Assembly (NCBI GenBank): GCA_024639455.1
Contig: JAHEIH010000026.1
Coordinates: 54,887 to 118,886, forward strand
Reading direction: 5' to 3'
Origin: Cellvibrionales bacterium
GTDB lineage: Bacteria; Pseudomonadota; Gammaproteobacteria; Pseudomonadales; JAHEIH01
Length of the DNA: 64,000 bases
The notes under the pieces are model-generated. The model was not told where the DNA came from. It was given only the letters and a program-made list of their open reading frames with translations, and did no database searches. Position 1 is the stretch's first letter. Each line of letters opens with the position of its first letter. Below are positions 1 to 64,000 of the stretch, piece by piece. The position numbers and the translations under genes were made by a program.

Positions 1-1
1 T

Positions 2-1363
2 CGCGCCGAATACCACACCCGCTGCTTCGATAATGGCACATCGCTACTGGATGCACTGCAAGTATCTCAGCCGGATGTCATCATCAGCGACATTCGCATG
101 CCTGGCATGGACGGTCTGGTACTATTAAAAGAGATCAGTGCCGATTTTCCAGATATCCCGGTGATCATCACTACCGCCCATTCCGATTTAGAGAGTGCCG
201 TATCGTCTTATCAAGGCGGCGCCTTTGAATACCTACCCAAGCCATTTGATATTGATGAGGCACTCGCCGTAACTCAGCGTGCACTAAAACAGGCACGCGA
301 ACAACGCAGCACAGCTCCCACCATCACACCAGCGGTACAAAGCGATATTATTGGCGAAGCAGCAGCCATGCAGGAAGTCTTCCGCGCCATCGGACGTCTA
401 TCGCAGTCCCATATCACTGTATTGATCAATGGCGAATCGGGTACCGGTAAAGAGCTGGTTGCTCAGGCACTGCATCGCCATAGCCCACGCAGAGAAAGGC
501 CCTTTATCGCGCTAAATATGGCAGCGATTCCTCGCGATTTAATGGAATCAGAATTGTTCGGCCACGAAAAAGGCGCTTTTACCGGCGCGGCGTCGATGCG
601 CCAAGGTCGTTTCGAACAAGCCGATGGTGGCACGCTGTTTCTGGATGAGATCGGCGATATGCCCGCCGAGACTCAGACACGCTTATTACGGGTATTAGCG
701 GATGGCGAGTTTTATCGCGTCGGCGGCCATACGCCAGTCAAAGTCGACGTGCGTATTATTGCCGCCACACACCAAAACCTTGAAAAACTGGTCGCTGATC
801 ACAGCTTCCGCGAAGACTTATTCCATCGATTGAACGTGATTCGCATTCATATTCCCAGTTTGCGCGAACGCCGAGAGGATATCCCTGCGTTGGCCAAGCA
901 TTTCTTGGCGCGCGCGGCCAAAGAGCTCAGCGTTGAGACCAAGCAACTGCTGGCAGAGACCGAGAAACTGATCAGCTCATTGAATTGGCCTGGCAACGTG
1001 CGCCAATTAGAAAACGCCTGTCGCTGGTTAACGGTCATGGCATCTGGGCGAGACATCCTGCCTAATGATCTGCCCCCAGAGCTATTGCAAAGCAGCAGTG
1101 GCAGTGCCATGAGCCAGAACATTAATGGCAATGGCGGCAGTAGCGAGTGGACCGATTTCCTCTATCAATGGGCTGACGACACACTAAGTGAAGGTCGCCA
1201 AGCCATTTTAGATCGCGCCGTACCCCAGTTTGAGCGCACCATGATCGAAGTAGCCCTAAAACACAGCAAGGGCCGCAAACGCGATGCAGCTATTTTATTG
1301 GGCTGGGGGCGTAATACCCTGACCCGTAAAATGAACGAACTCAACATACAGAGCGACGACTAG
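2..1363 (+). CDS. glnG: NtrC/GlnG nitrogen response regulator (5' end outside window)
   Basis: This is a sigma-54-dependent response regulator of nitrogen assimilation, normally phosphorylated by GlnL/NtrB. The frame is open from base 2, so the true start lies before the window and about 25 residues are missing. The receiver domain shows the phospho-acceptor Asp in [10 protein letters not shown] (codon 89-91). The AAA+ domain has Walker A GESGTGKE, the sigma-54 contact motif GAFTGA and Walker [12 protein letters not shown]. The C-terminus is a Fis-type helix-turn-helix ([19 protein letters not shown]). It converges on glnK-amtB, whose control region carries a sigma-54 promoter and an NtrC palindrome, which supports NtrC over other family members. 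A glnL gene would be expected just upstream but is not in view. Confidence 0.93.
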
Positions 1364-1432
1364 TCGCTCTTATCTCCTTTGTTGGCAACGCTGCAGTACC
1401 TTTCGCTGCAACATCTCAGCTCACCTGTCAGA

Positions 1433-1497
1433 CCTTTCTCATAGAGAAAGGCTACTGCTGTTAATACAACCCCTTGGTCTTCGACCAAGGTCCCACA
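1433..1497. repeat. REP-like element, copy A (two adjacent hairpins)
   Basis: Two perfect 8-bp hairpins stand side by side: CCTTTCTC-ATA-GAGAAAGG (1433-1451) and CCTTGGTC-TTC-GACCAAGG (1472-1490). The second is followed by TCCCACA (1491-1497). The layout CCCTT, arm, TTC, arm, AAGG, TCCCACA recurs at 55611-55639 and, inverted, at 60419-60482. There is no T-tract, so it is not an ordinary terminator. It lies between the convergent glnG and amtB genes. Confidence 0.6.
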
Positions 1498-1528
1498 GAA
1501 ACACTGCGCAAGCCCAAACATCAGACAT

Positions 1529-1554
1529 AAAAAAACCCGCCATGCGGCGGGTTT
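1529..1554 (-). terminator. Rho-independent terminator of glnK-amtB
   Basis: A perfect 9-bp stem, AAACCCGCC / GGCGGGTTT (1533-1541 and 1546-1554) with a 4-nt loop, is followed on the minus strand by a run of U from the A-tract at 1529-1535. It lies 22 bp after the amtB stop codon. Confidence 0.9.
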
Positions 1555-1576
1555 CTTCAGAGCTTGAGATCGAGGC

Positions 1577-2845
1577 TTATTTGCCAGTGAACTCGGGGTA
1601 GGCTTCCATACCGCACTCCGCGATATCGACACCTTCGTACTCTTCTTCCGCCGAGACACGAATACCCATAACAGCTTTGATGATTGACCATACGATCAGG
1701 CTAGCACCGAATACCCAAACAAAGATCACCAGGGCGCCGGTCAATTGACCCATGAAGGTCGCGTCGCTGTCTGACAGCAGTACCGCGAAGATACCCCACA
1801 AGCCAACCACACCATGTACAGAGATCGCACCGACAGGATCATCGAGTTTCAGTTTATCCAAGCCAATGATGCTGAACACTACCAATACACCGCCAATCGC
1901 GCCGATAATGGTGGCCAACAGAGGCGTAGGATCTGCAGGTTCTGCAGTGATCGCCACAAGACCAGCCAGTGCGCCGTTCAACGCCATGGTTAAGTCAGCC
2001 TTGCCGAACAGAACGCGAGCAGTCAGCAGCGCAGCAATCAAACCGCCAGCCGCGGCGGCATTGGTGTTCAGGAATACGTTTGCCACTTCGTTAGCTACCG
2101 AGATGCCACCCAATTTCAGGGTTGAACCACCGTTGAAGCCGAACCAACCCATCCACAGGATAAAGGTACCTAGGGTAGCCAGCGGCAAGTTAGCACCTGG
2201 AATCGCCTGTACTTGACCCTCTTTACCGTACTTACCTTTACGTGGGCCGAGCAACAGTACACCCGCCAGCGCTGCAGCAGCACCCGCCATGTGAACGATA
2301 CCTGAGCCAGCGTAGTCGCTAAAGTTCAACTCGCCGATGAAGGGAACAGGGTTACCACCCCAAGTCCAGCCACCCTCGATGGGGTAGATGAAGCCCGTCA
2401 TCACCACTGAGAACACCAAGAAGGCCCACAGCTTCATACGCTCAGCAACAGCACCTGATACGATCGACATACAGGTTGCCACGAAGACTACCTGGAAGAA
2501 GAAGTCAGACGCGCCAGAGTATACGGAATCTCCGTCAAAGCCCGCTTCAGCCGAAGCCGCTAAAACGCCTGCCACGGCTGCATCATCCATCTGCGCCACG
2601 GTGGTTACACCCGACAGGAAGTAGCCGCCGCCGTACATGAACTCGTAGCCACACACCAAGTACATGGTGCTAGCAATCGCGAACAAGGCCACGTTTTTAG
2701 TCAAAATTTCAGTGGTGTTTTTAGCGCGCACAAGGCCCGCTTCCAACATGGCGAAACCCGCTGCCATCCACATTACCAGTGCGCCACAGATCAAGAAATA
2801 GAACGTGTCCATGGCGTATTGCAGTTCAAAAATTTGGTTTTCCAT
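1577..2845 (-). CDS. amtB: Ammonium transporter AmtB
   Basis: An inner-membrane ammonium channel of 422 aa with eleven likely membrane spans, the usual size for bacterial Amt proteins. The pore twin histidines are visible as H185 (GSGIVHMAGA) and H344 (ISVHGVVGLW). Conserved runs such as MWMAAGFAMLEAGLVR mark the N-terminal span. No cleaved signal peptide is obvious. An AAGGAGAG ribosome site precedes the ATG. It is the last gene of a minus-strand operon with glnK, 35 bp downstream of it, the standard pair in which uridylylation-sensitive GlnK gates AmtB. Confidence 0.96.
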   Translation of the reverse strand: MENQIFELQYAMDTFYFLICGALVMWMAAGFAMLEAGLVRAKNTTEILTKNVALFAIASTMYLVCGYEFMYGGGYFLSGVTTVAQMDDAAVAGVLAASAEAGFDGDSVYSGASDFFFQVVFVATCMSIVSGAVAERMKLWAFLVFSVVMTGFIYPIEGGWTWGGNPVPFIGELNFSDYAGSGIVHMAGAAAALAGVLLLGPRKGKYGKEGQVQAIPGANLPLATLGTFILWMGWFGFNGGSTLKLGGISVANEVANVFLNTNAAAAGGLIAALLTARVLFGKADLTMALNGALAGLVAITAEPADPTPLLATIIGAIGGVLVVFSIIGLDKLKLDDPVGAISVHGVVGLWGIFAVLLSDSDATFMGQLTGALVIFVWVFGASLIVWSIIKAVMGIRVSAEEEYEGVDIAECGMEAYPEFTGK

Positions 2846-2880
2846 CCTAGCTCTCCTTAAGCCTTGGGATACAACGCGCC

Positions 2881-3944
<1,064 letters not shown>

Positions 3945-4011
3945 GGTATCTCTCCAAAGATGATTCAGAAGGTTAATAGCCTTCTGTTGTAATGTTTTAC
4001 ACACATGGATT

Positions 4012-4027
4012 TGCATCAGCCGTGCCA
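4012..4027 (-). promoter_or_regulatory. Sigma-54 (RpoN) promoter of porin-glnK-amtB operon
   Basis: On the minus strand the bases read TGGCACG-GCTG-ATGCA. This fits the -24/-12 consensus TGGCACG-N4-TTGCW with exact spacing and one mismatch in the -12 element. Transcription would start near 4000, about 55 bp ahead of the porin ATG at 3944. Confidence 0.85.
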
Positions 4028-4110
4028 ATTTTTTTTATTCTATTATTTTCAATGCCTTACATATAAATTTAATTTTTTGCACCACAGATACAACGGTTTT
4101 GAAAAATCTA

Positions 4111-4127
4111 TCGCACCATTATGGCTC
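4111..4127. promoter_or_regulatory. Possible second, weaker NtrC site
   Basis: GCACC-ATTAT-GG matches one NtrC half-site and part of the other. It lies immediately beside the strong palindrome at 4129-4147; tandem NtrC sites are common at nitrogen promoters. Confidence 0.4.
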
Positions 4128-4128
4128 C

Positions 4129-4147
4129 GCGCACCATCTTGGTGCGC
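4129..4147. promoter_or_regulatory. NtrC enhancer site
   Basis: The perfect palindrome GCGCACC-ATCTT-GGTGCGC matches the NtrC operator consensus (TGCACC-N5-GGTGCA). Its centre lies about 110 bp upstream of the sigma-54 -24 element, a normal enhancer distance, and glnG itself is only 3 kb away. Confidence 0.8.
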
Positions 4148-4220
4148 AAAAACTGTGCGTCGGTCTAGGGCACAGCGAGCTTCATTTGGGGTAGAATTTG
4201 TTAACACTTAGGAGAACCCC

Positions 4221-4454
4221 ATGAACAAGCCCCCTTTTTCGATCGAAGACTTCGTCAAACAAGCCGTCGATTTATTGCCCGGTGAAGCGGCACGTGGCGA
4301 TATGCAGAAGAACTTTCGCGCCCTCGTGCAAAGCGCACTGGAAAAGATGGATGTGGTCAGTCGTGCAGAATTCGACGCCCAAGCTGACAAGTTGCGCCGT
4401 TGCCAAGCACAATTAGCCGAATTGGAAGCTGAACTCAAAGCGCTGAGCGAATAG
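4221..4454 (+). CDS. ubiK: Ubiquinone biosynthesis accessory factor UbiK (YqiC/BMFP family)
   Basis: A small 77-aa cytoplasmic protein of the BMFP/YqiC family, which supports aerobic ubiquinone synthesis in the Ubi complex together with UbiJ. The middle is amphipathic (MQKNFRALVQSALEKMDVVS) and the C-terminus is a predicted coiled coil (QADKLRRCQAQLAELEAELK), as in known UbiK. The ATG has an AGGAG site 8 nt upstream. comM follows 33 bp downstream on the same strand, and this gene order is common in gammaproteobacteria. Confidence 0.88.
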   Translation: MNKPPFSIEDFVKQAVDLLPGEAARGDMQKNFRALVQSALEKMDVVSRAEFDAQADKLRRCQAQLAELEAELKALSE

Positions 4455-4487
4455 TCCGCTCAGTCGCGCGACACGCAAGGATGCTCT

Positions 4488-5978
4488 ATGTCGCTTACTC
4501 ATACATTATGCTGTGCCATGCACGGCTTGGATGCGCCGACTGTCACCGTTGAAACACATATCGCCAACGGCCTTCCCTGCTTAAACATGGTCGGGCTAGC
4601 GGAAATGACCGTGCGCGAAGCGAAAGACAGAGTGCGAAGTGCGCTGCAGACCTCAGGCTTCGAGTTCCCGCAACGCCGCATCACCCTCAACCTCGCGCCC
4701 GCCGATTTACCCAAGGAAGGCAGCCGTTTTGATCTTGCCATCGCCATCGGCATCCTGACCGCATCAAAACAATTACCGGCAAATATAGCCAAGGGATTTA
4801 TCTTACTTGGCGAGCTTTCTCTCGATGGCAGCCTGCGCCCAGTGCGCGGGGTGCTTAGCGCAGCCTTCTCCGCACACAAGCTCGGCTTTACCCTCATCGT
4901 TCCTCACGACAATCAGTACGAAGCCGCGCTTGTCTCCGGGGTCACAAGTTTCGCTGCAAAGAGCCTGCTTCAAGTGTGTGCCCACCTCCGCGGCGATGAG
5001 GATCTACCCCACTGCCAAGGTATTGCAACCACCCACTCGTCAAACACGGCGGACATGGCAGAAGTCGTGGGTCAAGCGCTTGCCAAACGCGGCTGCGAAA
5101 TAGCCGCCGCGGGAAGCCATAACCTGCTGCTGTTCGGCGCACCTGGCACGGGCAAGTCGCTGCTTGCACAACGCTTTAAGACCATCTTGCCGCCGCTCAA
5201 TGACAGTGAAGGTCTGGAGGTGGCAGCGATTTATTCCCTTCTTGGGTTGCCACAACTGTATGGTGAGCGCCCCTTTCACGCGCCGCATCACAGCGCCTCA
5301 GCGGTGGCCTTGTGCGGTGGCGGTAGCGACCCCAAACCGGGCGCGATAAGCCTCGCCCACCACGGGGTGTTGTTTTTGGATGAGCTTCCTGAATTTCAAC
5401 GACATAGTATCGAGATGCTGCGTGAACCGCTGGAAAACGGTGAGATCCATATCGCCCGCGCCAAACGCATCATTTGCTACCCGGCGCGCTTCCAACTGAT
5501 TGCGGCTATGAACCCTTGCCCCTGCGGGTATTACGGCAGTACGCAACACACATGCCGCTGTAGTTTGGAACAGGTGCAGCGCTATCGCAGCAAGATCTCG
5601 GGCCCCTTACTCGACCGTATCGATTTACACATCGCCATGGACAGCGACAACATCGACTTGTTTGCCGATACAGCCAGCAACGAAAGCTCTGCCATCATCG
5701 CCCAACGTGTCATCGCCGCTCGGACGCGGCAACAGATGCGACAGGGCTGCAGTAATGCCCGGCTTGCGCCCCCTCAACTGAAGGCATTACTGGACAATTG
5801 TCCAAGCGCTCGCGACTACCTCAACCACGCGATGCAAACCCTTGGGCTTTCACCTCGTGGCGCACACCGCGCCATTCGTGTGGCCCAAACCTGTGCGGAT
5901 TTAGATGTTAGGGCGCTGCAATTATGCGACGTGCAGGAAGCCTTATCACTGCGTCAATTTGACGTAAACTCGGCGTAG
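4488..5978 (+). CDS. comM: YifB/ComM family Mg-chelatase-like ATPase
   Basis: A 496-aa AAA+ protein of the ComM/YifB family. ComM is a hexameric helicase that promotes branch migration during integration of transforming DNA. The N-terminal domain carries the family opening (CCAMHGLDAPTVTVETHIANG), the ATPase Walker A GAPGTGKS lies at residues 217-224, Walker B is GVLFLDELPEF, and a cysteine cluster (NPCPCGYYGSTQHTCRC) follows. Length is normal. The start is supported by AAGGA upstream. Whether this organism is naturally competent cannot be judged from the window. Confidence 0.93.
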   Translation: MSLTHTLCCAMHGLDAPTVTVETHIANGLPCLNMVGLAEMTVREAKDRVRSALQTSGFEFPQRRITLNLAPADLPKEGSRFDLAIAIGILTASKQLPANIAKGFILLGELSLDGSLRPVRGVLSAAFSAHKLGFTLIVPHDNQYEAALVSGVTSFAAKSLLQVCAHLRGDEDLPHCQGIATTHSSNTADMAEVVGQALAKRGCEIAAAGSHNLLLFGAPGTGKSLLAQRFKTILPPLNDSEGLEVAAIYSLLGLPQLYGERPFHAPHHSASAVALCGGGSDPKPGAISLAHHGVLFLDELPEFQRHSIEMLREPLENGEIHIARAKRIICYPARFQLIAAMNPCPCGYYGSTQHTCRCSLEQVQRYRSKISGPLLDRIDLHIAMDSDNIDLFADTASNESSAIIAQRVIAARTRQQMRQGCSNARLAPPQLKALLDNCPSARDYLNHAMQTLGLSPRGAHRAIRVAQTCADLDVRALQLCDVQEALSLRQFDVNSA

Positions 5979-6056
5979 CAAGAGACAACAAATGAAGGCT
6001 CACACTCATGCGCCAAGCTTGCTACAATGTGCCCCCTTTTTTGAGACCCGACGTTC

Positions 6057-8063
6057 ATGCTCAACCCACGCCAAAAAGAAGCGGTGCACTACATCGACGG
6101 CCCACTCCTTGTGTTGGCCGGGGCTGGCAGTGGCAAAACGTCGGTCATCACCCGCAAAATGGCCTACTTGATTGAGCAGTGTGGCTACAAGGCGGGCAAT
6201 ATCGCGGCCGTAACCTTCACCAACAAGGCCGCCCGCGAAATGAAGGAACGCGTTACCAGCTTACTTCCTAAACCGCTCTCTCGCGGCCTGTCGGTGTCGA
6301 CCTTCCACAACTTGGGGCTGCGGATCATCCGCAAAGAAATTCAGGCGCTGGGTTTTAAACCGGGCTTTTCTGTATTCGATGCCATCGATGCCAGTACGTT
6401 AATCAAAGAATTGATTATCGCCGACGATGTTGAGAAGGATCAGGTCGACTACCTGCAGAACATGATTTCCAACTGGAAGAACGAGATGATCTCGCCTGCG
6501 CAAGCGCTAAGCCAGGCCGAAGACGAGATGGAAGAGCTGGCCGCGCGGGTTTTCGAACGCTACCAAAAGGCGTTGCGTGCCTACAACGCCGTCGATTTTG
6601 ACGACCTCATTTTGGTGCCCGTGGAACTGTTTCAAAAAGACCCCGAGGCGCTGGCGCGTTGGCGTAAAAAAATCCGCTATCTGTTGGTGGACGAATACCA
6701 AGACACCAACATAAGCCAGTACATGCTGGTGAAGCAGATTGTAGGCGACCGCGGTGGCTTAACGGTGGTGGGCGACGACGACCAATCGATTTACGCCTGG
6801 CGCGGCGCTCGCCCTGAAAACCTAGGCAAGCTGCAAGAGGATTTTCCCCATCTCAAAGTGGTCATGCTAGAGCAGAATTACCGCTCGACGGCGCGAATTC
6901 TGCGCATCGCCAATACCCTAATCGCCAACAACCCACACATTTTCGACAAGCAGTTGTGGAGTGACCTCGGCGTTGGCGACCCGATCCGTGTCATTCGCTG
7001 CCCGTCGGAGGATGGCGAATTGGAGCGTGTGGTCACTGAGATCGTCGACTTCAACCTAACCCGAGGTATCAAGTTCGAGGATTTCGCCATCCTTTACCGC
7101 GGCAATCACCAGTCGCGTATTTTAGAAATGAAATTACAGACTCACCAGGTGCCCTACTCTATCAGCGGTGGCCAATCATTCTTTGCCAAGGCAGAAATCA
7201 AGGACATCATGTCCTACCTGAGGCTACTGGTAAACGGCAACGACGACAACGCCTTCCTGCGTATCATCAACGTTCCACGCCGCCACATCGGTACCGCCAC
7301 ATTGGAAGGCCTCGGCGCCTACGCTGGTATGCGACACTTAAGCATGTTCGAAGCCATCGACGAAATCGGCCTAGAGGCACACGTTCCGTCCAAGGGGCTT
7401 AAGCAGCTGCGCGAGTTCAAAGACTGGATGAACCGTGTCGCCTACAACTGTTTTGAAGGTGAAGCTATTCGCTCGGTGCGTGAGATGATCGCCGATATCG
7501 ATTACGAAGGTTGGCTACACCAAAACAGCTCAAGTAGCGCGGCGGCTGAAAAGCGCTTTCAAAATATCGAATTTTTGATCACGTCACTGTCCGATTCATT
7601 ACAGCGCCAAGAGGACGACGGCGACGAGCCGAGCCTGGAAACCGCCATCAGCCGTTTGATTCTGCGCGACATGATGGAGCGGCAACAGGAAGAGCAGGAA
7701 TGGGATCGTGTGTCGCTGATGACCATCCACGCGTCTAAGGGGCTTGAATTTCCCCATGTTTATATCATCGGCATGGAAGAGGAACTGCTGCCCCACCGCA
7801 CGAGTATTGAAGAAGACAACATCGAGGAAGAGCGGCGCTTGGCCTATGTGGGAATCACCCGTGCCCGCAAGACACTCACCCTGACCTATGCCGGCAAACG
7901 CAAACTGTACGGGGAGACCTTCGATACCGAGCCTAGTCGCTTCTTAAGTGAATTGCCGCCGGACGACATTGCCTGGATCGGCCGCGACAAAACTAGCGAA
8001 GACGACAACCGCGCCAAGGGGCGCGAGACCATGGATGGCTTGTTAGGCCTGTTTAAATCCTAG
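6057..8063 (+). CDS. rep: ATP-dependent DNA helicase Rep
   Basis: A superfamily 1A 3'-5' DNA helicase of 668 aa, the typical length of Rep, which helps replication forks pass protein barriers. Visible motifs in order are Q-motif LNPRQKEAV, Walker A AGAGSGKT (21-28), Ia [56 protein letters not shown] and [10 protein letters not shown]. The short C-terminal tail and the lack of extra domains favour Rep over UvrD or PcrA. Its stop overlaps the stop of the convergent antiporter gene by 4 bp. Confidence 0.95.
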
Positions 8064-9373
8064 AGCACCATTGCCGCTAGCCAACCAAACACCAGTAGAG
8101 GCAGATTGTAGTGCAAGAAGGTAGGCACTACCGAATCCCACATATGATCGTGCTGGCCGTCGACACCCAGCCCCATACTAGGCCCCAGTGTCGAATCCGA
8201 CGCCGGTGACCCCGCATCTCCAAGCGCACCCGCGGTACCCACTAAGGCCAGCGTCGCCAAAGGACTAAAGCCAAGCTGAATGGCCAGCGGGACAAACACC
8301 GTAGCGATGATGGGAATAGTCGAGAACGACGAGCCAATCCCCATAGTGACCAACAAGCCCACCAGCAACATCGCCGCTGCAGCCAGGGATTTATTACCGC
8401 CGATCCATTCTGCTGCGCTGGCAACTAGGGTGTCCACTTGACCTGTCGCCTTCATTACTGCCGCAAATCCTGCCGCCGCGATCATGACGAAACCGATTTG
8501 CGCCATCATTTTCATACCGTTGGTAAAGACGCTATTGGCTTCGTACCAACGCACCACCCCCCCGGCCACAAATACAAAATACCCCGCCAGCGCCGCCAGA
8601 ATAATCGCCCCAGACCAGAGCTGCACCACGAAGGCCACCACAATCGCTAGTAACGCCACCCACACGTGCGAAGCCGGGATCTGCTTGGTATTGTCGCTCA
8701 CGGTATCGCTGCTTTGGTACTGCCGCGGGCGACGGTAACTCACCAACATGGCCATTAACAGCCCAAGCAACATCCCCAGGGCAGGAATAGCCATGGCTTT
8801 AAAAAGCATACTCGCTTCGATCGCCACATCGCCATTACTGGCCACGTTAGCTAACAAAATATCATTGAGGTAGATGGCGCCAAATCCAATTGGCAGCAAC
8901 ATGTAGGGTGTCACCAAACCAAAGGTCAGAACACATGCGACCAAACGTCTGTCCATGTTGAGTCGATTAAAGGCACCTAGCAACGGAGGGATGAGGATGG
9001 GGATAAACGCAATGTGCACCGGAATAAGGTTTTGCGAAAATACCGCCGCCAAGGCAACACTGCCAATCAGCGCCCACTTTAAACGGCCAAGCGCCGCCGA
9101 TTCGGCGTGTAAACCAGCGATCAATCGACCCGAAAGGACCTTGGGCAAACCAGACACTTCAATACATACCGCAAACGCCCCCAGTAGGGCATAACTTAGC
9201 GCTACAGTCGCGCCACCACCTAGACCACCGCTGAAGGCGTCGATGGTTTGCTGCAGATCTAAACCGCCCAACAAGCCGCCAATCAGGGCACCAACGCATA
9301 GTGAAGCGACAACATTAAAGCGCGCCAGGCTTAGCCCAAGCATGATGATGACGGCGATTACGATGGCATTCAT
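8060..9373 (-). CDS. Na+/H+ antiporter family protein (NhaC/YuiF-like)
   Basis: An integral membrane protein of 437 aa with about ten to twelve hydrophobic spans, resembling the YuiF-like Na+/H+ antiporter family. Recognisable stretches include [17 protein letters not shown] in the first half and [17 protein letters not shown] and [12 protein letters not shown] in the second half, a split-repeat layout. The ATG at 9371-9373 has AGGAC just upstream and lies 8 bp after the nhaD stop, so it is preferred to an upstream in-frame GTG-like start inside nhaD. It is probably co-transcribed with nhaD. The exact substrate (Na+/H+ or an amino-acid/proton exchange) is not certain from sequence. Confidence 0.75.
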
Positions 9374-9381
9374 AGCGTGTC

Positions 9382-10626
9382 CTAGAGAAGTACCCAGCGA
9401 GTAAACCACAGGTTGGTAATATAACCAAAGCCATAGGCCACTAGCAGGGGTAAGAACAACCGGCCGTAAGCGGCAAACGTCACCTCTTGCATTTTACCCA
9501 TGGTAATAATCCCTGCGGCCGACCCAATCACCAAAATAGACCCACCAACGCCTGTCGCGTAAGTGAGCGCCAACCAATCAAGCTCACTCATCGGCACATC
9601 GGCCTTGATAACCGCCGCGGTCATGGGCACGTTATCAATCAATGAAGACAACACCCCCATCACGAAATTGGCCCACGCCATAGGCATCAAGTCGTATAGT
9701 TTCGTTAACTCAAACAACAGACCAATTTCTTGTAGGATACCGACGATAAGCAGAACACCGAGGAAGAACAACAGGGTGTCAAAGTGAATCTCACGAATGT
9801 AGTGCAGGATAGGCTCGTCATCGGAAGACGATTTGAACCATTCGTCTAGCAAGAACATGCAGCTAAGACCGAATAAGAATGTCAGGACAGGTGGGATACC
9901 AAAGCCGACATTGAACAACAACGTCATTAAAATTGTCGCCAAAAACATCCCCATGATAAAGCGATCACGACGAGTAAAGACGTACTCGTGGTGTTCAAAA
10001 TCGACATAGCGGTTGAGACCTGGAAACAGCATCAACGCCAGTGCAATAACGGCCAGCAGCGAAGGCAAGATCAAGGCGAGTAGATCGACGATGCTTACCT
10101 TACCCGCCAAGAAAATCATCAGCGTGGTCACTTCACCTGTCACCAAGCCTACCCCACCGCTGTTGATCGCAAAGACGATCAACGCCGCGTACTTAACCCG
10201 CTTATGAGCCGGCATATCGACAGACGAGTAAATAGCTAAGGTAATCAACGTGGTGGTGATGTTATCTGCCAACATCGAAAAGGTGAACGCAAAACCACCT
10301 ATCAACAGCAGCAAGGTACGTTCGTGCATACGTGGCGGCAGAAATTCCTGCACCAAATGGCGGATGATGTTTTTACTGTTGAGATAGGCTACGAAGGTCA
10401 TCGCTGCCATCAAGAACAGCCACAGCGTGGCGATTTCTAGCAAGTTTTCCGCAAAGCGCTCGGAAATCACTTCGTGCGGGAGCTCTTCTAGCGCTGATAT
10501 ATAGAACAGCACCCAGCTCAAGGTACCAATGAACAGCGTCGTTTTGGCCTTGTTGATGTGAATGATGTCTTCAAAGATCGTACACAGCAGCGCCACGACG
10601 GCTAATACGATAAAGACGGTAATCAT
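9382..10626 (-). CDS. nhaD: Sodium/proton antiporter NhaD
   Basis: A 414-aa membrane protein of the ion-transporter (ArsB/NhaD) superfamily. NhaD exports Na+ or Li+ in exchange for protons and is typical of marine and haloalkaliphilic bacteria. Diagnostic stretches are [34 protein letters not shown] and [18 protein letters not shown], the last two carrying the conserved polar intramembrane residues. The ATG at 10626 is preferred (AGGGGC upstream) because the alternative start 11 codons earlier runs into the terminator of the preceding gene. A second antiporter gene follows after 8 bp. Confidence 0.88.
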
Positions 10627-10643
10627 TTTGCTGCCCCTAGAAA

Positions 10644-10679
10644 CAAAAAATCCCCGCACAGTCTAGCTGAACGGGGATC
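10644..10679 (-). terminator. Terminator of the cytochrome c5 gene
   Basis: The stem ATCCCCG / CGGGGAT (10650-10656 and 10672-10678) is followed on the minus strand by a U-run from the A-tract at 10645-10650. It separates the cytochrome gene from nhaD. Confidence 0.75.
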
Positions 10680-10698
10680 TCATAGTTACGAGTGTCGA

Positions 10699-11124
10699 TT
10701 ACAGTCCGTTGTGGGCCAACATATAATCAACGGTGACTTTAATGTCGTCATCTGAACACGACATGCAAAGACCCATAGCGGGCATCGCGTTGTAACCTTT
10801 GATGGCATTTTGATAAATAGTATCAACGCTGCGAGCAGCTAAGCGGGCAGACCATTCGGCTTTGTCATCAAATTTTGGCGCACCCGCCGCACCCGTGGTG
10901 TGACATGCCATGCAGTTTGTGTTGTAAATCTCTTCACCACTCTTAGCTGCACCCGCTACCGCAGCAGAAGCCGTTGCACATGAGCTGTCGCCCTGAATAC
11001 AAACACTACCTAGGGGTTTCAAACGCTCGGCAATCGCATCACGCTGTGCGTCTGATAGCGCTAATACCGAAAAGCTCGCAGAACAGATAGCTACAAAAGC
11101 GAGAACTTTGGCAAACAATTTCAT
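10699..11124 (-). CDS. Cytochrome c5-like periplasmic monohaem cytochrome
   Basis: A secreted c-type cytochrome of 141 aa. The signal peptide (MKLFAKVLAFVAICSASFSV, cut near VLA-LS) targets the periplasm. One haem site CMACH is followed by the likely axial Met in YNAMPAMGLC and by the cytochrome c5 signature C-M-S-C-S-D-D-D with its disulfide cysteines. A second cysteine pair (CIQGDSSCA) sits in the N-terminal extension. The ATG at 11124 has GGAG 8 nt upstream; an earlier ATG would add seven residues before the signal peptide. It is probably an electron carrier to a terminal oxidase. Confidence 0.88.
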   Translation of the reverse strand: MKLFAKVLAFVAICSASFSVLALSDAQRDAIAERLKPLGSVCIQGDSSCATASAAVAGAAKSGEEIYNTNCMACHTTGAAGAPKFDDKAEWSARLAARSVDTIYQNAIKGYNAMPAMGLCMSCSDDDIKVTVDYMLAHNGL

Positions 11125-11491
11125 CTCAGATACTCCGATAATCAACGTCGAGCGCCAGCATAGACGCCCTACAAAAAACTGCTACGCATTATACGGATAA
11201 ATCTCCGCCACGCCTAGCCGCCATAAGCATATGCTTAATAATTACGACTATTGCGGTTAATTGGATGGGGGTTCTATTGAAAATGATGAATTAATCACCC
11301 CACTGACACGAATTTGATGGCATTTGCCCGCGCACGCAAAAATATTTTCGGTTAAACTAGGTGCGAAATTTAAGCAAGACCGATGCAAAGCATCGCGGCT
11401 TGCCAACGCCGAGGCACGACGCCGAGGCCGGATCAGGTATCCCAGGGATGGATGCTTGAGACGTTATGGTTAGATTAATATGTCCCTTTAC
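11125..11491. other. Intergenic stretch before tRNA-Arg
   Basis: No credible gene is seen. It holds the promoter region of the cytochrome gene (minus) and of the tRNA (plus). A small hairpin GATGC-AAA-GCATC lies at 11382-11394, and TAATAT at 11476-11481 is a possible -10 box for the tRNA. An open frame on the minus strand from 11575 is the known antisense-tRNA artefact. Confidence 0.6.
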
Positions 11492-11568
11492 GCACCCGTA
11501 GCTCAGTTGGATAGAGTGTTGGCCTCCGAAGCCAAAGGTCGCGCGTTCAAATCGCGCCGGGTGCGCCA
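11492..11568 (+). tRNA. tRNA-Arg (anticodon CCG)
   Basis: A full cloverleaf can be drawn: acceptor GCACCCG / CGGGTGC, D-arm GCTC...GAGT, anticodon arm TTGGC-CTCCGAA-GCCAA with anticodon CCG at 11526-11528, T-arm GCGCG-TTCAAAT-CGCGC, discriminator G and an encoded CCA. It reads the CGG arginine codon. Confidence 0.97.
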
Positions 11569-11691
11569 TCTCCATAAATGTCTCTGCATTTCTTATATTT
11601 GTAGCGCATTAAAGTTCACTTATACTCGTTTGTAGTCGTCAACACATCACGTACTCAAAATAATTTGTTACCTGCTTAGGATGCTCAACGC

Positions 11692-12057
11692 ATGAAAAAA
11701 TTCATGGCGATGTTTACCGGTACTCAAACGGGTTCAAATGCTTCACGTTGGCAATCTATGCACCCTGAGGAACAACAACATCAAATGCTATTGGGTATGC
11801 AGGCATGGCAAGCATGGATGGAAACACACGCGGCTGCCATTCTCGATATAGGTGGGCCCTTAGGCAAAACGAAGTTAATCAATCACGACGGCATTGTTGA
11901 CACAAGTAATGCCCTAAGCGCCTACGTGATTGTTAGTGCAGCAGACCATGAGGCCGCCGCGGCCATGTTCATCGACCACCCCCATTTCCGCTATTTTCCT
12001 GGCGATGGTGTTGAGGTCATGGAATGCATGCCTGTTCCTGGACAACCTCAAGAGTAA
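11692..12057 (+). CDS. YciI/YCII-related domain protein
   Basis: A 121-aa cytoplasmic protein resembling the YCII/DGPF dimeric alpha-beta barrel group. Supporting features are the opening MKKFMAMFTGT, a central GGPLGKTKLI, the segment AYVIVSAADHEAAAAMFIDHP typical of this fold, and a C-terminal VEVMECMPV strand. Upstream AGGATG supports the ATG. No partner gene points to a substrate. It stands alone between the tRNA and a convergent operon, and function is unknown. Confidence 0.65.
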   Translation: MKKFMAMFTGTQTGSNASRWQSMHPEEQQHQMLLGMQAWQAWMETHAAAILDIGGPLGKTKLINHDGIVDTSNALSAYVIVSAADHEAAAAMFIDHPHFRYFPGDGVEVMECMPVPGQPQE

Positions 12058-12068
12058 GCGGCTGACGC

Positions 12069-12494
12069 CTAATTATCGAAGCAAGGCCAGGCAGCTCGGC
12101 TGGCAGCACGCTTTTGTGACAACGCCAACCCTATGGCGGCGAGGCTGACAACAACCCCAAAAAGGTTGTTGAGTAATGCCCACCAAAACACCAACATATT
12201 GGCATAACTGCTCAGCTCTCCTTTCAACCATCGCGCGATGTGAGGCCAAATACCGCCAAGCATCAAAAGGATCGTCATAAATACCATAGCGAGTGCAAAG
12301 GTCATATAGTGTTGGCGATGACCCAACCAGATCACTAGCCACATTATTTGCAGTAAAAGAAGGCTACTGAAGATCTTTCCATTGGTAATGAAGTCCATTC
12401 CAAAGCCATATTTAGCGAGTAGCCAACACAAATTGAAGGCTATTGCCAACAACACATACAGGATCAATCCCTGCAGACTATGCCTAAATGTCAT
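12069..12494 (-). CDS. Four-span hypothetical membrane protein
   Basis: A 141-aa protein with four hydrophobic segments (about residues 8-30, 42-60, 63-85 and 100-126) and a short basic C-terminus (SQKRAASRAAW). No family is recognised. It starts 2 bp after the stop of the amidohydrolase gene, so it is the last gene of the DUF885-amidohydrolase operon and is probably translated with it. A role in export, uptake or anchoring for that pathway is only inference. Confidence 0.6.
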   Translation of the reverse strand: MTFRHSLQGLILYVLLAIAFNLCWLLAKYGFGMDFITNGKIFSSLLLLQIMWLVIWLGHRQHYMTFALAMVFMTILLMLGGIWPHIARWLKGELSSYANMLVFWWALLNNLFGVVVSLAAIGLALSQKRAASRAAWPCFDN

Positions 12495-12496
12495 GA

Positions 12497-14128
12497 TTAC
12501 TTCCCTGCTGCTTCGCGGGCCTTTTGAGCGGCCACCATGTTTTTTACCTGTTCTCGAAGCATAACTGCATCAAACATTTGGCCATTCTTAATGGTGTATT
12601 CAACCCCCTTTGTGCGCTCAAACTTACCGGTTTGTCGATTGAGAATTTCATGGCCGGTACCGTAAAGCACTTTAAAATTGTGCAGTGGGTTTTCATTCAC
12701 GATGACCATGTCTGCTTTTTTTCCAATGTGCACAGTGCCAATATCGTTTGCTAACCCCAACAATTCAGCTCCATTTAAGGTAGCTGCCTTAATCACTTCG
12801 AGTGGATGGAAGCCAGCCTCTAGAAACATCTCTAACTCACGCACATAACCAAAGCCGTAAACGCCATAAATAAACCCAGTATCTGATCCTACTGTGACGC
12901 GACCACCGGCATTTTTATAGTCATTCACAAACCGCATCCACAGCTGATAATTTTCATGCCACTCAGCCTCATTACTGCTGGTCCAGTCGTAATGATACGA
13001 ACCATGCACAAGAGGATTAGGTTTAAAGGCCCGCATCATGTAGGGCATGGTGAATTCATCTAGCCATTCAGCGCGGCTTACGCGCATAAAGTCTCGATTG
13101 GCCTCATAAATGCTAAAAGTAGGATCCAATGTGAAATCTAAGCCAATCAGTTCATTTATAGTTTGCTGCCAAATCGCCGATCCCGGGGCGGCTGTTTGTG
13201 CCCACAGTCGGCCCGCCTCTGAAAAGCGGTCTTGCTCATCGTTGTAGTTGTAGTCGTGCCGATAATTTTGGACGGTTTGCTTTTCAAACATTGCCTCGGG
13301 CAAGCCATACCAATGCTCCATACTATTCAGCCCTAAGCGGGCTGAATCAATCACGTTCATTCGGGTCACGGTCGCCTGAGAATGGTGATACATGGTTTTC
13401 ATCCCAAGACGTTTTGCCTCCGCAATGGCGGCCTCAATGGCTTCGGGTGCAGCACCAAGAAACTTAATGCCATCTGCGCCCTGCTTTTTAACGGCACGTA
13501 CCCATTGCCTGGCTTTATCGGCTTGGCTTATAGCTTCGGGAAATAAGGCATGTGCCACAATGCGTGGCGCAGCAATTTTACCCTGTTCACTCAATTGCTT
13601 ATGTTTTAAGGTCCAGCCTAACCCCATCAACGAGCCGGGCTCCCGTATAGTAGTGATTCCATGGGCTAACCACAGTTTGGTGACGTATTCAGGATCGGTA
13701 AGTGCACCACCAAACACATGACTCGGGGTGCCAAAATGTGCATGAGAATTTATCAAGCCCGGCATCACATATTTACCGGTGGCATCGATAACGCGCGTTT
13801 TTTCATCGCTATGGATATTACCCATTGCCAACGAGCCGGTTCCGCCACCAATAATATTCGTAATTCGATCACCTTCTACCACAATGGTCACAGGGCCTTG
13901 TAATGGCCCACCTGTACCATCGATAAGATTGGCATTTTTAATCACGAGACGCTCATAGGGTCCACTGGCTTCTTCCCCCAAGGCGCCGGCAACGCTCGGC
14001 GGTGCCACCCCCATCGCTAATATTGTATTAATAACCTCTTCGCCAGGTTCTCCGCCAACCGCCGTAATAGCAAAAAGCTTGGCTGACATGAGTAGGCAAG
14101 CTAATGGCATTAATCGCTTCATTTTCAC
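12497..14128 (-). CDS. Secreted metal-dependent amidohydrolase (imidazolonepropionase-like)
   Basis: A 543-aa exported hydrolase with a signal peptide ending near KLFA-ITAV. The amidohydrolase metal motif HxH is H129/H131 (NSHAHFG), with later ligands likely in GADGIKFLG (Lys), MYHHSQ, SMEHWYG and GSDTGF (Asp). The N-terminal beta-sandwich (LVIKNANLIDGTGGPL...VIDATGKYVMPGLI) is typical. Related enzymes act on hydantoins, cyclic imides or Xaa-Pro and Xaa-Arg dipeptides; the substrate here is not predictable. It lies 12 bp downstream of the DUF885 gene in a probable three-gene operon controlled by the divergent AraC regulator. Confidence 0.8.
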   Translation of the reverse strand: MKMKRLMPLACLLMSAKLFAITAVGGEPGEEVINTILAMGVAPPSVAGALGEEASGPYERLVIKNANLIDGTGGPLQGPVTIVVEGDRITNIIGGGTGSLAMGNIHSDEKTRVIDATGKYVMPGLINSHAHFGTPSHVFGGALTDPEYVTKLWLAHGITTIREPGSLMGLGWTLKHKQLSEQGKIAAPRIVAHALFPEAISQADKARQWVRAVKKQGADGIKFLGAAPEAIEAAIAEAKRLGMKTMYHHSQATVTRMNVIDSARLGLNSMEHWYGLPEAMFEKQTVQNYRHDYNYNDEQDRFSEAGRLWAQTAAPGSAIWQQTINELIGLDFTLDPTFSIYEANRDFMRVSRAEWLDEFTMPYMMRAFKPNPLVHGSYHYDWTSSNEAEWHENYQLWMRFVNDYKNAGGRVTVGSDTGFIYGVYGFGYVRELEMFLEAGFHPLEVIKAATLNGAELLGLANDIGTVHIGKKADMVIVNENPLHNFKVLYGTGHEILNRQTGKFERTKGVEYTIKNGQMFDAVMLREQVKNMVAAQKAREAAGK

Positions 14129-14140
14129 CTCGAAAAGTCG

Positions 14141-15418
14141 TTATTGTGAGAGCGTGGTTAAAATCATTTCTGGGGTAATGTCACCGTTTAAAATTCGGTG
14201 TAACGTCTCCCATGTTCCATCTGTAGACGTGTGCTGCACGTATTGCTCAACCACGTCTAATCCGAAGTTGTAACAGATGACATAGGTGCGATACGCCTCA
14301 ATAAAATCGAGCCGCTGTGACGCCGTACCTCGCGTTTCAAGCCCATACGTCATAAGCCATTGGATGGTGTCTTCTCGGCTTACGCCGCCATACAAATACA
14401 TTCTTGCGGCTTCGTTGCGAGCATAATTCAGGTCCCGCTGTAGCTTAAGGTAATGTTGGTAGGTGGTGTAATCAATGTCTGCAATTCCCGCCAGCGGCAG
14501 CAATACTTCGCGCTCGTAAACGTCACGCTCATCAGCGGGAAAAGCCACATCAACCCCAAAGTTGGCGACGCCTTCCGTCACGATAGCAAAGGGGCCATAA
14601 AGCGGAAAATAATTGTACTCTTGCCAACCCCGGGACTTAGAAATATTAGATTCAACGAGTGTGCCATTAGTGTGGTGACCAGGATAAGCTTCGTGACAAC
14701 CCAACTCAATGGCTCGTTCAATATGAACTGGCACATCGCTATTAATTAAAATTTGGCTACGACTGTCACCTAAGAACTGGGTAAATCCGACGAAGGGCTT
14801 ATCTTGGACAATGATAAGCTGCAAGTTTTCATCGGCGGGCATTTCGATGTTAGCTTTGGTGCGTCTCCGACATTCCTGCAGGGCGGTATTCATTACTACA
14901 GGTAGTTTTTCTACTGGAATAACGAACTGATCTCGGAAGGCTTCCATTCGCTCGTGCAGGGGGGCTTCGCCTGGAATCAATTGATCTAACTCAGCGATCA
15001 GCGCCTTAAAATGCGCCTCAGACCGCGAAGGCACGACCACGCCAAACATAAGGCGTGTTTCTTCATCAAAGCTTTTAGGTATATTGCCTTGAAGTATTTG
15101 TGCACGCGTTTTAGTAGCCAACAACCGGGCTTCTAATGATCGCTGCCGGCCATTTTGATCACTCGATATGGCACGTAACTCAGCGAGTAATTCAGCCGCA
15201 TTATTTTCAATGACAGACAGTGTTATGGGGGATGTTTTAGCGGTCGCTAGGTGCTGCTTGTTTCCAATAAATACAAAGGGATTCGTATCGTGTTGAGTCA
15301 GTTGCAACGCTAGGGTTAGATACTCATCTGCCACCTTGTCTAATGCAGATGGCGCTGTCGCAGCGACCACGACTGAAGAATTGACGAGTAACACCCAAAA
15401 AACACATAACCACTTCAT
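14141..15418 (-). CDS. DUF885 family secreted putative metallopeptidase
   Basis: A 425-aa exported protein (signal peptide MKWLCVFWVLLVNSSVVVAA) of the DUF885 family, which has a thermolysin-like catalytic helix. The motif HEAYPGHH at 242-249 provides the likely zinc ligands and general base. It is shorter than many DUF885 proteins of about 600 aa, lacking much of the N-terminal helical part. First gene of an operon with the amidohydrolase and a small membrane protein. Together with the TonB receptor across the regulator this looks like a peptide or amide scavenging set; that is inference. Confidence 0.78.
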   Translation of the reverse strand: MKWLCVFWVLLVNSSVVVAATAPSALDKVADEYLTLALQLTQHDTNPFVFIGNKQHLATAKTSPITLSVIENNAAELLAELRAISSDQNGRQRSLEARLLATKTRAQILQGNIPKSFDEETRLMFGVVVPSRSEAHFKALIAELDQLIPGEAPLHERMEAFRDQFVIPVEKLPVVMNTALQECRRRTKANIEMPADENLQLIIVQDKPFVGFTQFLGDSRSQILINSDVPVHIERAIELGCHEAYPGHHTNGTLVESNISKSRGWQEYNYFPLYGPFAIVTEGVANFGVDVAFPADERDVYEREVLLPLAGIADIDYTTYQHYLKLQRDLNYARNEAARMYLYGGVSREDTIQWLMTYGLETRGTASQRLDFIEAYRTYVICYNFGLDVVEQYVQHTSTDGTWETLHRILNGDITPEMILTTLSQ

Positions 15419-15478
15419 AAACGCGACTCATAGGATTTATTTTTATCCTAGCAATCTCTCGTTTGATTCATTTAACAC

Positions 15479-15509
15479 TTCACGACATTTGACCTATCAT
15501 TTCACGACA
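15479..15509. promoter_or_regulatory. 22-bp-spaced direct repeat, likely AraC-family operator
   Basis: TTCACGACA occurs at 15479-15487 and again at 15501-15509, exactly 22 bp apart, in the divergent region between the DUF885 operon and the AraC-family gene. Two repeats about two helical turns apart are the normal binding arrangement for AraC proteins. Confidence 0.6.
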
Positions 15510-15562
15510 ACTTCAACTACATTCTTCAAGCAAAAACTAAATTCGCGTAGACGGGAATAACC

Positions 15563-16612
15563 ATGGATAGCCCTTTAAAACACTACGATAGAAACGCCCC
15601 TTTGCGCATGTCTGCGGATATTTTGTTGGGTACTCTTGAAGCGGCTGCGGGTATAGGCATTGACGTCAGCGCATCACTTGAAAAAAGCGGTATCGACCGG
15701 CGCTTGTTGCACCCTTGTGATACTTTTATACCCATCCATAGCATCGTAGACTTCTTTAACGACGTGGCAGAACATGCTCACTGCGACTACTTTGGGTTTC
15801 TTGTCGCCTGTGAACAACCGCCTAGTCGTTATTCGCACATAGGACGGGTCATCAAGTTCGCGAGCACCATCGGACAGGCCATCAACGATGCCATATCGCT
15901 ATCGCTACTCAATAGCGAATTTTCGAGGTGGGAGCTGGTCAATGAAGGGGAATACACCGCGTTAATCCGACGTACGCGGGTGGCATTAAATGTACCAATG
16001 ACACAATTACAAACCTTGGCCATTACGTCTGTGTACAAGTCAATTAATAGCCTTTCCCAAAATAAATTTGAGCTGCACCAAGTACATTTTTCGCATGCAC
16101 CTACCGACTATCGACGCAAAATGGAGGAGTATTTCCATGCGCCGGTCAGTTTTAATCAAAACTATAATGGCTTAGTTTTTCATAGCAAAGCCTTGGATAC
16201 ACCCATTCCTACCGCAGATCCTGAGCTTTACCAATTTCTGCTTAAACAACTGTCGGCGCTCGTTGCCACGCGCCCGCAACAAAATAATTTGTTGGCTACC
16301 GTGACCCACCATATCCAATCGACGTTAGGTACCACAAAATGCAATTTCGACTACATAAGTCAATTGCTTGGTATGCACCCTCGCAAGCTGCAGCGTCGAA
16401 TGAGGGCAGAAGGTATCCATTTTAAACAACTGTTAAATGATGTTCGCCAACGAACCGCAGAAGACTTTTTGATCAATTCATCGGCCAGTATTTTGGAACT
16501 CTCTGACCTGCTTGGTTATCAAAATGCCAGTGCATTTTCGCGTGCGTTTAAACGTGCGACTGGCCTTCCTCCCGCTGTGTGGCAGCAACAATATCGAGCC
16601 GATACTCATTAA
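15563..16612 (+). CDS. AraC-family transcriptional regulator (OruR/ArgR-like N-domain)
   Basis: A 349-aa regulator. The N-terminal 200 residues match the layout of the arabinose-binding-like domain of the OruR-type AraC group (DILLGTLEAAAGIGIDV...), and the C-terminal 100 residues form two helix-turn-helix units (YISQLLGMHPRKLQRRMRAEG and ILELSDLLGYQNASAFSRAF). It sits between the divergent DUF885 operon and the TonB receptor gene. Direct repeats with 22-bp period occur in both flanking control regions, so it probably regulates both sides in response to a small ligand. Confidence 0.88.
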   Translation: MDSPLKHYDRNAPLRMSADILLGTLEAAAGIGIDVSASLEKSGIDRRLLHPCDTFIPIHSIVDFFNDVAEHAHCDYFGFLVACEQPPSRYSHIGRVIKFASTIGQAINDAISLSLLNSEFSRWELVNEGEYTALIRRTRVALNVPMTQLQTLAITSVYKSINSLSQNKFELHQVHFSHAPTDYRRKMEEYFHAPVSFNQNYNGLVFHSKALDTPIPTADPELYQFLLKQLSALVATRPQQNNLLATVTHHIQSTLGTTKCNFDYISQLLGMHPRKLQRRMRAEGIHFKQLLNDVRQRTAEDFLINSSASILELSDLLGYQNASAFSRAFKRATGLPPAVWQQQYRADTH

Positions 16613-16638
16613 CACTGGCAAGAATAGACTCCACCAGA

Positions 16639-16671
16639 GTCGCCAAATGGTAATTGGCGCGTCGCCAAATG
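16639..16671. promoter_or_regulatory. 22-bp-spaced direct repeat upstream of TonB receptor
   Basis: GTCGCCAAATG occurs twice (16639-16649 and 16661-16671) with a 22-bp period, 109 bp before the receptor ATG. Read as WGTCGYSAA it resembles the reverse complement of the repeat at 15479-15509 (TGTCGTGAA), suggesting the same AraC protein binds both. Confidence 0.6.
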
Positions 16672-16779
16672 ATAAGAACATGTCATTGCTACGTTTTATA
16701 TTGAATTCATATATCGCTTTAACTGTTTTCTGCAGCGCGATAAGTAACTAACAATAATCACAACACTGAGGTAGTCCCC

Positions 16780-19011
16780 ATGTTGACTCTCAAACCTACT
16801 AAAAAGACATTTTTGGCAACTGCCATAGCACTAATCTCACTCGATGCGACTGCACAAGTACTCGAAGAAGTGGTTGTGACCGCACAACACCGTGAAGAAA
16901 ATCTGCAAGATGTACCCATTGCCATCACTGCCATAGGCGCAGAAGAACTTCGCGCGGCCGACCTCAGTGATGTCAATGCTATCTCTACACGCACGCCAGG
17001 TTTTAGTATGGGTACGTTTACACCTGCGCAGCCACAATTGTTTATTCGTGGTATCGGTTCAAACGCTGATGGTGCCTCTGAAGACCAGTCAGTGGTGATG
17101 TTTGTCGATGGCGTCTATGTCGGTCGAACCGCAGGCCAAGCCTTCGATTTGTTTGATCTTGAACGGGTTGAAGTATTGCGAGGACCGCAGGGAACGCTTT
17201 ACGGGAAAAACGCCGCGGGGGGTGCGATTAACATTGTGACGCAAAAACCCTCGCAGGAATTTTCTGCGGCGTTGGAGCTGTCTGCCGGTGATCTTGGTTA
17301 TAAGTCGACCCGTGGCAAAATCAATGGCGCACTGTCAGATACGGTCTCTGGCAAGATCTCCTACAGCTATAAAGAGCGCGACGGCTATGTAAAAAGTATT
17401 GTTGCCGATCTCGATAACTTTAATGCCTTTGAAAGCAAAGGCGTTCGCGCACAGCTGCTGGGCCAGCCCTCCGATACGATGGAGTGGCTATTCAGTATTG
17501 ACTACTCAGACGACCAGCGCGTCGCCCCGGGTCGAAATGTTGGCACTGAATTACTACAGGGCCAAATTGTCGCGGGCAGTGGTTTAAAACCAGGATTTTA
17601 TGAAAACCTACACACCAAAGAACCCTACTCCGATGTGCAATCCAAAGGCGCCTCATTGCAACTCGACTGGGATCTTGAGGGTGGTCATCTAACATCAATC
17701 ACTGCTTATCGTAGCGCCGATGCCAATGTCATCGACCTGTCGTTTGGCGGGGCGGTGGAGTACATTCAACTCGCATCTATGGATAACGGTGTCGATGAAA
17801 GCAGTAAACAATTTAGCCAAGAAATTCGCTATGCCATGGATGTTTCAGATGCGTTATTTGTGCAATCTGGTGTGTTCTTCCTCAACGAACAAGTTGATCG
17901 CTTTGAGTACAATGACATCTCTTGTAACGCCGTTTGTGTTCCCGTAGTGAGCGCCCAGCTAGCTGCCGCTGGTGTAGCAGCCGACATGATCCCCGCGCTG
18001 TTGCCAAACTATTTACCACTGCCTCTCTACGCGAGCACGACCCAATATAACGAGACAAAAAGTTACGGTATTTTTAGCCAGGCAACCTGGTCCATTAATG
18101 ATCGCACCGATTTAACCGTGGGTGCTCGCTATACCAGCGAGAAGAAAGACGCGACCAACGTCGGTGTACCTGATTATGGGTTTGTGGTACTGCAACCCTT
18201 CGATATTGCTGTCAACAACACGTGGAATGCCTTTACACCCAAAGTGGCCATCAATTACAGCTTGAGTGACGACCTGATGTCTTATGCCTCGGTATCTACT
18301 GGCTTCAAGAGCGGTGGCTATCAAGGTATGGCCAGTACACTAGCCGCTGCCACGACACCGTTCAATGAAGAGCAAGTCATCAACTACGAAGCGGGCATTA
18401 AAGGCACACTGCTAGACGGATCGATGCGCTTTAATGCGGCGGCTTTCCGTTCAAATTACGATGATTTACAGGTACTTGTGCAAACCGTTGTAAATGGTGG
18501 CCCAGGTCCGATTATCACCCAAAATGCCGGTGAAGCAAAAATTCAAGGTGTGGAATTTGAAACCCAGTGGCAGGTGACTGATCACCTACAACTGGCCGGT
18601 ACCTACGCCTATTTAGACACTGAATACACCCGTTTAGAGGGCGATTTGGCGCCATTTACAGGTAACAAACTTCGCAATGCGCCTGAAAATGCCTATTCGA
18701 TGAGTATCATTTTTGACTATCCCGTTGCTCATGGTGCGATCAATGCCCGGGCTGATTTCACACACAAAGACGAAGCCTTCCAAGATGTGCAAAATCGCGA
18801 AGAATCTAAAATGACAGCCTACGATTTGTTAAATCTTCGAGCCGCGTATACTTCAGAGAGTGGCTGGGAATTGGCCGCGTGGGTGAAAAATGCCACCGAC
18901 AAACAATACATGCTGCACAACTTCACGCTAAACCCAGGTTTATCGCAGGGTATTACACCTGCAGCTCCACGCACCGTTGGCTTAACCGCCACGATGTTTT
19001 TTGGCGAGTAA
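16780..19011 (+). CDS. TonB-dependent outer-membrane receptor
   Basis: A 743-aa receptor that imports a substrate through the outer membrane with energy from TonB-ExbBD. The signal peptide ends near DATA-QV, a TonB-box-like EEVVVTA follows, then the plug domain (DVPIAITAIGAEEL to GAINIVTQKP, with LRGPQGTLYGKNAAGG) and a beta-barrel ending in an aromatic residue-containing strand (VGLTATMFFGE). It resembles the Proteobacteria-specific receptors often annotated for siderophores but used for many organic compounds. The ligand is probably the substrate of the nearby DUF885/amidohydrolase operon, an inference from shared regulation. Confidence 0.9.
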   Translation: MLTLKPTKKTFLATAIALISLDATAQVLEEVVVTAQHREENLQDVPIAITAIGAEELRAADLSDVNAISTRTPGFSMGTFTPAQPQLFIRGIGSNADGASEDQSVVMFVDGVYVGRTAGQAFDLFDLERVEVLRGPQGTLYGKNAAGGAINIVTQKPSQEFSAALELSAGDLGYKSTRGKINGALSDTVSGKISYSYKERDGYVKSIVADLDNFNAFESKGVRAQLLGQPSDTMEWLFSIDYSDDQRVAPGRNVGTELLQGQIVAGSGLKPGFYENLHTKEPYSDVQSKGASLQLDWDLEGGHLTSITAYRSADANVIDLSFGGAVEYIQLASMDNGVDESSKQFSQEIRYAMDVSDALFVQSGVFFLNEQVDRFEYNDISCNAVCVPVVSAQLAAAGVAADMIPALLPNYLPLPLYASTTQYNETKSYGIFSQATWSINDRTDLTVGARYTSEKKDATNVGVPDYGFVVLQPFDIAVNNTWNAFTPKVAINYSLSDDLMSYASVSTGFKSGGYQGMASTLAAATTPFNEEQVINYEAGIKGTLLDGSMRFNAAAFRSNYDDLQVLVQTVVNGGPGPIITQNAGEAKIQGVEFETQWQVTDHLQLAGTYAYLDTEYTRLEGDLAPFTGNKLRNAPENAYSMSIIFDYPVAHGAINARADFTHKDEAFQDVQNREESKMTAYDLLNLRAAYTSESGWELAAWVKNATDKQYMLHNFTLNPGLSQGITPAAPRTVGLTATMFFGE

Positions 19012-19047
19012 TCCCCTTCTCGCCATTCATTGAAAACAGCAACGTTT

Positions 19048-19072
19048 AGCCACATTTATGTGGCTTTTTTTT
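19048..19072 (+). terminator. Terminator of TonB receptor gene
   Basis: AGCCACA-TTTA-TGTGGCT followed by a run of T to 19072, 37 bp after the stop codon. Confidence 0.9.
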
Positions 19073-19075
19073 GCC

Positions 19076-19492
19076 CTAGCAATCCACAATATTTACCGGC
19101 ACCTCAAGCACGTTCATGGCCAATCCACCTCGCGCCGTTTCCTTGTATTTGTTGTGCATATCCCAGCCTGTATCGCGCATGGTTTTTATGACCTTATCGA
19201 GCGAGACAAAATGCTGACCGTCGCCACGCATGGCCATCCGCGCAGCTGAAATGGCTTTCATGGCTGCCATTGCGTTGCGCTCAATACAGGGCACCGTGCT
19301 TTCTCCGCGTGTTTCATCGGGGCGCGCTGGTACATACCAACCCTTAATTACTTCCTCTAAGAAGCCATTACGAACAAGACGTTCTCTGTGAGTGCGCGAA
19401 AGATCGGCAGAACGTATGGCAATAGAGCCGTTCTTTTGAAGGTCGTGAAGAGCCTCTAAGGCATCAGCCAGCTTTTCGGAGGGGGTCGACAT
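19076..19492 (-). pseudogene. Chimeric remnant: winged-helix N-terminus fused to serine dehydratase C-terminus
   Basis: This 138-codon frame joins two unrelated pieces. Residues 1-66 resemble the N-terminal winged-helix part of AbiEi-like/Fic-associated proteins ([20 protein letters not shown], then [10 protein letters not shown]). Residues 67-138 are the last 72 residues of L-serine dehydratase, identical to the sdaA product at 45299-46702 in 67 of 72 positions. The junction is at about 19294. The iron-sulfur and catalytic core of the dehydratase is missing, so enzyme activity is not expected. The DNA of the tail differs from sdaA at many synonymous sites, so it derives from an older paralogue, not a recent copy. 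Whether the chimera is expressed as a small DNA-binding protein is open; its upstream repeat array is intact. Confidence 0.8.
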
Positions 19493-19502
19493 GGTAGCTC
19501 TA

Positions 19503-19587
19503 CTCGCTTTTTACGCGTATCAAATTCTCCCTTATTAAGTTGCATCATTATTCGCTTATTACGTCTAACCAAAATTCGCTTATTACG
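19503..19587. repeat. Four 13-bp iterons with exact 24-bp period
   Basis: TTCGCTTATTACG at 19575 and 19551, CTCCCTTATTAAG at 19527 and CTCGCTTTTTACG at 19503 begin exactly 24 bp apart. They lie directly upstream of the minus-strand chimeric gene, whose N-terminus looks like a winged helix, and probably are its operator. The rest of 19588-19760 shows no gene. Confidence 0.75.
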
Positions 19588-19761
19588 CTTCACCTTAGCA
19601 ATCCGATATCATTTTAAGGGATTAAACCATCAAGATCGTGGATAACCAGACGGCGCAATTACGGACCATAGTTTCAAAATTTTAAAGCGCTGCAAAGCTA
19701 ATAAAACCCGTGAATCAAGGCTTTAATAGCTCCTGAGGTAAGAAGAGAAGCTCGGCAGGTG

Positions 19762-19807
19762 GCAAATAACTGCGCCTGCGTTATTTGCACTTCCGCCATC
19801 CATGGCG
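19762..19807. repeat. Pair of hairpins downstream of SDR gene
   Basis: GCAAATAAC / GTTATTTGC (19762-19770 and 19780-19788, 9-nt loop) and CCGCCAT / ATGGCGG (19793-19807) stand together just after the SDR gene on its 3' side. There is no T-run. It may be a REP-type element or an mRNA-end stabiliser. Confidence 0.5.
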
Positions 19808-19824
19808 GTCGCGCCTGTCCCATA

Positions 19825-20574
19825 TTAAATTCTCATACCACCATGGACTTTGTAGACCACACCGTTGATAAAATCGTTTTCAAATAAATTCACAGCCATC
19901 GAAGCCACTTCTTCCGGCTGACCACCCCGCCCTACCGGGACCATTGCCGAAGCTTTCTGCAGTGCGGCCTGATTCATCGACGCCACCATATCGGTCATGA
20001 TAAAGCCCGGCGCAATCGCCACACAGCGAATCTTGTGCCGTGCTAACTCCTTGGTCCAAACAGTGGTAAGCGCCTCTACACCGGCTTTAGCAGCCGAGTA
20101 GTTGCTCTGGCCGTAGTTACCTTCGGCGGAGATACTGGAAATATTCAAGATACACGCCTGCTGTGTGTGCTCAACCATCAATTTTGCTGCAGCGCGGCCA
20201 CACAAAAAGACGCCCGATAAATTAATGTTGATCACGGCCTGCCAATCGTCGAATGACATTTCACTAATGATGTTACCTGGCTCGCCTTTCACCATCAGCC
20301 CATCACGGATAATGCCGGCATTATTGACCAAGCCGTTAAGCGCTCCAAAATTTTGCCAAATTTGCGCAAAGGCGGCCTCTACCGCCGCTTCATTGCTGAC
20401 ATCGAGGCAGTAATAGCGACTGCCAGCCAACTGCTCCGCTGCGCTTACCAGCAACGCTTCGTTAACATCAATAAGCGCGATTTTAGCGCCTTTTTCAGTC
20501 AGCGCTTTGGCCATCGCAAAGCCTAATCCGCGGGCGGCACCTGTCACAGCAATGACTTTATTATTTAAATCCAT
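19825..20574 (-). CDS. Short-chain dehydrogenase/reductase (FabG-like)
   Basis: A 249-aa Rossmann-fold oxidoreductase of the classical SDR family. The cofactor motif TGAARGLG, the NNAG motif, the catalytic Ser (SSIS), and YSAAK (Tyr and Lys) are all intact, and the C-terminal VVYKVHGGMRI resembles FabG or acetoacetyl-CoA reductases. An acidic residue after the second strand (LIDVNE) suggests NAD preference. The gene is alone and the substrate cannot be assigned. Confidence 0.85.
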   Translation of the reverse strand: MDLNNKVIAVTGAARGLGFAMAKALTEKGAKIALIDVNEALLVSAAEQLAGSRYYCLDVSNEAAVEAAFAQIWQNFGALNGLVNNAGIIRDGLMVKGEPGNIISEMSFDDWQAVININLSGVFLCGRAAAKLMVEHTQQACILNISSISAEGNYGQSNYSAAKAGVEALTTVWTKELARHKIRCVAIAPGFIMTDMVASMNQAALQKASAMVPVGRGGQPEEVASMAVNLFENDFINGVVYKVHGGMRI

Positions 20575-20805
20575 TCATCAATTCCTATTCTTGTTATTAA
20601 TGGTCATCATATTTCAAAACAAAGATTAACATGAACAGAAATCCTTTCTTCGGTGATATCGCGCTTAAAAGTTATCTATCACCGCCTCTTTGTTAGGCTA
20701 ACGCGACAAATGCCTAGTGTCTGGCTGTATACCCCTTGTTACATCATATTCAGTTGCTAAAATAAATATAAATATTGTACGAAAGATGTCATCAAGGAAT
20801 TAAAA

Positions 20806-21180
20806 ATGGTAGATCAACAGACACTCGGCGGCCGTATTGGGCTTTCTCGCAATGCGCGCAACTTAACCACCGAGCAGGTAGCAAAACGTATTGGTGTTAA
20901 AGTGTCCACGCTTCAAAACTGGGAAAACGATCGCAGCGAACCCCGCCCGAGTAAATTGCAGATGCTCGCGGGTGTTCTAAAGGTACCCGTACTATGGTTA
21001 CTGGCGGGCAACAACATAGACCAGGATTTCGAGGTCGATATCGATGTCTCAGAAACTGCCGATATTGCGTCTAAATTAGAACAGCTACACCATCACCACC
21101 AACAAACCGCGAAGATAATTTTCGAACTGATGTCAGACATTCGTCGTTTACAGAGAGACATTGACGAAGACGTTGTTTGA
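20806..21180 (+). CDS. XRE-family (Cro/CI-type) helix-turn-helix regulator
   Basis: A 124-aa DNA-binding protein. Residues about 10-65 form a lambda-repressor-like domain (LTTEQVAKRIGVKVSTLQNWENDRSEPRPSKLQMLAGVL, seen in two stretches), followed by an acidic linker and a histidine-rich helix (LHHHHQQTAKIIFELMSDIRRLQRDI) that may dimerise. It lies 183 bp upstream of the betaine transporter gene on the same strand. It might regulate that gene, but no operator is evident. Confidence 0.82.
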   Translation: MVDQQTLGGRIGLSRNARNLTTEQVAKRIGVKVSTLQNWENDRSEPRPSKLQMLAGVLKVPVLWLLAGNNIDQDFEVDIDVSETADIASKLEQLHHHHQQTAKIIFELMSDIRRLQRDIDEDVV

Positions 21181-21193
21181 AGCCTTCGTTCAA

Positions 21194-21210
21194 GGGGGCA
21201 GAAAGCCCCC
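21194..21210. terminator. GC-rich hairpin after XRE gene
   Basis: GGGGGC-AGAAA-GCCCCC begins 14 bp after the stop codon. No T-run follows, so termination is uncertain. Confidence 0.3.
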
Positions 21211-21363
21211 CATAGAGCTCGCAAGATAACTGTCGCTTTCAAGTAACTTTCCTTCGCGTTTTCCTATATTCAAAACCGCAAAAATAGCATATTGTTCGAG
21301 TGCCACTTCTGCGAGCCACGGCATTTCGCAGCGTCATAAACTATAAAAAATATAAGAGGACGT

Positions 21364-23328
21364 ATGTCGACTACCGATAGCATCAATCCGCCCGTGTTCT
21401 ATATATCTTCGGGTTTCATTATTGTCCTTGTGGCTATTACCGCACTATTCCCCGAGCAATCCAACGCTTTTTTTCAGAATTTACAGGCTGGTATCGTAGA
21501 AAACGCCAGCTGGTTCTACGTGTTGGCCGTGGCCATCATTTTATTGTCCATCGTCTACTTCGGTTTCTCGCGCTTTGGTTGTATTCGGCTCGGTCCAGAT
21601 CACTCCCGCCCTGAGTACGGCAACCTCTCTTGGTTCTCCATGCTATTTTCTGCGGGCATGGGCATCGGCATCATGTTCTTTGGCGTGGCGGAGCCCCTGC
21701 TCCACTTTGTTGCGCCACCCGCAGGTGAGCCACAAACGGTGGATGCCGCACGCGAAGCGATGCAACTTTCCTTTTTCCACTGGGGCCTGCACGCCTGGGG
21801 CACCTTTGCCGTTGTGGCCTTGATCCTTGCTTATTTCAGTTATCGCACTGGGATGCCACTGACTCTTCGCTCGGCACTTTATCCTTTGATCGGCGATCGC
21901 ATATCTGGCCCTGCCGGCCATGCCATCGATATTTTCGCTATTTTGGGCACAGTATTCGGTGTCGCCACCTCGATGGGTTTTGGGGTACTCCAAATTAATG
22001 CCGGCCTAGCCCACTTGTTGGGCGTGCCAGAATCGAGCATGGTGCAGTCCATTATTATTGTTTTTGTGACAGTTATGGCATTGATTTCCGTCCTTTCTGG
22101 TCTCGATAAGGGCATTAAATTCCTCTCGCAATTAAATATGATCTTGGCACTAGCACTGCTAGGTTTAGTGCTCCTCACGGGCCCCACCGTTTACTTGATC
22201 CAGAGCTTCTTACAAAACATCGGTGTTTACTTGTCGGGCATCGTGGGTAAAACCTTCAACTTGTACGCCTACCAACCCACCGACTGGATCGGCGGCTGGA
22301 CTATCCTTTACTGGGGCTGGTGGATCTCGTGGTCGCCATTTGTCGGGATGTTTATCGCGCGCATCTCACGTGGCCGCACGATACGTGAATTCTGTTTCGG
22401 TGTGTTGTTTGTGCCCGCCGGTTTCACCATGCTTTGGATGTCATTCTTCGGCAACAGCGCTATCGACTTAGTGCTTAACCAAGGCTTCCAAGAGTTGGCG
22501 CAAGTGGTGCAACAAAATAACTCGTTAGCGATCTTCCAGTTCTTTGAATACCGGCCGTTTTCTCAATTATTGTCTGGTCTAGCGGTGGTCATGGTAATCG
22601 TTTTCTTTGTTACTTCAGCCGACTCTGGCGCACTGGTTATTAACATGTTGGCTTCAGGTGGCAATGAAAACACCCCCGTGTGGCAACGCGTTTACTGGAC
22701 AGTATTGATTGGTTTAGTAGCACTTGTACTGATGTTCGCGGGCGGCCTTAGCGCACTGCAAACAGCGGCCATTGCTAGCGCGCTGCCCTTTACCTTTGTC
22801 ATTATGTTGGCAATTGTTGGGCTTCGTAAGGCACTCTCTACCGAGATCCTTAAGCGCGACCTGATCGTGGCGCACTCCACGTCTTTCCCGATGATTTCGC
22901 CGAACGCCGATACTGAAACGCTTTGGCACGAACGTTTGGACAAAATCACCAATCTGCCCAGTAAAGAGGACATTGAATCCTTCCTCACTAACACGGTGCA
23001 ATGCGCCTTTACCGATGTGGCTGAAGCCATGCTCTTGAAGGATATCCACGCCGAGATACTACTGAGCGATGGTAAGATCGTATTCGATGTATTGCACGGC
23101 GATGAAATCGACTTCCAATACGCGGTTGAAGCTCGTCCACTTGTGCCGCCAACCTTCATCCTTCGCGACCACAACCCCATAGACGAAATCAAATACTTCC
23201 AAGCGGAGGTGTTCCTGACAGAGGGTGGTCAGGGCTACGATATTGCGGGTTACTCACGCGAGCAGATCATCAACGACTTGCTCGATCAGTACGAGAAGCA
23301 CATCCACTTCCTGTCGCTGCTGCGGTAA
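21364..23328 (+). CDS. BCCT-family betaine/carnitine/choline transporter
   Basis: A 654-aa inner-membrane symporter. Twelve spans are likely, with the BCCT substrate-site glycine run GMGIGIMFFGVAEP at residues 98-111 and the family signature in WWISWSPFVGMFIARISRGR. A C-terminal cytoplasmic extension of about 150 residues resembles BetT-type osmoregulated or catabolic carriers. Placed at the edge of the methyltransferase/sarcosine oxidase cluster it is the likely importer of glycine betaine or a related quaternary amine. Upstream, TGTCGC (21231) and CTTCGC (21252) lie 21 bp apart and weakly resemble the island's direct-repeat motif. Confidence 0.92.
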   Translation: MSTTDSINPPVFYISSGFIIVLVAITALFPEQSNAFFQNLQAGIVENASWFYVLAVAIILLSIVYFGFSRFGCIRLGPDHSRPEYGNLSWFSMLFSAGMGIGIMFFGVAEPLLHFVAPPAGEPQTVDAAREAMQLSFFHWGLHAWGTFAVVALILAYFSYRTGMPLTLRSALYPLIGDRISGPAGHAIDIFAILGTVFGVATSMGFGVLQINAGLAHLLGVPESSMVQSIIIVFVTVMALISVLSGLDKGIKFLSQLNMILALALLGLVLLTGPTVYLIQSFLQNIGVYLSGIVGKTFNLYAYQPTDWIGGWTILYWGWWISWSPFVGMFIARISRGRTIREFCFGVLFVPAGFTMLWMSFFGNSAIDLVLNQGFQELAQVVQQNNSLAIFQFFEYRPFSQLLSGLAVVMVIVFFVTSADSGALVINMLASGGNENTPVWQRVYWTVLIGLVALVLMFAGGLSALQTAAIASALPFTFVIMLAIVGLRKALSTEILKRDLIVAHSTSFPMISPNADTETLWHERLDKITNLPSKEDIESFLTNTVQCAFTDVAEAMLLKDIHAEILLSDGKIVFDVLHGDEIDFQYAVEARPLVPPTFILRDHNPIDEIKYFQAEVFLTEGGQGYDIAGYSREQIINDLLDQYEKHIHFLSLLR

Positions 23329-23385
23329 TGACACTTGGTAGATACAATCATTGGGCCTAGCTTTCATTTTGATGGTGCGAGTAAG

Positions 23386-23395
23386 CCCCCCCCCC
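23386..23395. repeat. Run of ten C
   Basis: A homopolymer of ten C lies between the BCCT gene and the terminator of the convergent TonB gene. It is outside coding sequence; it could be a slippage site or a sequencing-sensitive spot. Confidence 0.7.
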
Positions 23396-23401
23396 ACAAA
23401 C

Positions 23402-23427
23402 AAAAACGCCCCAATGAAGGGGCGTTT
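23402..23427 (-). terminator. Terminator of minus-strand TonB receptor gene
   Basis: AAACGCCCC / GGGGCGTTT (23404-23412 and 23419-23427) with a 6-nt loop; the A-tract at 23402-23406 gives a U-run on the minus strand. It lies 21 bp after the receptor stop. Confidence 0.85.
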
Positions 23428-23448
23428 AAGTCACAACCTAAGCGGGGC

Positions 23449-26100
23449 TTAGAAGTTGTAAGTCACGCGAACACCGGCCGTGCGAGGACGAGAGTATGCA
23501 ACACGCTCTCTATCGTTCACGTAGTTACGAGACAGCTCTGCACGATCATCGGTCAGGTTGTCAACGTAAGCTTCGGCGGTCCACTCATTGGTGCTTACAC
23601 CAGCGGTAATACCTAACATGGTCCAGCTAGCAATACGGTCACGGTTAATCGTGATGATATCGCTGTAAGATTCCGCTGAGTGCGCCATGTGTGGCATCAC
23701 GTGGGCAATCATATCGCCACCAACATTCCACTCGTAGCGAGCAGACAAGTTAGCTTGGAAATCCGGCGCGAACGCCAAAGAATCGCCTTTACGCACATCA
23801 CCTGTAGGCGTAATAACATTGGTGATTTCAGTATCCAATGATGAGAATGCACCGTTGATGGTCAAACCAGGTACGCTGTCAGGCTGATAGATGAAATCGG
23901 CTTCCAAACCCATAACCTCGGCATCAGCCGCGTTGTCCGAGAAGAACAAGTTGGTAATACTGGGGTCAAAGATAGTGGTTTGTAAGCGCGAAATTTCTAC
24001 GAAGAACACGCTACCGTTGAAACGCACTTGACCGTCAGCCAAATCAGTTTTCCAACCAAATTCGTAGTTCATCACTTCATCGGTATCGAGCTCGAAAGGT
24101 ACAGTAAAGGTACCATCACCATTTGTCTTACCACCAGGGCGGTTCAACAGGCCAGGACGGTAGCCTTCAGATATCGTACCGTAGAACAACATGTCCGCAT
24201 TTGGACGGTAGTTCAACGTTGCCTTGAAGATAGTACCTTCGGCAATCGCTTTATCCGGCGCGCGCAGAGCATTGTAAATATATTGATTATCACCGTCGTA
24301 GGTATCTATGTTGTAGGTAATCTTCTCACCGCAAGTACCGTTGTTGGTGAAGTTGCCATCGCCGTCGTAAAGATCAGAAATGTTGGTACCGTATGAGTCG
24401 TTATCGCTACCATTACCGCCGTTACAGAATGACGAGTTAGCCGTACCGCGGAAGTCAACTTCCACGTTGTAGTATCGAGCACCCAAGGTGACTGCCCACT
24501 CTTCATTAAGATCCGCAGTGACCTCGCCGAAGATGCCGTACTGTTTGTCGGTACGCAGTACATCATTCAGGAAGATAACCCCGTTGTTGTTTCCGTTAGC
24601 GTCAAGGTTGAAGGGATCATTCGGGTTAGAGCTGTAATCAGCACCCGCAAACGTGTAGTTGGGTAAGAATCCCAATGGTTTGGTAGCACCGGTCGGATCG
24701 TAAAACTCGTTCCACCAAGTACGCGCATTAATAGTCCCTGGGTAGGTAAAGGCGTTACGCTCTTTAAGCTCCAAGTCACTCATGAAGGCACCAGCCGTGA
24801 AGTTGGTCTTCTCGTTGAAATTGCCAGAGAAACGCAACTCGTGGGTCTGAACCTCAGTATTGGTTGAGCTATCTACGTACAGATTGGGCGCTTGACAGGT
24901 GCCGGTAGGCAGACCGCCTGGCGCATAACCGGTGTAAGTAACGAAATAGTCACAGATATAGTAAGGCAGGTATTGCCCTACGAAAAGATAATCTGAATAG
25001 TCGATACGCTGAGTTGTTTGACGATCGGTATAAGCACCGGTGTAAACCACCTCAAGGTCATTCAACATGCCCTTCAAGGTCCAGCTCAAATTATCGAAAT
25101 CATCTTGTATTGTATTGTCAGTAAAGGTTTGAATCTCTAGATCGCCCAAATTGGGGTCAGCAAAGAAAACACCATCTGATTCAACACTTTGGGTAGCACC
25201 CGTCACCAATAAATTCCATTGGGGATTCAGGTCCATCGACAAGCCTAAGCGCGCGCCAGTGTAGGTCACGTCGTTAAGATTCTCGCCAACCAATGCACTG
25301 TTGTCCGCATCGATAAATGTGACGTTGCTTAAATCAGCACCTGCCTGGAAACCCGCGCGCGCTGGATCAACAGCGACACCGTTAGAACGAACGGTACCTG
25401 CCGCACGGAAGCGAGCACTTTCAGAGGCATTTCGTGTGGCTTGAACGTTATCGATATAACCGCCTTTATGGTCACGGTAGGCCACGGTACGCAAAGCGAC
25501 GGTATCGCTCAGCGGCGCGTTATACATAAATTCAAAGTTGTTGCTGGGATCACCTGATGAGGTGGTCGCCAAACCAGCTTTGATCTTACCGTATGTACCA
25601 GTGTGATCGGGCTTGTTGGTAATCAAACGCACAGTACCTGCCTGTGAGCTCGCACCGAATAGCGTACCCTGAGGACCAGACAATACTTCCACACGGCTTA
25701 AGTCAGCCGCGTATACGTCAAGGTTACGACCGGGCTGACCGAGAGGCTGCTCGTCTAAGTAAAGTGCAACGTTAGGTGCCAAACCCGCCACACCAGCAGT
25801 GGTCAAGTTTGGTGTGGTAGATGCAATACCACGGATGTAAATGGTGTTTTGACCAGGACCAGCACCACCAGCGGTAACGCCGGGTAGCTGGATTAGGTAA
25901 TCTTCAAAGTTTGAGATACCCATTTGGTCGAGTTTTTGTTCTGTCACTGCTGATACAGTCACAGGAATATCTTGGGTTGATGCTGTACGTTTGGTTGCTG
26001 TAACGACAACCTCTTCAATCGCTGCCATTGATTGCCCGGCTGCCATAGCAGCAGATACTGCTACAACTGCACTAGCGAGATGTTTCTTTTGAATATTCAT
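23449..26100 (-). CDS. TonB-dependent outer-membrane receptor in the methylated-amine island
   Basis: An 883-aa outer-membrane receptor. The signal peptide ends near QSMA-AI, a TonB-box-like EEVVVTATKR follows, then the plug (DIPVTVSAVTEQKLDQMGIS to RVEVLSGPQGTLFGASSQAG) and a barrel ending in the classical terminal Phe (TAGVRVTYNF). It resembles large receptors of unknown ligand in marine gammaproteobacteria, not BtuB. It lies 190 bp downstream of an MttB-family gene on the same strand and may be read with it or from its own promoter in the AT-rich gap 26101-26290. A ligand of the catabolic pathway, or a corrinoid needed by it, are both possible. Confidence 0.88.
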   Translation of the reverse strand: MNIQKKHLASAVVAVSAAMAAGQSMAAIEEVVVTATKRTASTQDIPVTVSAVTEQKLDQMGISNFEDYLIQLPGVTAGGAGPGQNTIYIRGIASTTPNLTTAGVAGLAPNVALYLDEQPLGQPGRNLDVYAADLSRVEVLSGPQGTLFGASSQAGTVRLITNKPDHTGTYGKIKAGLATTSSGDPSNNFEFMYNAPLSDTVALRTVAYRDHKGGYIDNVQATRNASESARFRAAGTVRSNGVAVDPARAGFQAGADLSNVTFIDADNSALVGENLNDVTYTGARLGLSMDLNPQWNLLVTGATQSVESDGVFFADPNLGDLEIQTFTDNTIQDDFDNLSWTLKGMLNDLEVVYTGAYTDRQTTQRIDYSDYLFVGQYLPYYICDYFVTYTGYAPGGLPTGTCQAPNLYVDSSTNTEVQTHELRFSGNFNEKTNFTAGAFMSDLELKERNAFTYPGTINARTWWNEFYDPTGATKPLGFLPNYTFAGADYSSNPNDPFNLDANGNNNGVIFLNDVLRTDKQYGIFGEVTADLNEEWAVTLGARYYNVEVDFRGTANSSFCNGGNGSDNDSYGTNISDLYDGDGNFTNNGTCGEKITYNIDTYDGDNQYIYNALRAPDKAIAEGTIFKATLNYRPNADMLFYGTISEGYRPGLLNRPGGKTNGDGTFTVPFELDTDEVMNYEFGWKTDLADGQVRFNGSVFFVEISRLQTTIFDPSITNLFFSDNAADAEVMGLEADFIYQPDSVPGLTINGAFSSLDTEITNVITPTGDVRKGDSLAFAPDFQANLSARYEWNVGGDMIAHVMPHMAHSAESYSDIITINRDRIASWTMLGITAGVSTNEWTAEAYVDNLTDDRAELSRNYVNDRERVAYSRPRTAGVRVTYNF

Positions 26101-26290
26101 GAAAAATTTAACCCCATAATTTTTGGTTATAGTTATTAGAATATTTATATTGAATCGATGCTATAAAATCCCCTTTTAAAAAAGCACAAAAAACGCCTAA
26201 GAGCAAGCTGATACGGTTATTTTTATTCAATGCGGTTATTTTTTAGCCTCCTTTTTATATTTATTTTCAATTGCTTGCAAAAGTCTCTCA

Positions 26291-27838
26291 TTAGAGCCTC
26301 TCATTAAATCCAGCGTCGGCTGGAATTTCACTTTCACGCTTTGATATAAAGTCGCGTAATTTTTGATCAATCTCCGGATCAAGCGACGGTTGCTGATACT
26401 CTGTTAGCAAGAATTTGGCCGCCGCCAATGATCGCGTTTCGAGGTCTTTTTCGCCGTCGAACTCCCACTGGGCGAAAAGTTGACCGTCGAAGTGCTCGGG
26501 CATGAAAAAGGCTTGTTTGAAATTTTCCATTGTGTGGGGATGCTCGAAATAGCGTCCCGATGGGCCGACGTCGCGCACCGCGACCAACGCCTCATCAAAA
26601 TTATCCCAATTGGGACCAGAGGCCATTTTATAGGCCATAGCACACTGCTCCGCATCGGCCATAAATTTGGCCACCGAACACAGCAGGCCCGATTCTGCCC
26701 AACCGGCGGCCTGCCAAATAAAATTAGCGCCGGCGTGCATCACCGACATGAGCGTCGAAGCCCCCTCGTAACCCGCTTGTGCGTCCAATGTTTTTGCTGC
26801 ACTTAACGCCCCAGAGGAACGGAAGGGAACTGAATAATGGCGCGCCATTTGCGCCAGCATGTAATTCATCAGCGATGTTTCAGGGGTGCCGACGAATGGC
26901 ATACCTGTTTTCATCGATACAGTGGACAAGTAGGCACCGTAAATCGCCGGCGCACCCTTACGCACCAATTGGGTATACGCTAAACCCGAGAGGGTTTCAG
27001 CATTGATCTGTGCCACCGAAGCTGGCACCGACGCTGGTGTATTGGCGCCGCCCAAGGTAAACGGCGTACATAACACAGGTTGTCGGCGCGACACATAGGC
27101 ACGCAGCGCCGAGGTCATGGTGGTGTCCCACACCAACGGCGACGTGCCTGAGATATTAGCCACCGTGACCGCGTGGTTTTCCAGAAAATCCTCGCCGAAC
27201 AAGATATCGCACATCGCCAGAACATCTTCAGCGTTTTTACCAGAACTGGTCATCCCCATAAACATCTTGTCTGAGTGGACCATGGACGAATAGGTAATGT
27301 GTAAATGGCGATGGGCTACAGGGATGTCGCTGGGATCGACGATGTGATGTCCGGTAGAGTGCATGCTCGGTAACATGTGCGCCAACTTGTGGAACATAGC
27401 CAAATCATCAAGCGTTGCTATTCGGCGCTGATTGTTAAGATCGCGCACATAGCTGGCACCCGACATCGGCACAAATACGGCCTTGTTGTCGCCAACGGCT
27501 AGATTATACGCGGGGTTTCGCGCGGTAAAGGCGATTTCCGATGGGAGGCTAGCGAGCAGTTCACGCAATAAATGGCGATCAATATACACGCGCTGATCGA
27601 CCACCTTGGCGCCGGCACGCCGCCAATCATCACGTGCCACCGGGTCGCGGAAGGTCACACCGACATTTTCCAAAATGGCCATAGATGCCTCGTCGATACG
27701 GGCAATCTGGTCAACGTTCATGACGGCTACCGGGGGTAGCACGTTGTTCAATGTGGGTAGCATGGGCGCGAGCTTTGATGATCGACTAGCGATTCGCTCT
27801 TGTCGTGCGCCTCGTCTACGCAATTGTCCTTTGGCCAT
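26291..27838 (-). CDS. MttB-family (COG5598) non-pyrrolysine amine methyltransferase, paralogue 1
   Basis: A 515-aa TIM-barrel methyltransferase of the trimethylamine methyltransferase family. Family members move a methyl group from a quaternary or tertiary amine to Co(I) of a corrinoid protein. The frame has no internal amber codon, so it belongs to the non-pyrrolysine group that includes glycine betaine methyltransferase MtgB. Recognisable segments are AILENVGVTFRDP near the N-terminus, FVGTPETSLMNYML and VPFRSSGALSAAKTLDAQAG. The first 22 residues form a basic tail (six Arg, two Lys). It is separated from fhs upstream by a strong terminator, so it may have its own promoter. The substrate of this paralogue is unknown. 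Confidence 0.88.
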   Translation of the reverse strand: MAKGQLRRRGARQERIASRSSKLAPMLPTLNNVLPPVAVMNVDQIARIDEASMAILENVGVTFRDPVARDDWRRAGAKVVDQRVYIDRHLLRELLASLPSEIAFTARNPAYNLAVGDNKAVFVPMSGASYVRDLNNQRRIATLDDLAMFHKLAHMLPSMHSTGHHIVDPSDIPVAHRHLHITYSSMVHSDKMFMGMTSSGKNAEDVLAMCDILFGEDFLENHAVTVANISGTSPLVWDTTMTSALRAYVSRRQPVLCTPFTLGGANTPASVPASVAQINAETLSGLAYTQLVRKGAPAIYGAYLSTVSMKTGMPFVGTPETSLMNYMLAQMARHYSVPFRSSGALSAAKTLDAQAGYEGASTLMSVMHAGANFIWQAAGWAESGLLCSVAKFMADAEQCAMAYKMASGPNWDNFDEALVAVRDVGPSGRYFEHPHTMENFKQAFFMPEHFDGQLFAQWEFDGEKDLETRSLAAAKFLLTEYQQPSLDPEIDQKLRDFISKRESEIPADAGFNERL

Positions 27839-27864
27839 CGGAGAGTTTTACCTTGTTATTTTTT

Positions 27865-27917
27865 CAAAAAAAACCGATGAGTTTTTGAGGTTAGTGCTGT
27901 CTCAAAAAGTCACCGGT
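27865..27917 (-). terminator. Strong terminator between fhs and mttB paralogue 1
   Basis: A 17-bp stem (27873-27889 with 27901-27917; one G-U pair and one mismatch, loop of 11 nt) is followed on the minus strand by a run of eight U from the A-tract at 27866-27873. It ends the dmgdh-ramA-fhs transcript before the methyltransferase gene. Confidence 0.85.
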
Positions 27918-27950
27918 TGTTTCATCCTCTATGCCGAGGTTTTCGTTTGC

Positions 27951-29642
27951 TTAGAACAGGCCTTCGATATGGCCGTCCTGGTTAACGAAAATACGTTCAG
28001 CGGTGGGCACACGAGGCAGACCAGGCATAGTCATGACGTCACCACAGATCACTACCACGAAACCTGCACCGGCTGACAAACGAACATCACGGATAGGCAC
28101 CACGTGGTCAACCGGGGCACCGTAGAGATTGGGATCCGTACTAAACGACAACGGGGTCTTCGCGATACACACAGGCAGATGCCCGAACTCTTCTTGCAGT
28201 GTGGCAATTTGATCGCGGACTTTTTTGTCAGCGATGATGTCGTTAGCACCATACAGCTCAGTCGCGATGGTTTTTACCTTGTCCCACAGGCTCACGTCGT
28301 CGCTGTACAAGGGGCGGAAATTATCTTCGCCTTTCTCGATCACGGCAATCACTTCGCGCGCTAGATCTTCAGCACCTTCACCACCCATAGCCCAGTGATC
28401 AGACATGATAGCTTTCGCGCCAATCTGCTCACACAATTCTTTCAACATGGCGATTTCAGCATCGGTATCGGCGCTGAAACGGTTGATGGCAACCACCACC
28501 GGCACACCGAATTTACGGGTGTTTTTCACGTGGCGAGCAATGTTAGCAAAACCTTTACGAACGGCTTCAACGTTCTCGGTTTTGAGCTCTTCGAGGGCAG
28601 CACCACCGTGCATTTTCAGCGCACGAATAGTACCCACAATGACCGCTGCATTTGGCTTCAAGCCAGACTTGCGCATTTTGATGTTGAAAAACTTCTCTGC
28701 ACCCAGGTCGGCACCAAAGCCTGCTTCAGTTACTACGTAGTCAGCCAGTTTCAAGGCGGTAGAGGTCGCCAACACTGAGTTACAGCCGTGCGCGATGTTC
28801 GCGAAAGGACCGCCGTGAACGAATGCTGGCGTGCCTTCCAAGGTCTGTACCAAGTTGGGCTGGATAGCGTCTTTCAACAGCGCAGTCATCGCGCCTTCAG
28901 CATTCAATTCGCGCGCGTAGATGGCTTTCTGATCGCGGGTGTAACCGATCACAATGTTGCCCAAACGCTGCTGCAAGTCTTCCAGGCTGGTTGCCAAACA
29001 GAAAATCGCCATAACCTCAGAAGCCACGGTGATATCGAAGCCATCAGTGCGTGGGTAGCCGTTACCAATACCCCCCAAGCTGTTAGTGATTTGACGCAGG
29101 GCGCGGTCGTTCATATCCACCACACGACGCCAGCTCACACGACGCACATCGATACCCAGATCGTTGCCCCAGTAAATGTGGTTATCGATCATGGCAGACA
29201 ACAAGTTGTGCGCTGCACCGATGGCATGGAAGTCGCCGGTAAAGTGCAGGTTAATGTCTTCCATTGGAATGACTTGAGAGTAACCACCCCCAGCAGCACC
29301 ACCTTTGATACCAAAGCAAGGACCGAGCGAAGGCTCGCGCAAGCAAATGGCAGTTTTCTTACCCAAACGCGACAGTGCATCGCCCAAGCCCACAGTGGTG
29401 GTGGTTTTACCTTCACCCGCTTTGGTGGGGTTGATACCAGCAACCAAAATCAACTTGCCATCTTGGCGGTCTTTCAGGCCATTGATGTAGTCGAGGCTAA
29501 TTTTCGCCTTATGGTGTCCGTAGGGCTGCAGATCGTCATAGCCCAAGTCAAGTTTAGCGGCGACTTCGGCAATGGGGCGAATCTGGGCTTCGCGTGCAAT
29601 TTCGATATCCTGCTTAGGATTCTTGTGTTGTGAGGCTGGCAT
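27951..29642 (-). CDS. fhs: Formate--tetrahydrofolate ligase
   Basis: A 563-aa cytoplasmic enzyme that interconverts formate, ATP and THF with 10-formyl-THF. The P-loop [18 protein letters not shown] lies near residue 73, followed by [19 protein letters not shown] and the C-terminal family region (TPLSFSTDP). Length is typical. In this island it could run towards formate and ATP, draining one-carbon units released from betaine methyl groups, or capture formate. It is 24 bp downstream of the activase gene and ends the dmgdh-ramA-fhs operon before a strong terminator. Confidence 0.96.
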
Positions 29643-29666
29643 CTTAGTGACTCCTTAAAACCATTA

Positions 29667-31757
29667 TTATTTTGCTGAACGACGGCGTCTGCCGCGGACA
29701 GCATTAGTGTTAGCCGAACTTGAGCTGCGACGGTCAGCTAGACCGGGAATCGCCGCTTCAAGTTTGGGGAAGGGATCGGTGCTGTGGGGGAATCCCATAG
29801 CGCCTACAAAATGGGCTTGGAACGAGGCTTCTGTCGCGGTTTCGATCTTTTCAATACGGCGGATCACCGGCTCGACTTCGTTGCGAGCGTGGCGATTGAT
29901 CAACGCAATGCGGGCGCCTTCTCCAGCGGCATTACCGACGCCTCCGACATTGGCGAGGTCACAATCGGGGATCATTCCAAGTAGCATCGCGTATTTGACA
30001 TCGATACGGCTGCCAAAAGCACCCGCCAGTTTGATGCGCTCAACGTTTTCACTACCAAACTTATCCATCAACAAGCGTATGCCAGCATATAAAGCCGCCT
30101 TGGCCAATTGGATGGCACGCACGTCATTTTGAGTAATCTTTAAGGTGCGCGTTCCTTGGTATAACACGTAGCTGTACGTGCGACCGTCTTGAATCACGCG
30201 CGGTGAAGGTCTGTCATCCTGCGGCTTAATCACACCATCGCGGTTGATAATGCCAGCGAGGAACATCTCACCAATAATTTCGATAATACCGGAACCACAA
30301 ATACCGCTGATCTGAAGGCTTGACGATGACATTTCAAAGGTAGGGTCATTCGACCACGGGTCACAACCGATAACTTTGAAGGCCGGGTCCAGCGTCATGC
30401 GATCGATGCGCACGCGCTCAATGGCGCCCACTGCGGCGCGCTGGCCGCAGCTAATTTGTGCGCCTTCGAATGCAGGCCCGGTGGGGCTAGACGCCGCCAG
30501 CATACGATTGCGATTGCCCAACACGATTTCGGCATTGGTACCCACGTCGACAATCAAGGTCAACTCATCTGACTGGTCTGGGCGCTCTGACAACACCACG
30601 CCCGCAGCGTCAGCACCAATGTGACCAGCCAAGCAAGGCAGTAAGAAAATACGCGCTGCATCGTGCAGCGGAATATCGAGTTCCGCAGCGCTGACTTCCA
30701 TCGCTTGATCAACCGCCAAGTTAAACGGTGCACCACCCAATGGCACAGGGTCAAGGCCTAGCAGAATGTGGTGCATGATGGGGTTACAAACGATCACCAC
30801 ATCCATCACGTCGCTAGCTTTCAACCACGCCTGCGTCGCCGCTTCTTTGATCAAATCGGCAATGCGCTGACGGACAACTTTGCTCATTTCCTCGGCGCCG
30901 CCCTCATTCATCATCGCGTAGGACACGCGACTCATGAGGTCTTCACCAAATTTAATTTGTGGATTCATCGCCGAGGCTGAGGCAAGCACCTTACCATCGC
31001 TCAGGTCTGCCAAGTGAGCGACGATACTGGTAGAACCCAAATCGATAGCACACCCATAAGCCTTAGCTTCGTGGCCGGGCCAAATGGCAACGATTTGCGG
31101 AGGCTTGCGCACTGAGTTGAAGATCGCCACGCTGACTTTCATCGACGTGTCCGGCGTTTTCTTCATATGCTCGGTAACCATAGCTTGCAGATGTCTCACC
31201 ATGGACAGTTCATACCACAACCCAGTGAGATCATTATTAGACTGCAAATCTGTCACCAAGCGGCTCATATCTGCGTGGGGGACATCCATAATGGGCGCTG
31301 GTATATAGGCGGTAAAAACCGACACTGCGGGTGCCAAGTCAATATCGCGATCTTCAATCGCCTTAGCAATATCCTGTTCATGCGACTGGCTACTGGCGGG
31401 AATTTCGATCACAACATCGTTCATGATCTTAGCGGTACAACCCAAGCGAGCACCGAGTTGTCGCTCGTCCCCTACACGCCCCGCTTCCACTTCTTTAAAT
31501 TCTGACAAACTGTCATGGGTCGAATTCACCCCATATTTGGGGAAGTCGCCCACTACGTGGTAGACCTTGCACGTGCCGCAAATACCTTGGCCACCGCAGA
31601 CTGACTCTACGTCAACACCCAAGCGACGAGCTGCCCGTAAAACGGGCATACCCTCAGGTACCTCGCCTCGGATACCCGAGGGGGTAAAAATCACTTTGAC
31701 GTTTTTCAGGTTCTTCGCACGGCGAGACCTGCGTGAGACCAAGGTTGATTCGCTCAT
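29667..31757 (-). CDS. RamA-like corrinoid reductive activase (2Fe-2S + ASKHA, DUF4445)
   Basis: A 696-aa protein that probably reactivates oxidised Co(II) corrinoid to Co(I) with ATP, as RACo/RamA-type activases do. The N-terminal ferredoxin domain has C54, C60, C63 (CGGQGICGTC) and C107 (LGCTAK) for a 2Fe-2S cluster. The C-terminal ASKHA ATPase part has YGCAIDLGSTSIVAHLADL, VDVGTNAEIVLG and LAGAFGSRID. Both ends are basic: four Arg and three Lys in the first 21 residues and seven Arg in the last 23. It begins 7 bp after the dehydrogenase stop, so the two are co-transcribed. RamA of methanogens uses 4Fe-4S clusters; the plant-type 2Fe-2S here matches bacterial activases. Confidence 0.88.
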   Translation of the reverse strand: MSESTLVSRRSRRAKNLKNVKVIFTPSGIRGEVPEGMPVLRAARRLGVDVESVCGGQGICGTCKVYHVVGDFPKYGVNSTHDSLSEFKEVEAGRVGDERQLGARLGCTAKIMNDVVIEIPASSQSHEQDIAKAIEDRDIDLAPAVSVFTAYIPAPIMDVPHADMSRLVTDLQSNNDLTGLWYELSMVRHLQAMVTEHMKKTPDTSMKVSVAIFNSVRKPPQIVAIWPGHEAKAYGCAIDLGSTSIVAHLADLSDGKVLASASAMNPQIKFGEDLMSRVSYAMMNEGGAEEMSKVVRQRIADLIKEAATQAWLKASDVMDVVIVCNPIMHHILLGLDPVPLGGAPFNLAVDQAMEVSAAELDIPLHDAARIFLLPCLAGHIGADAAGVVLSERPDQSDELTLIVDVGTNAEIVLGNRNRMLAASSPTGPAFEGAQISCGQRAAVGAIERVRIDRMTLDPAFKVIGCDPWSNDPTFEMSSSSLQISGICGSGIIEIIGEMFLAGIINRDGVIKPQDDRPSPRVIQDGRTYSYVLYQGTRTLKITQNDVRAIQLAKAALYAGIRLLMDKFGSENVERIKLAGAFGSRIDVKYAMLLGMIPDCDLANVGGVGNAAGEGARIALINRHARNEVEPVIRRIEKIETATEASFQAHFVGAMGFPHSTDPFPKLEAAIPGLADRRSSSSANTNAVRGRRRRSAK

Positions 31758-31764
31758 AGTGAAC

Positions 31765-34278
31765 TTATGCTCTCAGTTTCGCGTTTTGGGCATCGTAAGG
31801 TGATTCTTCAATCACGGTCGCCTGGTAGAGTTCGCCCAGGATTTCGATCTGCAATGCGGTGCCAATGGCAGCATATTCTGGCGCCACCAAACCCAGTGCC
31901 AGTGACTTTTCAACACGCCACCCGTAACCACCCGAGGTGGCCCGGCCAACCAGTTCGCCGTCTTTGTAGATCGCTTCTGAACCGCGCGCATCCGCGTCGG
32001 TTACACCATGGACTTCTAGGGTAACGAAAGCATTTTTGAAGCCGCGCTCCTGCCACGCTTTCAGGCCTTCTTTTCCGATGAAGTCGCACTCCTTGTCGAG
32101 GCGAACGAATCGGTCAAGACCCGACTCGAGCGCTGAGTACTCGATCGACATTTCGCGAGGAATCAAACGGTAAGATTTTTCTAGGCGCATACAATCCATG
32201 GCGCGGATACCGAAGGGTTTGATATCAAACTCTGCACCGGCCTTCATCAGCTCATCAAAGATGTAGTTTTGCATCTCCATGGGGTGGTGCAATTCCCAGC
32301 CCAATTCGCCGACAAAGTTTACGCGTAACGCGTGTGCTTGGGCGTAGCCAACGTTGATGAACTTGCCGCTCAACCATGGGAAATTGGGGTTGCTCAAATC
32401 AGTGTCGGTAATCTTCTGCAGCACGTCGCGCGCCTTGGGACCCGCCAGCACCAGCACGCCCATCTGCGTGGTGATCAACTGTAGGTCTACGCTGCCATCG
32501 GTGGGCTTAAGCTTGTGCAGGTAATCAAAATCATGGGTTTCGAAAGCGCCAGCAGATACTAAGTAATATTTATTGGCAGCCATCTTGTAGACAGTGAATT
32601 CAGCACGCACACCGCCAGAGTTAGTCAGCATATGACACAGACCTACGCGACCCACTTTCTTAGGAATAGTGTTCGCCAAAATAGATTCCAACCACGCTTC
32701 AGCACCGGGGCCGGTAACCATGGTTTTGGCAAAGGCCGACATATCTAACAGACCAACTTTCTCGGCTACGTGCTTACACTCGTTGCCGACAAACTCGAAG
32801 TAGTTAGAGCGACGGAAAGAGTTTTTCTCGACGATACGGCCATCTTCTAGCGGCGCGGAGTGGTTCTTTTTCCACAATACATCCGCCATGTTGAGATCTT
32901 CTTCGCTCAACGAGTAATCTTTGGGGGCAAACCAGTTGGGGCGCTCCCAACCATATACCGAACCAAAGACGGCACCGAGCTCTTTCATGCGGTCGTAGCA
33001 TGGGGTAGTTCTCAGAGGACGCGCAGATGAACGCTCTTCATCGGGATAGTGCGTGGTAAATACGTTGCGGTAGGCTTCTTCGTTCTTGTCGCGCAGGTAG
33101 CCACGTGATGCATACGGGCCAAAGCGACGTGGATCCACGCCCATCATGTCAACGGTAGGCTCACCATCTACAATCCACTCGGCCAACTGCCAACCGGCAC
33201 CACCGGCAGCGGTGATGCCAAAGCTGTGGCCTTCATTCAACCAGAAGTTTTTCAGACCTGGCGCGGGACCAACGATGGGGTTACCATCCGGGGTGTAAGC
33301 GATCGCACCGTTGTATACGTACTTCACACCCACATCACCAAAGGCAGGCACGCGCTCCATACATTTTTCGATGTGCGGCATCAAGCGGTCGAGTTCTTCG
33401 TTGAACAGCTCCCATTCGCAATGTTCACCGGGGCCATCGACATAACATACCGGCGCACCTTGCTCGTAGGGACCTAACAGAAGACCACCCGCCTCTTCGC
33501 GCAGGTAGTAACCAGAATCTGATTCACGCAGCACGCCCATCTCGGGCTCACCGCGCGCTTGACGCGCTTTAATTTCGGGGTGTGGCTCAGTCACGATAAA
33601 CTGGTGCTCTACGGGAATCACAGGCACATCAAGGCCAACCATTTCACCCGTCTTGCGTGCAAAGCTACCGGTACATGACACCACGTGTTCACACACGATA
33701 TCGCCCTTGTCGGTGCATACCTTCCACATACCATCAGCTTGCTGCTCAATGCTCAACACCGTGGTGAAGCGGTGGATTTTTGCACCCATATTGCGGGCAC
33801 CCGTGGCCAATGCCTGGGTCAGATCCGCCGGTTGAATGTAGCCATCTTCAGGGTGCTGGATCGCACCAAGCAAGCCTTCGGTTTCGCACAGCGGCCAAAT
33901 TTCTTTCACTTGCTCTGGTGTCAAGAAATTAACATCAACGCCCACAGTTTTGGCCACGCCGCTGTAATACTTGTACTCGTCCATGCGGTATTCGCAGTTG
34001 GCTAAGCGGATGTTACTCACCTTGCTCAAGCCAACGTTCTTACCGGTTTCTTTCTCGAGTTCTTGGTAGAAGTCCACAGAATACTGGTGCAACTTGCCTA
34101 CCGAGTAGCTCATGTTAAACAGGGGCAGCAATCCGGCGGCGTGCCAAGTAGAGCCAGAAGTCAGCTCTTTACGCTCGATCAGAACGCAATCTGACCAACC
34201 TTTTTTAGCTAAGTGATAAAGGGTACCTACACCCACTACACCACCACCAATCACGACTACGCGAGCTGTTGATTCCAC
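31765..34278 (-). CDS. Dimethylglycine dehydrogenase-like FAD/GcvT-fold enzyme
   Basis: An 837-aa two-part flavoenzyme. Residues about 5-400 form the DAO-type FAD domain (ARVVVIGGGVVGVGTLYHLA, then SGSTWHAAGLL with the His used for covalent FAD in relatives), and residues about 420-837 form the folate-binding GcvT-like domain (DMSAFAKTMVTGPGAEAW, GELGWELHHP). Such enzymes demethylate dimethylglycine or sarcosine and pass the carbon to THF. Start GTG at 34278 is chosen because AGGAG lies 7 nt upstream; the longer ATG frame at 34335 has no ribosome site. First gene of the dmgdh-ramA-fhs operon, divergent from mttB paralogue 2. Dimethylglycine is the best guess because SoxBDAG handles sarcosine. 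Confidence 0.88.
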   Translation of the reverse strand: MESTARVVVIGGGVVGVGTLYHLAKKGWSDCVLIERKELTSGSTWHAAGLLPLFNMSYSVGKLHQYSVDFYQELEKETGKNVGLSKVSNIRLANCEYRMDEYKYYSGVAKTVGVDVNFLTPEQVKEIWPLCETEGLLGAIQHPEDGYIQPADLTQALATGARNMGAKIHRFTTVLSIEQQADGMWKVCTDKGDIVCEHVVSCTGSFARKTGEMVGLDVPVIPVEHQFIVTEPHPEIKARQARGEPEMGVLRESDSGYYLREEAGGLLLGPYEQGAPVCYVDGPGEHCEWELFNEELDRLMPHIEKCMERVPAFGDVGVKYVYNGAIAYTPDGNPIVGPAPGLKNFWLNEGHSFGITAAGGAGWQLAEWIVDGEPTVDMMGVDPRRFGPYASRGYLRDKNEEAYRNVFTTHYPDEERSSARPLRTTPCYDRMKELGAVFGSVYGWERPNWFAPKDYSLSEEDLNMADVLWKKNHSAPLEDGRIVEKNSFRRSNYFEFVGNECKHVAEKVGLLDMSAFAKTMVTGPGAEAWLESILANTIPKKVGRVGLCHMLTNSGGVRAEFTVYKMAANKYYLVSAGAFETHDFDYLHKLKPTDGSVDLQLITTQMGVLVLAGPKARDVLQKITDTDLSNPNFPWLSGKFINVGYAQAHALRVNFVGELGWELHHPMEMQNYIFDELMKAGAEFDIKPFGIRAMDCMRLEKSYRLIPREMSIEYSALESGLDRFVRLDKECDFIGKEGLKAWQERGFKNAFVTLEVHGVTDADARGSEAIYKDGELVGRATSGGYGWRVEKSLALGLVAPEYAAIGTALQIEILGELYQATVIEESPYDAQNAKLRA

Positions 34279-34381
34279 AATGACACTCCTAATATGAATT
34301 CGAATTATGGGCGCACAAATACGCCTAATTATCATTTTGGCAAGAGTCTACCGATGCAGCTCAAACGCGTACTATGTTAAT

Positions 34382-34410
34382 TGCGACAGGCAAGTACTCA
34401 TTTACGACAG
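34382..34410. promoter_or_regulatory. 21-bp-spaced direct repeat in dmgdh/mttB2 divergent promoter
   Basis: TGCGACAG (34382-34389) and TACGACAG (34403-34410) lie exactly 21 bp apart, roughly midway in the 265-bp gap between the two starts. The same motif and spacing occur at 39625-39653. This is the expected layout for the AraC/GlxA-type regulator encoded at 36243. Confidence 0.7.
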
Positions 34411-34543
34411 CGGCTATTTCCCTATTTTTTTTATGGCGCGTTGAGACAACTGTATGTCGCGAAGGAAAAGGGTGCGCGAGGAAAGTCCATGCAATATAAC
34501 AGCGATAAAAAGTCTAACCCTATCTATCGTTGAGAACTGAATT

Positions 34544-36112
34544 ATGACTGATGCAGCAACCAATGTACGTCGCGGTGGTCGCCGCGCCGGTGGACGAGCC
34601 GATCGCAGAGCAGCAGCCGGTGAAGCAGTAATCGCTCCCGCTTATTTGACGCGTAAAATCCCTACTTTCAGCATTCTAAACGAGGAAGGCCTAGCCCAGA
34701 TCGAACACAATGCCGATACCATCTTGGAAGAAATTGGTATTGAGTTCCGCGACGACCCTGAGTCACTGGACATACTAAAAAACGCCGGCTGTGACGTAGT
34801 TGGTGAACGGGTTAAATTTCCCCGTGGCATGTGCCGCCAGATCATTCAAGCATCGGCACCGCGCGAATACACCCAACATGCACGCAACCCAGCGCGCAGT
34901 GTAAAAATCGGTGGCGACAACACCGTTTTCGTACCCGCTTACGGCTCACCTTTCGTTTACGACATCGAGCAAGGCCGTCGTTACGCCACCATTAAAGACT
35001 TCGAAAACTTTGTAAAACTGGCCTATATGTCTCCCGGCCTTCACCACTCGGGCGGCACCGTGTGCGAACCCGTTGACTTGCCGGTTAACAAGCGTCACTT
35101 TGACATGCTTTACAGCCACATGAAGTATTCAGACAAAGCGTTTATGGGCTCGGTTACAGCACCCTCTCGCGCACAAGACTCGGTCGACATGTGTAAGATT
35201 TTGTTTGGTGATGATTACTTGGATCCTGCCACTGGCAAGCCCAAGACCTTCATGACTAGCCTGATCAACGCTAACTCGCCTATGACTTTCGACGACACCA
35301 TGCTCGGCGCCGCCAAGGTATTCGCGCGCACCAACCAAGCCTGTATCATCACCCCCTTCATTTTGGCCGGCGCCATGTCACCGGTGACCGTAGCCGGCAC
35401 AGCGGCGCAATCATTGGCCGAAGCCATGGCTGGAATGACTTTGGTGCAGCTGGTCAACCCCGGTGCTCCTGTCATTATGGGCAGCTTCGCCAGTTCGATT
35501 TCTATGCAGTCTGGCGCCCCCACTTTCGGTACCCCCGAGCCCGCCATGGTACTTTACGTAATGGCTGAACTAGCACGCCGCCTGGGCGTACCTTTCCGCT
35601 CTGGCGGTAGCCTGTGTGGCTCTAAACTACCCGACGCACAAGCCGCTAGCGAAGCCGCCAATACCTTAATTCCCACCACGTTAGCTGGTGTGAACTTTGT
35701 ACTTCACACCGCTGGTTGGTTAGAGGGTGGTCTGGCAATGGGTTACGAGAAATTCATCATGGATGCTGACCAAGCAGCGATGATGGCTGTGCAATTGGCC
35801 GGTGTCGATATATCTGAAAACGGCCAAGCAATGGACGCCATTCGCGAAGTGGGTCCAGGTAGCCACTTCTTAGGTTGCGCCCATACTCAAGCCAACTTTA
35901 AAACAGCCTTCTACCGCTCAGCCATTACTGACAACAATAGCTATGAACAATGGGCATCAGAAGGCAGCAAAGATATGGCGACTCGATCCTACGAGCGCTG
36001 GAATAGCATGTTAAATTCTTACGAAGCACCCGCGCTTGACGAAGCCACCGATGAGGCTCTGCTGGACTTTATCAGTCGTCGCAAATCGGAAATGCCCGAC
36101 GCAACCCATTAA
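34544..36112 (+). CDS. MttB-family non-pyrrolysine amine methyltransferase, paralogue 2
   Basis: A 522-aa COG5598 methyltransferase without an internal amber codon, the likely glycine betaine:corrinoid methyltransferase (MtgB-type) or a relative acting on another quaternary amine. It shares with paralogue 1 the blocks ILEEIGIEFRDDPE, FGTPEPAMVLYVM and VPFRSGGSLCGSKLPDAQAA but is clearly diverged. The first 27 residues form an Arg/Gly/Ala tail with seven Arg (VRRGGRRAGGRADRR). It is divergent from the dehydrogenase operon and followed by its own terminator and then the regulator. Which paralogue is the betaine enzyme cannot be settled by eye. Confidence 0.9.
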   Translation: MTDAATNVRRGGRRAGGRADRRAAAGEAVIAPAYLTRKIPTFSILNEEGLAQIEHNADTILEEIGIEFRDDPESLDILKNAGCDVVGERVKFPRGMCRQIIQASAPREYTQHARNPARSVKIGGDNTVFVPAYGSPFVYDIEQGRRYATIKDFENFVKLAYMSPGLHHSGGTVCEPVDLPVNKRHFDMLYSHMKYSDKAFMGSVTAPSRAQDSVDMCKILFGDDYLDPATGKPKTFMTSLINANSPMTFDDTMLGAAKVFARTNQACIITPFILAGAMSPVTVAGTAAQSLAEAMAGMTLVQLVNPGAPVIMGSFASSISMQSGAPTFGTPEPAMVLYVMAELARRLGVPFRSGGSLCGSKLPDAQAASEAANTLIPTTLAGVNFVLHTAGWLEGGLAMGYEKFIMDADQAAMMAVQLAGVDISENGQAMDAIREVGPGSHFLGCAHTQANFKTAFYRSAITDNNSYEQWASEGSKDMATRSYERWNSMLNSYEAPALDEATDEALLDFISRRKSEMPDATH

Positions 36113-36127
36113 TAAATCTCTTTCATG

Positions 36128-36152
36128 AAACGGCCTAACGGCCGTTTTTTTT
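36128..36152 (+). terminator. Terminator of mttB paralogue 2
   Basis: AAACGGCC-TAAC-GGCCGTTT followed by T to 36152, 15 bp after the stop. Confidence 0.92.
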
Positions 36153-36242
36153 CGCATTTTCAAAGACCTGTTACAAAACATAAGATTGACCAAATAATAT
36201 TATTGGTTTAAAACGCAACTATATTTTGAAGCGTCGATTCAT

Positions 36243-37217
36243 ATGCTTAACATAAAAACTGAAACCATTAAGATAGGTTTTTTATTGCTCGATGAGTTCA
36301 CTATGATGGCATTTACCGCCGCCATTGAACCATTGCGTATGGCTAACCGCCTACTGGAACGTGATCAATACACGTGGGACCTTATCACCCAGAACGGTGA
36401 ATTATGCCGAGCCAGCAACGGCATCGCTGTTCAAGCCGATCACGGCTTGGTGAATATGCCTGCGCTAGACTACTTGTTTGTTTGCGGTGGCATTAATGTG
36501 CAAGACAAGTACAACGCCAACCTCGCTAGCACACTGACTAAAATCGCCAAATCCAAAACTATTTTGGGCGGCGTTTGCACAGGCAGTTACATCCTGGCAA
36601 AAACGGGTTTGTTAAACGGTTATCGCGCCGCCATCCACTGGGAAAACCTCGCCAGTACCCGTGAAGAATTTCCCTCCATCAATGTGGTAGAAGATATCTT
36701 TGTCTTCGACAAAAACCGCTACACCAGCGCCGGCGGTGTGGCAGCGATGGACATGATGCTGCACGTGATCAGCATGACCATGGGAAACACCCTGGCTACC
36801 AATATTTCAGAACAGTTTTTGTTGTCGCGCATCCGTGACCGCGAGGACCAGCAGCGCACCCCGCTACACATAAAACTCGGCCCTAACCAACCTAAATTGA
36901 CCGAAGCTGTGTCGCTAATGGAAGCCAACATTGAAGAACCCATTGGGCTAGAAGAATTATCGTCGCTAGTGGGTATATCTAGACGCCAACTGGAACGCCT
37001 GTTTCAAAAGTACTTGCACTGCGTACCAACTCGATACTATATGGAATTGCGCCTGAAGCGGGCACGTTTGCTACTGCTGCAGACCGACAAACCGGTGATC
37101 GACATCGCGCTAGCTTGTGGCTTCATTTCTGCCACCCATTTCAGCAAATGCTATCGCGATTTTTATAGTATTCCACCCAGCGGAGCTAGACGCCAAAAAT
37201 TAAAGGCCTTGCACTAA
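36243..37217 (+). CDS. GlxA-type AraC regulator, GbdR-like
   Basis: A 324-aa regulator with an N-terminal DJ-1/PfpI-like domain (IGFLLLDEFTMMAFTAAIEPLR, split here as a fold description, and GGVCTGSYILAKTGLL) and a C-terminal AraC double helix-turn-helix (LEELSSLVGISRRQLERLFQ; DIALACGFISATHFSKCYRD). This architecture is that of GbdR and CdhR, which control glycine betaine and carnitine catabolism in Pseudomonas. Position inside the island and two 21-bp-spaced repeats at its divergent promoters make it the probable activator. The start lacks a strong ribosome site, suggesting low expression. Confidence 0.88.
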   Translation: MLNIKTETIKIGFLLLDEFTMMAFTAAIEPLRMANRLLERDQYTWDLITQNGELCRASNGIAVQADHGLVNMPALDYLFVCGGINVQDKYNANLASTLTKIAKSKTILGGVCTGSYILAKTGLLNGYRAAIHWENLASTREEFPSINVVEDIFVFDKNRYTSAGGVAAMDMMLHVISMTMGNTLATNISEQFLLSRIRDREDQQRTPLHIKLGPNQPKLTEAVSLMEANIEEPIGLEELSSLVGISRRQLERLFQKYLHCVPTRYYMELRLKRARLLLLQTDKPVIDIALACGFISATHFSKCYRDFYSIPPSGARRQKLKALH

Positions 37218-37237
37218 GCTAGTAGCGCAAGGCCTTT
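37202..37237. terminator. Inverted repeat between convergent regulator and methyl-THF methyltransferase genes
   Basis: AAAGGCCTTGC (37202-37212) and GCAAGGCCTTT (37227-37237) form an 11-bp stem. On the minus strand AATTTTT follows; on the plus strand only TTTATG. The regulator's stop codon lies in the loop. It can serve both convergent transcripts. Confidence 0.55.
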
Positions 37238-37262
37238 ATGTAGAGCTCAATTCAATCGCGAA

Positions 37263-38168
37263 TTAGCTACTGCGACGACGTCCGCTAGTTCGACGGCCAC
37301 GTGCACCAGCCTCACCTGCAGCAGGCGCCTCACGGAAACGCTTGATCCAATTAACGCAATCGGGGTCGCGCCCCATCATCACGTCCGCACCTAACGTGGC
37401 GCTGATAATTTCCTTGTGCATGGGGTTGGCAATCGCCGACGTCATACCCGCGTGAATCGCCATACTTAAGAAAGCACCATTCACACCGTCGCGGTTGGGT
37501 AGACCAAAGCTGATATTTGAGGCACCACAAGTGGTGTTTACTTTCAATTCGGTACGTAAACGGTGGATCAATTTCATCGCTTGCAAGCCAGCGGTATTAA
37601 TAGCACCCACAGGCATCACCAGCGGATCAACCACGACATCACACGCGGGAATACCGTAGTCAGCGGCGCGGTTAACGATCTTTTTCGCTACTTCGAAACG
37701 CACATTGGGGTCTTCAGAAATACCTGTTTCGTCGTTCGAAATCGCTACCACAGCAGCGCCGTATTTCTTAACCAGCGGCAGTACTCGCTCCATTTGCTCA
37801 TCTTCGCCGGTCACTGAGTTCACCAGCGCTTTGCCTTTGTAAACCGCCAAGCCAGCGGCTAGCGCCTCGACAATCGATGAGTCGATAGCCAGCGGGGTAT
37901 CGGTCAGCGACTGCACTAACTGAATGGTTTCAGCCAAAATCTTGGGCTCGTCGGCCAGAGGAATACCAGCGTTGACGTCTAACATGTGCGCACCCGCTTC
38001 AACCTGTGCTAAAGCGTCAGCTTTCACTCGGCTGTAATCGCCATTCTTCATCTCTTCTGCGAGAAGTTTACGGCCGGTGGGATTGATGCGCTCACCAATA
38101 ATTACGAAGGGGCGCTCGAAGCCCATCACGACTTCTTTGGTAGCTGAACTTAAAATTGTGTCAGTCAT
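37263..38168 (-). CDS. Methyltetrahydrofolate:corrinoid methyltransferase (MtgA/MeTr-like)
   Basis: A 301-aa pterin-binding TIM barrel (dihydropteroate synthase-like) that moves methyl groups between corrinoid protein and THF. Family marks are FVIIGERINPTGRK at the N-terminus, GAHMLDVNAGIP, LAIDSS, VNSVTG and NTTCGASNISFGLPNR. In the MtgABC betaine system this is the MtgA role. The C-terminal 17 residues form a tail with six Arg (RGRRTSGRRRSS) beyond the barrel. It is third in the minus-strand operon after the corrinoid protein and DUF1638, 30 bp after the latter. Confidence 0.9.
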   Translation of the reverse strand: MTDTILSSATKEVVMGFERPFVIIGERINPTGRKLLAEEMKNGDYSRVKADALAQVEAGAHMLDVNAGIPLADEPKILAETIQLVQSLTDTPLAIDSSIVEALAAGLAVYKGKALVNSVTGEDEQMERVLPLVKKYGAAVVAISNDETGISEDPNVRFEVAKKIVNRAADYGIPACDVVVDPLVMPVGAINTAGLQAMKLIHRLRTELKVNTTCGASNISFGLPNRDGVNGAFLSMAIHAGMTSAIANPMHKEIISATLGADVMMGRDPDCVNWIKRFREAPAAGEAGARGRRTSGRRRSS

Positions 38169-38198
38169 TGTTATAGTGTCTCCATCAGAAGAAAGTCA

Positions 38199-38819
38199 TT
38201 AACGATGCGCCGCGTCGACAAAACGCACGATCGATGTCGCCATGTCGCCGATACCGGTAAAGCGGTACTCGTACGACAAACCTAACTCTTCAGCCGCTGC
38301 CTGTGCCGCCTGCTGTAGCTCACAATCTTCCGTCTGAGCTAAATAGACGAGCTTTTTGTAGTGACCAAAAAACATCGGTTTTAGGGCGGGCTTTTTATCC
38401 AGCCCGAGCCCTCTAATCACCAGGCGATCGAAATGCCGCGCCAGGAAATCCGTTAAATAAAAGGTGCCAAGTTCGTCTTCATGCATCGCATTGAAGGACT
38501 CATCACCGGCAAAAAATTGGTAGCAGTGGGCGCCGGGGATGCGATCGACATCTTCCTCGGCTAGCAACCGGTCCAACATGCCACCTGTACCACAGTCGCC
38601 ATAGGCGACAAAAACCTCAGCGCCACGCGCTTTTGCTCGATCAATACTTTCGCTAACCGCGTCAGTAATGAGATCGGGGCGGTTGTGCAACTCCGCGGTG
38701 ATAGCGTCGACACTGACGTGCGACCAATGGTTGAGCTTTTTCAACGCGTTGATTTCTTTCAACAGCGCCGAACAAGCCACAATGACTATCTCAGCGGGTG
38801 GCGCGGCATCCGCCCCCAT
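38199..38819 (-). CDS. DUF1638 family protein
   Basis: A 206-aa cytoplasmic protein with the DUF1638 hallmarks YGDCGTGGMLDRLL and GAHCYQFFAGDE. It starts 8 bp after the corrinoid gene and precedes the methyl-THF methyltransferase, so it is embedded in the methyl-transfer operon. DUF1638 often accompanies MttB-type genes, but I know of no proven role. The conserved Cys, His and Asp residues would suit metal or corrinoid handling, which is inference. Confidence 0.82.
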   Translation of the reverse strand: MGADAAPPAEIVIVACSALLKEINALKKLNHWSHVSVDAITAELHNRPDLITDAVSESIDRAKARGAEVFVAYGDCGTGGMLDRLLAEEDVDRIPGAHCYQFFAGDESFNAMHEDELGTFYLTDFLARHFDRLVIRGLGLDKKPALKPMFFGHYKKLVYLAQTEDCELQQAAQAAAEELGLSYEYRFTGIGDMATSIVRFVDAAHR

Positions 38820-38827
38820 GACTGGTC

Positions 38828-39535
38828 CTAAGCCGCGCGACGCGTGGCGATCAGGTCTTTCGCCATATCGACAGCAACACCAGCGTCGCGGCAGTAAGCA
38901 TCGGCGCCAACGGCCATACCAAACTCTTCGTTCAGAGGCGCACCACCCACCATGACGATGTAGTCATCGCGAACGCCTTTCTCAACCATAGTGTCGATAA
39001 CGACCTTCATGTACGGCATAGTAGTGGTCAGCAACGCTGACATGCCGAGGATGTCGGGCTTGTGCTCTTCAAGTGCATCAAGGTATTGCTCGACAGGTAC
39101 GTTGATGCCGATATCGATAACTTCGAAGCCAGCACCTTCCATCATCATTGACACCAAGTTTTTACCGATGTCGTGGATGTCGCCTTTAACCGTGCCGATA
39201 ACCATTTTTCCGATCGACTCAGCGCCAGTTTCGGTCAAGATGGGACGCAAAATTGCCATACCCGCTTTCATGGCGTTAGCCGCACACAGTACTTCGGGCA
39301 CGAACAGAATGCCGTCGCGGAAGTCGACGCCCACGATAGCCATGCCAGCAACCAGTGCGTCAGACAACACCTTGTCAGCTCCCCAACCGCGATCTAACAG
39401 AATCTGAGTGCCTTCAGCAATTTCATCTTCAAGACCGTTATAGAGATCGTCGAACATCTGCTCAACCAGCTCTTCATCGTTGAGTTCGTTGAGGTCGAGG
39501 AAATCATCATCGTAATTATCGTCTTGGCCTGTCAT
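38828..39535 (-). CDS. Corrinoid protein (MtgC/MttC-like methyl carrier)
   Basis: A 235-aa B12-binding protein that carries the methyl group on cobalt between the amine methyltransferase and the THF methyltransferase. The cap four-helix bundle spans about residues 20-105, and the Rossmann-like part has the cobalt-ligand motif D119-x-H121-x-x-G124 (KGDIHDIGKN), GMSALLTTTMPYM and VMVGGAPLNEEF. The ATG at 39535 is chosen because GGAGG lies 7 nt upstream; the longer frame lacks support. The N-terminus is strikingly acidic: 17 Asp/Glu in the first 42 residues and no Lys or Arg before residue 49. First gene of the operon, divergent from soxBDAG. No cobalamin riboswitch is seen upstream. Confidence 0.92.
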   Translation of the reverse strand: MTGQDDNYDDDFLDLNELNDEELVEQMFDDLYNGLEDEIAEGTQILLDRGWGADKVLSDALVAGMAIVGVDFRDGILFVPEVLCAANAMKAGMAILRPILTETGAESIGKMVIGTVKGDIHDIGKNLVSMMMEGAGFEVIDIGINVPVEQYLDALEEHKPDILGMSALLTTTMPYMKVVIDTMVEKGVRDDYIVMVGGAPLNEEFGMAVGADAYCRDAGVAVDMAKDLIATRRAA

Positions 39536-39624
39536 GGAAAATCCTCCGGTAAAATCAAGCACACATGCCACGCATGTTACAGCGTGCAGAATATTGGCGA
39601 ACGGGATTTGCCATCCCTCGCTTT

Positions 39625-39653
39625 TGCGACACTGCACTATCGAAATGCGACAC
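39625..39653. promoter_or_regulatory. 21-bp-spaced direct repeat in corrinoid/soxB divergent promoter
   Basis: TGCGACAC occurs at 39625-39632 and 39646-39653, exactly 21 bp apart, about 90 bp before the corrinoid gene start. It matches the pair at 34382-34410. The rest of the 343-bp gap (39536-39878) holds no gene; an AT-rich segment with a T-run at 39725-39731 may include the soxB promoter. Confidence 0.72.
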
Positions 39654-39878
39654 ACGCTTTTTATCACCCGTAACTCCCTGTCTACAAAGGGGTTGTGGAA
39701 TTTCAATTTTTGAGGGCAGGTCGTTTTTTTACATATAGACGCCGCTGAGATGCAAATCGGCGCAAGATGTTAGCGCTAGAATCGCTGGATTATAGAAAAA
39801 TTCGCATTGATGTTGCGATATACCCCGTCATACTTGCGGGTTAGCGTCATCTACGATTTCAACGTTGAGGGTTTAACT

Positions 39879-41132
39879 ATGCAGCGATACTCCGGATTCG
39901 AGCTGTTTAAACAGAGTCTCAGTCACCATGAGAACTGGCAGAGCGTCTGGCGCAATCCCAAGCCAAAAGACAAGTACGACGTCATCATCGTCGGCGGTGG
40001 CGGCCACGGCCTTGCTACGGCCTACTATTTGGCGAAGGTTCACGGCATCACTAATGTCGCGGTACTGGAAAAGGGCTACCTCGGCGGCGGTAACACTGGC
40101 CGTAACACGACGATTGTGCGCTCTAACTACCTGTGGGACGAAGCCGCTCACCTTTACGAACACGCCATGAAATTGTGGGAAGGCCTGTCGCAAGACCTCA
40201 ACTACAACGTGATGTTTTCGCAGCGCGGTGTGCTCAACCTAGGCCACACTCTGCAAGACATGCGCGACATTCAACGCCGTGTTAACGCCAACCGCTTGAA
40301 CGGTATCGATGGTGAAATACTCGACACCAAGCAAGTGCAAGAGATCGTACCAATGATGGATTGTTCGGCGAACACCCGTTACCCCGTCATGGGCGCTTCC
40401 TGGCAGCCCCGCGCCGGCGTAGCTCGCCACGACGCAGTCGCTTGGGGTTTTGCCCGCGCCGCTGACGCCATGGGCGTAGACATGATTCAACAGACCGAAG
40501 TGGTCGATATGATCATCGAAGATGGCACCATCACCGGCGTGAAAACTAACCGCTACGGCGACATCAAAGCCGACAAAGTGGGCTGCGTGGTGGCGGGTAA
40601 CTCTAGCGTATTAGCCAACATGGCTGGCTTCGAATTGCCGCTCGAATCACACCCCCTTCAAGCGCTGGTGTCTGAACCCATCAAACCCGTACTCGACACC
40701 GTGGTCATGTCGAACCACGTACACGGTTACATTAGCCAGTCGGATAAAGGTGACTTGGTGATTGGCGCGGGTATCGACGGCTACAACGGCTATGGCCAGC
40801 GCGGCTCTTACCCCACCATTGAACACACCGTACAGGCGATCTTGGAATTGTTCCCCATGTTCAGTCGCGTGCGTATGAACCGCCAGTGGGGCGGTATCGT
40901 TGACACTTGCCCTGATGCTTGTCCCATTTTGAGCGACACCCCCGTGAAGAACCTGTTCTTTAACTGCGGCTGGGGTACCGGCGGCTTTAAAGCAACCCCA
41001 GGCTCTGGTCACGTGTTTGCCGAGTGTCTTGCCAAGGGCGAACTGAGCGAATTGGCTAAACCGTTTTCAATGTTCCGCTTCCACAACGGCGCGCTCATCG
41101 ACGAGCACGGCGCTGCTGGCGTAGCGCACTAA
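39879..41132 (+). CDS. soxB: Sarcosine oxidase subunit beta
   Basis: The flavin-carrying beta subunit (417 aa) of heterotetrameric sarcosine oxidase, which converts sarcosine, O2 and THF to glycine, H2O2 and 5,10-methylene-THF. The ADP-binding motif [19 protein letters not shown] lies at residues 34-52, followed by [16 protein letters not shown] and the C-terminal [13 protein letters not shown]. The ATG at 39879 has GAGGG upstream and matches the standard start [10 protein letters not shown]; an earlier in-frame ATG at 39807 lies in the promoter region. First gene of soxBDAG. Confidence 0.96.
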
Positions 41133-41145
41133 GAGGAGAGTTGCG

Positions 41146-41433
41146 ATGTTACATATTTTTTGTCCTCACTGTGCTGAATACCGCGAGGAAGAAGAGTTCC
41201 ACGCCAAGGGACAAGCCCATATTCCCCGCCCCCTCGACCCAGAGGCATTGAGCGATAAGGAGTGGGGTGAATACCTGTACTTCCGTAAAAACCCACGTGG
41301 CATCCACCACGAGTTGTGGGTGCATGCGGCCGGCTGTCGTAAGTTTTTCAATATGACGCGCGACACTGTGACCTACGAAATCCACGAAACGTACAAGATC
41401 GGCGAAAAGCCCACTGTCACAGCGCAGTCTTAG
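41146..41433 (+). CDS. soxD: Sarcosine oxidase subunit delta
   Basis: The small zinc-binding subunit (95 aa). Two N-terminal cysteines (C6, C9 in FCPHCAEYREEEEF) and the later HHELWVHAAGCRKFF supply metal ligands. It starts 13 bp after soxB behind AGGAGAG and precedes soxA, the standard gene order. Confidence 0.95.
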   Translation: MLHIFCPHCAEYREEEEFHAKGQAHIPRPLDPEALSDKEWGEYLYFRKNPRGIHHELWVHAAGCRKFFNMTRDTVTYEIHETYKIGEKPTVTAQS

Positions 41434-41443
41434 GAGCGGAACA

Positions 41444-44400
41444 ATGAACCAGAAAAACCGCCTACAAAGCGGCGGTCGCATCGACCGTAACCAACCCATG
41501 AGCTTTGAATTCAACGGCCAATTGATGGTCGGCTACCAGGGTGACACCCTGGCGTCTGCCCTGCTGGCTAATGGTGTCGACGTTGTTGGCCGCAGCTTTA
41601 AATACAGCCGCCCTCGTGGCATTGTTACCGCCGGTGCCGACGAGCCCAACGCGGTCGTCCAATTGGGCGCCACCGAAGCCACTCAAACCCCCAACGTGCG
41701 CGCTACTCAGCAAGAGTTGTTCGACGGCCTAGTAGCCGGTTCGACTAATGGCTGGCCCAGTGTCGATAACGACTTCATGGGTATGGTTGGCAAAATCGGT
41801 GGCAGCATGATGCCCCCCGGTTTTTACTACAAAACCTTTATGTTCCCGCAATCGCTGTGGGAAACCTACGAGACCTTCATCCGCAAGGCCGCTGGCCTTG
41901 GCCGCTCATCGAAAGAGAGCGATGTCGATGTTTATGACAGAATGAACCAGTTCTGCGACGTGCTAGTTGTCGGCGCGGGTCCGGCGGGTCTATGCGCTGC
42001 CCTAGCCGCTGCTCGCGGTGGTGCGCGCGTCATTCTGGCTGACGAGCAAAGCGAATTTGGCGGCAGCCTATTGGATGGCAAAGAGACCATCTCCGGCAAG
42101 CCCGCCGATGAGTGGATCAACAAGGTTGTCACCGAACTGGAAAAAACCGAAGACGTATTGCTGTTGCCTCGCTCAACCGTCAACGGCTACCACGACCAAA
42201 ACTTCCTGACCATTCACCAGCGCTGCAGTGACCACTTGTCAGACCGTGCGCCTACTAACCAGCCCCGCCACCGCATGCACCGCGTGCGCGCCAAGCGTGT
42301 GATTCTGGCTACGGGTGCGCAAGAGCGCCCGCTGGTGTTCGGCAACAACGATATTCCAGGCTGTATGACCAGTACGGCTGTATCAACGTATATCAACCGT
42401 TACGGCGTGGCGCCCGGCGAGAACTTGGTGGTAATGACCACTAACGACTACGGCTACCAAGCGGCAATGGACTGGCACGACGCTGGCCGCAAGGTGAGCT
42501 GTGTGGTCGACACCCGTGAAACCGTGACAGGCTATGTTGTCGATGCTATGCACGAACGCGGCATTCGCATCATGACCGGCTCGGCAATTACAGAAGTTCA
42601 CGGCAGCAAACGCGTTAAAGCCGTTAGCATCGCGCCTATCAACGAAGATGGCAGCAAAGTGGTCGGCCCCGCCGCCAAGTGGAACGTGGACACCGTCGCT
42701 TCTTCTGGCGGCTGGAGCCCCGCCGTGCACTTGTCTTGCCACACCGGCAGCCGCCCTGTGTGGAACGATGACATCATCGGCTTTGTACCTGGCCCTACCG
42801 TGCAAAAGCAACTGACAGCTGGTGGTATCAATGGCTGCTATGAGCTGGAGAATGTCTTTAAAGAAGGCCTTGGGGCCGGTAAACAAGCGCTGAAAGAATT
42901 GGGCCTTGAACCCACCCGCCTCATGACACCCAAGGTTGAAAGCCACGAGCGCAATCCCGCCATGGCCTTATTCTTGGTGCCTCACCGCAAGCCCATGTCG
43001 CGCGCACCGAAGCAATTCGTTGACTATCAAAACGACGTCACCGCCGGCGGTATTGAACTGGCATGCCGCGAAGGCTTCCAGTCGATCGAACACGTCAAGC
43101 GTTACACCGCGCTGGGCTTTGGTACAGACCAGGGCAAGCTGGGTAACATCAACGGCATGGCCATCGCTGCTCAAGTTCAGAACAAGACCCTTCCTGAGAC
43201 TGGCACCACGGTGTTCCGCCCCAACTACACCCCCATCACCTTCGGTGCCATTGCAGGCCGCGACTGCGGTGAGCTGTTTGATCCGAAGCGCTACACCGCC
43301 ATGCAGCCTTGGCACGTCGCCAATGGCGCGCTGTTCGAAGACGTTGGTCAATGGAAGCGCCCTTGGTACTTCCCCAAGCCAGGCGAATCAATGCAAGCCG
43401 CGTTGAACCGCGAGTGTAAAGCCACCCGCGAGAGCGTGGGCATTCTCGATGCGTCTACCCTGGGTAAAATCGATATTCAAGGTAAGGACGCCCGCGAATT
43501 CCTGGGCCGTGTGTACACCAATGCTTGGGCTAAACTGCCTGTCGGCAAATGCCGCTACGGTCTGATGTGTGGCGAAGACGGCATGATCTTCGACGACGGT
43601 GTGACGTCTTGCCTGGGTGAAAACCACTTCTTGATGACCACAACCACAGGCGGTGCGGCGCGCGTTCTGGAGTGGCTGGAAATCTACCACCAGACCGAGT
43701 GGCCCGAACTAGAAGTGTACTTCAACTCGGTGACCGACCACTGGTCGACCATGACCATTTCTGGCCCCAACAGCCGCAAGCTGTTGGCTGAGCTGACCGA
43801 CGCCGATCTATCGAACGACAACTTCGGCTTCATGGACTGGAAAACCGCTAACGTGGCCGGCGTTCCCGCGCGTATCTTCCGCATTTCGTTCACCGGCGAA
43901 TTGTCATACGAGATCAACGTTCAAGCCAACTACGGCCTGCACGTGTGGGAGCAGTTGTTCGCCCATGGTGAGAAGTATAACCTGACACCCTACGGCACCG
44001 AGACCATGCACATCCTGCGTGCGGAAAAAGGTTTCATTATCGCTGGTCAAGACACCGATGGTGCGGTTCACCCGCACGATCTGGGCATGAGCTGGGCAGT
44101 GGCCAATAGCAAACCTTTCAGCTACATCGGCAAGCGCGGTATGGCGCGCGAAGATTGCGTCCGCCCCGACCGCAAGCAGTTGGTGGGTCTGAAAACGACC
44201 GATCCCAACGTGGTCATTCCCGAAGGTTCGCAGGGTGTATTTGATCCCAAGGCACCGATCCCGATGCCCATGGTGGGTCACGTCACGTCGAGCTACTGGA
44301 GCGAAAATCTCGGCCATAGCATCGCCATGGGCTTGGTGAAAGGCGGTCTGTCGAAAATGGGTGAGAAAGTATACTACCCACAAGCCGACGGCAGCGTCAT

Positions 44401-44461
44401 CGAAGCGGAAATTTGCAGCCCTGTCTTCCTAGATCCCAAAGGAGAGCGTCAAAATGTCTGA
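41444..44461 (+). CDS. soxA: Sarcosine oxidase subunit alpha
   Basis: The large alpha subunit (1005 aa). An N-terminal ferredoxin-like fold (FEFNGQLMVGYQGDTLASAL, then SFKYSRPRGI) is followed by an NAD-binding Rossmann domain (DVLVVGAGPAGLCAALAAAR near residue 170) and a C-terminal GcvT-like folate domain (ESVGILDASTLGKIDIQGKD to GELSYEINV) where the imine carbon is passed to THF. Length is normal. It overlaps soxG by 8 bp, implying coupled translation. Confidence 0.96.
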   Translation: MNQKNRLQSGGRIDRNQPMSFEFNGQLMVGYQGDTLASALLANGVDVVGRSFKYSRPRGIVTAGADEPNAVVQLGATEATQTPNVRATQQELFDGLVAGSTNGWPSVDNDFMGMVGKIGGSMMPPGFYYKTFMFPQSLWETYETFIRKAAGLGRSSKESDVDVYDRMNQFCDVLVVGAGPAGLCAALAAARGGARVILADEQSEFGGSLLDGKETISGKPADEWINKVVTELEKTEDVLLLPRSTVNGYHDQNFLTIHQRCSDHLSDRAPTNQPRHRMHRVRAKRVILATGAQERPLVFGNNDIPGCMTSTAVSTYINRYGVAPGENLVVMTTNDYGYQAAMDWHDAGRKVSCVVDTRETVTGYVVDAMHERGIRIMTGSAITEVHGSKRVKAVSIAPINEDGSKVVGPAAKWNVDTVASSGGWSPAVHLSCHTGSRPVWNDDIIGFVPGPTVQKQLTAGGINGCYELENVFKEGLGAGKQALKELGLEPTRLMTPKVESHERNPAMALFLVPHRKPMSRAPKQFVDYQNDVTAGGIELACREGFQSIEHVKRYTALGFGTDQGKLGNINGMAIAAQVQNKTLPETGTTVFRPNYTPITFGAIAGRDCGELFDPKRYTAMQPWHVANGALFEDVGQWKRPWYFPKPGESMQAALNRECKATRESVGILDASTLGKIDIQGKDAREFLGRVYTNAWAKLPVGKCRYGLMCGEDGMIFDDGVTSCLGENHFLMTTTTGGAARVLEWLEIYHQTEWPELEVYFNSVTDHWSTMTISGPNSRKLLAELTDADLSNDNFGFMDWKTANVAGVPARIFRISFTGELSYEINVQANYGLHVWEQLFAHGEKYNLTPYGTETMHILRAEKGFIIAGQDTDGAVHPHDLGMSWAVANSKPFSYIGKRGMAREDCVRPDRKQLVGLKTTDPNVVIPEGSQGVFDPKAPIPMPMVGHVTSSYWSENLGHSIAMGLVKGGLSKMGEKVYYPQADGSVIEAEICSPVFLDPKGERQNV

Positions 44462-45101
44462 AGCTAACAACAACGTGCGTCTGGTCATGGACCAACTGCC
44501 TGGCGACGACATTCAAGGTCGCTCACCACTGCACCACGCCGATTTGGCGACTGTAGCAGCCCAAGGCTCTCAAGAAGGTGGCGTCACTATTCAGCACCAC
44601 CCACTGGTGGGCTTGCTGACCCTGCGCTGCAACGCCGGCGATGCCGATCAAATGGCGGCTGCCAGCAAGCTGCTGGGGGTTGAATTGCACTGCCAGCCAC
44701 TGACCTCATCTGCCGGAGAGGGTGTTGCCGTGCGTTGGATGTCGCCCGATGAATGGTTGATCTCTGTTGACGGCGCTAAAGCCTTCGACCTGGAAACCGC
44801 CTTCCATAATGACATGCCCGGCCATTACGCGCTGGTTAATGTCGGTGGTGGTTTGACGGTATTGGAAGTGTCCGGTGAGCATGCTGTAGACGTGATGATG
44901 AAAACCGCTCCGGTTGACTTCCACCTCAACACGTTCCCCGTGGGTAAGGTGGTTTCTACCGTGTTTGCTAAGAGCAGCGCCACCATCCGCCGCTTGGCCG
45001 ATGATCGCTTTGAGCTGGTGATTCGCCGCAGCTTTGCCGATTATTTATGGCTGTGGTTGCAGGATGCTTCACGCGAATATGGCCTGGTCGTTCGTACTTA
45101 A
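44454..45101 (+). CDS. soxG: Sarcosine oxidase subunit gamma
   Basis: The gamma subunit (215 aa), a truncated GcvT-like fold that stabilises the complex. Recognisable are SPDEWLISV, GHYALVNVGGGLTVLEVSGEHAVDVM (two stretches) and the C-terminal VIRRSFADYLWLWLQDASREYG. The ribosome site AAAGGAGAG lies within the end of soxA. A terminator follows 25 bp downstream, closing the soxBDAG operon; no glyA or purU is attached here, unlike some Pseudomonas clusters. Confidence 0.94.
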   Translation: MSEANNNVRLVMDQLPGDDIQGRSPLHHADLATVAAQGSQEGGVTIQHHPLVGLLTLRCNAGDADQMAAASKLLGVELHCQPLTSSAGEGVAVRWMSPDEWLISVDGAKAFDLETAFHNDMPGHYALVNVGGGLTVLEVSGEHAVDVMMKTAPVDFHLNTFPVGKVVSTVFAKSSATIRRLADDRFELVIRRSFADYLWLWLQDASREYGLVVRT

Positions 45102-45126
45102 TTCCATCGGCATTTTCGTTATCAAG

Positions 45127-45152
45127 AGGCTCTTCAATGAAGAGCCTTTTTT
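45127..45152 (+). terminator. Terminator of soxBDAG
   Basis: AGGCTCTTC-AAT-GAAGAGCCT followed by T to 45152. Confidence 0.92.
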
Positions 45153-45189
45153 ATGCCAAAAATAAACGTCACAAGCGAAAGGAGTTCGA

Positions 45190-45255
45190 GAAAAAAGACC
45201 GCGTAAAATACCGCCGTTTACATGAGCGTAAATGAGGGGTTTTAAGCGGTCTTTT
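45190..45255 (-). terminator. Long stem terminator of sdaA
   Basis: AAAAGACCGC / GCGGTCTTTT (45193-45202 and 45246-45255) encloses a further inverted repeat (TTTAC...GTAAA). On the minus strand the stem runs into a U-rich tract. It lies about 45 bp after the sdaA stop. Confidence 0.65.
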
Positions 45256-45298
45256 GGCGATGAAAGCGCGAGCGCAGTAGCTTGGCCAGAGCAGTAGC

Positions 45299-46702
45299 TT
45301 AGCAATCGACAATATTAACCGGCACTTCTAATACGTTCAGCGCCAGCCCACCTCGCGCAGTTTCCTTGTATTTGTGGTGCATATCTCGGCCGGTGTCGCG
45401 CATGGTTTTGATCACTTTATCCAAGGATACAAAGTGCTGACCGTCACCGCGCATTGCCATACGGGCGGCGGCGATCGCCTTGATGGCAGCCATGGCGTTA
45501 CGCTCGATACAGGGCACCTGCACCAGCCCGCCGATGGGGTCACAGGTGAGGCCTAGATTGTGTTCCATGCCGATCTCGGCGGCGTTTTCTACTTGCTCTG
45601 GTGTACCACCTAGCACTTCCGCCAAGCCTCCTGCCGCCATCGAACAGGCCGAACCCACTTCACCCTGACATCCTACTTCCGCACCGCTAATCGAAGCGTT
45701 AATTTTGTAGAGGATGCCAATAGCGCCGGCGGTTAACAAAAAGCGCTGGATGCCCTCTTCGCTCGCGGTACGCACAAAGCGGCTGTAGTAGTGTAATACC
45801 GCCGGAATAATGCCCGCAGCGCCATTAGTTGGGGCGGTGACAATGCGGCCACCACCGGCGTTTTCTTCGTTCACGGCCAGGGCGTAGAGTGTCACCCAGT
45901 CGGTGACCGTTAACGGGTCCGACAGGGCCGCTTCTGGATGCGCCAACAATTGGTTATACAGCGCCGCAGCGCGACGCGACACTTTCAAACCACCTGGCAG
46001 AATTCCCTCTGTCACAATACCTGCCGCCACTGACTCCTGCATTACCCGCCACAGGTTCATTAGGCCCGCATTGATCTCATCATCGTTGCGCCAAACCCGT
46101 TCGTTGGCGCGCATAATATCGCTCATCGACAGGCCATGTTGTTTACACAGGCGCAGCAATTCCGCCGCTGACGTAAATGGATAGGGCTGCGATGTCGCGT
46201 CCTCGACAATGACGCTGCCGTCCATTTCATTGTCGTTCAACACGAAGCCGCCGCCTACGGAGTAATATTCGCTGCTGACAAGGGTTTCACCCTGCTTGTC
46301 ATAAGCAAAGAAACGCATGCCATTGGGGTGCTTAGGCAGGGCTTTACGGCGGTGCATGATAAGGTCTTTAGTCTCATCAAAGGCGATCTCGTGCCTTCTA
46401 TTCAGGCTGATCTTGCGTGATTCACGAATGCTCGCAACAGTAGCCGCGATCTGCGCCACTTCGACAGTCTCGGGCATTTCGCCCATCAAACCTAGCAGCA
46501 CCGCTTTGGGTGATCCGTGGCCCTTACCCGTGGCACCCAATGAACCGAACAGCTCAATTTTAATGCGAGCAACAGCCTCAAGGTTCGGCAAGGTATGCTC
46601 GAGCTTTTCAATAAAACGGTTAGCTGCACGCATCGGGCCAACGGTGTGTGAACTCGAGGGGCCAATACCTACTTTGAATAGGTCAAAAACGCTGATTGAC
46701 AT
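45299..46702 (-). CDS. sdaA: L-serine dehydratase (iron-sulfur dependent)
   Basis: A 467-aa single-chain enzyme that deaminates L-serine to pyruvate and ammonia using a 4Fe-4S cluster. The N-terminal beta domain begins [20 protein letters not shown], and cluster ligands are visible in [16 protein letters not shown] and [12 protein letters not shown]; the conserved C-terminal Cys ends the chain (VNIVDC). In betaine catabolism of Pseudomonas, serine dehydratase converts serine made from glycine to pyruvate, which fits its place next to soxBDAG. A 72-residue copy of its C-terminus is fused to another gene piece at 19076-19294. Confidence 0.95.
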
Positions 46703-46868
46703 GGGGTGTTTCCAGTGATTATTTTTCCACCACCTTAATCAACAATAGGTAGCACGACATCCCTAAAAACGACCGGCTTTAGGTCTAAATTCGACGCGAT
46801 AAGGCCTGCTACCAATCTGACAACAATATGGGCAACATCTTGGTAGATTTAGTAAAAAGGAGATTTGC

Positions 46869-48488
46869 ATGAAATACACCCTATGGTTTATGGCCGGATT
46901 AGTTGCAACGCTGTCTGTCCAGACAATGGCCGATGATTGCTCCGATTTAAATACACTTGCCTTGCAGGCAGGGGAAATTGGCTTACCTACCCGTGGCGCC
47001 GTGGTGGATAGTACGGCTTGGGTAAGTGATGGCGGTAACAACGCCGGTAACAACACCGCTAGCAACGTTTGCCGAGTGCACGGGCATATCAAACCTGTGA
47101 CGAACAATGGCTATGCCATTCACTTTCAGGTCAACCTCCCTAAACCATGGAACAATAAGAGTCTCCATGTCGGTGGTGGCGGTTTTAATGGTGTGTTGAT
47201 TGCAGCGGATAAGCACTACACAGCACAGCCTACAAGCGAACAAACCCCACTACAACAGGGCTTTGCCACCTACGGCAGCGATAGCGGACACCAATCTAAG
47301 ATCAACTTCGACGGTCGCTTCATGCTGAACGACGAAGCACTGCTCAATTTTGGGCATCAACAACTAAAAAAGACCCACGATGTGGCCCAACGTATTATTG
47401 AGGCGTTTTATGTGCGCGCTACGAACTACCGATACTTCATCGGCGGATCACAGGGTGGGCACGAGGGGTTCGACGTCGTACAGCGATTCCCCAATGATTA
47501 TCATGGGGTTATTGCCGGTTACCCAGCTCACAACGTGGTGATGCTGCACCTTTCAGCGAATGTTTATGCACGTGCGCTGTTGGCTAATGACGGCGCAGGA
47601 TGGCTAAACCCCGCCAAGGTTAACACCTTTGTTAGCGCGATCTACGGCGCGTGCGACGCCCTTGATGGTGCCGTGGACGGTATTATTAGCCACACCCAAG
47701 CCTGTGCTGAGCAGACAGTACCTTTCACCAACTATGATGAGAGCAACCCTGTGCGCTGTGCCAAGGGCAAAGATACGGGCAATGACTGCCTCTCGGATGC
47801 GCAAATTGGTGCGCTGAATTTCATCAACAGCCCCCTGCAATTGGAGTTTAGCCTCTTCCCTGACGACGAGGGCAATACTGTATTTCCGGGTTGGACCCCC
47901 TTTGTCGGCTCCACATTTTTTGACGCTAACTTTCCCAATTTGGGCGCCGAAGGCCCCCAACAAGCGTTACAAGCTATGCCCGGCGACGCTACGCTGCGTT
48001 ACGCCATTGCGCGCGATATCAGCATTGAACCACTGAAGAGTTTTGACCCTAATAAATACGCTGGGCGCATCATCGATTTAGCGGGGATGATGAGTGCGAA
48101 CAACAGCAATATCGATGCCTTCCAGCAAGCGGGGGGTAAATTGATCTTTTTTCACGGCAGTGTCGACGACTTCATTCCAGTGACCAGTTCGATTGACTAC
48201 TGGCAACGCTTACAAAACCGCTACCCGGCGGAAGTTTTGCGTGAATTTGTTAAGTTTTATGTGATTCCCGGCATGGGTCACGTCACCGGGCCATTTAAAG
48301 CACGCATGCCCACCTTCGACGCGTTACAAGCTTGGGTAGAACAAGGGGTGGCGCCTGCGACGTTAACAGCCATTGACGAAAACCCTGCAACGAGAGGTCG
48401 TACTCGGCCCGTTTGTGAATTCCCGCTTTGGCCTCAATTCAAGGGCGGCAATTTGGATCAAGCCTCAAGCTATCAGTGCACGTACTGA
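46869..48488 (+). CDS. Tannase/feruloyl esterase family hydrolase
   Basis: A 539-aa secreted alpha/beta hydrolase (signal peptide ending near TMA-DD). The nucleophile elbow GGSQGG puts the catalytic Ser at residue 194; the His lies in IPGMGHVTG near the C-terminus and an Asp in VDDFIPV. Paired cysteines (for example CRVHG and the C-terminal YQCTY) and the long lid region match the tannase/feruloyl esterase family, which releases phenolic acids or gallate from esters. The gene is alone with its own terminator. Substrate is not predictable. Confidence 0.85.
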   Translation: MKYTLWFMAGLVATLSVQTMADDCSDLNTLALQAGEIGLPTRGAVVDSTAWVSDGGNNAGNNTASNVCRVHGHIKPVTNNGYAIHFQVNLPKPWNNKSLHVGGGGFNGVLIAADKHYTAQPTSEQTPLQQGFATYGSDSGHQSKINFDGRFMLNDEALLNFGHQQLKKTHDVAQRIIEAFYVRATNYRYFIGGSQGGHEGFDVVQRFPNDYHGVIAGYPAHNVVMLHLSANVYARALLANDGAGWLNPAKVNTFVSAIYGACDALDGAVDGIISHTQACAEQTVPFTNYDESNPVRCAKGKDTGNDCLSDAQIGALNFINSPLQLEFSLFPDDEGNTVFPGWTPFVGSTFFDANFPNLGAEGPQQALQAMPGDATLRYAIARDISIEPLKSFDPNKYAGRIIDLAGMMSANNSNIDAFQQAGGKLIFFHGSVDDFIPVTSSIDYWQRLQNRYPAEVLREFVKFYVIPGMGHVTGPFKARMPTFDALQAWVEQGVAPATLTAIDENPATRGRTRPVCEFPLWPQFKGGNLDQASSYQCTY

Positions 48489-48503
48489 TTTGATCAATAC
48501 AAC

Positions 48504-48538
48504 ACCCTGCGATGGCAAACCCAGAGCAGGGTTTTTTT
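48504..48538 (+). terminator. Terminator of tannase-like gene
   Basis: ACCCTGC / GCAGGGT (48504-48510 and 48526-48532) followed by T to 48538. Confidence 0.85.
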
Positions 48539-48817
48539 ACAAATATAAATGCATTAAGTTACAGTTTCTTTACAATTAGTTATAAGCAGTTTTTTCTTAC
48601 TACTTTTTTGTTAAACACGTATTGCCAAGCCGCGTATTCGCCCACATAATCCGGGGCCGCTCTAGCACGCACACTCTGTGTTAGGGCCTTTCAGGAAGAC
48701 AATATATCTCATGAAGAGAAGGGGTGCAGGCAATACACAGAGCCTACATACGTATTTCTAAAGACAACTTGCCTAGGTCCTCTATCATGACCGCAAGTAC
48801 CTTGATTGGAGTGTAAT
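48539..48817. other. Intergenic stretch without recognised gene
   Basis: With the preceding terminator this makes 329 bp without a gene. It is AT-rich in its first 80 bp (several T-runs) and must contain the promoter of the small gene at 48818. I see no RNA gene, repeat family member or long inverted repeat. Confidence 0.5.
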
Positions 48818-49021
48818 ATGTACACTATCAATGATCTACAAGACATAATGCGAAAGAAGCCCGAAGAAGCGAGCTTCGATAACGGTTGTTCTTTTTTCTT
48901 CGACTCGTTCGATAACGAGTATTTCTTTATCATGACACCCGATCGCAAACGCGAAGTTAAGCGCTACCGCGACACATCACCTGAAGACCTGCTCAACCTA
49001 CTCAAGCAGTGGGAACACTAA
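48818..49021 (+). CDS. Small hypothetical protein
   Basis: A 67-aa acidic and aromatic-rich protein (CSFFFDSFDNEYFFIMTPDR) ending in a charged helix (PEDLLNLLKQWEH). The ATG at 48818 has GGAG 6 nt upstream and is preferred to a TTG four codons earlier. No family is recognised. The good ribosome site and codon use make it likely to be real. Its nearest neighbour is the racemase gene 75 bp downstream, without obvious functional link. Confidence 0.6.
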   Translation: MYTINDLQDIMRKKPEEASFDNGCSFFFDSFDNEYFFIMTPDRKREVKRYRDTSPEDLLNLLKQWEH

Positions 49022-49096
49022 ATTTTTAGGCGCCAATTGCGACTAGATCAATAACCCCATGGTGGTATTCTTGATGGAAACATTAAGGAGCACACC

Positions 49097-50179
49097 ATGG
49101 CGGGACCACTTGCTGGATTAAAAGTTATCGAGATGGCGGGCATTGGCCCCGGGCCTTTCTGCGGCATGATGTTGGCAGATATGGGCGCCGAGGTGGTGCG
49201 TATCACCCGTGTAGGTGACAAGGTTGATCCACACGATGTGTTGGCACGCAATCGCCGTATTGTGGCGATGGATTTGCGCGCGCCCGGAGCAACCGAACAA
49301 GTACTGGCCTTGATCGCCAAGGCTGATATTTTGATTGAAGGCTTTCGCCCAGGTGTGATGGAGCGCTTGGGACTTGGCCCCGACGTCTGCCTGGCGCGAC
49401 AACCGAGCCTGATATACGGCCGCATGACGGGCTGGGGACAATACGGCCCACTGTCTCACTCCGCGGGTCACGACATCAACTATATCGCTCTTTCCGGCGC
49501 GCTTTACGGCGTTGGCCCGGCGGATCGTGCCCCTAGTCCGCCCCTCAATTTGGTGGGTGACTTTGGTGGCGGTGCGATGATGCTGGCTTTTGGTATTTTG
49601 GCCGCCCTACACGAAGCCAAGCAAAGTGGCCACGGGCAGGTGATAGATGCTGCCATGACCGACGGCTCGGCACTACTTTCCAGCATGATGTACGGCATGA
49701 AAGCGATGGGGCGCTGGTCGAATCAACGCGAGTCGAACTTGCTCGATGGCGGTGTGCACTACTACGGTTCCTTCACCTGCGTCGATGGCAAGTTCATCTC
49801 GATTGGGCCGATCGAGCCTCAGTTTTATGCGACCTTCCGTGAACTATTGGGCATCGCCGATGACACGGACTTTGACGCGCAGAACACTCCTGCCGCCTGG
49901 CCTGCCTTGAAAGAAAAACTGACCCATATTTTCCTGACCAAGACCCGCGACGAGTGGGAGGCTATTTTTGCTGGCACCGACGCCTGCGTTGCGCCTATTT
50001 TGGATTGGGATGAAGCCCCGCAGCATCCACACAACGTGGCGCGCGAGACGTTCTTTGAACTGGATGAGGTGGTGCAGCCGGCGCCAGCGCCAAAGTTTTC
50101 ACGTTCGGGGGCTCAAACGCCTCAGCGCAGTGAAATGGTGTCGTTTGAGGATGTGGCGGCGAGCTGGGGGCTGGACTAG
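49097..50179 (+). CDS. Alpha-methylacyl-CoA racemase-like CoA transferase (CaiB/BaiF family)
   Basis: A 360-aa family III CoA-transferase-fold enzyme that probably epimerises 2-methylacyl-CoA esters in branched-chain or steroid side-chain breakdown. The start ([20 protein letters not shown]) is typical, and the catalytic pair of racemases appears as H125 ([15 protein letters not shown]) and D155 (NLVGDFGGG); the length of 360 aa also fits racemase rather than transferase. The ATG has AAGGAG upstream. It converges with the NUDIX-GST operon. Confidence 0.88.
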
Positions 50180-50187
50180 GCGCTCAA

Positions 50188-50364
50188 TTACTTGTCTTGC
50201 GGCTCCTCTTCGGTGGGGCCAGGAGCCACCTCAGGCTCCTCAAACTTCAAATACGTGCGTGCGCCTGCCCAAAACACAAACAGGCCCGCCAAAAACCAAC
50301 CGAACACACCGAAATAGATCGCTGTAATTGCCAATACGATCATTAGCAGAGTGATTTTACTCAC
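50188..50364 (-). CDS. Small single-span membrane protein coupled to GST gene
   Basis: A 58-codon frame starts at GTG 50362-50364 and overlaps the GST stop as GTGA. The product starts [20 protein letters not shown], continues with a second hydrophobic stretch ([15 protein letters not shown]) and ends in an acidic, proline-rich tail ([15 protein letters not shown]). The hydrophobic part of about 32 residues could form one long or two short spans. The 4-bp overlap and the upstream AAGG argue for real, coupled translation. No family is recognised. Confidence 0.6.
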
Positions 50365-51074
50365 GCCTTATCCCCCGCGTCTAAACCCTGCACCATGTTG
50401 CGAGCCTGCTTAATAAACTGCTCAGTTTTTGTGGTATCAGTGCCTTTAAGTACATCAGCCATTTTGTATGGCACGTCCATACCGACGGCCACCGCAGGTC
50501 GTTGCTCTATAGCACTGAGCCAGCGTTGCAAATGATGTAGACCATCAATGGTAACTCCCGACCACTTATAGCCTCTCACCCATGGATAGGTGGCAATATC
50601 AGCAATCGTGTATTCTTCGCCAGCCAAATAGGTCGCTTCGCTCAATCGCTTGTCGAGTACTTCAAACAGGCGACGCACCTCGCTTTGATAACGGTTGATC
50701 GCGGCGGGAATCTTCTCCGGGAAGTAGCGATAAAACACGTTGGCCTGCCCCATCATCGGCCCAATGCCACCCATTTGAAACATCAACCATTGGGTAATCA
50801 CCGACTGCTGCTTGGCGTCCTGTGACCAAAACTTACCGGTTTTTTGCGCTAAATACAGCAAGATGGCGCCGCTTTCAAACACCGCAAAATGGTCGTTATC
50901 GGTATCCACAATCGTGGGGATTCGGCCATTGGGGTTGATGGCAGTATATTCCGGTGCTTTCTGTTCGTTTTTGCCTAGGTCGATGGCGTTGACCCGATAC
51001 GGCAAGCCCATTTCTTCTAAGGCGATGGAAATCTTCCAACCGTTAGGCGTGGGGGATGTGAACAACTCAATCAT
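50361..51074 (-). CDS. Glutathione S-transferase family protein (YfcG/Ure2-like)
   Basis: A 237-aa GST-fold protein. The N-terminal thioredoxin-like domain begins [20 protein letters not shown], as in YfcG-type disulfide-bond oxidoreductases, and has the cis-Pro (GRIPTIV) and ESGAI glutathione site; the C-terminal helical domain carries [15 protein letters not shown]. Start overlaps the NUDIX stop as ATGA, so translation is coupled. A redox or detoxification role is likely. Confidence 0.88.
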
Positions 51075-51613
51075 GCAAGCATTCCTTTAAGTTTGGCTAA
51101 GCCGTAAGCGTTGACGGTACTGGCGTCTAGAATCTCACCGTTGATGATCATACGTTCAAAATCGGCTAAATCGAACCACTGCGAGATCAAATCCTCTTCT
51201 TCTTCATCGAGGTCGCGCTCGCCGTGGGCAAATTCCTTGGCAATAAAGATATGGTAACTCTGGGTGCAAAAACCATAGGCGAGGTGCTGTTTACCAACAT
51301 GGATCAACTGGCCAGCACGTAACCCGGTTTCCTGTTGTAGTTCGGCTAGCGCGAGTTCTTCGGGGGCGATATCGGGGCGATCTTCCCAGGCACCCTGCGG
51401 CGCTTCCCAATAGCGTTTACCAAAGCTATAGCGGTACTGCTGTACCAAGTGTATGCGCTGGCCGTCGATGGGTAGGATGATCGCAAAATCGGGCTTATCG
51501 ACCAACCCGTAAATTCCCTCGGCTCCGCTGGCGCGCTGGATAGCATCTTCTCGTACCTTCATCCACTTATTTTGGTAGACCACCTTGCTGGACAAGGTCT
51601 TTATTTCAGCCAT
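51071..51613 (-). CDS. NUDIX hydrolase with degenerate Nudix box
   Basis: A 180-aa protein resembling ADP-sugar pyrophosphatases in its N-terminal strands ([15 protein letters not shown], then [20 protein letters not shown]). The Nudix helix reads AELQQETGL where REUxEExGU is expected: Arg is Ala and the first paired Glu is Gln, while the second Glu and the Gly are kept. It may have altered catalysis or substrate. First gene of a tightly coupled operon with the GST and a small membrane protein. Confidence 0.8.
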
Positions 51614-51678
51614 GGCTTGCTCCTTTTGCTAGAGCTTAACGGGCAAAAAAACTTTGTACAATGGCATAAAGCCATACA

Positions 51679-51706
51679 TTGCATAGGGAATTTAGGCGTA
51701 CAATAT
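51679..51706 (+). promoter_or_regulatory. Possible sigma-70 promoter of Bcr/CflA gene
   Basis: TTGCAT (51679-51684) and CAATAT (51701-51706) are separated by 16 bp and lie 21 bp before the preferred TTG start. Both boxes are imperfect. Confidence 0.35.
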
Positions 51707-51726
51707 TACTTTTTGCGGAGAGCCCC

Positions 51727-52929
51727 TTGAATCAAAGGACGGAACATTCCTATCGCCTGTTGGCGCTTTTAGTCTTGGTTTCCATGGTGGGCCCACTGGC
51801 TACCGCCATCTACATGCCTGCCTTCCCCGCCATGGCACAAGCTTTTGCGGTGGGCCCCGATCAAATTCAGCTGACACTAACCGCCTACATGCTCGGTTTG
51901 GCAGTTGCACAATTGTTCTGCGGCGCTATTGCCGATCGCTTCGGTCGCCGCCCGGTGATGCACATCAGCCTGATCATTTTTGCCATCGGCAGCTTGGCCA
52001 GTATCTTTGCCGACAGCATCGCTAGCCTTATTCTATTCCGTACGTTGCAAGCCATTGGCGCGTCAACTGGCATAGTGCTTGGCCGCGCCATCATTCGCGA
52101 TGTATATCAGCCTTCGGAAGCCTTGCATGCGCTGTCGATTGTTGGCGCCACGATTGCCATAGCGCCGACCGTGGCCCCCATTGTGGGCGGTTTTTTAGTT
52201 GAACACTCCGGTTGGCAAGCCACCTTTGCTTTTCTGTTGGTGGTGGGTTTGTTCACCTTGGCGATCAGCTTGCGAGAACTGCCCGAAACCCTCAAACCGG
52301 AGAATGTACAATCACTGCATCCACAGCGGATGATGACGAATTTTTGGAGCATTCTAAAACACCGCGAATTTCTCGCTTATGCCCTGCCCAACGGCACCAT
52401 GCTATTCGTGCATTACGCCTTCTTGTCGAGTGCGTCGTTTATCTTGATTGAAGTCTATGGGGTCAGTGAAGTCGGCTTTGGCCTCTATTACTTGATGGTC
52501 AACGCCGGCTACATCAGCGGTACCATGCTAGGCACCAAGTGGCGCAAAAAAGGATTTACTCACTCGGTGGGGATGTCGGCCTTTTTGATGATTTTTTCGG
52601 CGATGGCAAACTTATTTTTTAATTTTGCCGATTGGGAAACGCCCTTTACGTTGTGCTTTTTCTACAGCTTTGCCGCCTTCGGCGCAGGCTTATTCATGCC
52701 GGTGCTCGTCAATGGCTCGCTGCAAAACTTCCCTGAAAAATCGGGCACCGCTTCTTCCCTAATGGGCTTTGTGCAGATGATTGGCGGGGCACTAGGCAGT
52801 GCCCTGCTGGGCGCTGTTTACGATGGCAGTGCCAGACCCATGGTTATCGTCATTATGGCCATGACCCTAGTGATGTATGCCATTTACTACAGTTTATTGC
52901 CTAAACCCGATTATTCGGCCGCCAGATAA
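51727..52929 (+). CDS. Bcr/CflA-family MFS drug exporter
   Basis: A 400-aa major-facilitator transporter with twelve likely spans. The family signatures are IYMPAFPAMAQAF, the loop 2-3 motif GAIADRFGRRPVM and the motif C-like stretch IAPTVAPIVGGFLVE. The TTG at 51727 is chosen because GCGGAG lies 6 nt upstream; an in-frame TTG at 51679 would include the probable promoter. Its 3' end overlaps the convergent serine hydrolase gene by 19 bp. Substrate unknown (family members export bicyclomycin, sulfonamides or cysteine-related compounds). Confidence 0.88.
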   Translation: MNQRTEHSYRLLALLVLVSMVGPLATAIYMPAFPAMAQAFAVGPDQIQLTLTAYMLGLAVAQLFCGAIADRFGRRPVMHISLIIFAIGSLASIFADSIASLILFRTLQAIGASTGIVLGRAIIRDVYQPSEALHALSIVGATIAIAPTVAPIVGGFLVEHSGWQATFAFLLVVGLFTLAISLRELPETLKPENVQSLHPQRMMTNFWSILKHREFLAYALPNGTMLFVHYAFLSSASFILIEVYGVSEVGFGLYYLMVNAGYISGTMLGTKWRKKGFTHSVGMSAFLMIFSAMANLFFNFADWETPFTLCFFYSFAAFGAGLFMPVLVNGSLQNFPEKSGTASSLMGFVQMIGGALGSALLGAVYDGSARPMVIVIMAMTLVMYAIYYSLLPKPDYSAAR

Positions 52930-54188
52930 TCTGCCATAAAGCGCGCGGCGCGCAGCTTCGCCTGATAGTCGGGGTTGCGGGCAGCCCCCGCTTGAGGCTG
53001 GCTTGAGAAGTAAGCAATTACTACGCCTGCATCTCTATTGATATATATCACTTGGCCATGAATACCCGTCGCAGCAAATTCACCGCGGGTGCGGTCGAGT
53101 TGCCACCACATATTGTGGTACGCCACCCAATCGTTATCCTGATACACCGGATTATTTGCCATGGCGTCCAGGTGCAGCGGGTCGTAGTCGGTGATAGCAT
53201 TCATCCACGACAAGGGTAGTACCTGCTGTCCATTATACTCCCCGTGTTGCATGACCATTTGTCCAAACCGTGCCGCATCACGCAGGGTTGTCATCATCCC
53301 GCCGGTTGCCACCGGCATCAGCGCACGGTCAACGATCATCGCTGCGTCGTGATCGGTACCGAGCTTTGACCAAATGTGTTGCTGAATAAAATCGGCCGCG
53401 TTCATACCGCTAAGACGGGCGATCAACCATCCTAAGACGTCCGCATTGCTAGAATTGTAATCAAACAAATCCCCCGGCATAACCCCAGTATCGGGTTTAG
53501 CAAACTTGGCGGCAAAGTCCCAGGCACCCAAAATGTCGGTGTTGTGCGGCATGGCATCACGAGCCCCGGGCATGAAAATCATATTGAGCGTCGGTGCGTA
53601 ATAGCGAATGAATTCTGAATTGGGGTCGGTATAGTTTTCTTTAAACGCCAAGCCCGACATATGGTCGAGCACGTGCTGGATGGTGGTACGCTCAAATCCA
53701 CTTCCCTTGAGTTCGGGGATATAGTCTGCTGGGGATTTATCGAGTGCCACCTTGCCTTGATCGACCAAAATGCCAAACGCGGCACTAACCAAGGACTTGG
53801 TCATGGAATACCAAATGTGGTGGTCGTTGGTCTGCATGCCATTGAAATACTCTTCGTACACAAGAGTGCCCTTTTGCAGCACCACCACGCCATCGGCGAA
53901 GTGCTGCTTGAAGGCGCCGCTAAAACTGAGATTGGGCGCCACTTCCACATCGCCCAAGGAATACATCATGTCGGTGGGTAGCGGTATGATTTCGCCCCCA
54001 CGAGGAATACGCTGTGAGGGATAGAGTCGACCAGGGTTGTGCATCGCCCAGTGACTAAAGGGGGGCGTGAGTGCATTGGACATGTGAACCTGGGTTGCGC
54101 GCACGGGAGGAAAGCCTTGCATGACCGATGAGTTGGCTAGCGCCAAAACAGGTAAGGAAAGACCTAGGATTAATAACCAATTTCTCAT
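52911..54188 (-). CDS. Secreted serine hydrolase of the beta-lactamase (class C/EstB) fold
   Basis: A 425-aa exported protein (signal peptide ending near LALA-NS). The SxxK motif S128-M-T-K131 gives the nucleophile and base, YNSSN is the second motif, and HGQV near the C-terminus may be the third. The layout resembles 6-aminohexanoate-dimer hydrolases and carboxylesterases more than resistance beta-lactamases, so esterase or amidase activity is expected. Its start is immediately next to the divergent alkaline phosphatase frame. Confidence 0.85.
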   Translation of the reverse strand: MRNWLLILGLSLPVLALANSSVMQGFPPVRATQVHMSNALTPPFSHWAMHNPGRLYPSQRIPRGGEIIPLPTDMMYSLGDVEVAPNLSFSGAFKQHFADGVVVLQKGTLVYEEYFNGMQTNDHHIWYSMTKSLVSAAFGILVDQGKVALDKSPADYIPELKGSGFERTTIQHVLDHMSGLAFKENYTDPNSEFIRYYAPTLNMIFMPGARDAMPHNTDILGAWDFAAKFAKPDTGVMPGDLFDYNSSNADVLGWLIARLSGMNAADFIQQHIWSKLGTDHDAAMIVDRALMPVATGGMMTTLRDAARFGQMVMQHGEYNGQQVLPLSWMNAITDYDPLHLDAMANNPVYQDNDWVAYHNMWWQLDRTRGEFAATGIHGQVIYINRDAGVVIAYFSSQPQAGAARNPDYQAKLRAARFMADYLAAE

Positions 54189-54224
54189 ATGCTTAGCTCT
54201 GTTTTATTCATTATTGGTATAAAT

Positions 54225-55565
54225 ATGTTAAAAGTTAACCATATACTCCAAGCAATAGCATTAACTTTGATCAGTTCGGCAAGTTTTGCCACGCCGGCAA
54301 AAAACATTATCCTCATCATCGGCGACGGCATGGACGACCATCAGGTCACCATTGCTCGCAACTACCTTGTAGGACCAGCAGGCCAGCTGACACTGGATAA
54401 CATGCCGGTGCGTAGCAGCGTTGCCGTGCTTACGGTGGATGAAGAAGACCCTAACAAACCGGTTTTTGTTGCCGATTCGGCCAATACCGCCAGCGCCATC
54501 GCCACAGGTGTGGTGACGTCTAAAGGGCGAATAAGCACTACCCCCAACACCAACCAGCCAGTTACCACCCTCATGGAGTTGGCTGCCGAGGCTGGCATCG
54601 CGACCGGAGTTGTTAGCACCGCCAGCGTGACCGATGCCACGCCCGCTTCTTTTTTAAGCCATAGTAAATACCGGGGCTGCGAAAGCCCTAACATGATGAA
54701 CCCTTCGGCTTCATACTACGGCATTATCAAGCCCCGCTGTGATACCGACAGCAAAGCCAATGGTGGTCCGGGCTCGATTGCCGAGCAGTTAGTGGAAAGT
54801 CAGGCACAAGTGATCTTGGGTGGCGGCACAAAACATTTCGATCACATCAGTGACAGCGATGGGCAGCACCTGTTGAAAAAAGCCCAGCAGGCAGGCTTCG
54901 GCGTCGTGCAAAACCGCGAAGCCCTGCTCAATGCCAACACTACTCGCCTGCTGGGATTATTTTCACCTTCCACCATGCCGGTCATGTGGCGCGGAGATGA
55001 AGGCCGTAAAGCTGAATTTTTAGCCGACAACGACGCGCCTTTTGGCTGCGAGGCCGAGCCAACATTTACAGGCATGCCAACACTGCGTGAAATGACCAGT
55101 AAGGCGTTAGATCTTTTGTCGCGCAATGACAAAGGCTTTGTCTTGATGATCGAGTCGGCATCGGTCGACAAGCAATCACACGCCCGTAAGCCCTGTGGCC
55201 ACATCGGTGAGATGAAACAGCTCGACGACACGCTGAAGCTGGCTCTGACCTACGCTGAAAAGCACCCTGACACGTTGATCCTTGTGACCGCCGACCATGG
55301 CCATGCGGCGCAGATTATTCCAGCTCAATCATTGTTTGCAGCGCTGGGTGCAGAGAATCATAGCAGTGGGCGCGTGGCGATGGTGACGACACCCCATGGC
55401 GAGGTGATGGCGATTAATTACGCGACCAATAGTGGCAAGGGCAGCGAGGAACATACCGGCGTGCAGGTGCCACTGTATGGCAATTCGGTAGCGGAAGGCT
55501 TACTTCCTAGCCATATTAATCAACCTGAATTATTTGGGGTAATGACGGCGTATTTGGGGTTGTAG
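54225..55565 (+). CDS. Alkaline phosphatase
   Basis: A periplasmic phosphomonoesterase of the PhoA superfamily, 446 aa from this start. The signal peptide MLKVNHILQAIALTLISSAS is cut near SFA-TP. Metal and catalytic residues are visible: D34 in IIGDGMDDHQ, the nucleophile S85 in VADSANTAS, MIESASVDKQSHA, and TADHGHA. An in-frame ATG at 54189 would add 12 residues ahead of the signal peptide; neither start has a clear ribosome site, and the signal peptide decides for 54225. It is divergent from the serine hydrolase with almost no gap, so the promoters may overlap coding sequence. Confidence 0.88.
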   Translation: MLKVNHILQAIALTLISSASFATPAKNIILIIGDGMDDHQVTIARNYLVGPAGQLTLDNMPVRSSVAVLTVDEEDPNKPVFVADSANTASAIATGVVTSKGRISTTPNTNQPVTTLMELAAEAGIATGVVSTASVTDATPASFLSHSKYRGCESPNMMNPSASYYGIIKPRCDTDSKANGGPGSIAEQLVESQAQVILGGGTKHFDHISDSDGQHLLKKAQQAGFGVVQNREALLNANTTRLLGLFSPSTMPVMWRGDEGRKAEFLADNDAPFGCEAEPTFTGMPTLREMTSKALDLLSRNDKGFVLMIESASVDKQSHARKPCGHIGEMKQLDDTLKLALTYAEKHPDTLILVTADHGHAAQIIPAQSLFAALGAENHSSGRVAMVTTPHGEVMAINYATNSGKGSEEHTGVQVPLYGNSVAEGLLPSHINQPELFGVMTAYLGL

Positions 55566-55574
55566 TAAAACAAT

Positions 55575-55598
55575 AAACGGGGCTTAAGCCCCGTTTTT
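55575..55598 (+). terminator. Terminator of alkaline phosphatase gene
   Basis: The palindrome AAACGGGGCTT / AAGCCCCGTTT is followed by TT, 10 bp after the stop. Confidence 0.85.
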
Positions 55599-55610
55599 AT
55601 CGAGAAAAGC

Positions 55611-55639
55611 TTCCCTTTCTCTTCGAGAAAGGTCCCACA
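55611..55639. repeat. REP-like element, copy B
   Basis: TTCCCTTTCTC-TTC-GAGAAAGG followed by TCCCACA. Arms and flanks match the pattern of the copy at 1433-1497; the 8-bp arm here is the same sequence as the first hairpin of copy A. It ends 1 bp before the stop codon of the TolC-like gene. Confidence 0.65.
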
Positions 55640-55640
55640 A

Positions 55641-57548
55641 CTAACGCTGTGACGCGATCTTAAGCTCCTGCATGTCGCCGCTAGAGCCATTATCATCAGG
55701 CAGACTTAGGTTCAACTTAATCAACGTGGTCTCATTGCCAGTTTCGGTCGCCGCTTCATCCTTGGGAATAATCAGAATCACACGGCGGTTCATCTGACGA
55801 CCTTCTTCGGTCTCGTTATCACCCACCGGCTGGGTTTCGCCCATACCGCGCATTTGAATCTGCTCGGGTGGTACACCGTAAGTGTCTACCATACGGCCCG
55901 CGACAGCGGTGGCACGCTTATGAGACAACCATTCGTTGTAATCGTCTGTACCGGTATTGTCTGTGTGGCCTTCGATGATCACGGTCATGTCGGGATTCTC
56001 TTTCAAGATGATCGACGTGCGTGAAATCTCACCATCAAACTCAGAGGTAATTTGCGACGAGTTGTGGGCAAACGTCACGTTCAACTCAATTTCCAAACCA
56101 CGGTCGGTTTCCACGTAGCGGTTTGACGTAGCCATCAAGTTAGCAAACAGCGCTTCCTTGTCGATGGTGTACTCGGTGGGCGGCTCAAGTGGACACAACA
56201 CGTACTCATCTGAGGCGGGGCTAGTAATGTCATCAGCGGTGCGTTCTAACTGCGTATCACCAAAGGATGACACCAACATACCCATCGCTGCGAGGGTGCG
56301 AGCTTGCGTTGTAATCAGGTCATGCTCGGCATTCACCAGCGCACGGCGGGTTTCAAAGTATTCGTTTTCAGTGTCTAACAAGTCGAGCAAGGTACGCTGA
56401 CCAATATCGAACTGCGAACGGTAGGCGACACGGGCCTTGCTAATCGCCAGTTGGTTTTCATCCAAGTAACCGAGCTTTTCTTGCAGGCTGTTGATGTTGT
56501 TAAACGCAATCATCGCTTCTTGGCGAACATTGCGACACGCTTCGATGCGGCGCTCCGAAGCCGCACTGCGCAAATTGGCATACTGACGTTTTGCGGCACT
56601 ATCTGACCCTCCGTTGAACAAGTTGTAGCTCAACACCAGTTCAGCGGTGCGATCTTTATAGGTACCTGTAGCACCCAAACGATTCTTTTCACGCGATTCG
56701 CTCAGGCGCAAATCAACGTCGGGCATAAAGGCAGCATTGCGCGACGACAGGTCAGACTGAGCGGCGTACAGGCCTTCAACCGTAGACAACAGGTAGTGGT
56801 TTTCCTGATAGGCGGTTTTTAAAACCGCCATACGATCCGCGGGGATCATGTTAGTATCGAGGTAAATAGGGACTAATTCATCTTCAGGCAGAGCGCCGAT
56901 CACGCGTTGAAAGCGTGCTGAAACATCGTGCAGATTGGTCAGTTCGGTGAGTAGATTGGTTTCCGCCAACGACAAACGACCGTTGGCTTGCTCCAGGTCT
57001 ACACCACGGCCAACACCGCTTTCTGCGCGCTGCAGAATTTGATCGTAGATCATGCGGTGTTCGATGTAGTTTTCCTTGGTCAACTGCACCAAGATCTGTT
57101 CACGCGCCACGTCTAAATAGGCGCGGGTAGCTTCAAACGCCGCGTCTTCCGCGGCCTGCTTAAATTCAAAGTAACGCGCCCGTTTCTCGTGCCCCAAACG
57201 CGCCACTTGGTTACGCGTTTCAAAGCCATCGAACAACATCTGTGTCAGCGTTAAGCTGGTGTTGCGGTGGTTGTAACTAAACTCACTGACGCCCGGGCGT
57301 TCGGTCCAGCGCTTGCCACCGCTCATCTCTAAATCGAGATCGGGATAGTAGCCACCTTTTGCGACGCGTTGCTCATCCTCTGCCGCCTTGAAGGCGTACC
57401 ATGCGGCTTGCACGCCGGGGTTGTTTTGCACCGCTTCGCGGATAGCTTCGCGGTAATCACCCAGAGTGTCTGCCAATGTTGTTGTAGAGAGACCAAGCGC
57501 AATACATGTGAGCGCGATTTTAGTTTTTAATAAACCTTTTAATTCCAT
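55641..57548 (-). CDS. LapE/AggA-like TolC outer-membrane channel fused to OmpA domain
   Basis: A 635-aa outer-membrane protein. After a signal peptide (cut near TLA-DT), residues about 28-430 form a TolC-type factor (AIREAVQNNPGVQAAWYAFK; QRTLLDLLDTENEYFETRRA), the export duct for the large adhesin through a type I system. Residues about 485-600 are an OmpA peptidoglycan-binding domain (GHTDNTGTDDYNEWLSHKRA at about 524, then RGMGETQPVGDN and NRRV). In Shewanella, separate aggA and ompA-like genes precede the lapG and lapD homologues, so this looks like a fusion of the two. It is divergent from lapG. Confidence 0.88.
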   Translation of the reverse strand: MELKGLLKTKIALTCIALGLSTTTLADTLGDYREAIREAVQNNPGVQAAWYAFKAAEDEQRVAKGGYYPDLDLEMSGGKRWTERPGVSEFSYNHRNTSLTLTQMLFDGFETRNQVARLGHEKRARYFEFKQAAEDAAFEATRAYLDVAREQILVQLTKENYIEHRMIYDQILQRAESGVGRGVDLEQANGRLSLAETNLLTELTNLHDVSARFQRVIGALPEDELVPIYLDTNMIPADRMAVLKTAYQENHYLLSTVEGLYAAQSDLSSRNAAFMPDVDLRLSESREKNRLGATGTYKDRTAELVLSYNLFNGGSDSAAKRQYANLRSAASERRIEACRNVRQEAMIAFNNINSLQEKLGYLDENQLAISKARVAYRSQFDIGQRTLLDLLDTENEYFETRRALVNAEHDLITTQARTLAAMGMLVSSFGDTQLERTADDITSPASDEYVLCPLEPPTEYTIDKEALFANLMATSNRYVETDRGLEIELNVTFAHNSSQITSEFDGEISRTSIILKENPDMTVIIEGHTDNTGTDDYNEWLSHKRATAVAGRMVDTYGVPPEQIQMRGMGETQPVGDNETEEGRQMNRRVILIIPKDEAATETGNETTLIKLNLSLPDDNGSSGDMQELKIASQR

Positions 57549-57729
57549 GCGCGTTCCCTTTGAAGGGCTCCTTTGTGTAGCTTTTACAAACAGACTATAG
57601 TCATAGTTAAGAATTTTACTTAATTAAAAATTCTGCTATTACGGGTTTTGATATTACTTTAGGCTATAAGTTATTTTTCTGCCATATTTTTGTTTCATAC
57701 CCCCTACGGGCAAAGGGATTCAGCCGATT

Positions 57730-58449
57730 TTGAGTATCGCCAAAAAGGACACAATTAGCCGCTTATTCGCGTCCATCGCTGGTCGCGCTGGCAATGCTTT
57801 GCGTTTGGCTAAGTGGGGCTTTGTGGTAGTGCTTTCCAGCGCGGTAGCCACTACCGACTTCGGCCGCATGCAATCCTTAGCCATGCAACGCTATGGGGCC
57901 AAAGCCGCTGACACCGTCGCGGCATGGCAACAACTAATCGCTGAAACTACCCCTTTGAATGAAAGTCAGAAGTTAAAAAAAGTGAACGACTTTTTTAACA
58001 CGCGCGTGGCCTTTGTCGACGACATTTATAACTGGAAAGAGAGCGATTATTGGGCGACCCCCTTAGAAACGATGGGCGTAGCCAAGGGCGACTGCGAAGA
58101 TTACAGCATTGCCAAGTACACCACCTTACAGCTGGTGGGTGTGCCGATCGAAAAACTGCGCATGACCTATGTAAAGGCCAAAATCGGTGGCCGCAACAGC
58201 ACCGTGAGCCAGGCCCACATGGTGGTCAGTTACTACCCTCAACCCAACGCCGAGCCTTTACTGCTCGACAACTTAATTCCAGATATTCGGCCCGCCTCGC
58301 GTCGCCGTGACCTAACACCCGTTTTCAGTTTTAACTCGGCCGGTATATGGGTAGGTGGCGCCACACAGGCGTCGAGCAACAATCCGGGCGCTAAGCTGTC
58401 ACGCTGGCGCGACTTAATCGCACGTATGCAAAACGAGGGGCTTAATTAA
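57730..58449 (+). CDS. lapG: LapG-family periplasmic transglutaminase-like cysteine protease
   Basis: A 239-aa bacterial transglutaminase-like cysteine proteinase (DUF920). LapG clips the N-terminus of LapA-type adhesins to release the cells. The catalytic triad is visible as C122 (KGDCEDYSIAKY), H163 (SQAHMVVSY) and D180 (LLLDNL). The N-terminus has a hydrophobic segment (WGFVVVLSSAVATT) for export. Start is TTG at 57730 with a weak AAGGGA site, so the exact start is uncertain. lapD follows 29 bp downstream, the usual partner that sequesters it. Confidence 0.9.
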   Translation: MSIAKKDTISRLFASIAGRAGNALRLAKWGFVVVLSSAVATTDFGRMQSLAMQRYGAKAADTVAAWQQLIAETTPLNESQKLKKVNDFFNTRVAFVDDIYNWKESDYWATPLETMGVAKGDCEDYSIAKYTTLQLVGVPIEKLRMTYVKAKIGGRNSTVSQAHMVVSYYPQPNAEPLLLDNLIPDIRPASRRRDLTPVFSFNSAGIWVGGATQASSNNPGAKLSRWRDLIARMQNEGLN

Positions 58450-58478
58450 TGTCCGCTCGACAACCAATGGAGTGAGCC

Positions 58479-60410
58479 ATGTCACTGTATAAACAACTAT
58501 GGATAGGAATCGCCTTACTCATGACGCTGGCCTTTGGTGGCAGCTTTGTAGTGAGTAGTATTTCCGCGAAAGCCTACCTGCAGGAACAGTTGACCATCAA
58601 GAATTCGGACAACGCCAACGCCCTCGCCCTGTCGCTTTCCACTGCCGAGGCCGACCCGATCATGTTGGAATTGACGCTTTCCGCCCAGTTCGACACCGGC
58701 TTTTATAAGCGCATTTTGCTCACCGCCCCCGATGGCAGCGTGATGCTGAGTCGTGAAGATAACAGCCCCGTGGTGGAGGCCCCGGCTTGGTTCGTACGCT
58801 TATTTCCCCTCAAAGCCGACCCCGGCATTGCGCAAATTCAAAACGGTTGGAACCAAGTTGGCAGCCTGACGTTGGAGTCTCACTCGCGCTTTGCCTACAC
58901 AGCCCTTTGGGCCAGCACAATGCGCTTACTCGGTTATTTCGTGGTCGCTGCCATCATTGCAGGCGTGGCGGGTAGCTTCTTACTGCGGCTTATTACTAGG
59001 CCGCTTGATGCCGTGGTGGACCAAGCCCAGGCGATTGGCGAACGCCGCTTTATTACCACCCCTGAACCCAATACCCTAGAGTTCAAGGCCGTGGTCAATT
59101 CCATGAATACCCTGTCGAGCCGTATTAAAGACATGCTCGCGCAAGAGGCGGCGCGCTTGGAACAGTGGCGCAAAGACGCCCAGTTAGATGGCGTGACCAA
59201 GCTGCTTAACCGCGGGCCGTTTATCGGCAAACTGAGCGCCGTGCTAGACCGTGACGACGCCAGCTCCAGTGGTGTAATAATGATGATTCGCCTGCCCGGG
59301 TTGATCGAAATGAACCGTAGCGAAGGCCGCGCTGTGGTGGATAGTTTACTGACCCAGTTTGGTAGCACGTTGAATAAATTCGCCACCGATAACCCGCTGT
59401 GGGAAGCCGGCCGCATGAACGGTTCCGACTTTGCCCTACTCGCACCTGCCGCCGAAAACCCCAAAGCCACCTCCGAGCAAGTGAAAAGTGCCTTAATTGG
59501 CGTGGCCAAGGCGCTGGAGATTTCATCGCTTTCCAACTTGCCCGCCGCCGCTACCCAATACCGTTCCGGCGAGGGCGTAGGCGCGATTTTGACCCGCCTA
59601 GATGCCAGCTTGTTGAACGCCGAGAAAGAAGGCCAATCCACCCTTTTAGTGGCCGCTGGCTCTAGCCAACAAGACGAACCAGCAGGCGATGCCAAAGATC
59701 AAAGCCGCACCTGGCGCGAAATATTGCAGCATGCCTTTACCCAAAACGACTTCCGCTTGGCTAGCTTCCCCGTGGTAAGCATGGCCGGCGAACTGATCCA
59801 CGACGAGTGCCCTGCCCGCTTAGTGAAAGACGGCGCCCTGATTCCCGCTGGGGAATTCCTGCCCTGGATCAACCGCCTTAACATGGCCACCGACCTCGAC
59901 AAACAGGCCGTGACCCTAGCGCTGCAAACCCTGAGCGAACAGCCCCAACACATCGGCGTGAACATTTCCGCCACAGCCTTAGAAGACAAAGACTTCATAG
60001 AATGGTTGCATAGCACCTTAAAAGCCGCGCCCAAAGAAGCTAGCCGCCTGTGGTTAGAGATCCCCGAGTACGGCGTGTACCAACGCCTCGAAGCCTTCCG
60101 CACCATGTGTCGCTTACTCAAACCGCTGGGTTGCCGCATTGGTATTGAGCACGTTGGCCAAGAGATCAAACAACTCGGCTTACTGCATGATTTAGGCATC
60201 GACTACGTCAAGATCGATTCCTCCATGGTGCGCGACGTCGACCAAAACCCCGCCAACCAAACCATGCTGCGCGCCCTGTGCACCATCGTTCACTCGATTG
60301 GCCTGACCGCTATTGCCGAGTTGGTAATGAACGACAAAGAGTGGGAGACCTTGAAAGGTTTAGGACTGGATGGCGCCACTGGGCCAGAGGCTGAAAGACA
60401 ACGGGTTTAA
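58479..60410 (+). CDS. lapD: LapD-family c-di-GMP receptor with degenerate GGDEF and EAL domains
   Basis: A 643-aa inner-membrane receptor. An N-terminal span, a periplasmic LapD/MoxY-like domain (about 30-145), a second span and HAMP (LRLITRPLDAVVDQAQAIGE) precede a GGDEF domain whose active site reads NGSDF and an EAL domain whose motif is replaced by ECPARL. Both are therefore expected to be inactive and the EAL part to bind c-di-GMP. Binding pulls LapG away from the adhesin. The C-terminal DGATGP is typical, with a few extra residues. A REP-like element follows at once. Confidence 0.92.
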   Translation: MSLYKQLWIGIALLMTLAFGGSFVVSSISAKAYLQEQLTIKNSDNANALALSLSTAEADPIMLELTLSAQFDTGFYKRILLTAPDGSVMLSREDNSPVVEAPAWFVRLFPLKADPGIAQIQNGWNQVGSLTLESHSRFAYTALWASTMRLLGYFVVAAIIAGVAGSFLLRLITRPLDAVVDQAQAIGERRFITTPEPNTLEFKAVVNSMNTLSSRIKDMLAQEAARLEQWRKDAQLDGVTKLLNRGPFIGKLSAVLDRDDASSSGVIMMIRLPGLIEMNRSEGRAVVDSLLTQFGSTLNKFATDNPLWEAGRMNGSDFALLAPAAENPKATSEQVKSALIGVAKALEISSLSNLPAAATQYRSGEGVGAILTRLDASLLNAEKEGQSTLLVAAGSSQQDEPAGDAKDQSRTWREILQHAFTQNDFRLASFPVVSMAGELIHDECPARLVKDGALIPAGEFLPWINRLNMATDLDKQAVTLALQTLSEQPQHIGVNISATALEDKDFIEWLHSTLKAAPKEASRLWLEIPEYGVYQRLEAFRTMCRLLKPLGCRIGIEHVGQEIKQLGLLHDLGIDYVKIDSSMVRDVDQNPANQTMLRALCTIVHSIGLTAIAELVMNDKEWETLKGLGLDGATGPEAERQRV

Positions 60411-60418
60411 TACATAAT

Positions 60419-60482
60419 TGTGGGACCTTGTTGTACTTATACAAATCGTCCATGACGATATTGTGTAAGAACAACAAGGGAA
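60419..60482. repeat. REP-like element, copy C (inverted, long arm)
   Basis: TGTGGGA flanks a near-perfect 23-bp-arm palindrome (CCTTGTTGT at 60426-60434 pairing with ACAACAAGG at 60471-60479, inner arms CTTATACAA / TTGTGTAAG and TCGTC / GACGA) followed by GAA. Reversed, the flanks TTCCCTT and AAGGTCCCACA are those of copies A and B. Confidence 0.7.
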
Positions 60483-60594
60483 CCCAATGCAACCTAGTTA
60501 AAACCGCCCCTCAAGCCAGTTACCTTAACCCTTATCATCCCATACATTCTTAAGCATGGATGACCCGAAACATTTACTCACCCACCCCAAAAGC

Positions 60595-60613
60595 GTACAC
60601 TATTCGGTACACT
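60595..60613. promoter_or_regulatory. Putative autoregulatory operator of the toxin-antitoxin pair
   Basis: GTACACT occurs at 60595-60601 and 60607-60613, centres 12 bp apart, 14 bp before the antitoxin ATG. YefM-YoeB operators have TGTACA-like cores with 12-bp spacing, so this fits. Confidence 0.55.
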
Positions 60614-60627
60614 TTGAGGGCATAGCA

Positions 60628-60888
60628 ATGAAAACAGTCTCGGCGACAGAAGCACGAAAAACATTTTTCGAACTGATTAAGCAGACAAATCAACAGCACG
60701 AAATTTTCGAAGTTCACCACAAATCTGGCAAAGCGATGATCATGTCGGCAGAAGATTACGACAGCCTGATAGAAACATTGCACATTCTTTCGCAACCTGA
60801 TTTCAATGAGACTTTTGAGCAATCAACCAAAGAAGCCGACAACGGCGACACGGATAGTTTTGAGGATGTTTTTGGTGAGCCGCTGTGA
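60628..60888 (+). CDS. Phd/YefM-family antitoxin
   Basis: An 86-aa antitoxin. The N-terminal DNA-binding fold starts KTVSATEARKTFFELIKQTN, and VHHKSGKAMIMSAEDYDSLI is the conserved YefM/Phd core; the acidic C-terminus binds the toxin. The ATG at 60628 has GAGGG upstream and lies directly behind the operator; an earlier in-frame ATG at 60556 would span the operator. It overlaps the toxin start as GTGA. Confidence 0.9.
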   Translation: MKTVSATEARKTFFELIKQTNQQHEIFEVHHKSGKAMIMSAEDYDSLIETLHILSQPDFNETFEQSTKEADNGDTDSFEDVFGEPL

Positions 60889-61148
60889 GCGACACTCGCT
60901 ACAAAATCGAAATTACCAAGCAAGCGCAAAAGGATATAACTAAGCTATCCGATAAACTCAAAAACAAATTGAAAGATATACTGCGACACAAAATAGCCGT
61001 CACGCCCTATGAAGGCAAACCACTTATTGGGAAATTGAATGGTTACTACTCAGTCCGTTTGAGCTTTCAAGATAGAATTGTGTATCGAATAGAAGACGAG
61101 TGCTGTGTTGTTGTGGTCATCAGGGCTAAAACCCATTACGGACAATAA
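60885..61148 (+). CDS. RelE/YoeB-family toxin
   Basis: An 87-aa toxin of the Txe/YoeB-RelE fold, which cleaves mRNA at the ribosome. Typical features are the N-terminal helix KQAQKDITKLS, the strands GKLNGYYSVRLSFQDRIVYRIE (two stretches) and the C-terminal catalytic end RAKTHYGQ, with His-Tyr as in YoeB. Start is GTG coupled to the antitoxin stop. It lies between lapD and the adhesin gene, probably an insertion into the locus. Confidence 0.87.
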   Translation: MSDTRYKIEITKQAQKDITKLSDKLKNKLKDILRHKIAVTPYEGKPLIGKLNGYYSVRLSFQDRIVYRIEDECCVVVVIRAKTHYGQ

Positions 61149-61149
61149 A

Positions 61150-61181
61150 AAAGGCGATGAACCTTCCAGTTCGTCGCCTTT
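61150..61181. terminator. Bidirectional terminator after toxin gene
   Basis: AAAGGCGATGAA / TTCGTCGCCTTT (61150-61161 and 61170-61181, one G-U pair) with an 8-nt loop. A-rich and T-rich flanks allow use by both the toxin gene and the convergent adhesin-side gene. Confidence 0.8.
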
Positions 61182-61199
61182 ATCATTTTATTGGATCAA

Positions 61200-61541
61200 T
61201 TAATCACGCCCAAAGAACAAACTCTCTTCATCTAATAGATCAAGCTTACTCGCCATACCATCACGCAATTTCTTACGCTTGAGCATTTTCGCCTGCGACG
61301 CGTCCGGCAATTCCGTAAATTGAATCACGTTCTTTGCCATCAAAAGCTCAATTACGTCTTCCAATACCCGCACGAAATCCAGGTCTGTTTTGATTAGTTC
61401 AGCTTCCTCCGAACCGATCAAATCCAGCCCAAAGGCAGCAATGTCATCGGCGTCTTGCTCAGTGGCCTCCGAGAAGCCTGGAAAGGCTTCTTCAGAGACT
61501 GCCGAGATTTGGCCAGCGGTGTTGCGTTTGATGTAGGGCAT
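61200..61541 (-). CDS. Conserved hypothetical protein accompanying the adhesin
   Basis: A 113-aa cytoplasmic protein. The start MPYIKRNTAGQISAVSEEAF and the later block LDFVRVLEDVIELLMAKNVI with FTELPDASQAKML resemble a family often found near genes for large surface proteins in Pseudomonas and relatives and sometimes mislabelled tryptophan synthase beta subunit-like. It starts 8 bp after the adhesin stop and is co-transcribed with it. Role unknown. Confidence 0.65.
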   Translation of the reverse strand: MPYIKRNTAGQISAVSEEAFPGFSEATEQDADDIAAFGLDLIGSEEAELIKTDLDFVRVLEDVIELLMAKNVIQFTELPDASQAKMLKRKKLRDGMASKLDLLDEESLFFGRD

Positions 61542-61549
61542 GTATGTCC

Positions 61550-64000
61550 TTATTCAGCTATTAATTTACCCGAATTCAACAAGCTTTGGATAACATCTGT
61601 TTCAACAGAAGAACCATTATACAATGTGCCAGTCAAGTCACTGATTGTTGTATCTGATAGGGTAATATTTTGTGATGTACCCTCGGAATCAGTAATGCTG
61701 ATGACTGTATCAGTATTAAGACCATTTACTTGCTCTGCAATACTAATAGAGCCGGCTGTTACAAGTGCAATCACTGCAGCATCTGAACCATCTGTCAAAA
61801 GATCACTTATATCAAGGGCATCAGATCCATTTCCAAAGTCTGTAATTGTATCGTTGCCGCCATCGGTATCAGCTAGAGTCCATACGAAGAGGTCATCTCC
61901 AAGTCCACCTATCAACTCATCGTTACCAAGGCCACCTCGCAAAAAATCATCCCCATCGTTACCAGAGATTGTATCTTCGCCAGCAGCTCCACTTAGGAAG
62001 TCATTACCTACGCCTCCTGACAAAATATCATTGTTAGATGTTCCGGCTACCAGATCGACATCGAATTGAGCATAGATGGTGTCACCATCTCCATCTTCAG
62101 CAACAATATTAAATGCAAGATTTAAATCTGATGCGTCAATTGTTTCACTGTAATCTAAAGCTAATCCAACTACTTTCAAAACTAAATTATTGTCTCCTGG
62201 CTCAAGCTCAATGAAGTCAATTGTCTTTCCCGATGCATCTGGAATCGAATTAATATCAAGAGAAGCAGTATATGTTCCATCTGCGTTTGCAATATATGGA
62301 TAACCACCTTCAGGGTCATAAGATACAATATCTTCTGTTCCATCATCATATGTAATGGTGAAATTTATTGTATTCTTATTAGCATTATCTGGTGCAAAAC
62401 TACCAGTAGATGACAAAATAACATTAAACACTGAAATAGAAGCTGATTCATGACCTGCTTGTTGCACAATATCAAATTTGACTGCCTCGGCTTGCTGCTC
62501 GGAAATGGTATCACCACCAACACCAAAATCTCCATCGCTCAGCGATAAGGTAGCTCCACCATAATCAGTAGTGGAGTTTTTGCCAGAAATTTCAACTGCA
62601 AATGCGCCACCAAATTGAGAGCTTTCTATATACCCATTATAAGCATCCACTACATTGATTGAGCCTTGTAAATCCACAGACTCTTGGGTAGTTTTTGGTG
62701 TTATCGCCTCCAGTTTAAAATCATAAGTGCCATCATTATTAACGGTAATAACAAAGAATGTATTTCCGTCACCATCCTCAGCAATCCATTGACCATTGGT
62801 GTCTTCATCAGGATAAAAATTGAAGCCTGTAGGCAAACCCGTAATAGACAGATCAGTGATAGCTAGCGGCAGATCGCTTGTGTCAGCACCAGAATTAAAT
62901 TCGTAACTACCAGAAAATGTAAAAATCTCTCTGTTAATCTCTAATTCTGTGAATGACATTGTGCCGCCTTCATCATCGGCAATGTCAAAAGTTATTGTGC
63001 TTTCAGCAGAATAAACTAATTCATCAAGATGATTTTTCGTTCCATCCGTGACAGAGACATTGAAACTATTAGTTTCTATTTGATTTAAAACATCAGTAGT
63101 TGGTGAAGTTAGTAAGAATATATAACTTATAATACCATTCTCAAATTTATTGAAAGTGACTTCACCGTTATCTGTTTCAAAAGTCAGGTATGTACTTGGA
63201 TCTGAGAGAACTATTGCCTCAAGATCCTCGTCAGAGAAAATGACATCTGATATACCATCTTTTGCACCAGTTATCTTTATTCCCTCAATGTCATCGAGTC
63301 CATCAGAATCATTTAATGTAATTGCGCCTTCAGCCTGAATACTTGAAACTCCAGCATTAGACCCATCCTCTAGTCCTGCCTCATAAACTGTATCGTTTGC
63401 ATTATCCGTATTACCAGTATTGACAAGTAATGTTGCAGAATCATTCGTACCATAAATTGTGATCGTGATGTCCTGCGTCACAGTGCCAAGGTTTTCATCA
63501 TCCACCGTCACAGTGTAAACCTGCGTCAGACTCTCACCTGCGGCCAAGTACTCCACTGCAGTATCCGCAACCGTGAACGTCCAGCCCACAGTACCGTCGG
63601 TATTATCCGTAGCATCACTACTCAGCGTCAGAGAGCCCAGCGGTGATGCAATGGCGACGCCATTCTCATCTTTAACCGTCGTGCCAACCGTCAGATCATG
63701 CTGATCCGTTACATCAACATCTGCGAAGGTGATGTCACCTGTCGCTGTCAGATCGCCGCCTTCGTTTGGTTCCGCTTTCTCAGTCACTGAACCGCTAGCA
63801 TCGGTGCCAGAAGCCGTCAACGTAGGTTGATCATTGGTGCCCGTGATGGTCACGGTCACCGTTTCAGTATCACTCCCAACGTCGTTATCAGTCACAGTCA
63901 CATCAAAGCTAACGGTAGTGGTTTCACCCAACGCCAGGTCCTGGAAGTCAGCACCAGGGTTGTAGGTGTACTCGCCTGTGTCAGCATCGATAGAGACGCT
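61550..64000 (-). CDS. LapA-like VCBS/RTX adhesin, C-terminal part (gene runs off the window)
   Basis: The frame is open to the window edge, giving at least 816 residues of the C-terminal end of a large surface adhesin. From the N-side there are VCBS/cadherin-like repeats (63430-64000; GTNDQPTLTASGTDASGSVT), a unique AT-rich region (62050-63420), then RTX calcium-binding nonapeptides (61880-62045; GGVGNDFLSGAAGEDTISGN) and a type I secretion tail (DLFVWTLADTDGGNDTITDF). With the TolC-OmpA channel, LapG and LapD nearby it is the likely substrate of this Lap system. The N-terminal retention module with the LapG cleavage site is outside the window. Confidence 0.9.
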   Translation of the reverse strand, partial: SVSIDADTGEYTYNPGADFQDLALGETTTVSFDVTVTDNDVGSDTETVTVTITGTNDQPTLTASGTDASGSVTEKAEPNEGGDLTATGDITFADVDVTDQHDLTVGTTVKDENGVAIASPLGSLTLSSDATDNTDGTVGWTFTVADTAVEYLAAGESLTQVYTVTVDDENLGTVTQDITITIYGTNDSATLLVNTGNTDNANDTVYEAGLEDGSNAGVSSIQAEGAITLNDSDGLDDIEGIKITGAKDGISDVIFSDEDLEAIVLSDPSTYLTFETDNGEVTFNKFENGIISYIFLLTSPTTDVLNQIETNSFNVSVTDGTKNHLDELVYSAESTITFDIADDEGGTMSFTELEINREIFTFSGSYEFNSGADTSDLPLAITDLSITGLPTGFNFYPDEDTNGQWIAEDGDGNTFFVITVNNDGTYDFKLEAITPKTTQESVDLQGSINVVDAYNGYIESSQFGGAFAVEISGKNSTTDYGGATLSLSDGDFGVGGDTISEQQAEAVKFDIVQQAGHESASISVFNVILSSTGSFAPDNANKNTINFTITYDDGTEDIVSYDPEGGYPYIANADGTYTASLDINSIPDASGKTIDFIELEPGDNNLVLKVVGLALDYSETIDASDLNLAFNIVAEDGDGDTIYAQFDVDLVAGTSNNDILSGGVGNDFLSGAAGEDTISGNDGDDFLRGGLGNDELIGGLGDDLFVWTLADTDGGNDTITDFGNGSDALDISDLLTDGSDAAVIALVTAGSISIAEQVNGLNTDTVISITDSEGTSQNITLSDTTISDLTGTLYNGSSVETDVIQSLLNSGKLIAE

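Follow-up and report, generated by a model that had tools for sequence, protein, structure and literature searches.

The acidic N-terminal extension of the corrinoid carrier MtgC and the arginine-rich tails of its predicted client enzymes are opposite in charge, and from their sequences they probably form a docking code that addresses each client to the shared carrier. We put the probability of this interpretation, the best reading of our data, at roughly 60%. Tails and extension recur together, on the same protein families, in distant genomes, and both are missing where the carrier is of another type. The bacteria concerned are predicted to demethylate glycine betaine, a major marine osmolyte, by way of this vitamin-B12 (corrinoid) carrier. 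At stake is how a single reactive corrinoid can be shared among proteins that are not covalently joined.

The window, the whole stretch of DNA analysed, comprises 64,000 nucleotides of contig JAHEIH010000026.1 from a Cellvibrionales bacterium. It encodes two methyltransferases of the MttB superfamily, MttB1 (26291..27838, minus strand) and MttB2 (34544..36112, plus strand), which match PF06253 over their full length at 628.8 and 767.3 bits (cut-off 25). Neither is the pyrrolysine-containing trimethylamine methyltransferase: against TIGR02369 they score 268.5 and 273.1 bits where 525 is required, and both open frames are free of in-frame TAG. The corrinoid activase (29667..31757, minus) is RamA/RACo-like, having the RACo C-terminal ASKHA domain (PF14574, 295.4 bits) and an iron-sulfur domain (PF00111, 35 bits), both above cut-off, as is PF17651; it is not methanogen RamA (TIGR04270, 95.2 bits, cut-off 500). 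The methyl-tetrahydrofolate (THF):corrinoid methyltransferase MtgA (37263..38168, minus), called MtgD in PMC12478193, passes the MtgA/PRK07535 profile NF005719 at 359.6 bits (cut-off 259). The carrier (38828..39535, minus) stands alone, with a PF02607 helical cap and a PF02310 B12 domain above cut-off. Its top NCBIfam match is the glycine-betaine corrinoid protein NF047996, reached at 210.6 bits, below the cut-off of 370; MtgC is a working name, taken from PMC12478193. The carrier's top fold match is MttC of the MttB-MttC complex 7xcn. The start at 39535 is an ATG preceded by a five-base match to AGGAGG and agrees with homologues. Tail-less neighbours are the DUF1638 protein, a member of the system (38199..38819, minus; PF07796); formate-THF ligase, Fhs (27951..29642, minus) and a dimethylglycine dehydrogenase-like (DMGDH) FAD/GcvT enzyme (31765..34335, minus); and a GbdR-like regulator (36243..37217, plus; NF052371 at 430.4 bits, below the cut-off of 480).

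Re-read from the DNA, the arginine counts given by an earlier, sequence-only reading are correct. The N-terminal tails of MttB1 (residues 1-29; 27752..27838, minus) and MttB2 (residues 1-33; 34544..34642, plus) contain 6 and 7 Arg, and the C-terminal tails of the activase (residues 665-696; 29670..29765, minus) and MtgA (residues 283-301; 37266..37322, minus) contain 7 and 6. In the carrier 17 of the first 42 residues are Asp or Glu and no basic residue comes before position 49, as first claimed; the extension itself (residues 1-23; 39467..39535, minus) holds 10 acidic residues and a conserved LxxLxDxEL stretch. The activase also has a basic N-terminal stretch (residues 1-19; 31701..31757, minus) with 4 Arg and 3 Lys. 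Here the count stands and the generality does not: the stretch is peculiar to the window, and only 2 of 34 activases reach five Arg in the first 28 residues. The tails are not copies of one DNA segment, since Arg codons are mixed within them. They occupy different ends of unrelated families, and their preference for Arg over Lys exceeds that of the same proteins' cores.

Other reading frames give a measure of chance. Among the 36 non-overlapping window ORFs of at least 150 amino acids, MttB1, the activase and MttB2 are the three with at least five Arg in their first 30 residues, and three have as many in the last 20 (the activase, MtgA and one TonB-dependent receptor). Applied to 94 annotated non-client coding sequences from three named plasmids, these limits are reached by 6 at the N-end and 4 at the C-end; the comparison covered 103 of the 111 features annotated there, truncated or tiny ones being set aside. 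MtgA of these plasmids has 4, 5 and 4 Arg in its last 20 residues, so that one of three reaches five, while MetF, a non-client, has 4, 1 and 1, below the threshold in all three and narrowly so in one.

The sequence-only reading asked for a survey of homologues, and there the same families proved to be tailed. An N-terminal tail of the MttB2 type is present in 119 of 120 proteins, MttB2 included, the best listed of 8000 homologues. It is also found in all 87 anchored MttB rows from the window and 80 loci, which are the best 80 of 585 relatives and therefore close to MttB2; in this count the window's two proteins appear twice, and two rows without a usable start were dropped, one of which (L060) is visibly tailed. 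With a cruder choice of start, 68 of 85 rows reach five Arg in the first 28 residues. The MttB of locus L381 is a weak match (52 bits). Residues 1-28 of MttB2 are predicted to be disordered (pLDDT below 50). At the C-end, 34 of 36 activases in related loci reach five Arg in the last 18 residues, with net charges of +4 to +12 in the 35 readable tails; in other genomes the tail is found in 47 of 47 activases of the MtgC-type subfamily versus 0 of 8 in other subfamilies. All 34 MtgA proteins of related loci reach five Arg in the last 18.

The observation that DUF1638, Fhs and DMGDH lack tails holds in the window and, for the C-ends, in relatives as well. In related loci no tail was seen in 32 DUF1638 proteins, at 9 N-ends or 8 C-ends of Fhs, or at the C-ends of 59 DMGDH rows. 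Eight of 58 DMGDH-type N-ends pass a crude count, several of them belonging to sarcosine-oxidase-type paralogues of about 1000 residues. DUF1638 was considered as an alternative acidic partner and rejected, its C-end being neutral (median charge 0). No client-carrier fusion occurs among 83 sequences scanned. Among unassigned frames, the Arg count is passed by 101 of 755 N-ends and 37 of 746 C-ends. When the listed ORFs near the carrier were judged by eye, the only recurrent tailed family besides the expected clients was MtgE; most of the others listed look antisense or spurious.

MtgE, the homocysteine methyltransferase with which MtgC is shared in split methionine synthases, is a fifth tailed enzyme; it is absent from the window and extends the carrier-client idea beyond the proteins on which it was formed. 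In 41 MttB-bearing genomes all 39 MtgE-type proteins have an Arg-rich C-terminal tail, as against 1 of 42 other closed PF02574 proteins of these genomes, and the single exception resembles a fragment of a split MetH read in the wrong frame. This survey fetched 90 of 103 places, the omitted 13 being the lowest scoring, and ten MetH frames continue beyond the fetched stretch. In 15 further genomes (30 of 37 places plus L083 read; seven MetH frames running off the piece) the counts are 10 of 10 for MtgE-type and 0 of 14 for other PF02574 proteins, with a bit threshold for the MtgE type chosen after inspection and with seven of the ten MtgE proteins seen earlier and steering the choice of genomes. 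A 339-bit relative of MtgE, L094, is tail-less in G006, a genome with an acidic carrier.

The extension on the carrier recurs as well. It is acidic in all 36 rows of related loci (net charge -13 to -4), and at least eight acids are present in the window's protein and in 119 homologues, the best listed of 8000. Residues L15, L18, D20, E22 and L23 are invariant in 50 close rows. Among 41 MttB-bearing Pseudomonadota genomes, 37 have two or three MttB matches (at most three were scored) and 40 have one stand-alone MtgC, whose extension was read in 32 of the 40. In Paracoccus just 4 of the first 16 residues of the extension are acidic, and for G191 the carrier is a fragment lying at the end of a contig. 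Acidic-extension carriers (n = 120) and non-acidic ones (n = 6, read from open frames with no start chosen) are alike in the charge of the core (median -17 versus -16) and differ in that of the extension (-10 versus +1). Structure prediction gives pLDDT 39 for residues 1-10 and 86 for residues 11-20; because the latter are predicted to be folded, the extension may have a structural role too.

Where the carrier lacks the extension, MttB and the activase lack tails, even within one genome. Adjacent MttB-carrier pairs in later draws were tailed with acidic in four cases, tail-less with non-acidic in five, and never mixed. In the draw from the phylum of G006, the state of the activase tail matches that of the carrier in 13 of 14 genomes; in the exception, G129, the carrier is acidic and the only activase found has no tail. 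In G582 tails are kept though MttB and the activase lie on contigs other than the carrier's. Across relatives the tail sequence drifts while its charge persists. The earlier interpretation, that the tails dock clients on the carrier, is supported in part: as a docking code would predict, tails mark the carrier's expected clients, MtgE among them, and are lost where the acidic extension is lost. The N-terminal stretch of the activase is not shared.

Within MttB the tail has changed independently only a few times. The MttB tree, which took in an 80-residue piece with a very long branch (L118), needs four tail changes, two of them forced by supported branches; independent pairs of changes number one on supported branches and two on all, too few for a significance test. 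The acid count of the carrier correlates with the summed charge of its clients in the raw data (rho 0.67; n = 29 loci with all four proteins). Under independent contrasts this falls to r 0.18 (p 0.29), so we do not use quantitative charge matching as support; taken singly and uncorrected for multiple tests, the contrasts give p 0.08 for MttB2, 0.03 for MtgA and 0.72 for RamA.

It had also been suggested that the tails limit oxidation of cobalt in air. This idea is unsupported: in G006, as in G129, both kinds of carrier, acidic and non-acidic, coexist, and MttBs occur with and without tails. Of 11 genomes that have an acidic carrier, 10 (all but G011) show a match to the COX1 family, which includes NO reductases too; of 7 that lack such a carrier, 6 do (all but G194). 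The activases of those six genomes are tail-less; therefore carrier type predicts tails better than does COX1. A bd oxidase scores above cut-off in none of the 11 genomes with an acidic carrier and in 4 of the 7 others and so, if anything, accompanies tail-less systems. COX1 being no predictor, and above all because of the two mixed genomes, we dropped oxygen as a determinant of the tails.

How would a docking code work? The Arg tail of MttB would bind the acidic extension as the methyl group comes in, that of MtgA as it passes to THF, that of MtgE, where present, as it passes to homocysteine, and that of the activase as electrons are supplied. Such binding, probably weak and exchangeable, would raise the local concentration of client and carrier. 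The corrinoid domain would then visit the active sites in turn, much as it does on the covalent linkers of single-chain MetH, which gathers homocysteine, folate, B12 and reactivation modules round one corrinoid but has them covalently joined, where the window's system has separate chains with charged tails. In PKS and NRPS megasynthases, docking domains at the chain ends likewise are short and bring together different polypeptides of one pathway; by contrast, a single MtgC extension would meet many clients.

Docking through the N-terminal part of a corrinoid protein has a precedent: in the methanol complex MtaBC the N-terminal domain of MtaC fits onto the methyltransferase MtaB (2I2X; available text of PMC9842639). 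There, too, an additional N-terminal piece of a corrinoid protein meets a methyltransferase; that domain, however, fits a groove between the subunits of one partner, whereas the short acidic extension of MtgC would meet tails of four partner families. The Methanosarcina barkeri MttB-MttC complex (7XCL, 7XCN) has the same enzyme and carrier folds as the window's proteins, but its MttB is a pyrrolysine enzyme. The alignments begin at MttB query residue 49, leaving the Arg tail unmatched, and at MtgC residue 19, leaving most of the acidic extension unmatched. Desulfitobacterium MtgB (2qne, 9yce) belongs to the glycine betaine:corrinoid methyltransferase family and differs in missing the tail, found in 1 of 120 relatives, the best listed of 4680. 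The split methionine synthase of Phaeobacter and Ruegeria, MtgBCDE, has the same carrier, folate-module and activase families (PMC5764234, PMC12478193). The available text of these papers proposes MtgC as common to betaine demethylation and methionine synthesis, and P. inhibens genetics shows the three methionine-synthase pieces acting together with the RamA-like and DUF1638 proteins (PMC5764234). The window's genome differs: it has no stand-alone MtgE match, and its sole PF02574 match sits within a 1241-residue MetH frame. The available text of the two papers mentions neither tails nor docking ("arginine" and "docking" have zero occurrences in that of PMC12478193), and our literature search found no earlier report of an Arg-tail and acidic-carrier pairing.

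Other accounts of the tails deserve weight. They might bind some other common partner (RNA, polyphosphate or an anionic membrane near the betaine transporter), the MtgC extension being separately structural. Nucleic acid and anionic lipids are frequent ligands of Arg-rich tails like these, and residues 11-20 of the extension are predicted to be folded, with invariant leucines. A general partner sits poorly, however, with the absence of tails from the C-ends of DUF1638, Fhs and DMGDH in these very loci, with the tail-less PF02574 paralogues, with MetF (below threshold in three of three, narrowly in one) and with the joint disappearance of tails and extension, even inside one genome; we consider it improbable. 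Much the same standing belongs to a condensate, in which Arg/Gly-rich tails would act as multivalent stickers, six to an MttB hexamer, with the acidic carrier as counter-ion, in a droplet rather than by one-to-one docking. The favouring of Arg over Lys, the predicted disorder of the MttB2 tail and the D3 hexamer of M. barkeri MttB (available text of PMC9842639) fit this picture; the shortness of the MtgC extension and its partly folded prediction speak against it.

Still less likely are mere lineage markers, arising once per family as the system spread and having no common role or serving as a solubility aid, so that their association with the carrier is inherited linkage. The few independent changes within MttB and the loss of the charge correlation on phylogenetic correction are what this account expects. 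Against it stand the shared composition of the tails in four client families, N-terminal in some and C-terminal in others, their persistence with MttB and the activase on contigs apart from the carrier (G582), and sequence that drifts while charge stays.

A broader form of the docking code, to which we give somewhat less than even odds, is that an Arg tail at either end is a transferable address label that makes an enzyme a client of the acidic corrinoid carrier. New methyl donors (MttB paralogues) or acceptors (MtgE) could then be added without new fitted interfaces, and the code would do the work that covalent linkers do in methionine synthase. High expression of this carrier system's genes is reported for the ocean (available text of PMC12478193). 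If the docking code is real, it would account for the service of many donors by a single carrier, would make clients predictable from sequence alone and would mean that new methyl donors could be wired onto the carrier.

The island at 26291-39535 encodes two MttB-family methyltransferases (MttB1 and MttB2), a formate-THF ligase (Fhs), a RACo/RamA-like activase, a dimethylglycine dehydrogenase-like enzyme (DMGDH), a GbdR-like regulator, a methyl-THF:corrinoid methyltransferase (MtgA), a DUF1638 protein and a stand-alone corrinoid carrier. These functions are predicted from family membership, and the genes together are consistent with aerobic demethylation of glycine betaine as reported from marine bacteria (PMC12478193). 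We call the carrier MtgC as a working name only, because it misses the NCBIfam MtgC cut-off (210.6 of 370 bits). Neither MttB1 nor MttB2 is a pyrrolysine enzyme: with 268.5 and 273.1 bits both fall short of the cut-off of 525, and neither contains an in-frame TAG. After the island, at 39807-44461, an FAD oxidoreductase gene and large sarcosine oxidase alpha-like genes likely complete the conversion of betaine to glycine.

The sequence-only reading had counted Arg-rich tails on four of these enzymes and an acidic N-terminal extension on the carrier; each count that we checked against the window is correct. When one threshold is applied to the 36 window ORFs, three prove Arg-rich at the N-terminus and three at the C-terminus. 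The four enzymes account for five of the six matches, the activase matching at both ends. The sixth is a TonB-dependent receptor (23449-26100) that adjoins the island; it has Arg in its C-end and is the only non-client C-terminal match in the window. In the annotated genes of three plasmids (Azoarcus sp. KH32C, Sinorhizobium meliloti and Paracoccus methylovorus), clients left aside, 6/94 N-termini and 4/94 C-termini pass the same thresholds. Next to the Azoarcus and S. meliloti carrier genes, at L384 21285-21620 and L385 23900-24202, lie a small protein annotated as a 'virulence factor' and a MetF pair, none of which passes the tail counts.

Are the charged ends conserved? At least four Arg/Lys precede the conserved core in 119 of the best 120 MttB2 homologues, MttB2 included; the exception has 503 residues and a shorter N-terminus. 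The extension holds at least eight acidic residues in the window's carrier and in each of the 119 homologues compared with it. P0121, a carrier homologue of 386 residues, has tandem corrinoid domains, which may reflect natural duplication or faulty assembly. We also read the window and, on named genome contigs, the 80 loci that came nearest among 585. Record titles, some of them doubtful, put members of this set in Gamma-, Beta- and Alphaproteobacteria, SAR324, Deltaproteobacteria and one Chloroflexi MAG. (At L041, where only the MttB neighbourhood was read, a MAG record titled Klebsiella pneumoniae has an MttB of this type; the title looks wrong.) In this set the MttB tail is present in 87/87 rows by anchored reading (68/85 with a crude start choice), C-terminal tails by count in 34/34 MtgA and 34/36 activases, and an acidic carrier in 36/36 rows (net -13 to -4). 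Tails are absent from DUF1638 proteins (0/32), Fhs (0/8) and DMGDH C-ends (0/59); the threshold is passed by GbdR in 1/27 and by DMGDH N-ends in 8/58. The activase N-terminal tail, also claimed earlier, is not a common feature, its basic stretch lacking conservation in relatives.

The tails follow the type of carrier. A single stand-alone carrier of MtgC type (406-463 bits) occurs in 40 of 41 MttB-bearing Pseudomonadota genomes, the other having MetH and an MttB fragment only (G337); where the best MttBs were read, in 30 of those genomes, all 30 are tailed. In a 235-genome draw from the phylum of genome G006, with two follow-up fetches, neighbouring MttB and carrier are tailed and acidic at L118, L119, L120 and L128 and tail-less and non-acidic at L123, L142, L143, L343 and L381. 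There are no mixed pairs, the pair at L121/L371 being cut by a contig end, and both kinds are found within G006 and within G129. At L141 and L143 of G006 and at one place in G245, MttB genes carry an in-frame TAG, as pyrrolysine enzymes do; tailed MttBs occur in the same genomes. In the MtgC-type subfamily, activases bear the tail in 47/47 genomes, against 0/8 proteins of other subfamilies. Thirteen of the 14 activase-bearing genomes in the draw agree (seven with acidic carrier and tail, six with neither, one, G129, with the carrier alone; Fisher two-sided p about 0.005, kinship ignored). Net charge differs between 120 acidic and 6 non-acidic carriers in the extension (-10 vs +1) and is alike in the core (-17 vs -16). 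Among relatives of Desulfitobacterium MtgB, the named ones mostly Bacillota, 1/120 is tailed; alignments to solved homologues from anaerobes begin only at the core, though the constructs may be trimmed. Tails are restricted to the families of the expected clients, occur together with the acidic extension of the carrier and are lost with it.

Were the tails a mark of proteins that use the carrier, MtgE, the homocysteine methyltransferase of split methionine synthases and absent from the window, would be expected to bear one. This expectation, partly prompted by C-ends of this kind, was formed ahead of the locus count but not recorded in writing. Beyond the clients named above, MtgE (seven loci) was the one tailed family that we saw recur near the carrier. 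Across 15 genomes, seven of them picked for loci already seen with tailed MtgE, MtgE-type proteins are tailed in 10/10 cases and other closed PF02574 proteins in 0/14, one of the latter (L094) being a 339-bit relative of MtgE. An independent test used the 41 MttB-bearing genomes, drawn from 398 Pseudomonadota with the window's own genome left out. Here 39/39 MtgE-type proteins (372 bits or more; next score 128) are tailed, and 1/42 closed paralogues pass the same count, this one resembling a stretch read out of frame where a MetH is split. The comparison is a control within one fold and the same genomes.

The rule is broken by the activase of G129 and by the MtgE-like L094, neither of which is tailed, and the Paracoccus extension is weakly acidic. 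The MttB tail changes about four times on the tree, too few for statistics, and client-carrier charge matching is lost after phylogenetic correction. It had also been suggested that the tails limit oxidation of cobalt in air. This is unsupported, because COX1-family matches do not distinguish genomes that have acidic carriers from those that lack them and, among the genomes compared, bd oxidase occurs only in the latter.

AlphaFold2 gives MttB2 residues 1-28 a pLDDT under 50. For MtgC the value is 39 at residues 1-10 and 86 at 11-20, which run into the first cap helix, and L15, L18, D20, E22 and L23 are invariant in 50 close rows; the extension thus consists of an acidic end, predicted to be disordered, and a short conserved motif. 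That motif, LxLxxLxDxEL (residues 14-23; gene at 38828-39535), lies at the base of the extension and is largely retained in Paracoccus, where acids are few. It may be the real contact, the acids merely helping. In each of three GC classes the preference for Arg over Lys is stronger in the tails of MttB, MtgA and the activase than in the cores of the same proteins, and the charge of the tails is maintained while sequence drifts. Lys-rich activase tails at L314 and L330 (KKARRKKKRSR) hint that in these proteins charge matters more than Arg itself.

We propose that the tails bind the extension of MtgC, which would keep the clients near a corrinoid that must visit MttB for loading, MtgA or MtgE for unloading and the activase for rescue. 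A corrinoid protein that docks through an N-terminal piece has a precedent in MtaC on MtaB (PMC9842639), and Phaeobacter genetics shows carrier, folate module, homocysteine module, activase and DUF1638 acting together (PMC5764234). The papers listed in searches on these proteins, charged tails, docking and split methionine synthase, which covered mostly literature outside subscription, include no evident report of the tails. The tailed proteins are the counterparts of the covalently linked modules of MetH, with MttB added. The window's own genome keeps a 1241-residue MetH frame (L083, C15) and gave no match to a stand-alone MtgE, so MtgC there would serve betaine demethylation only.
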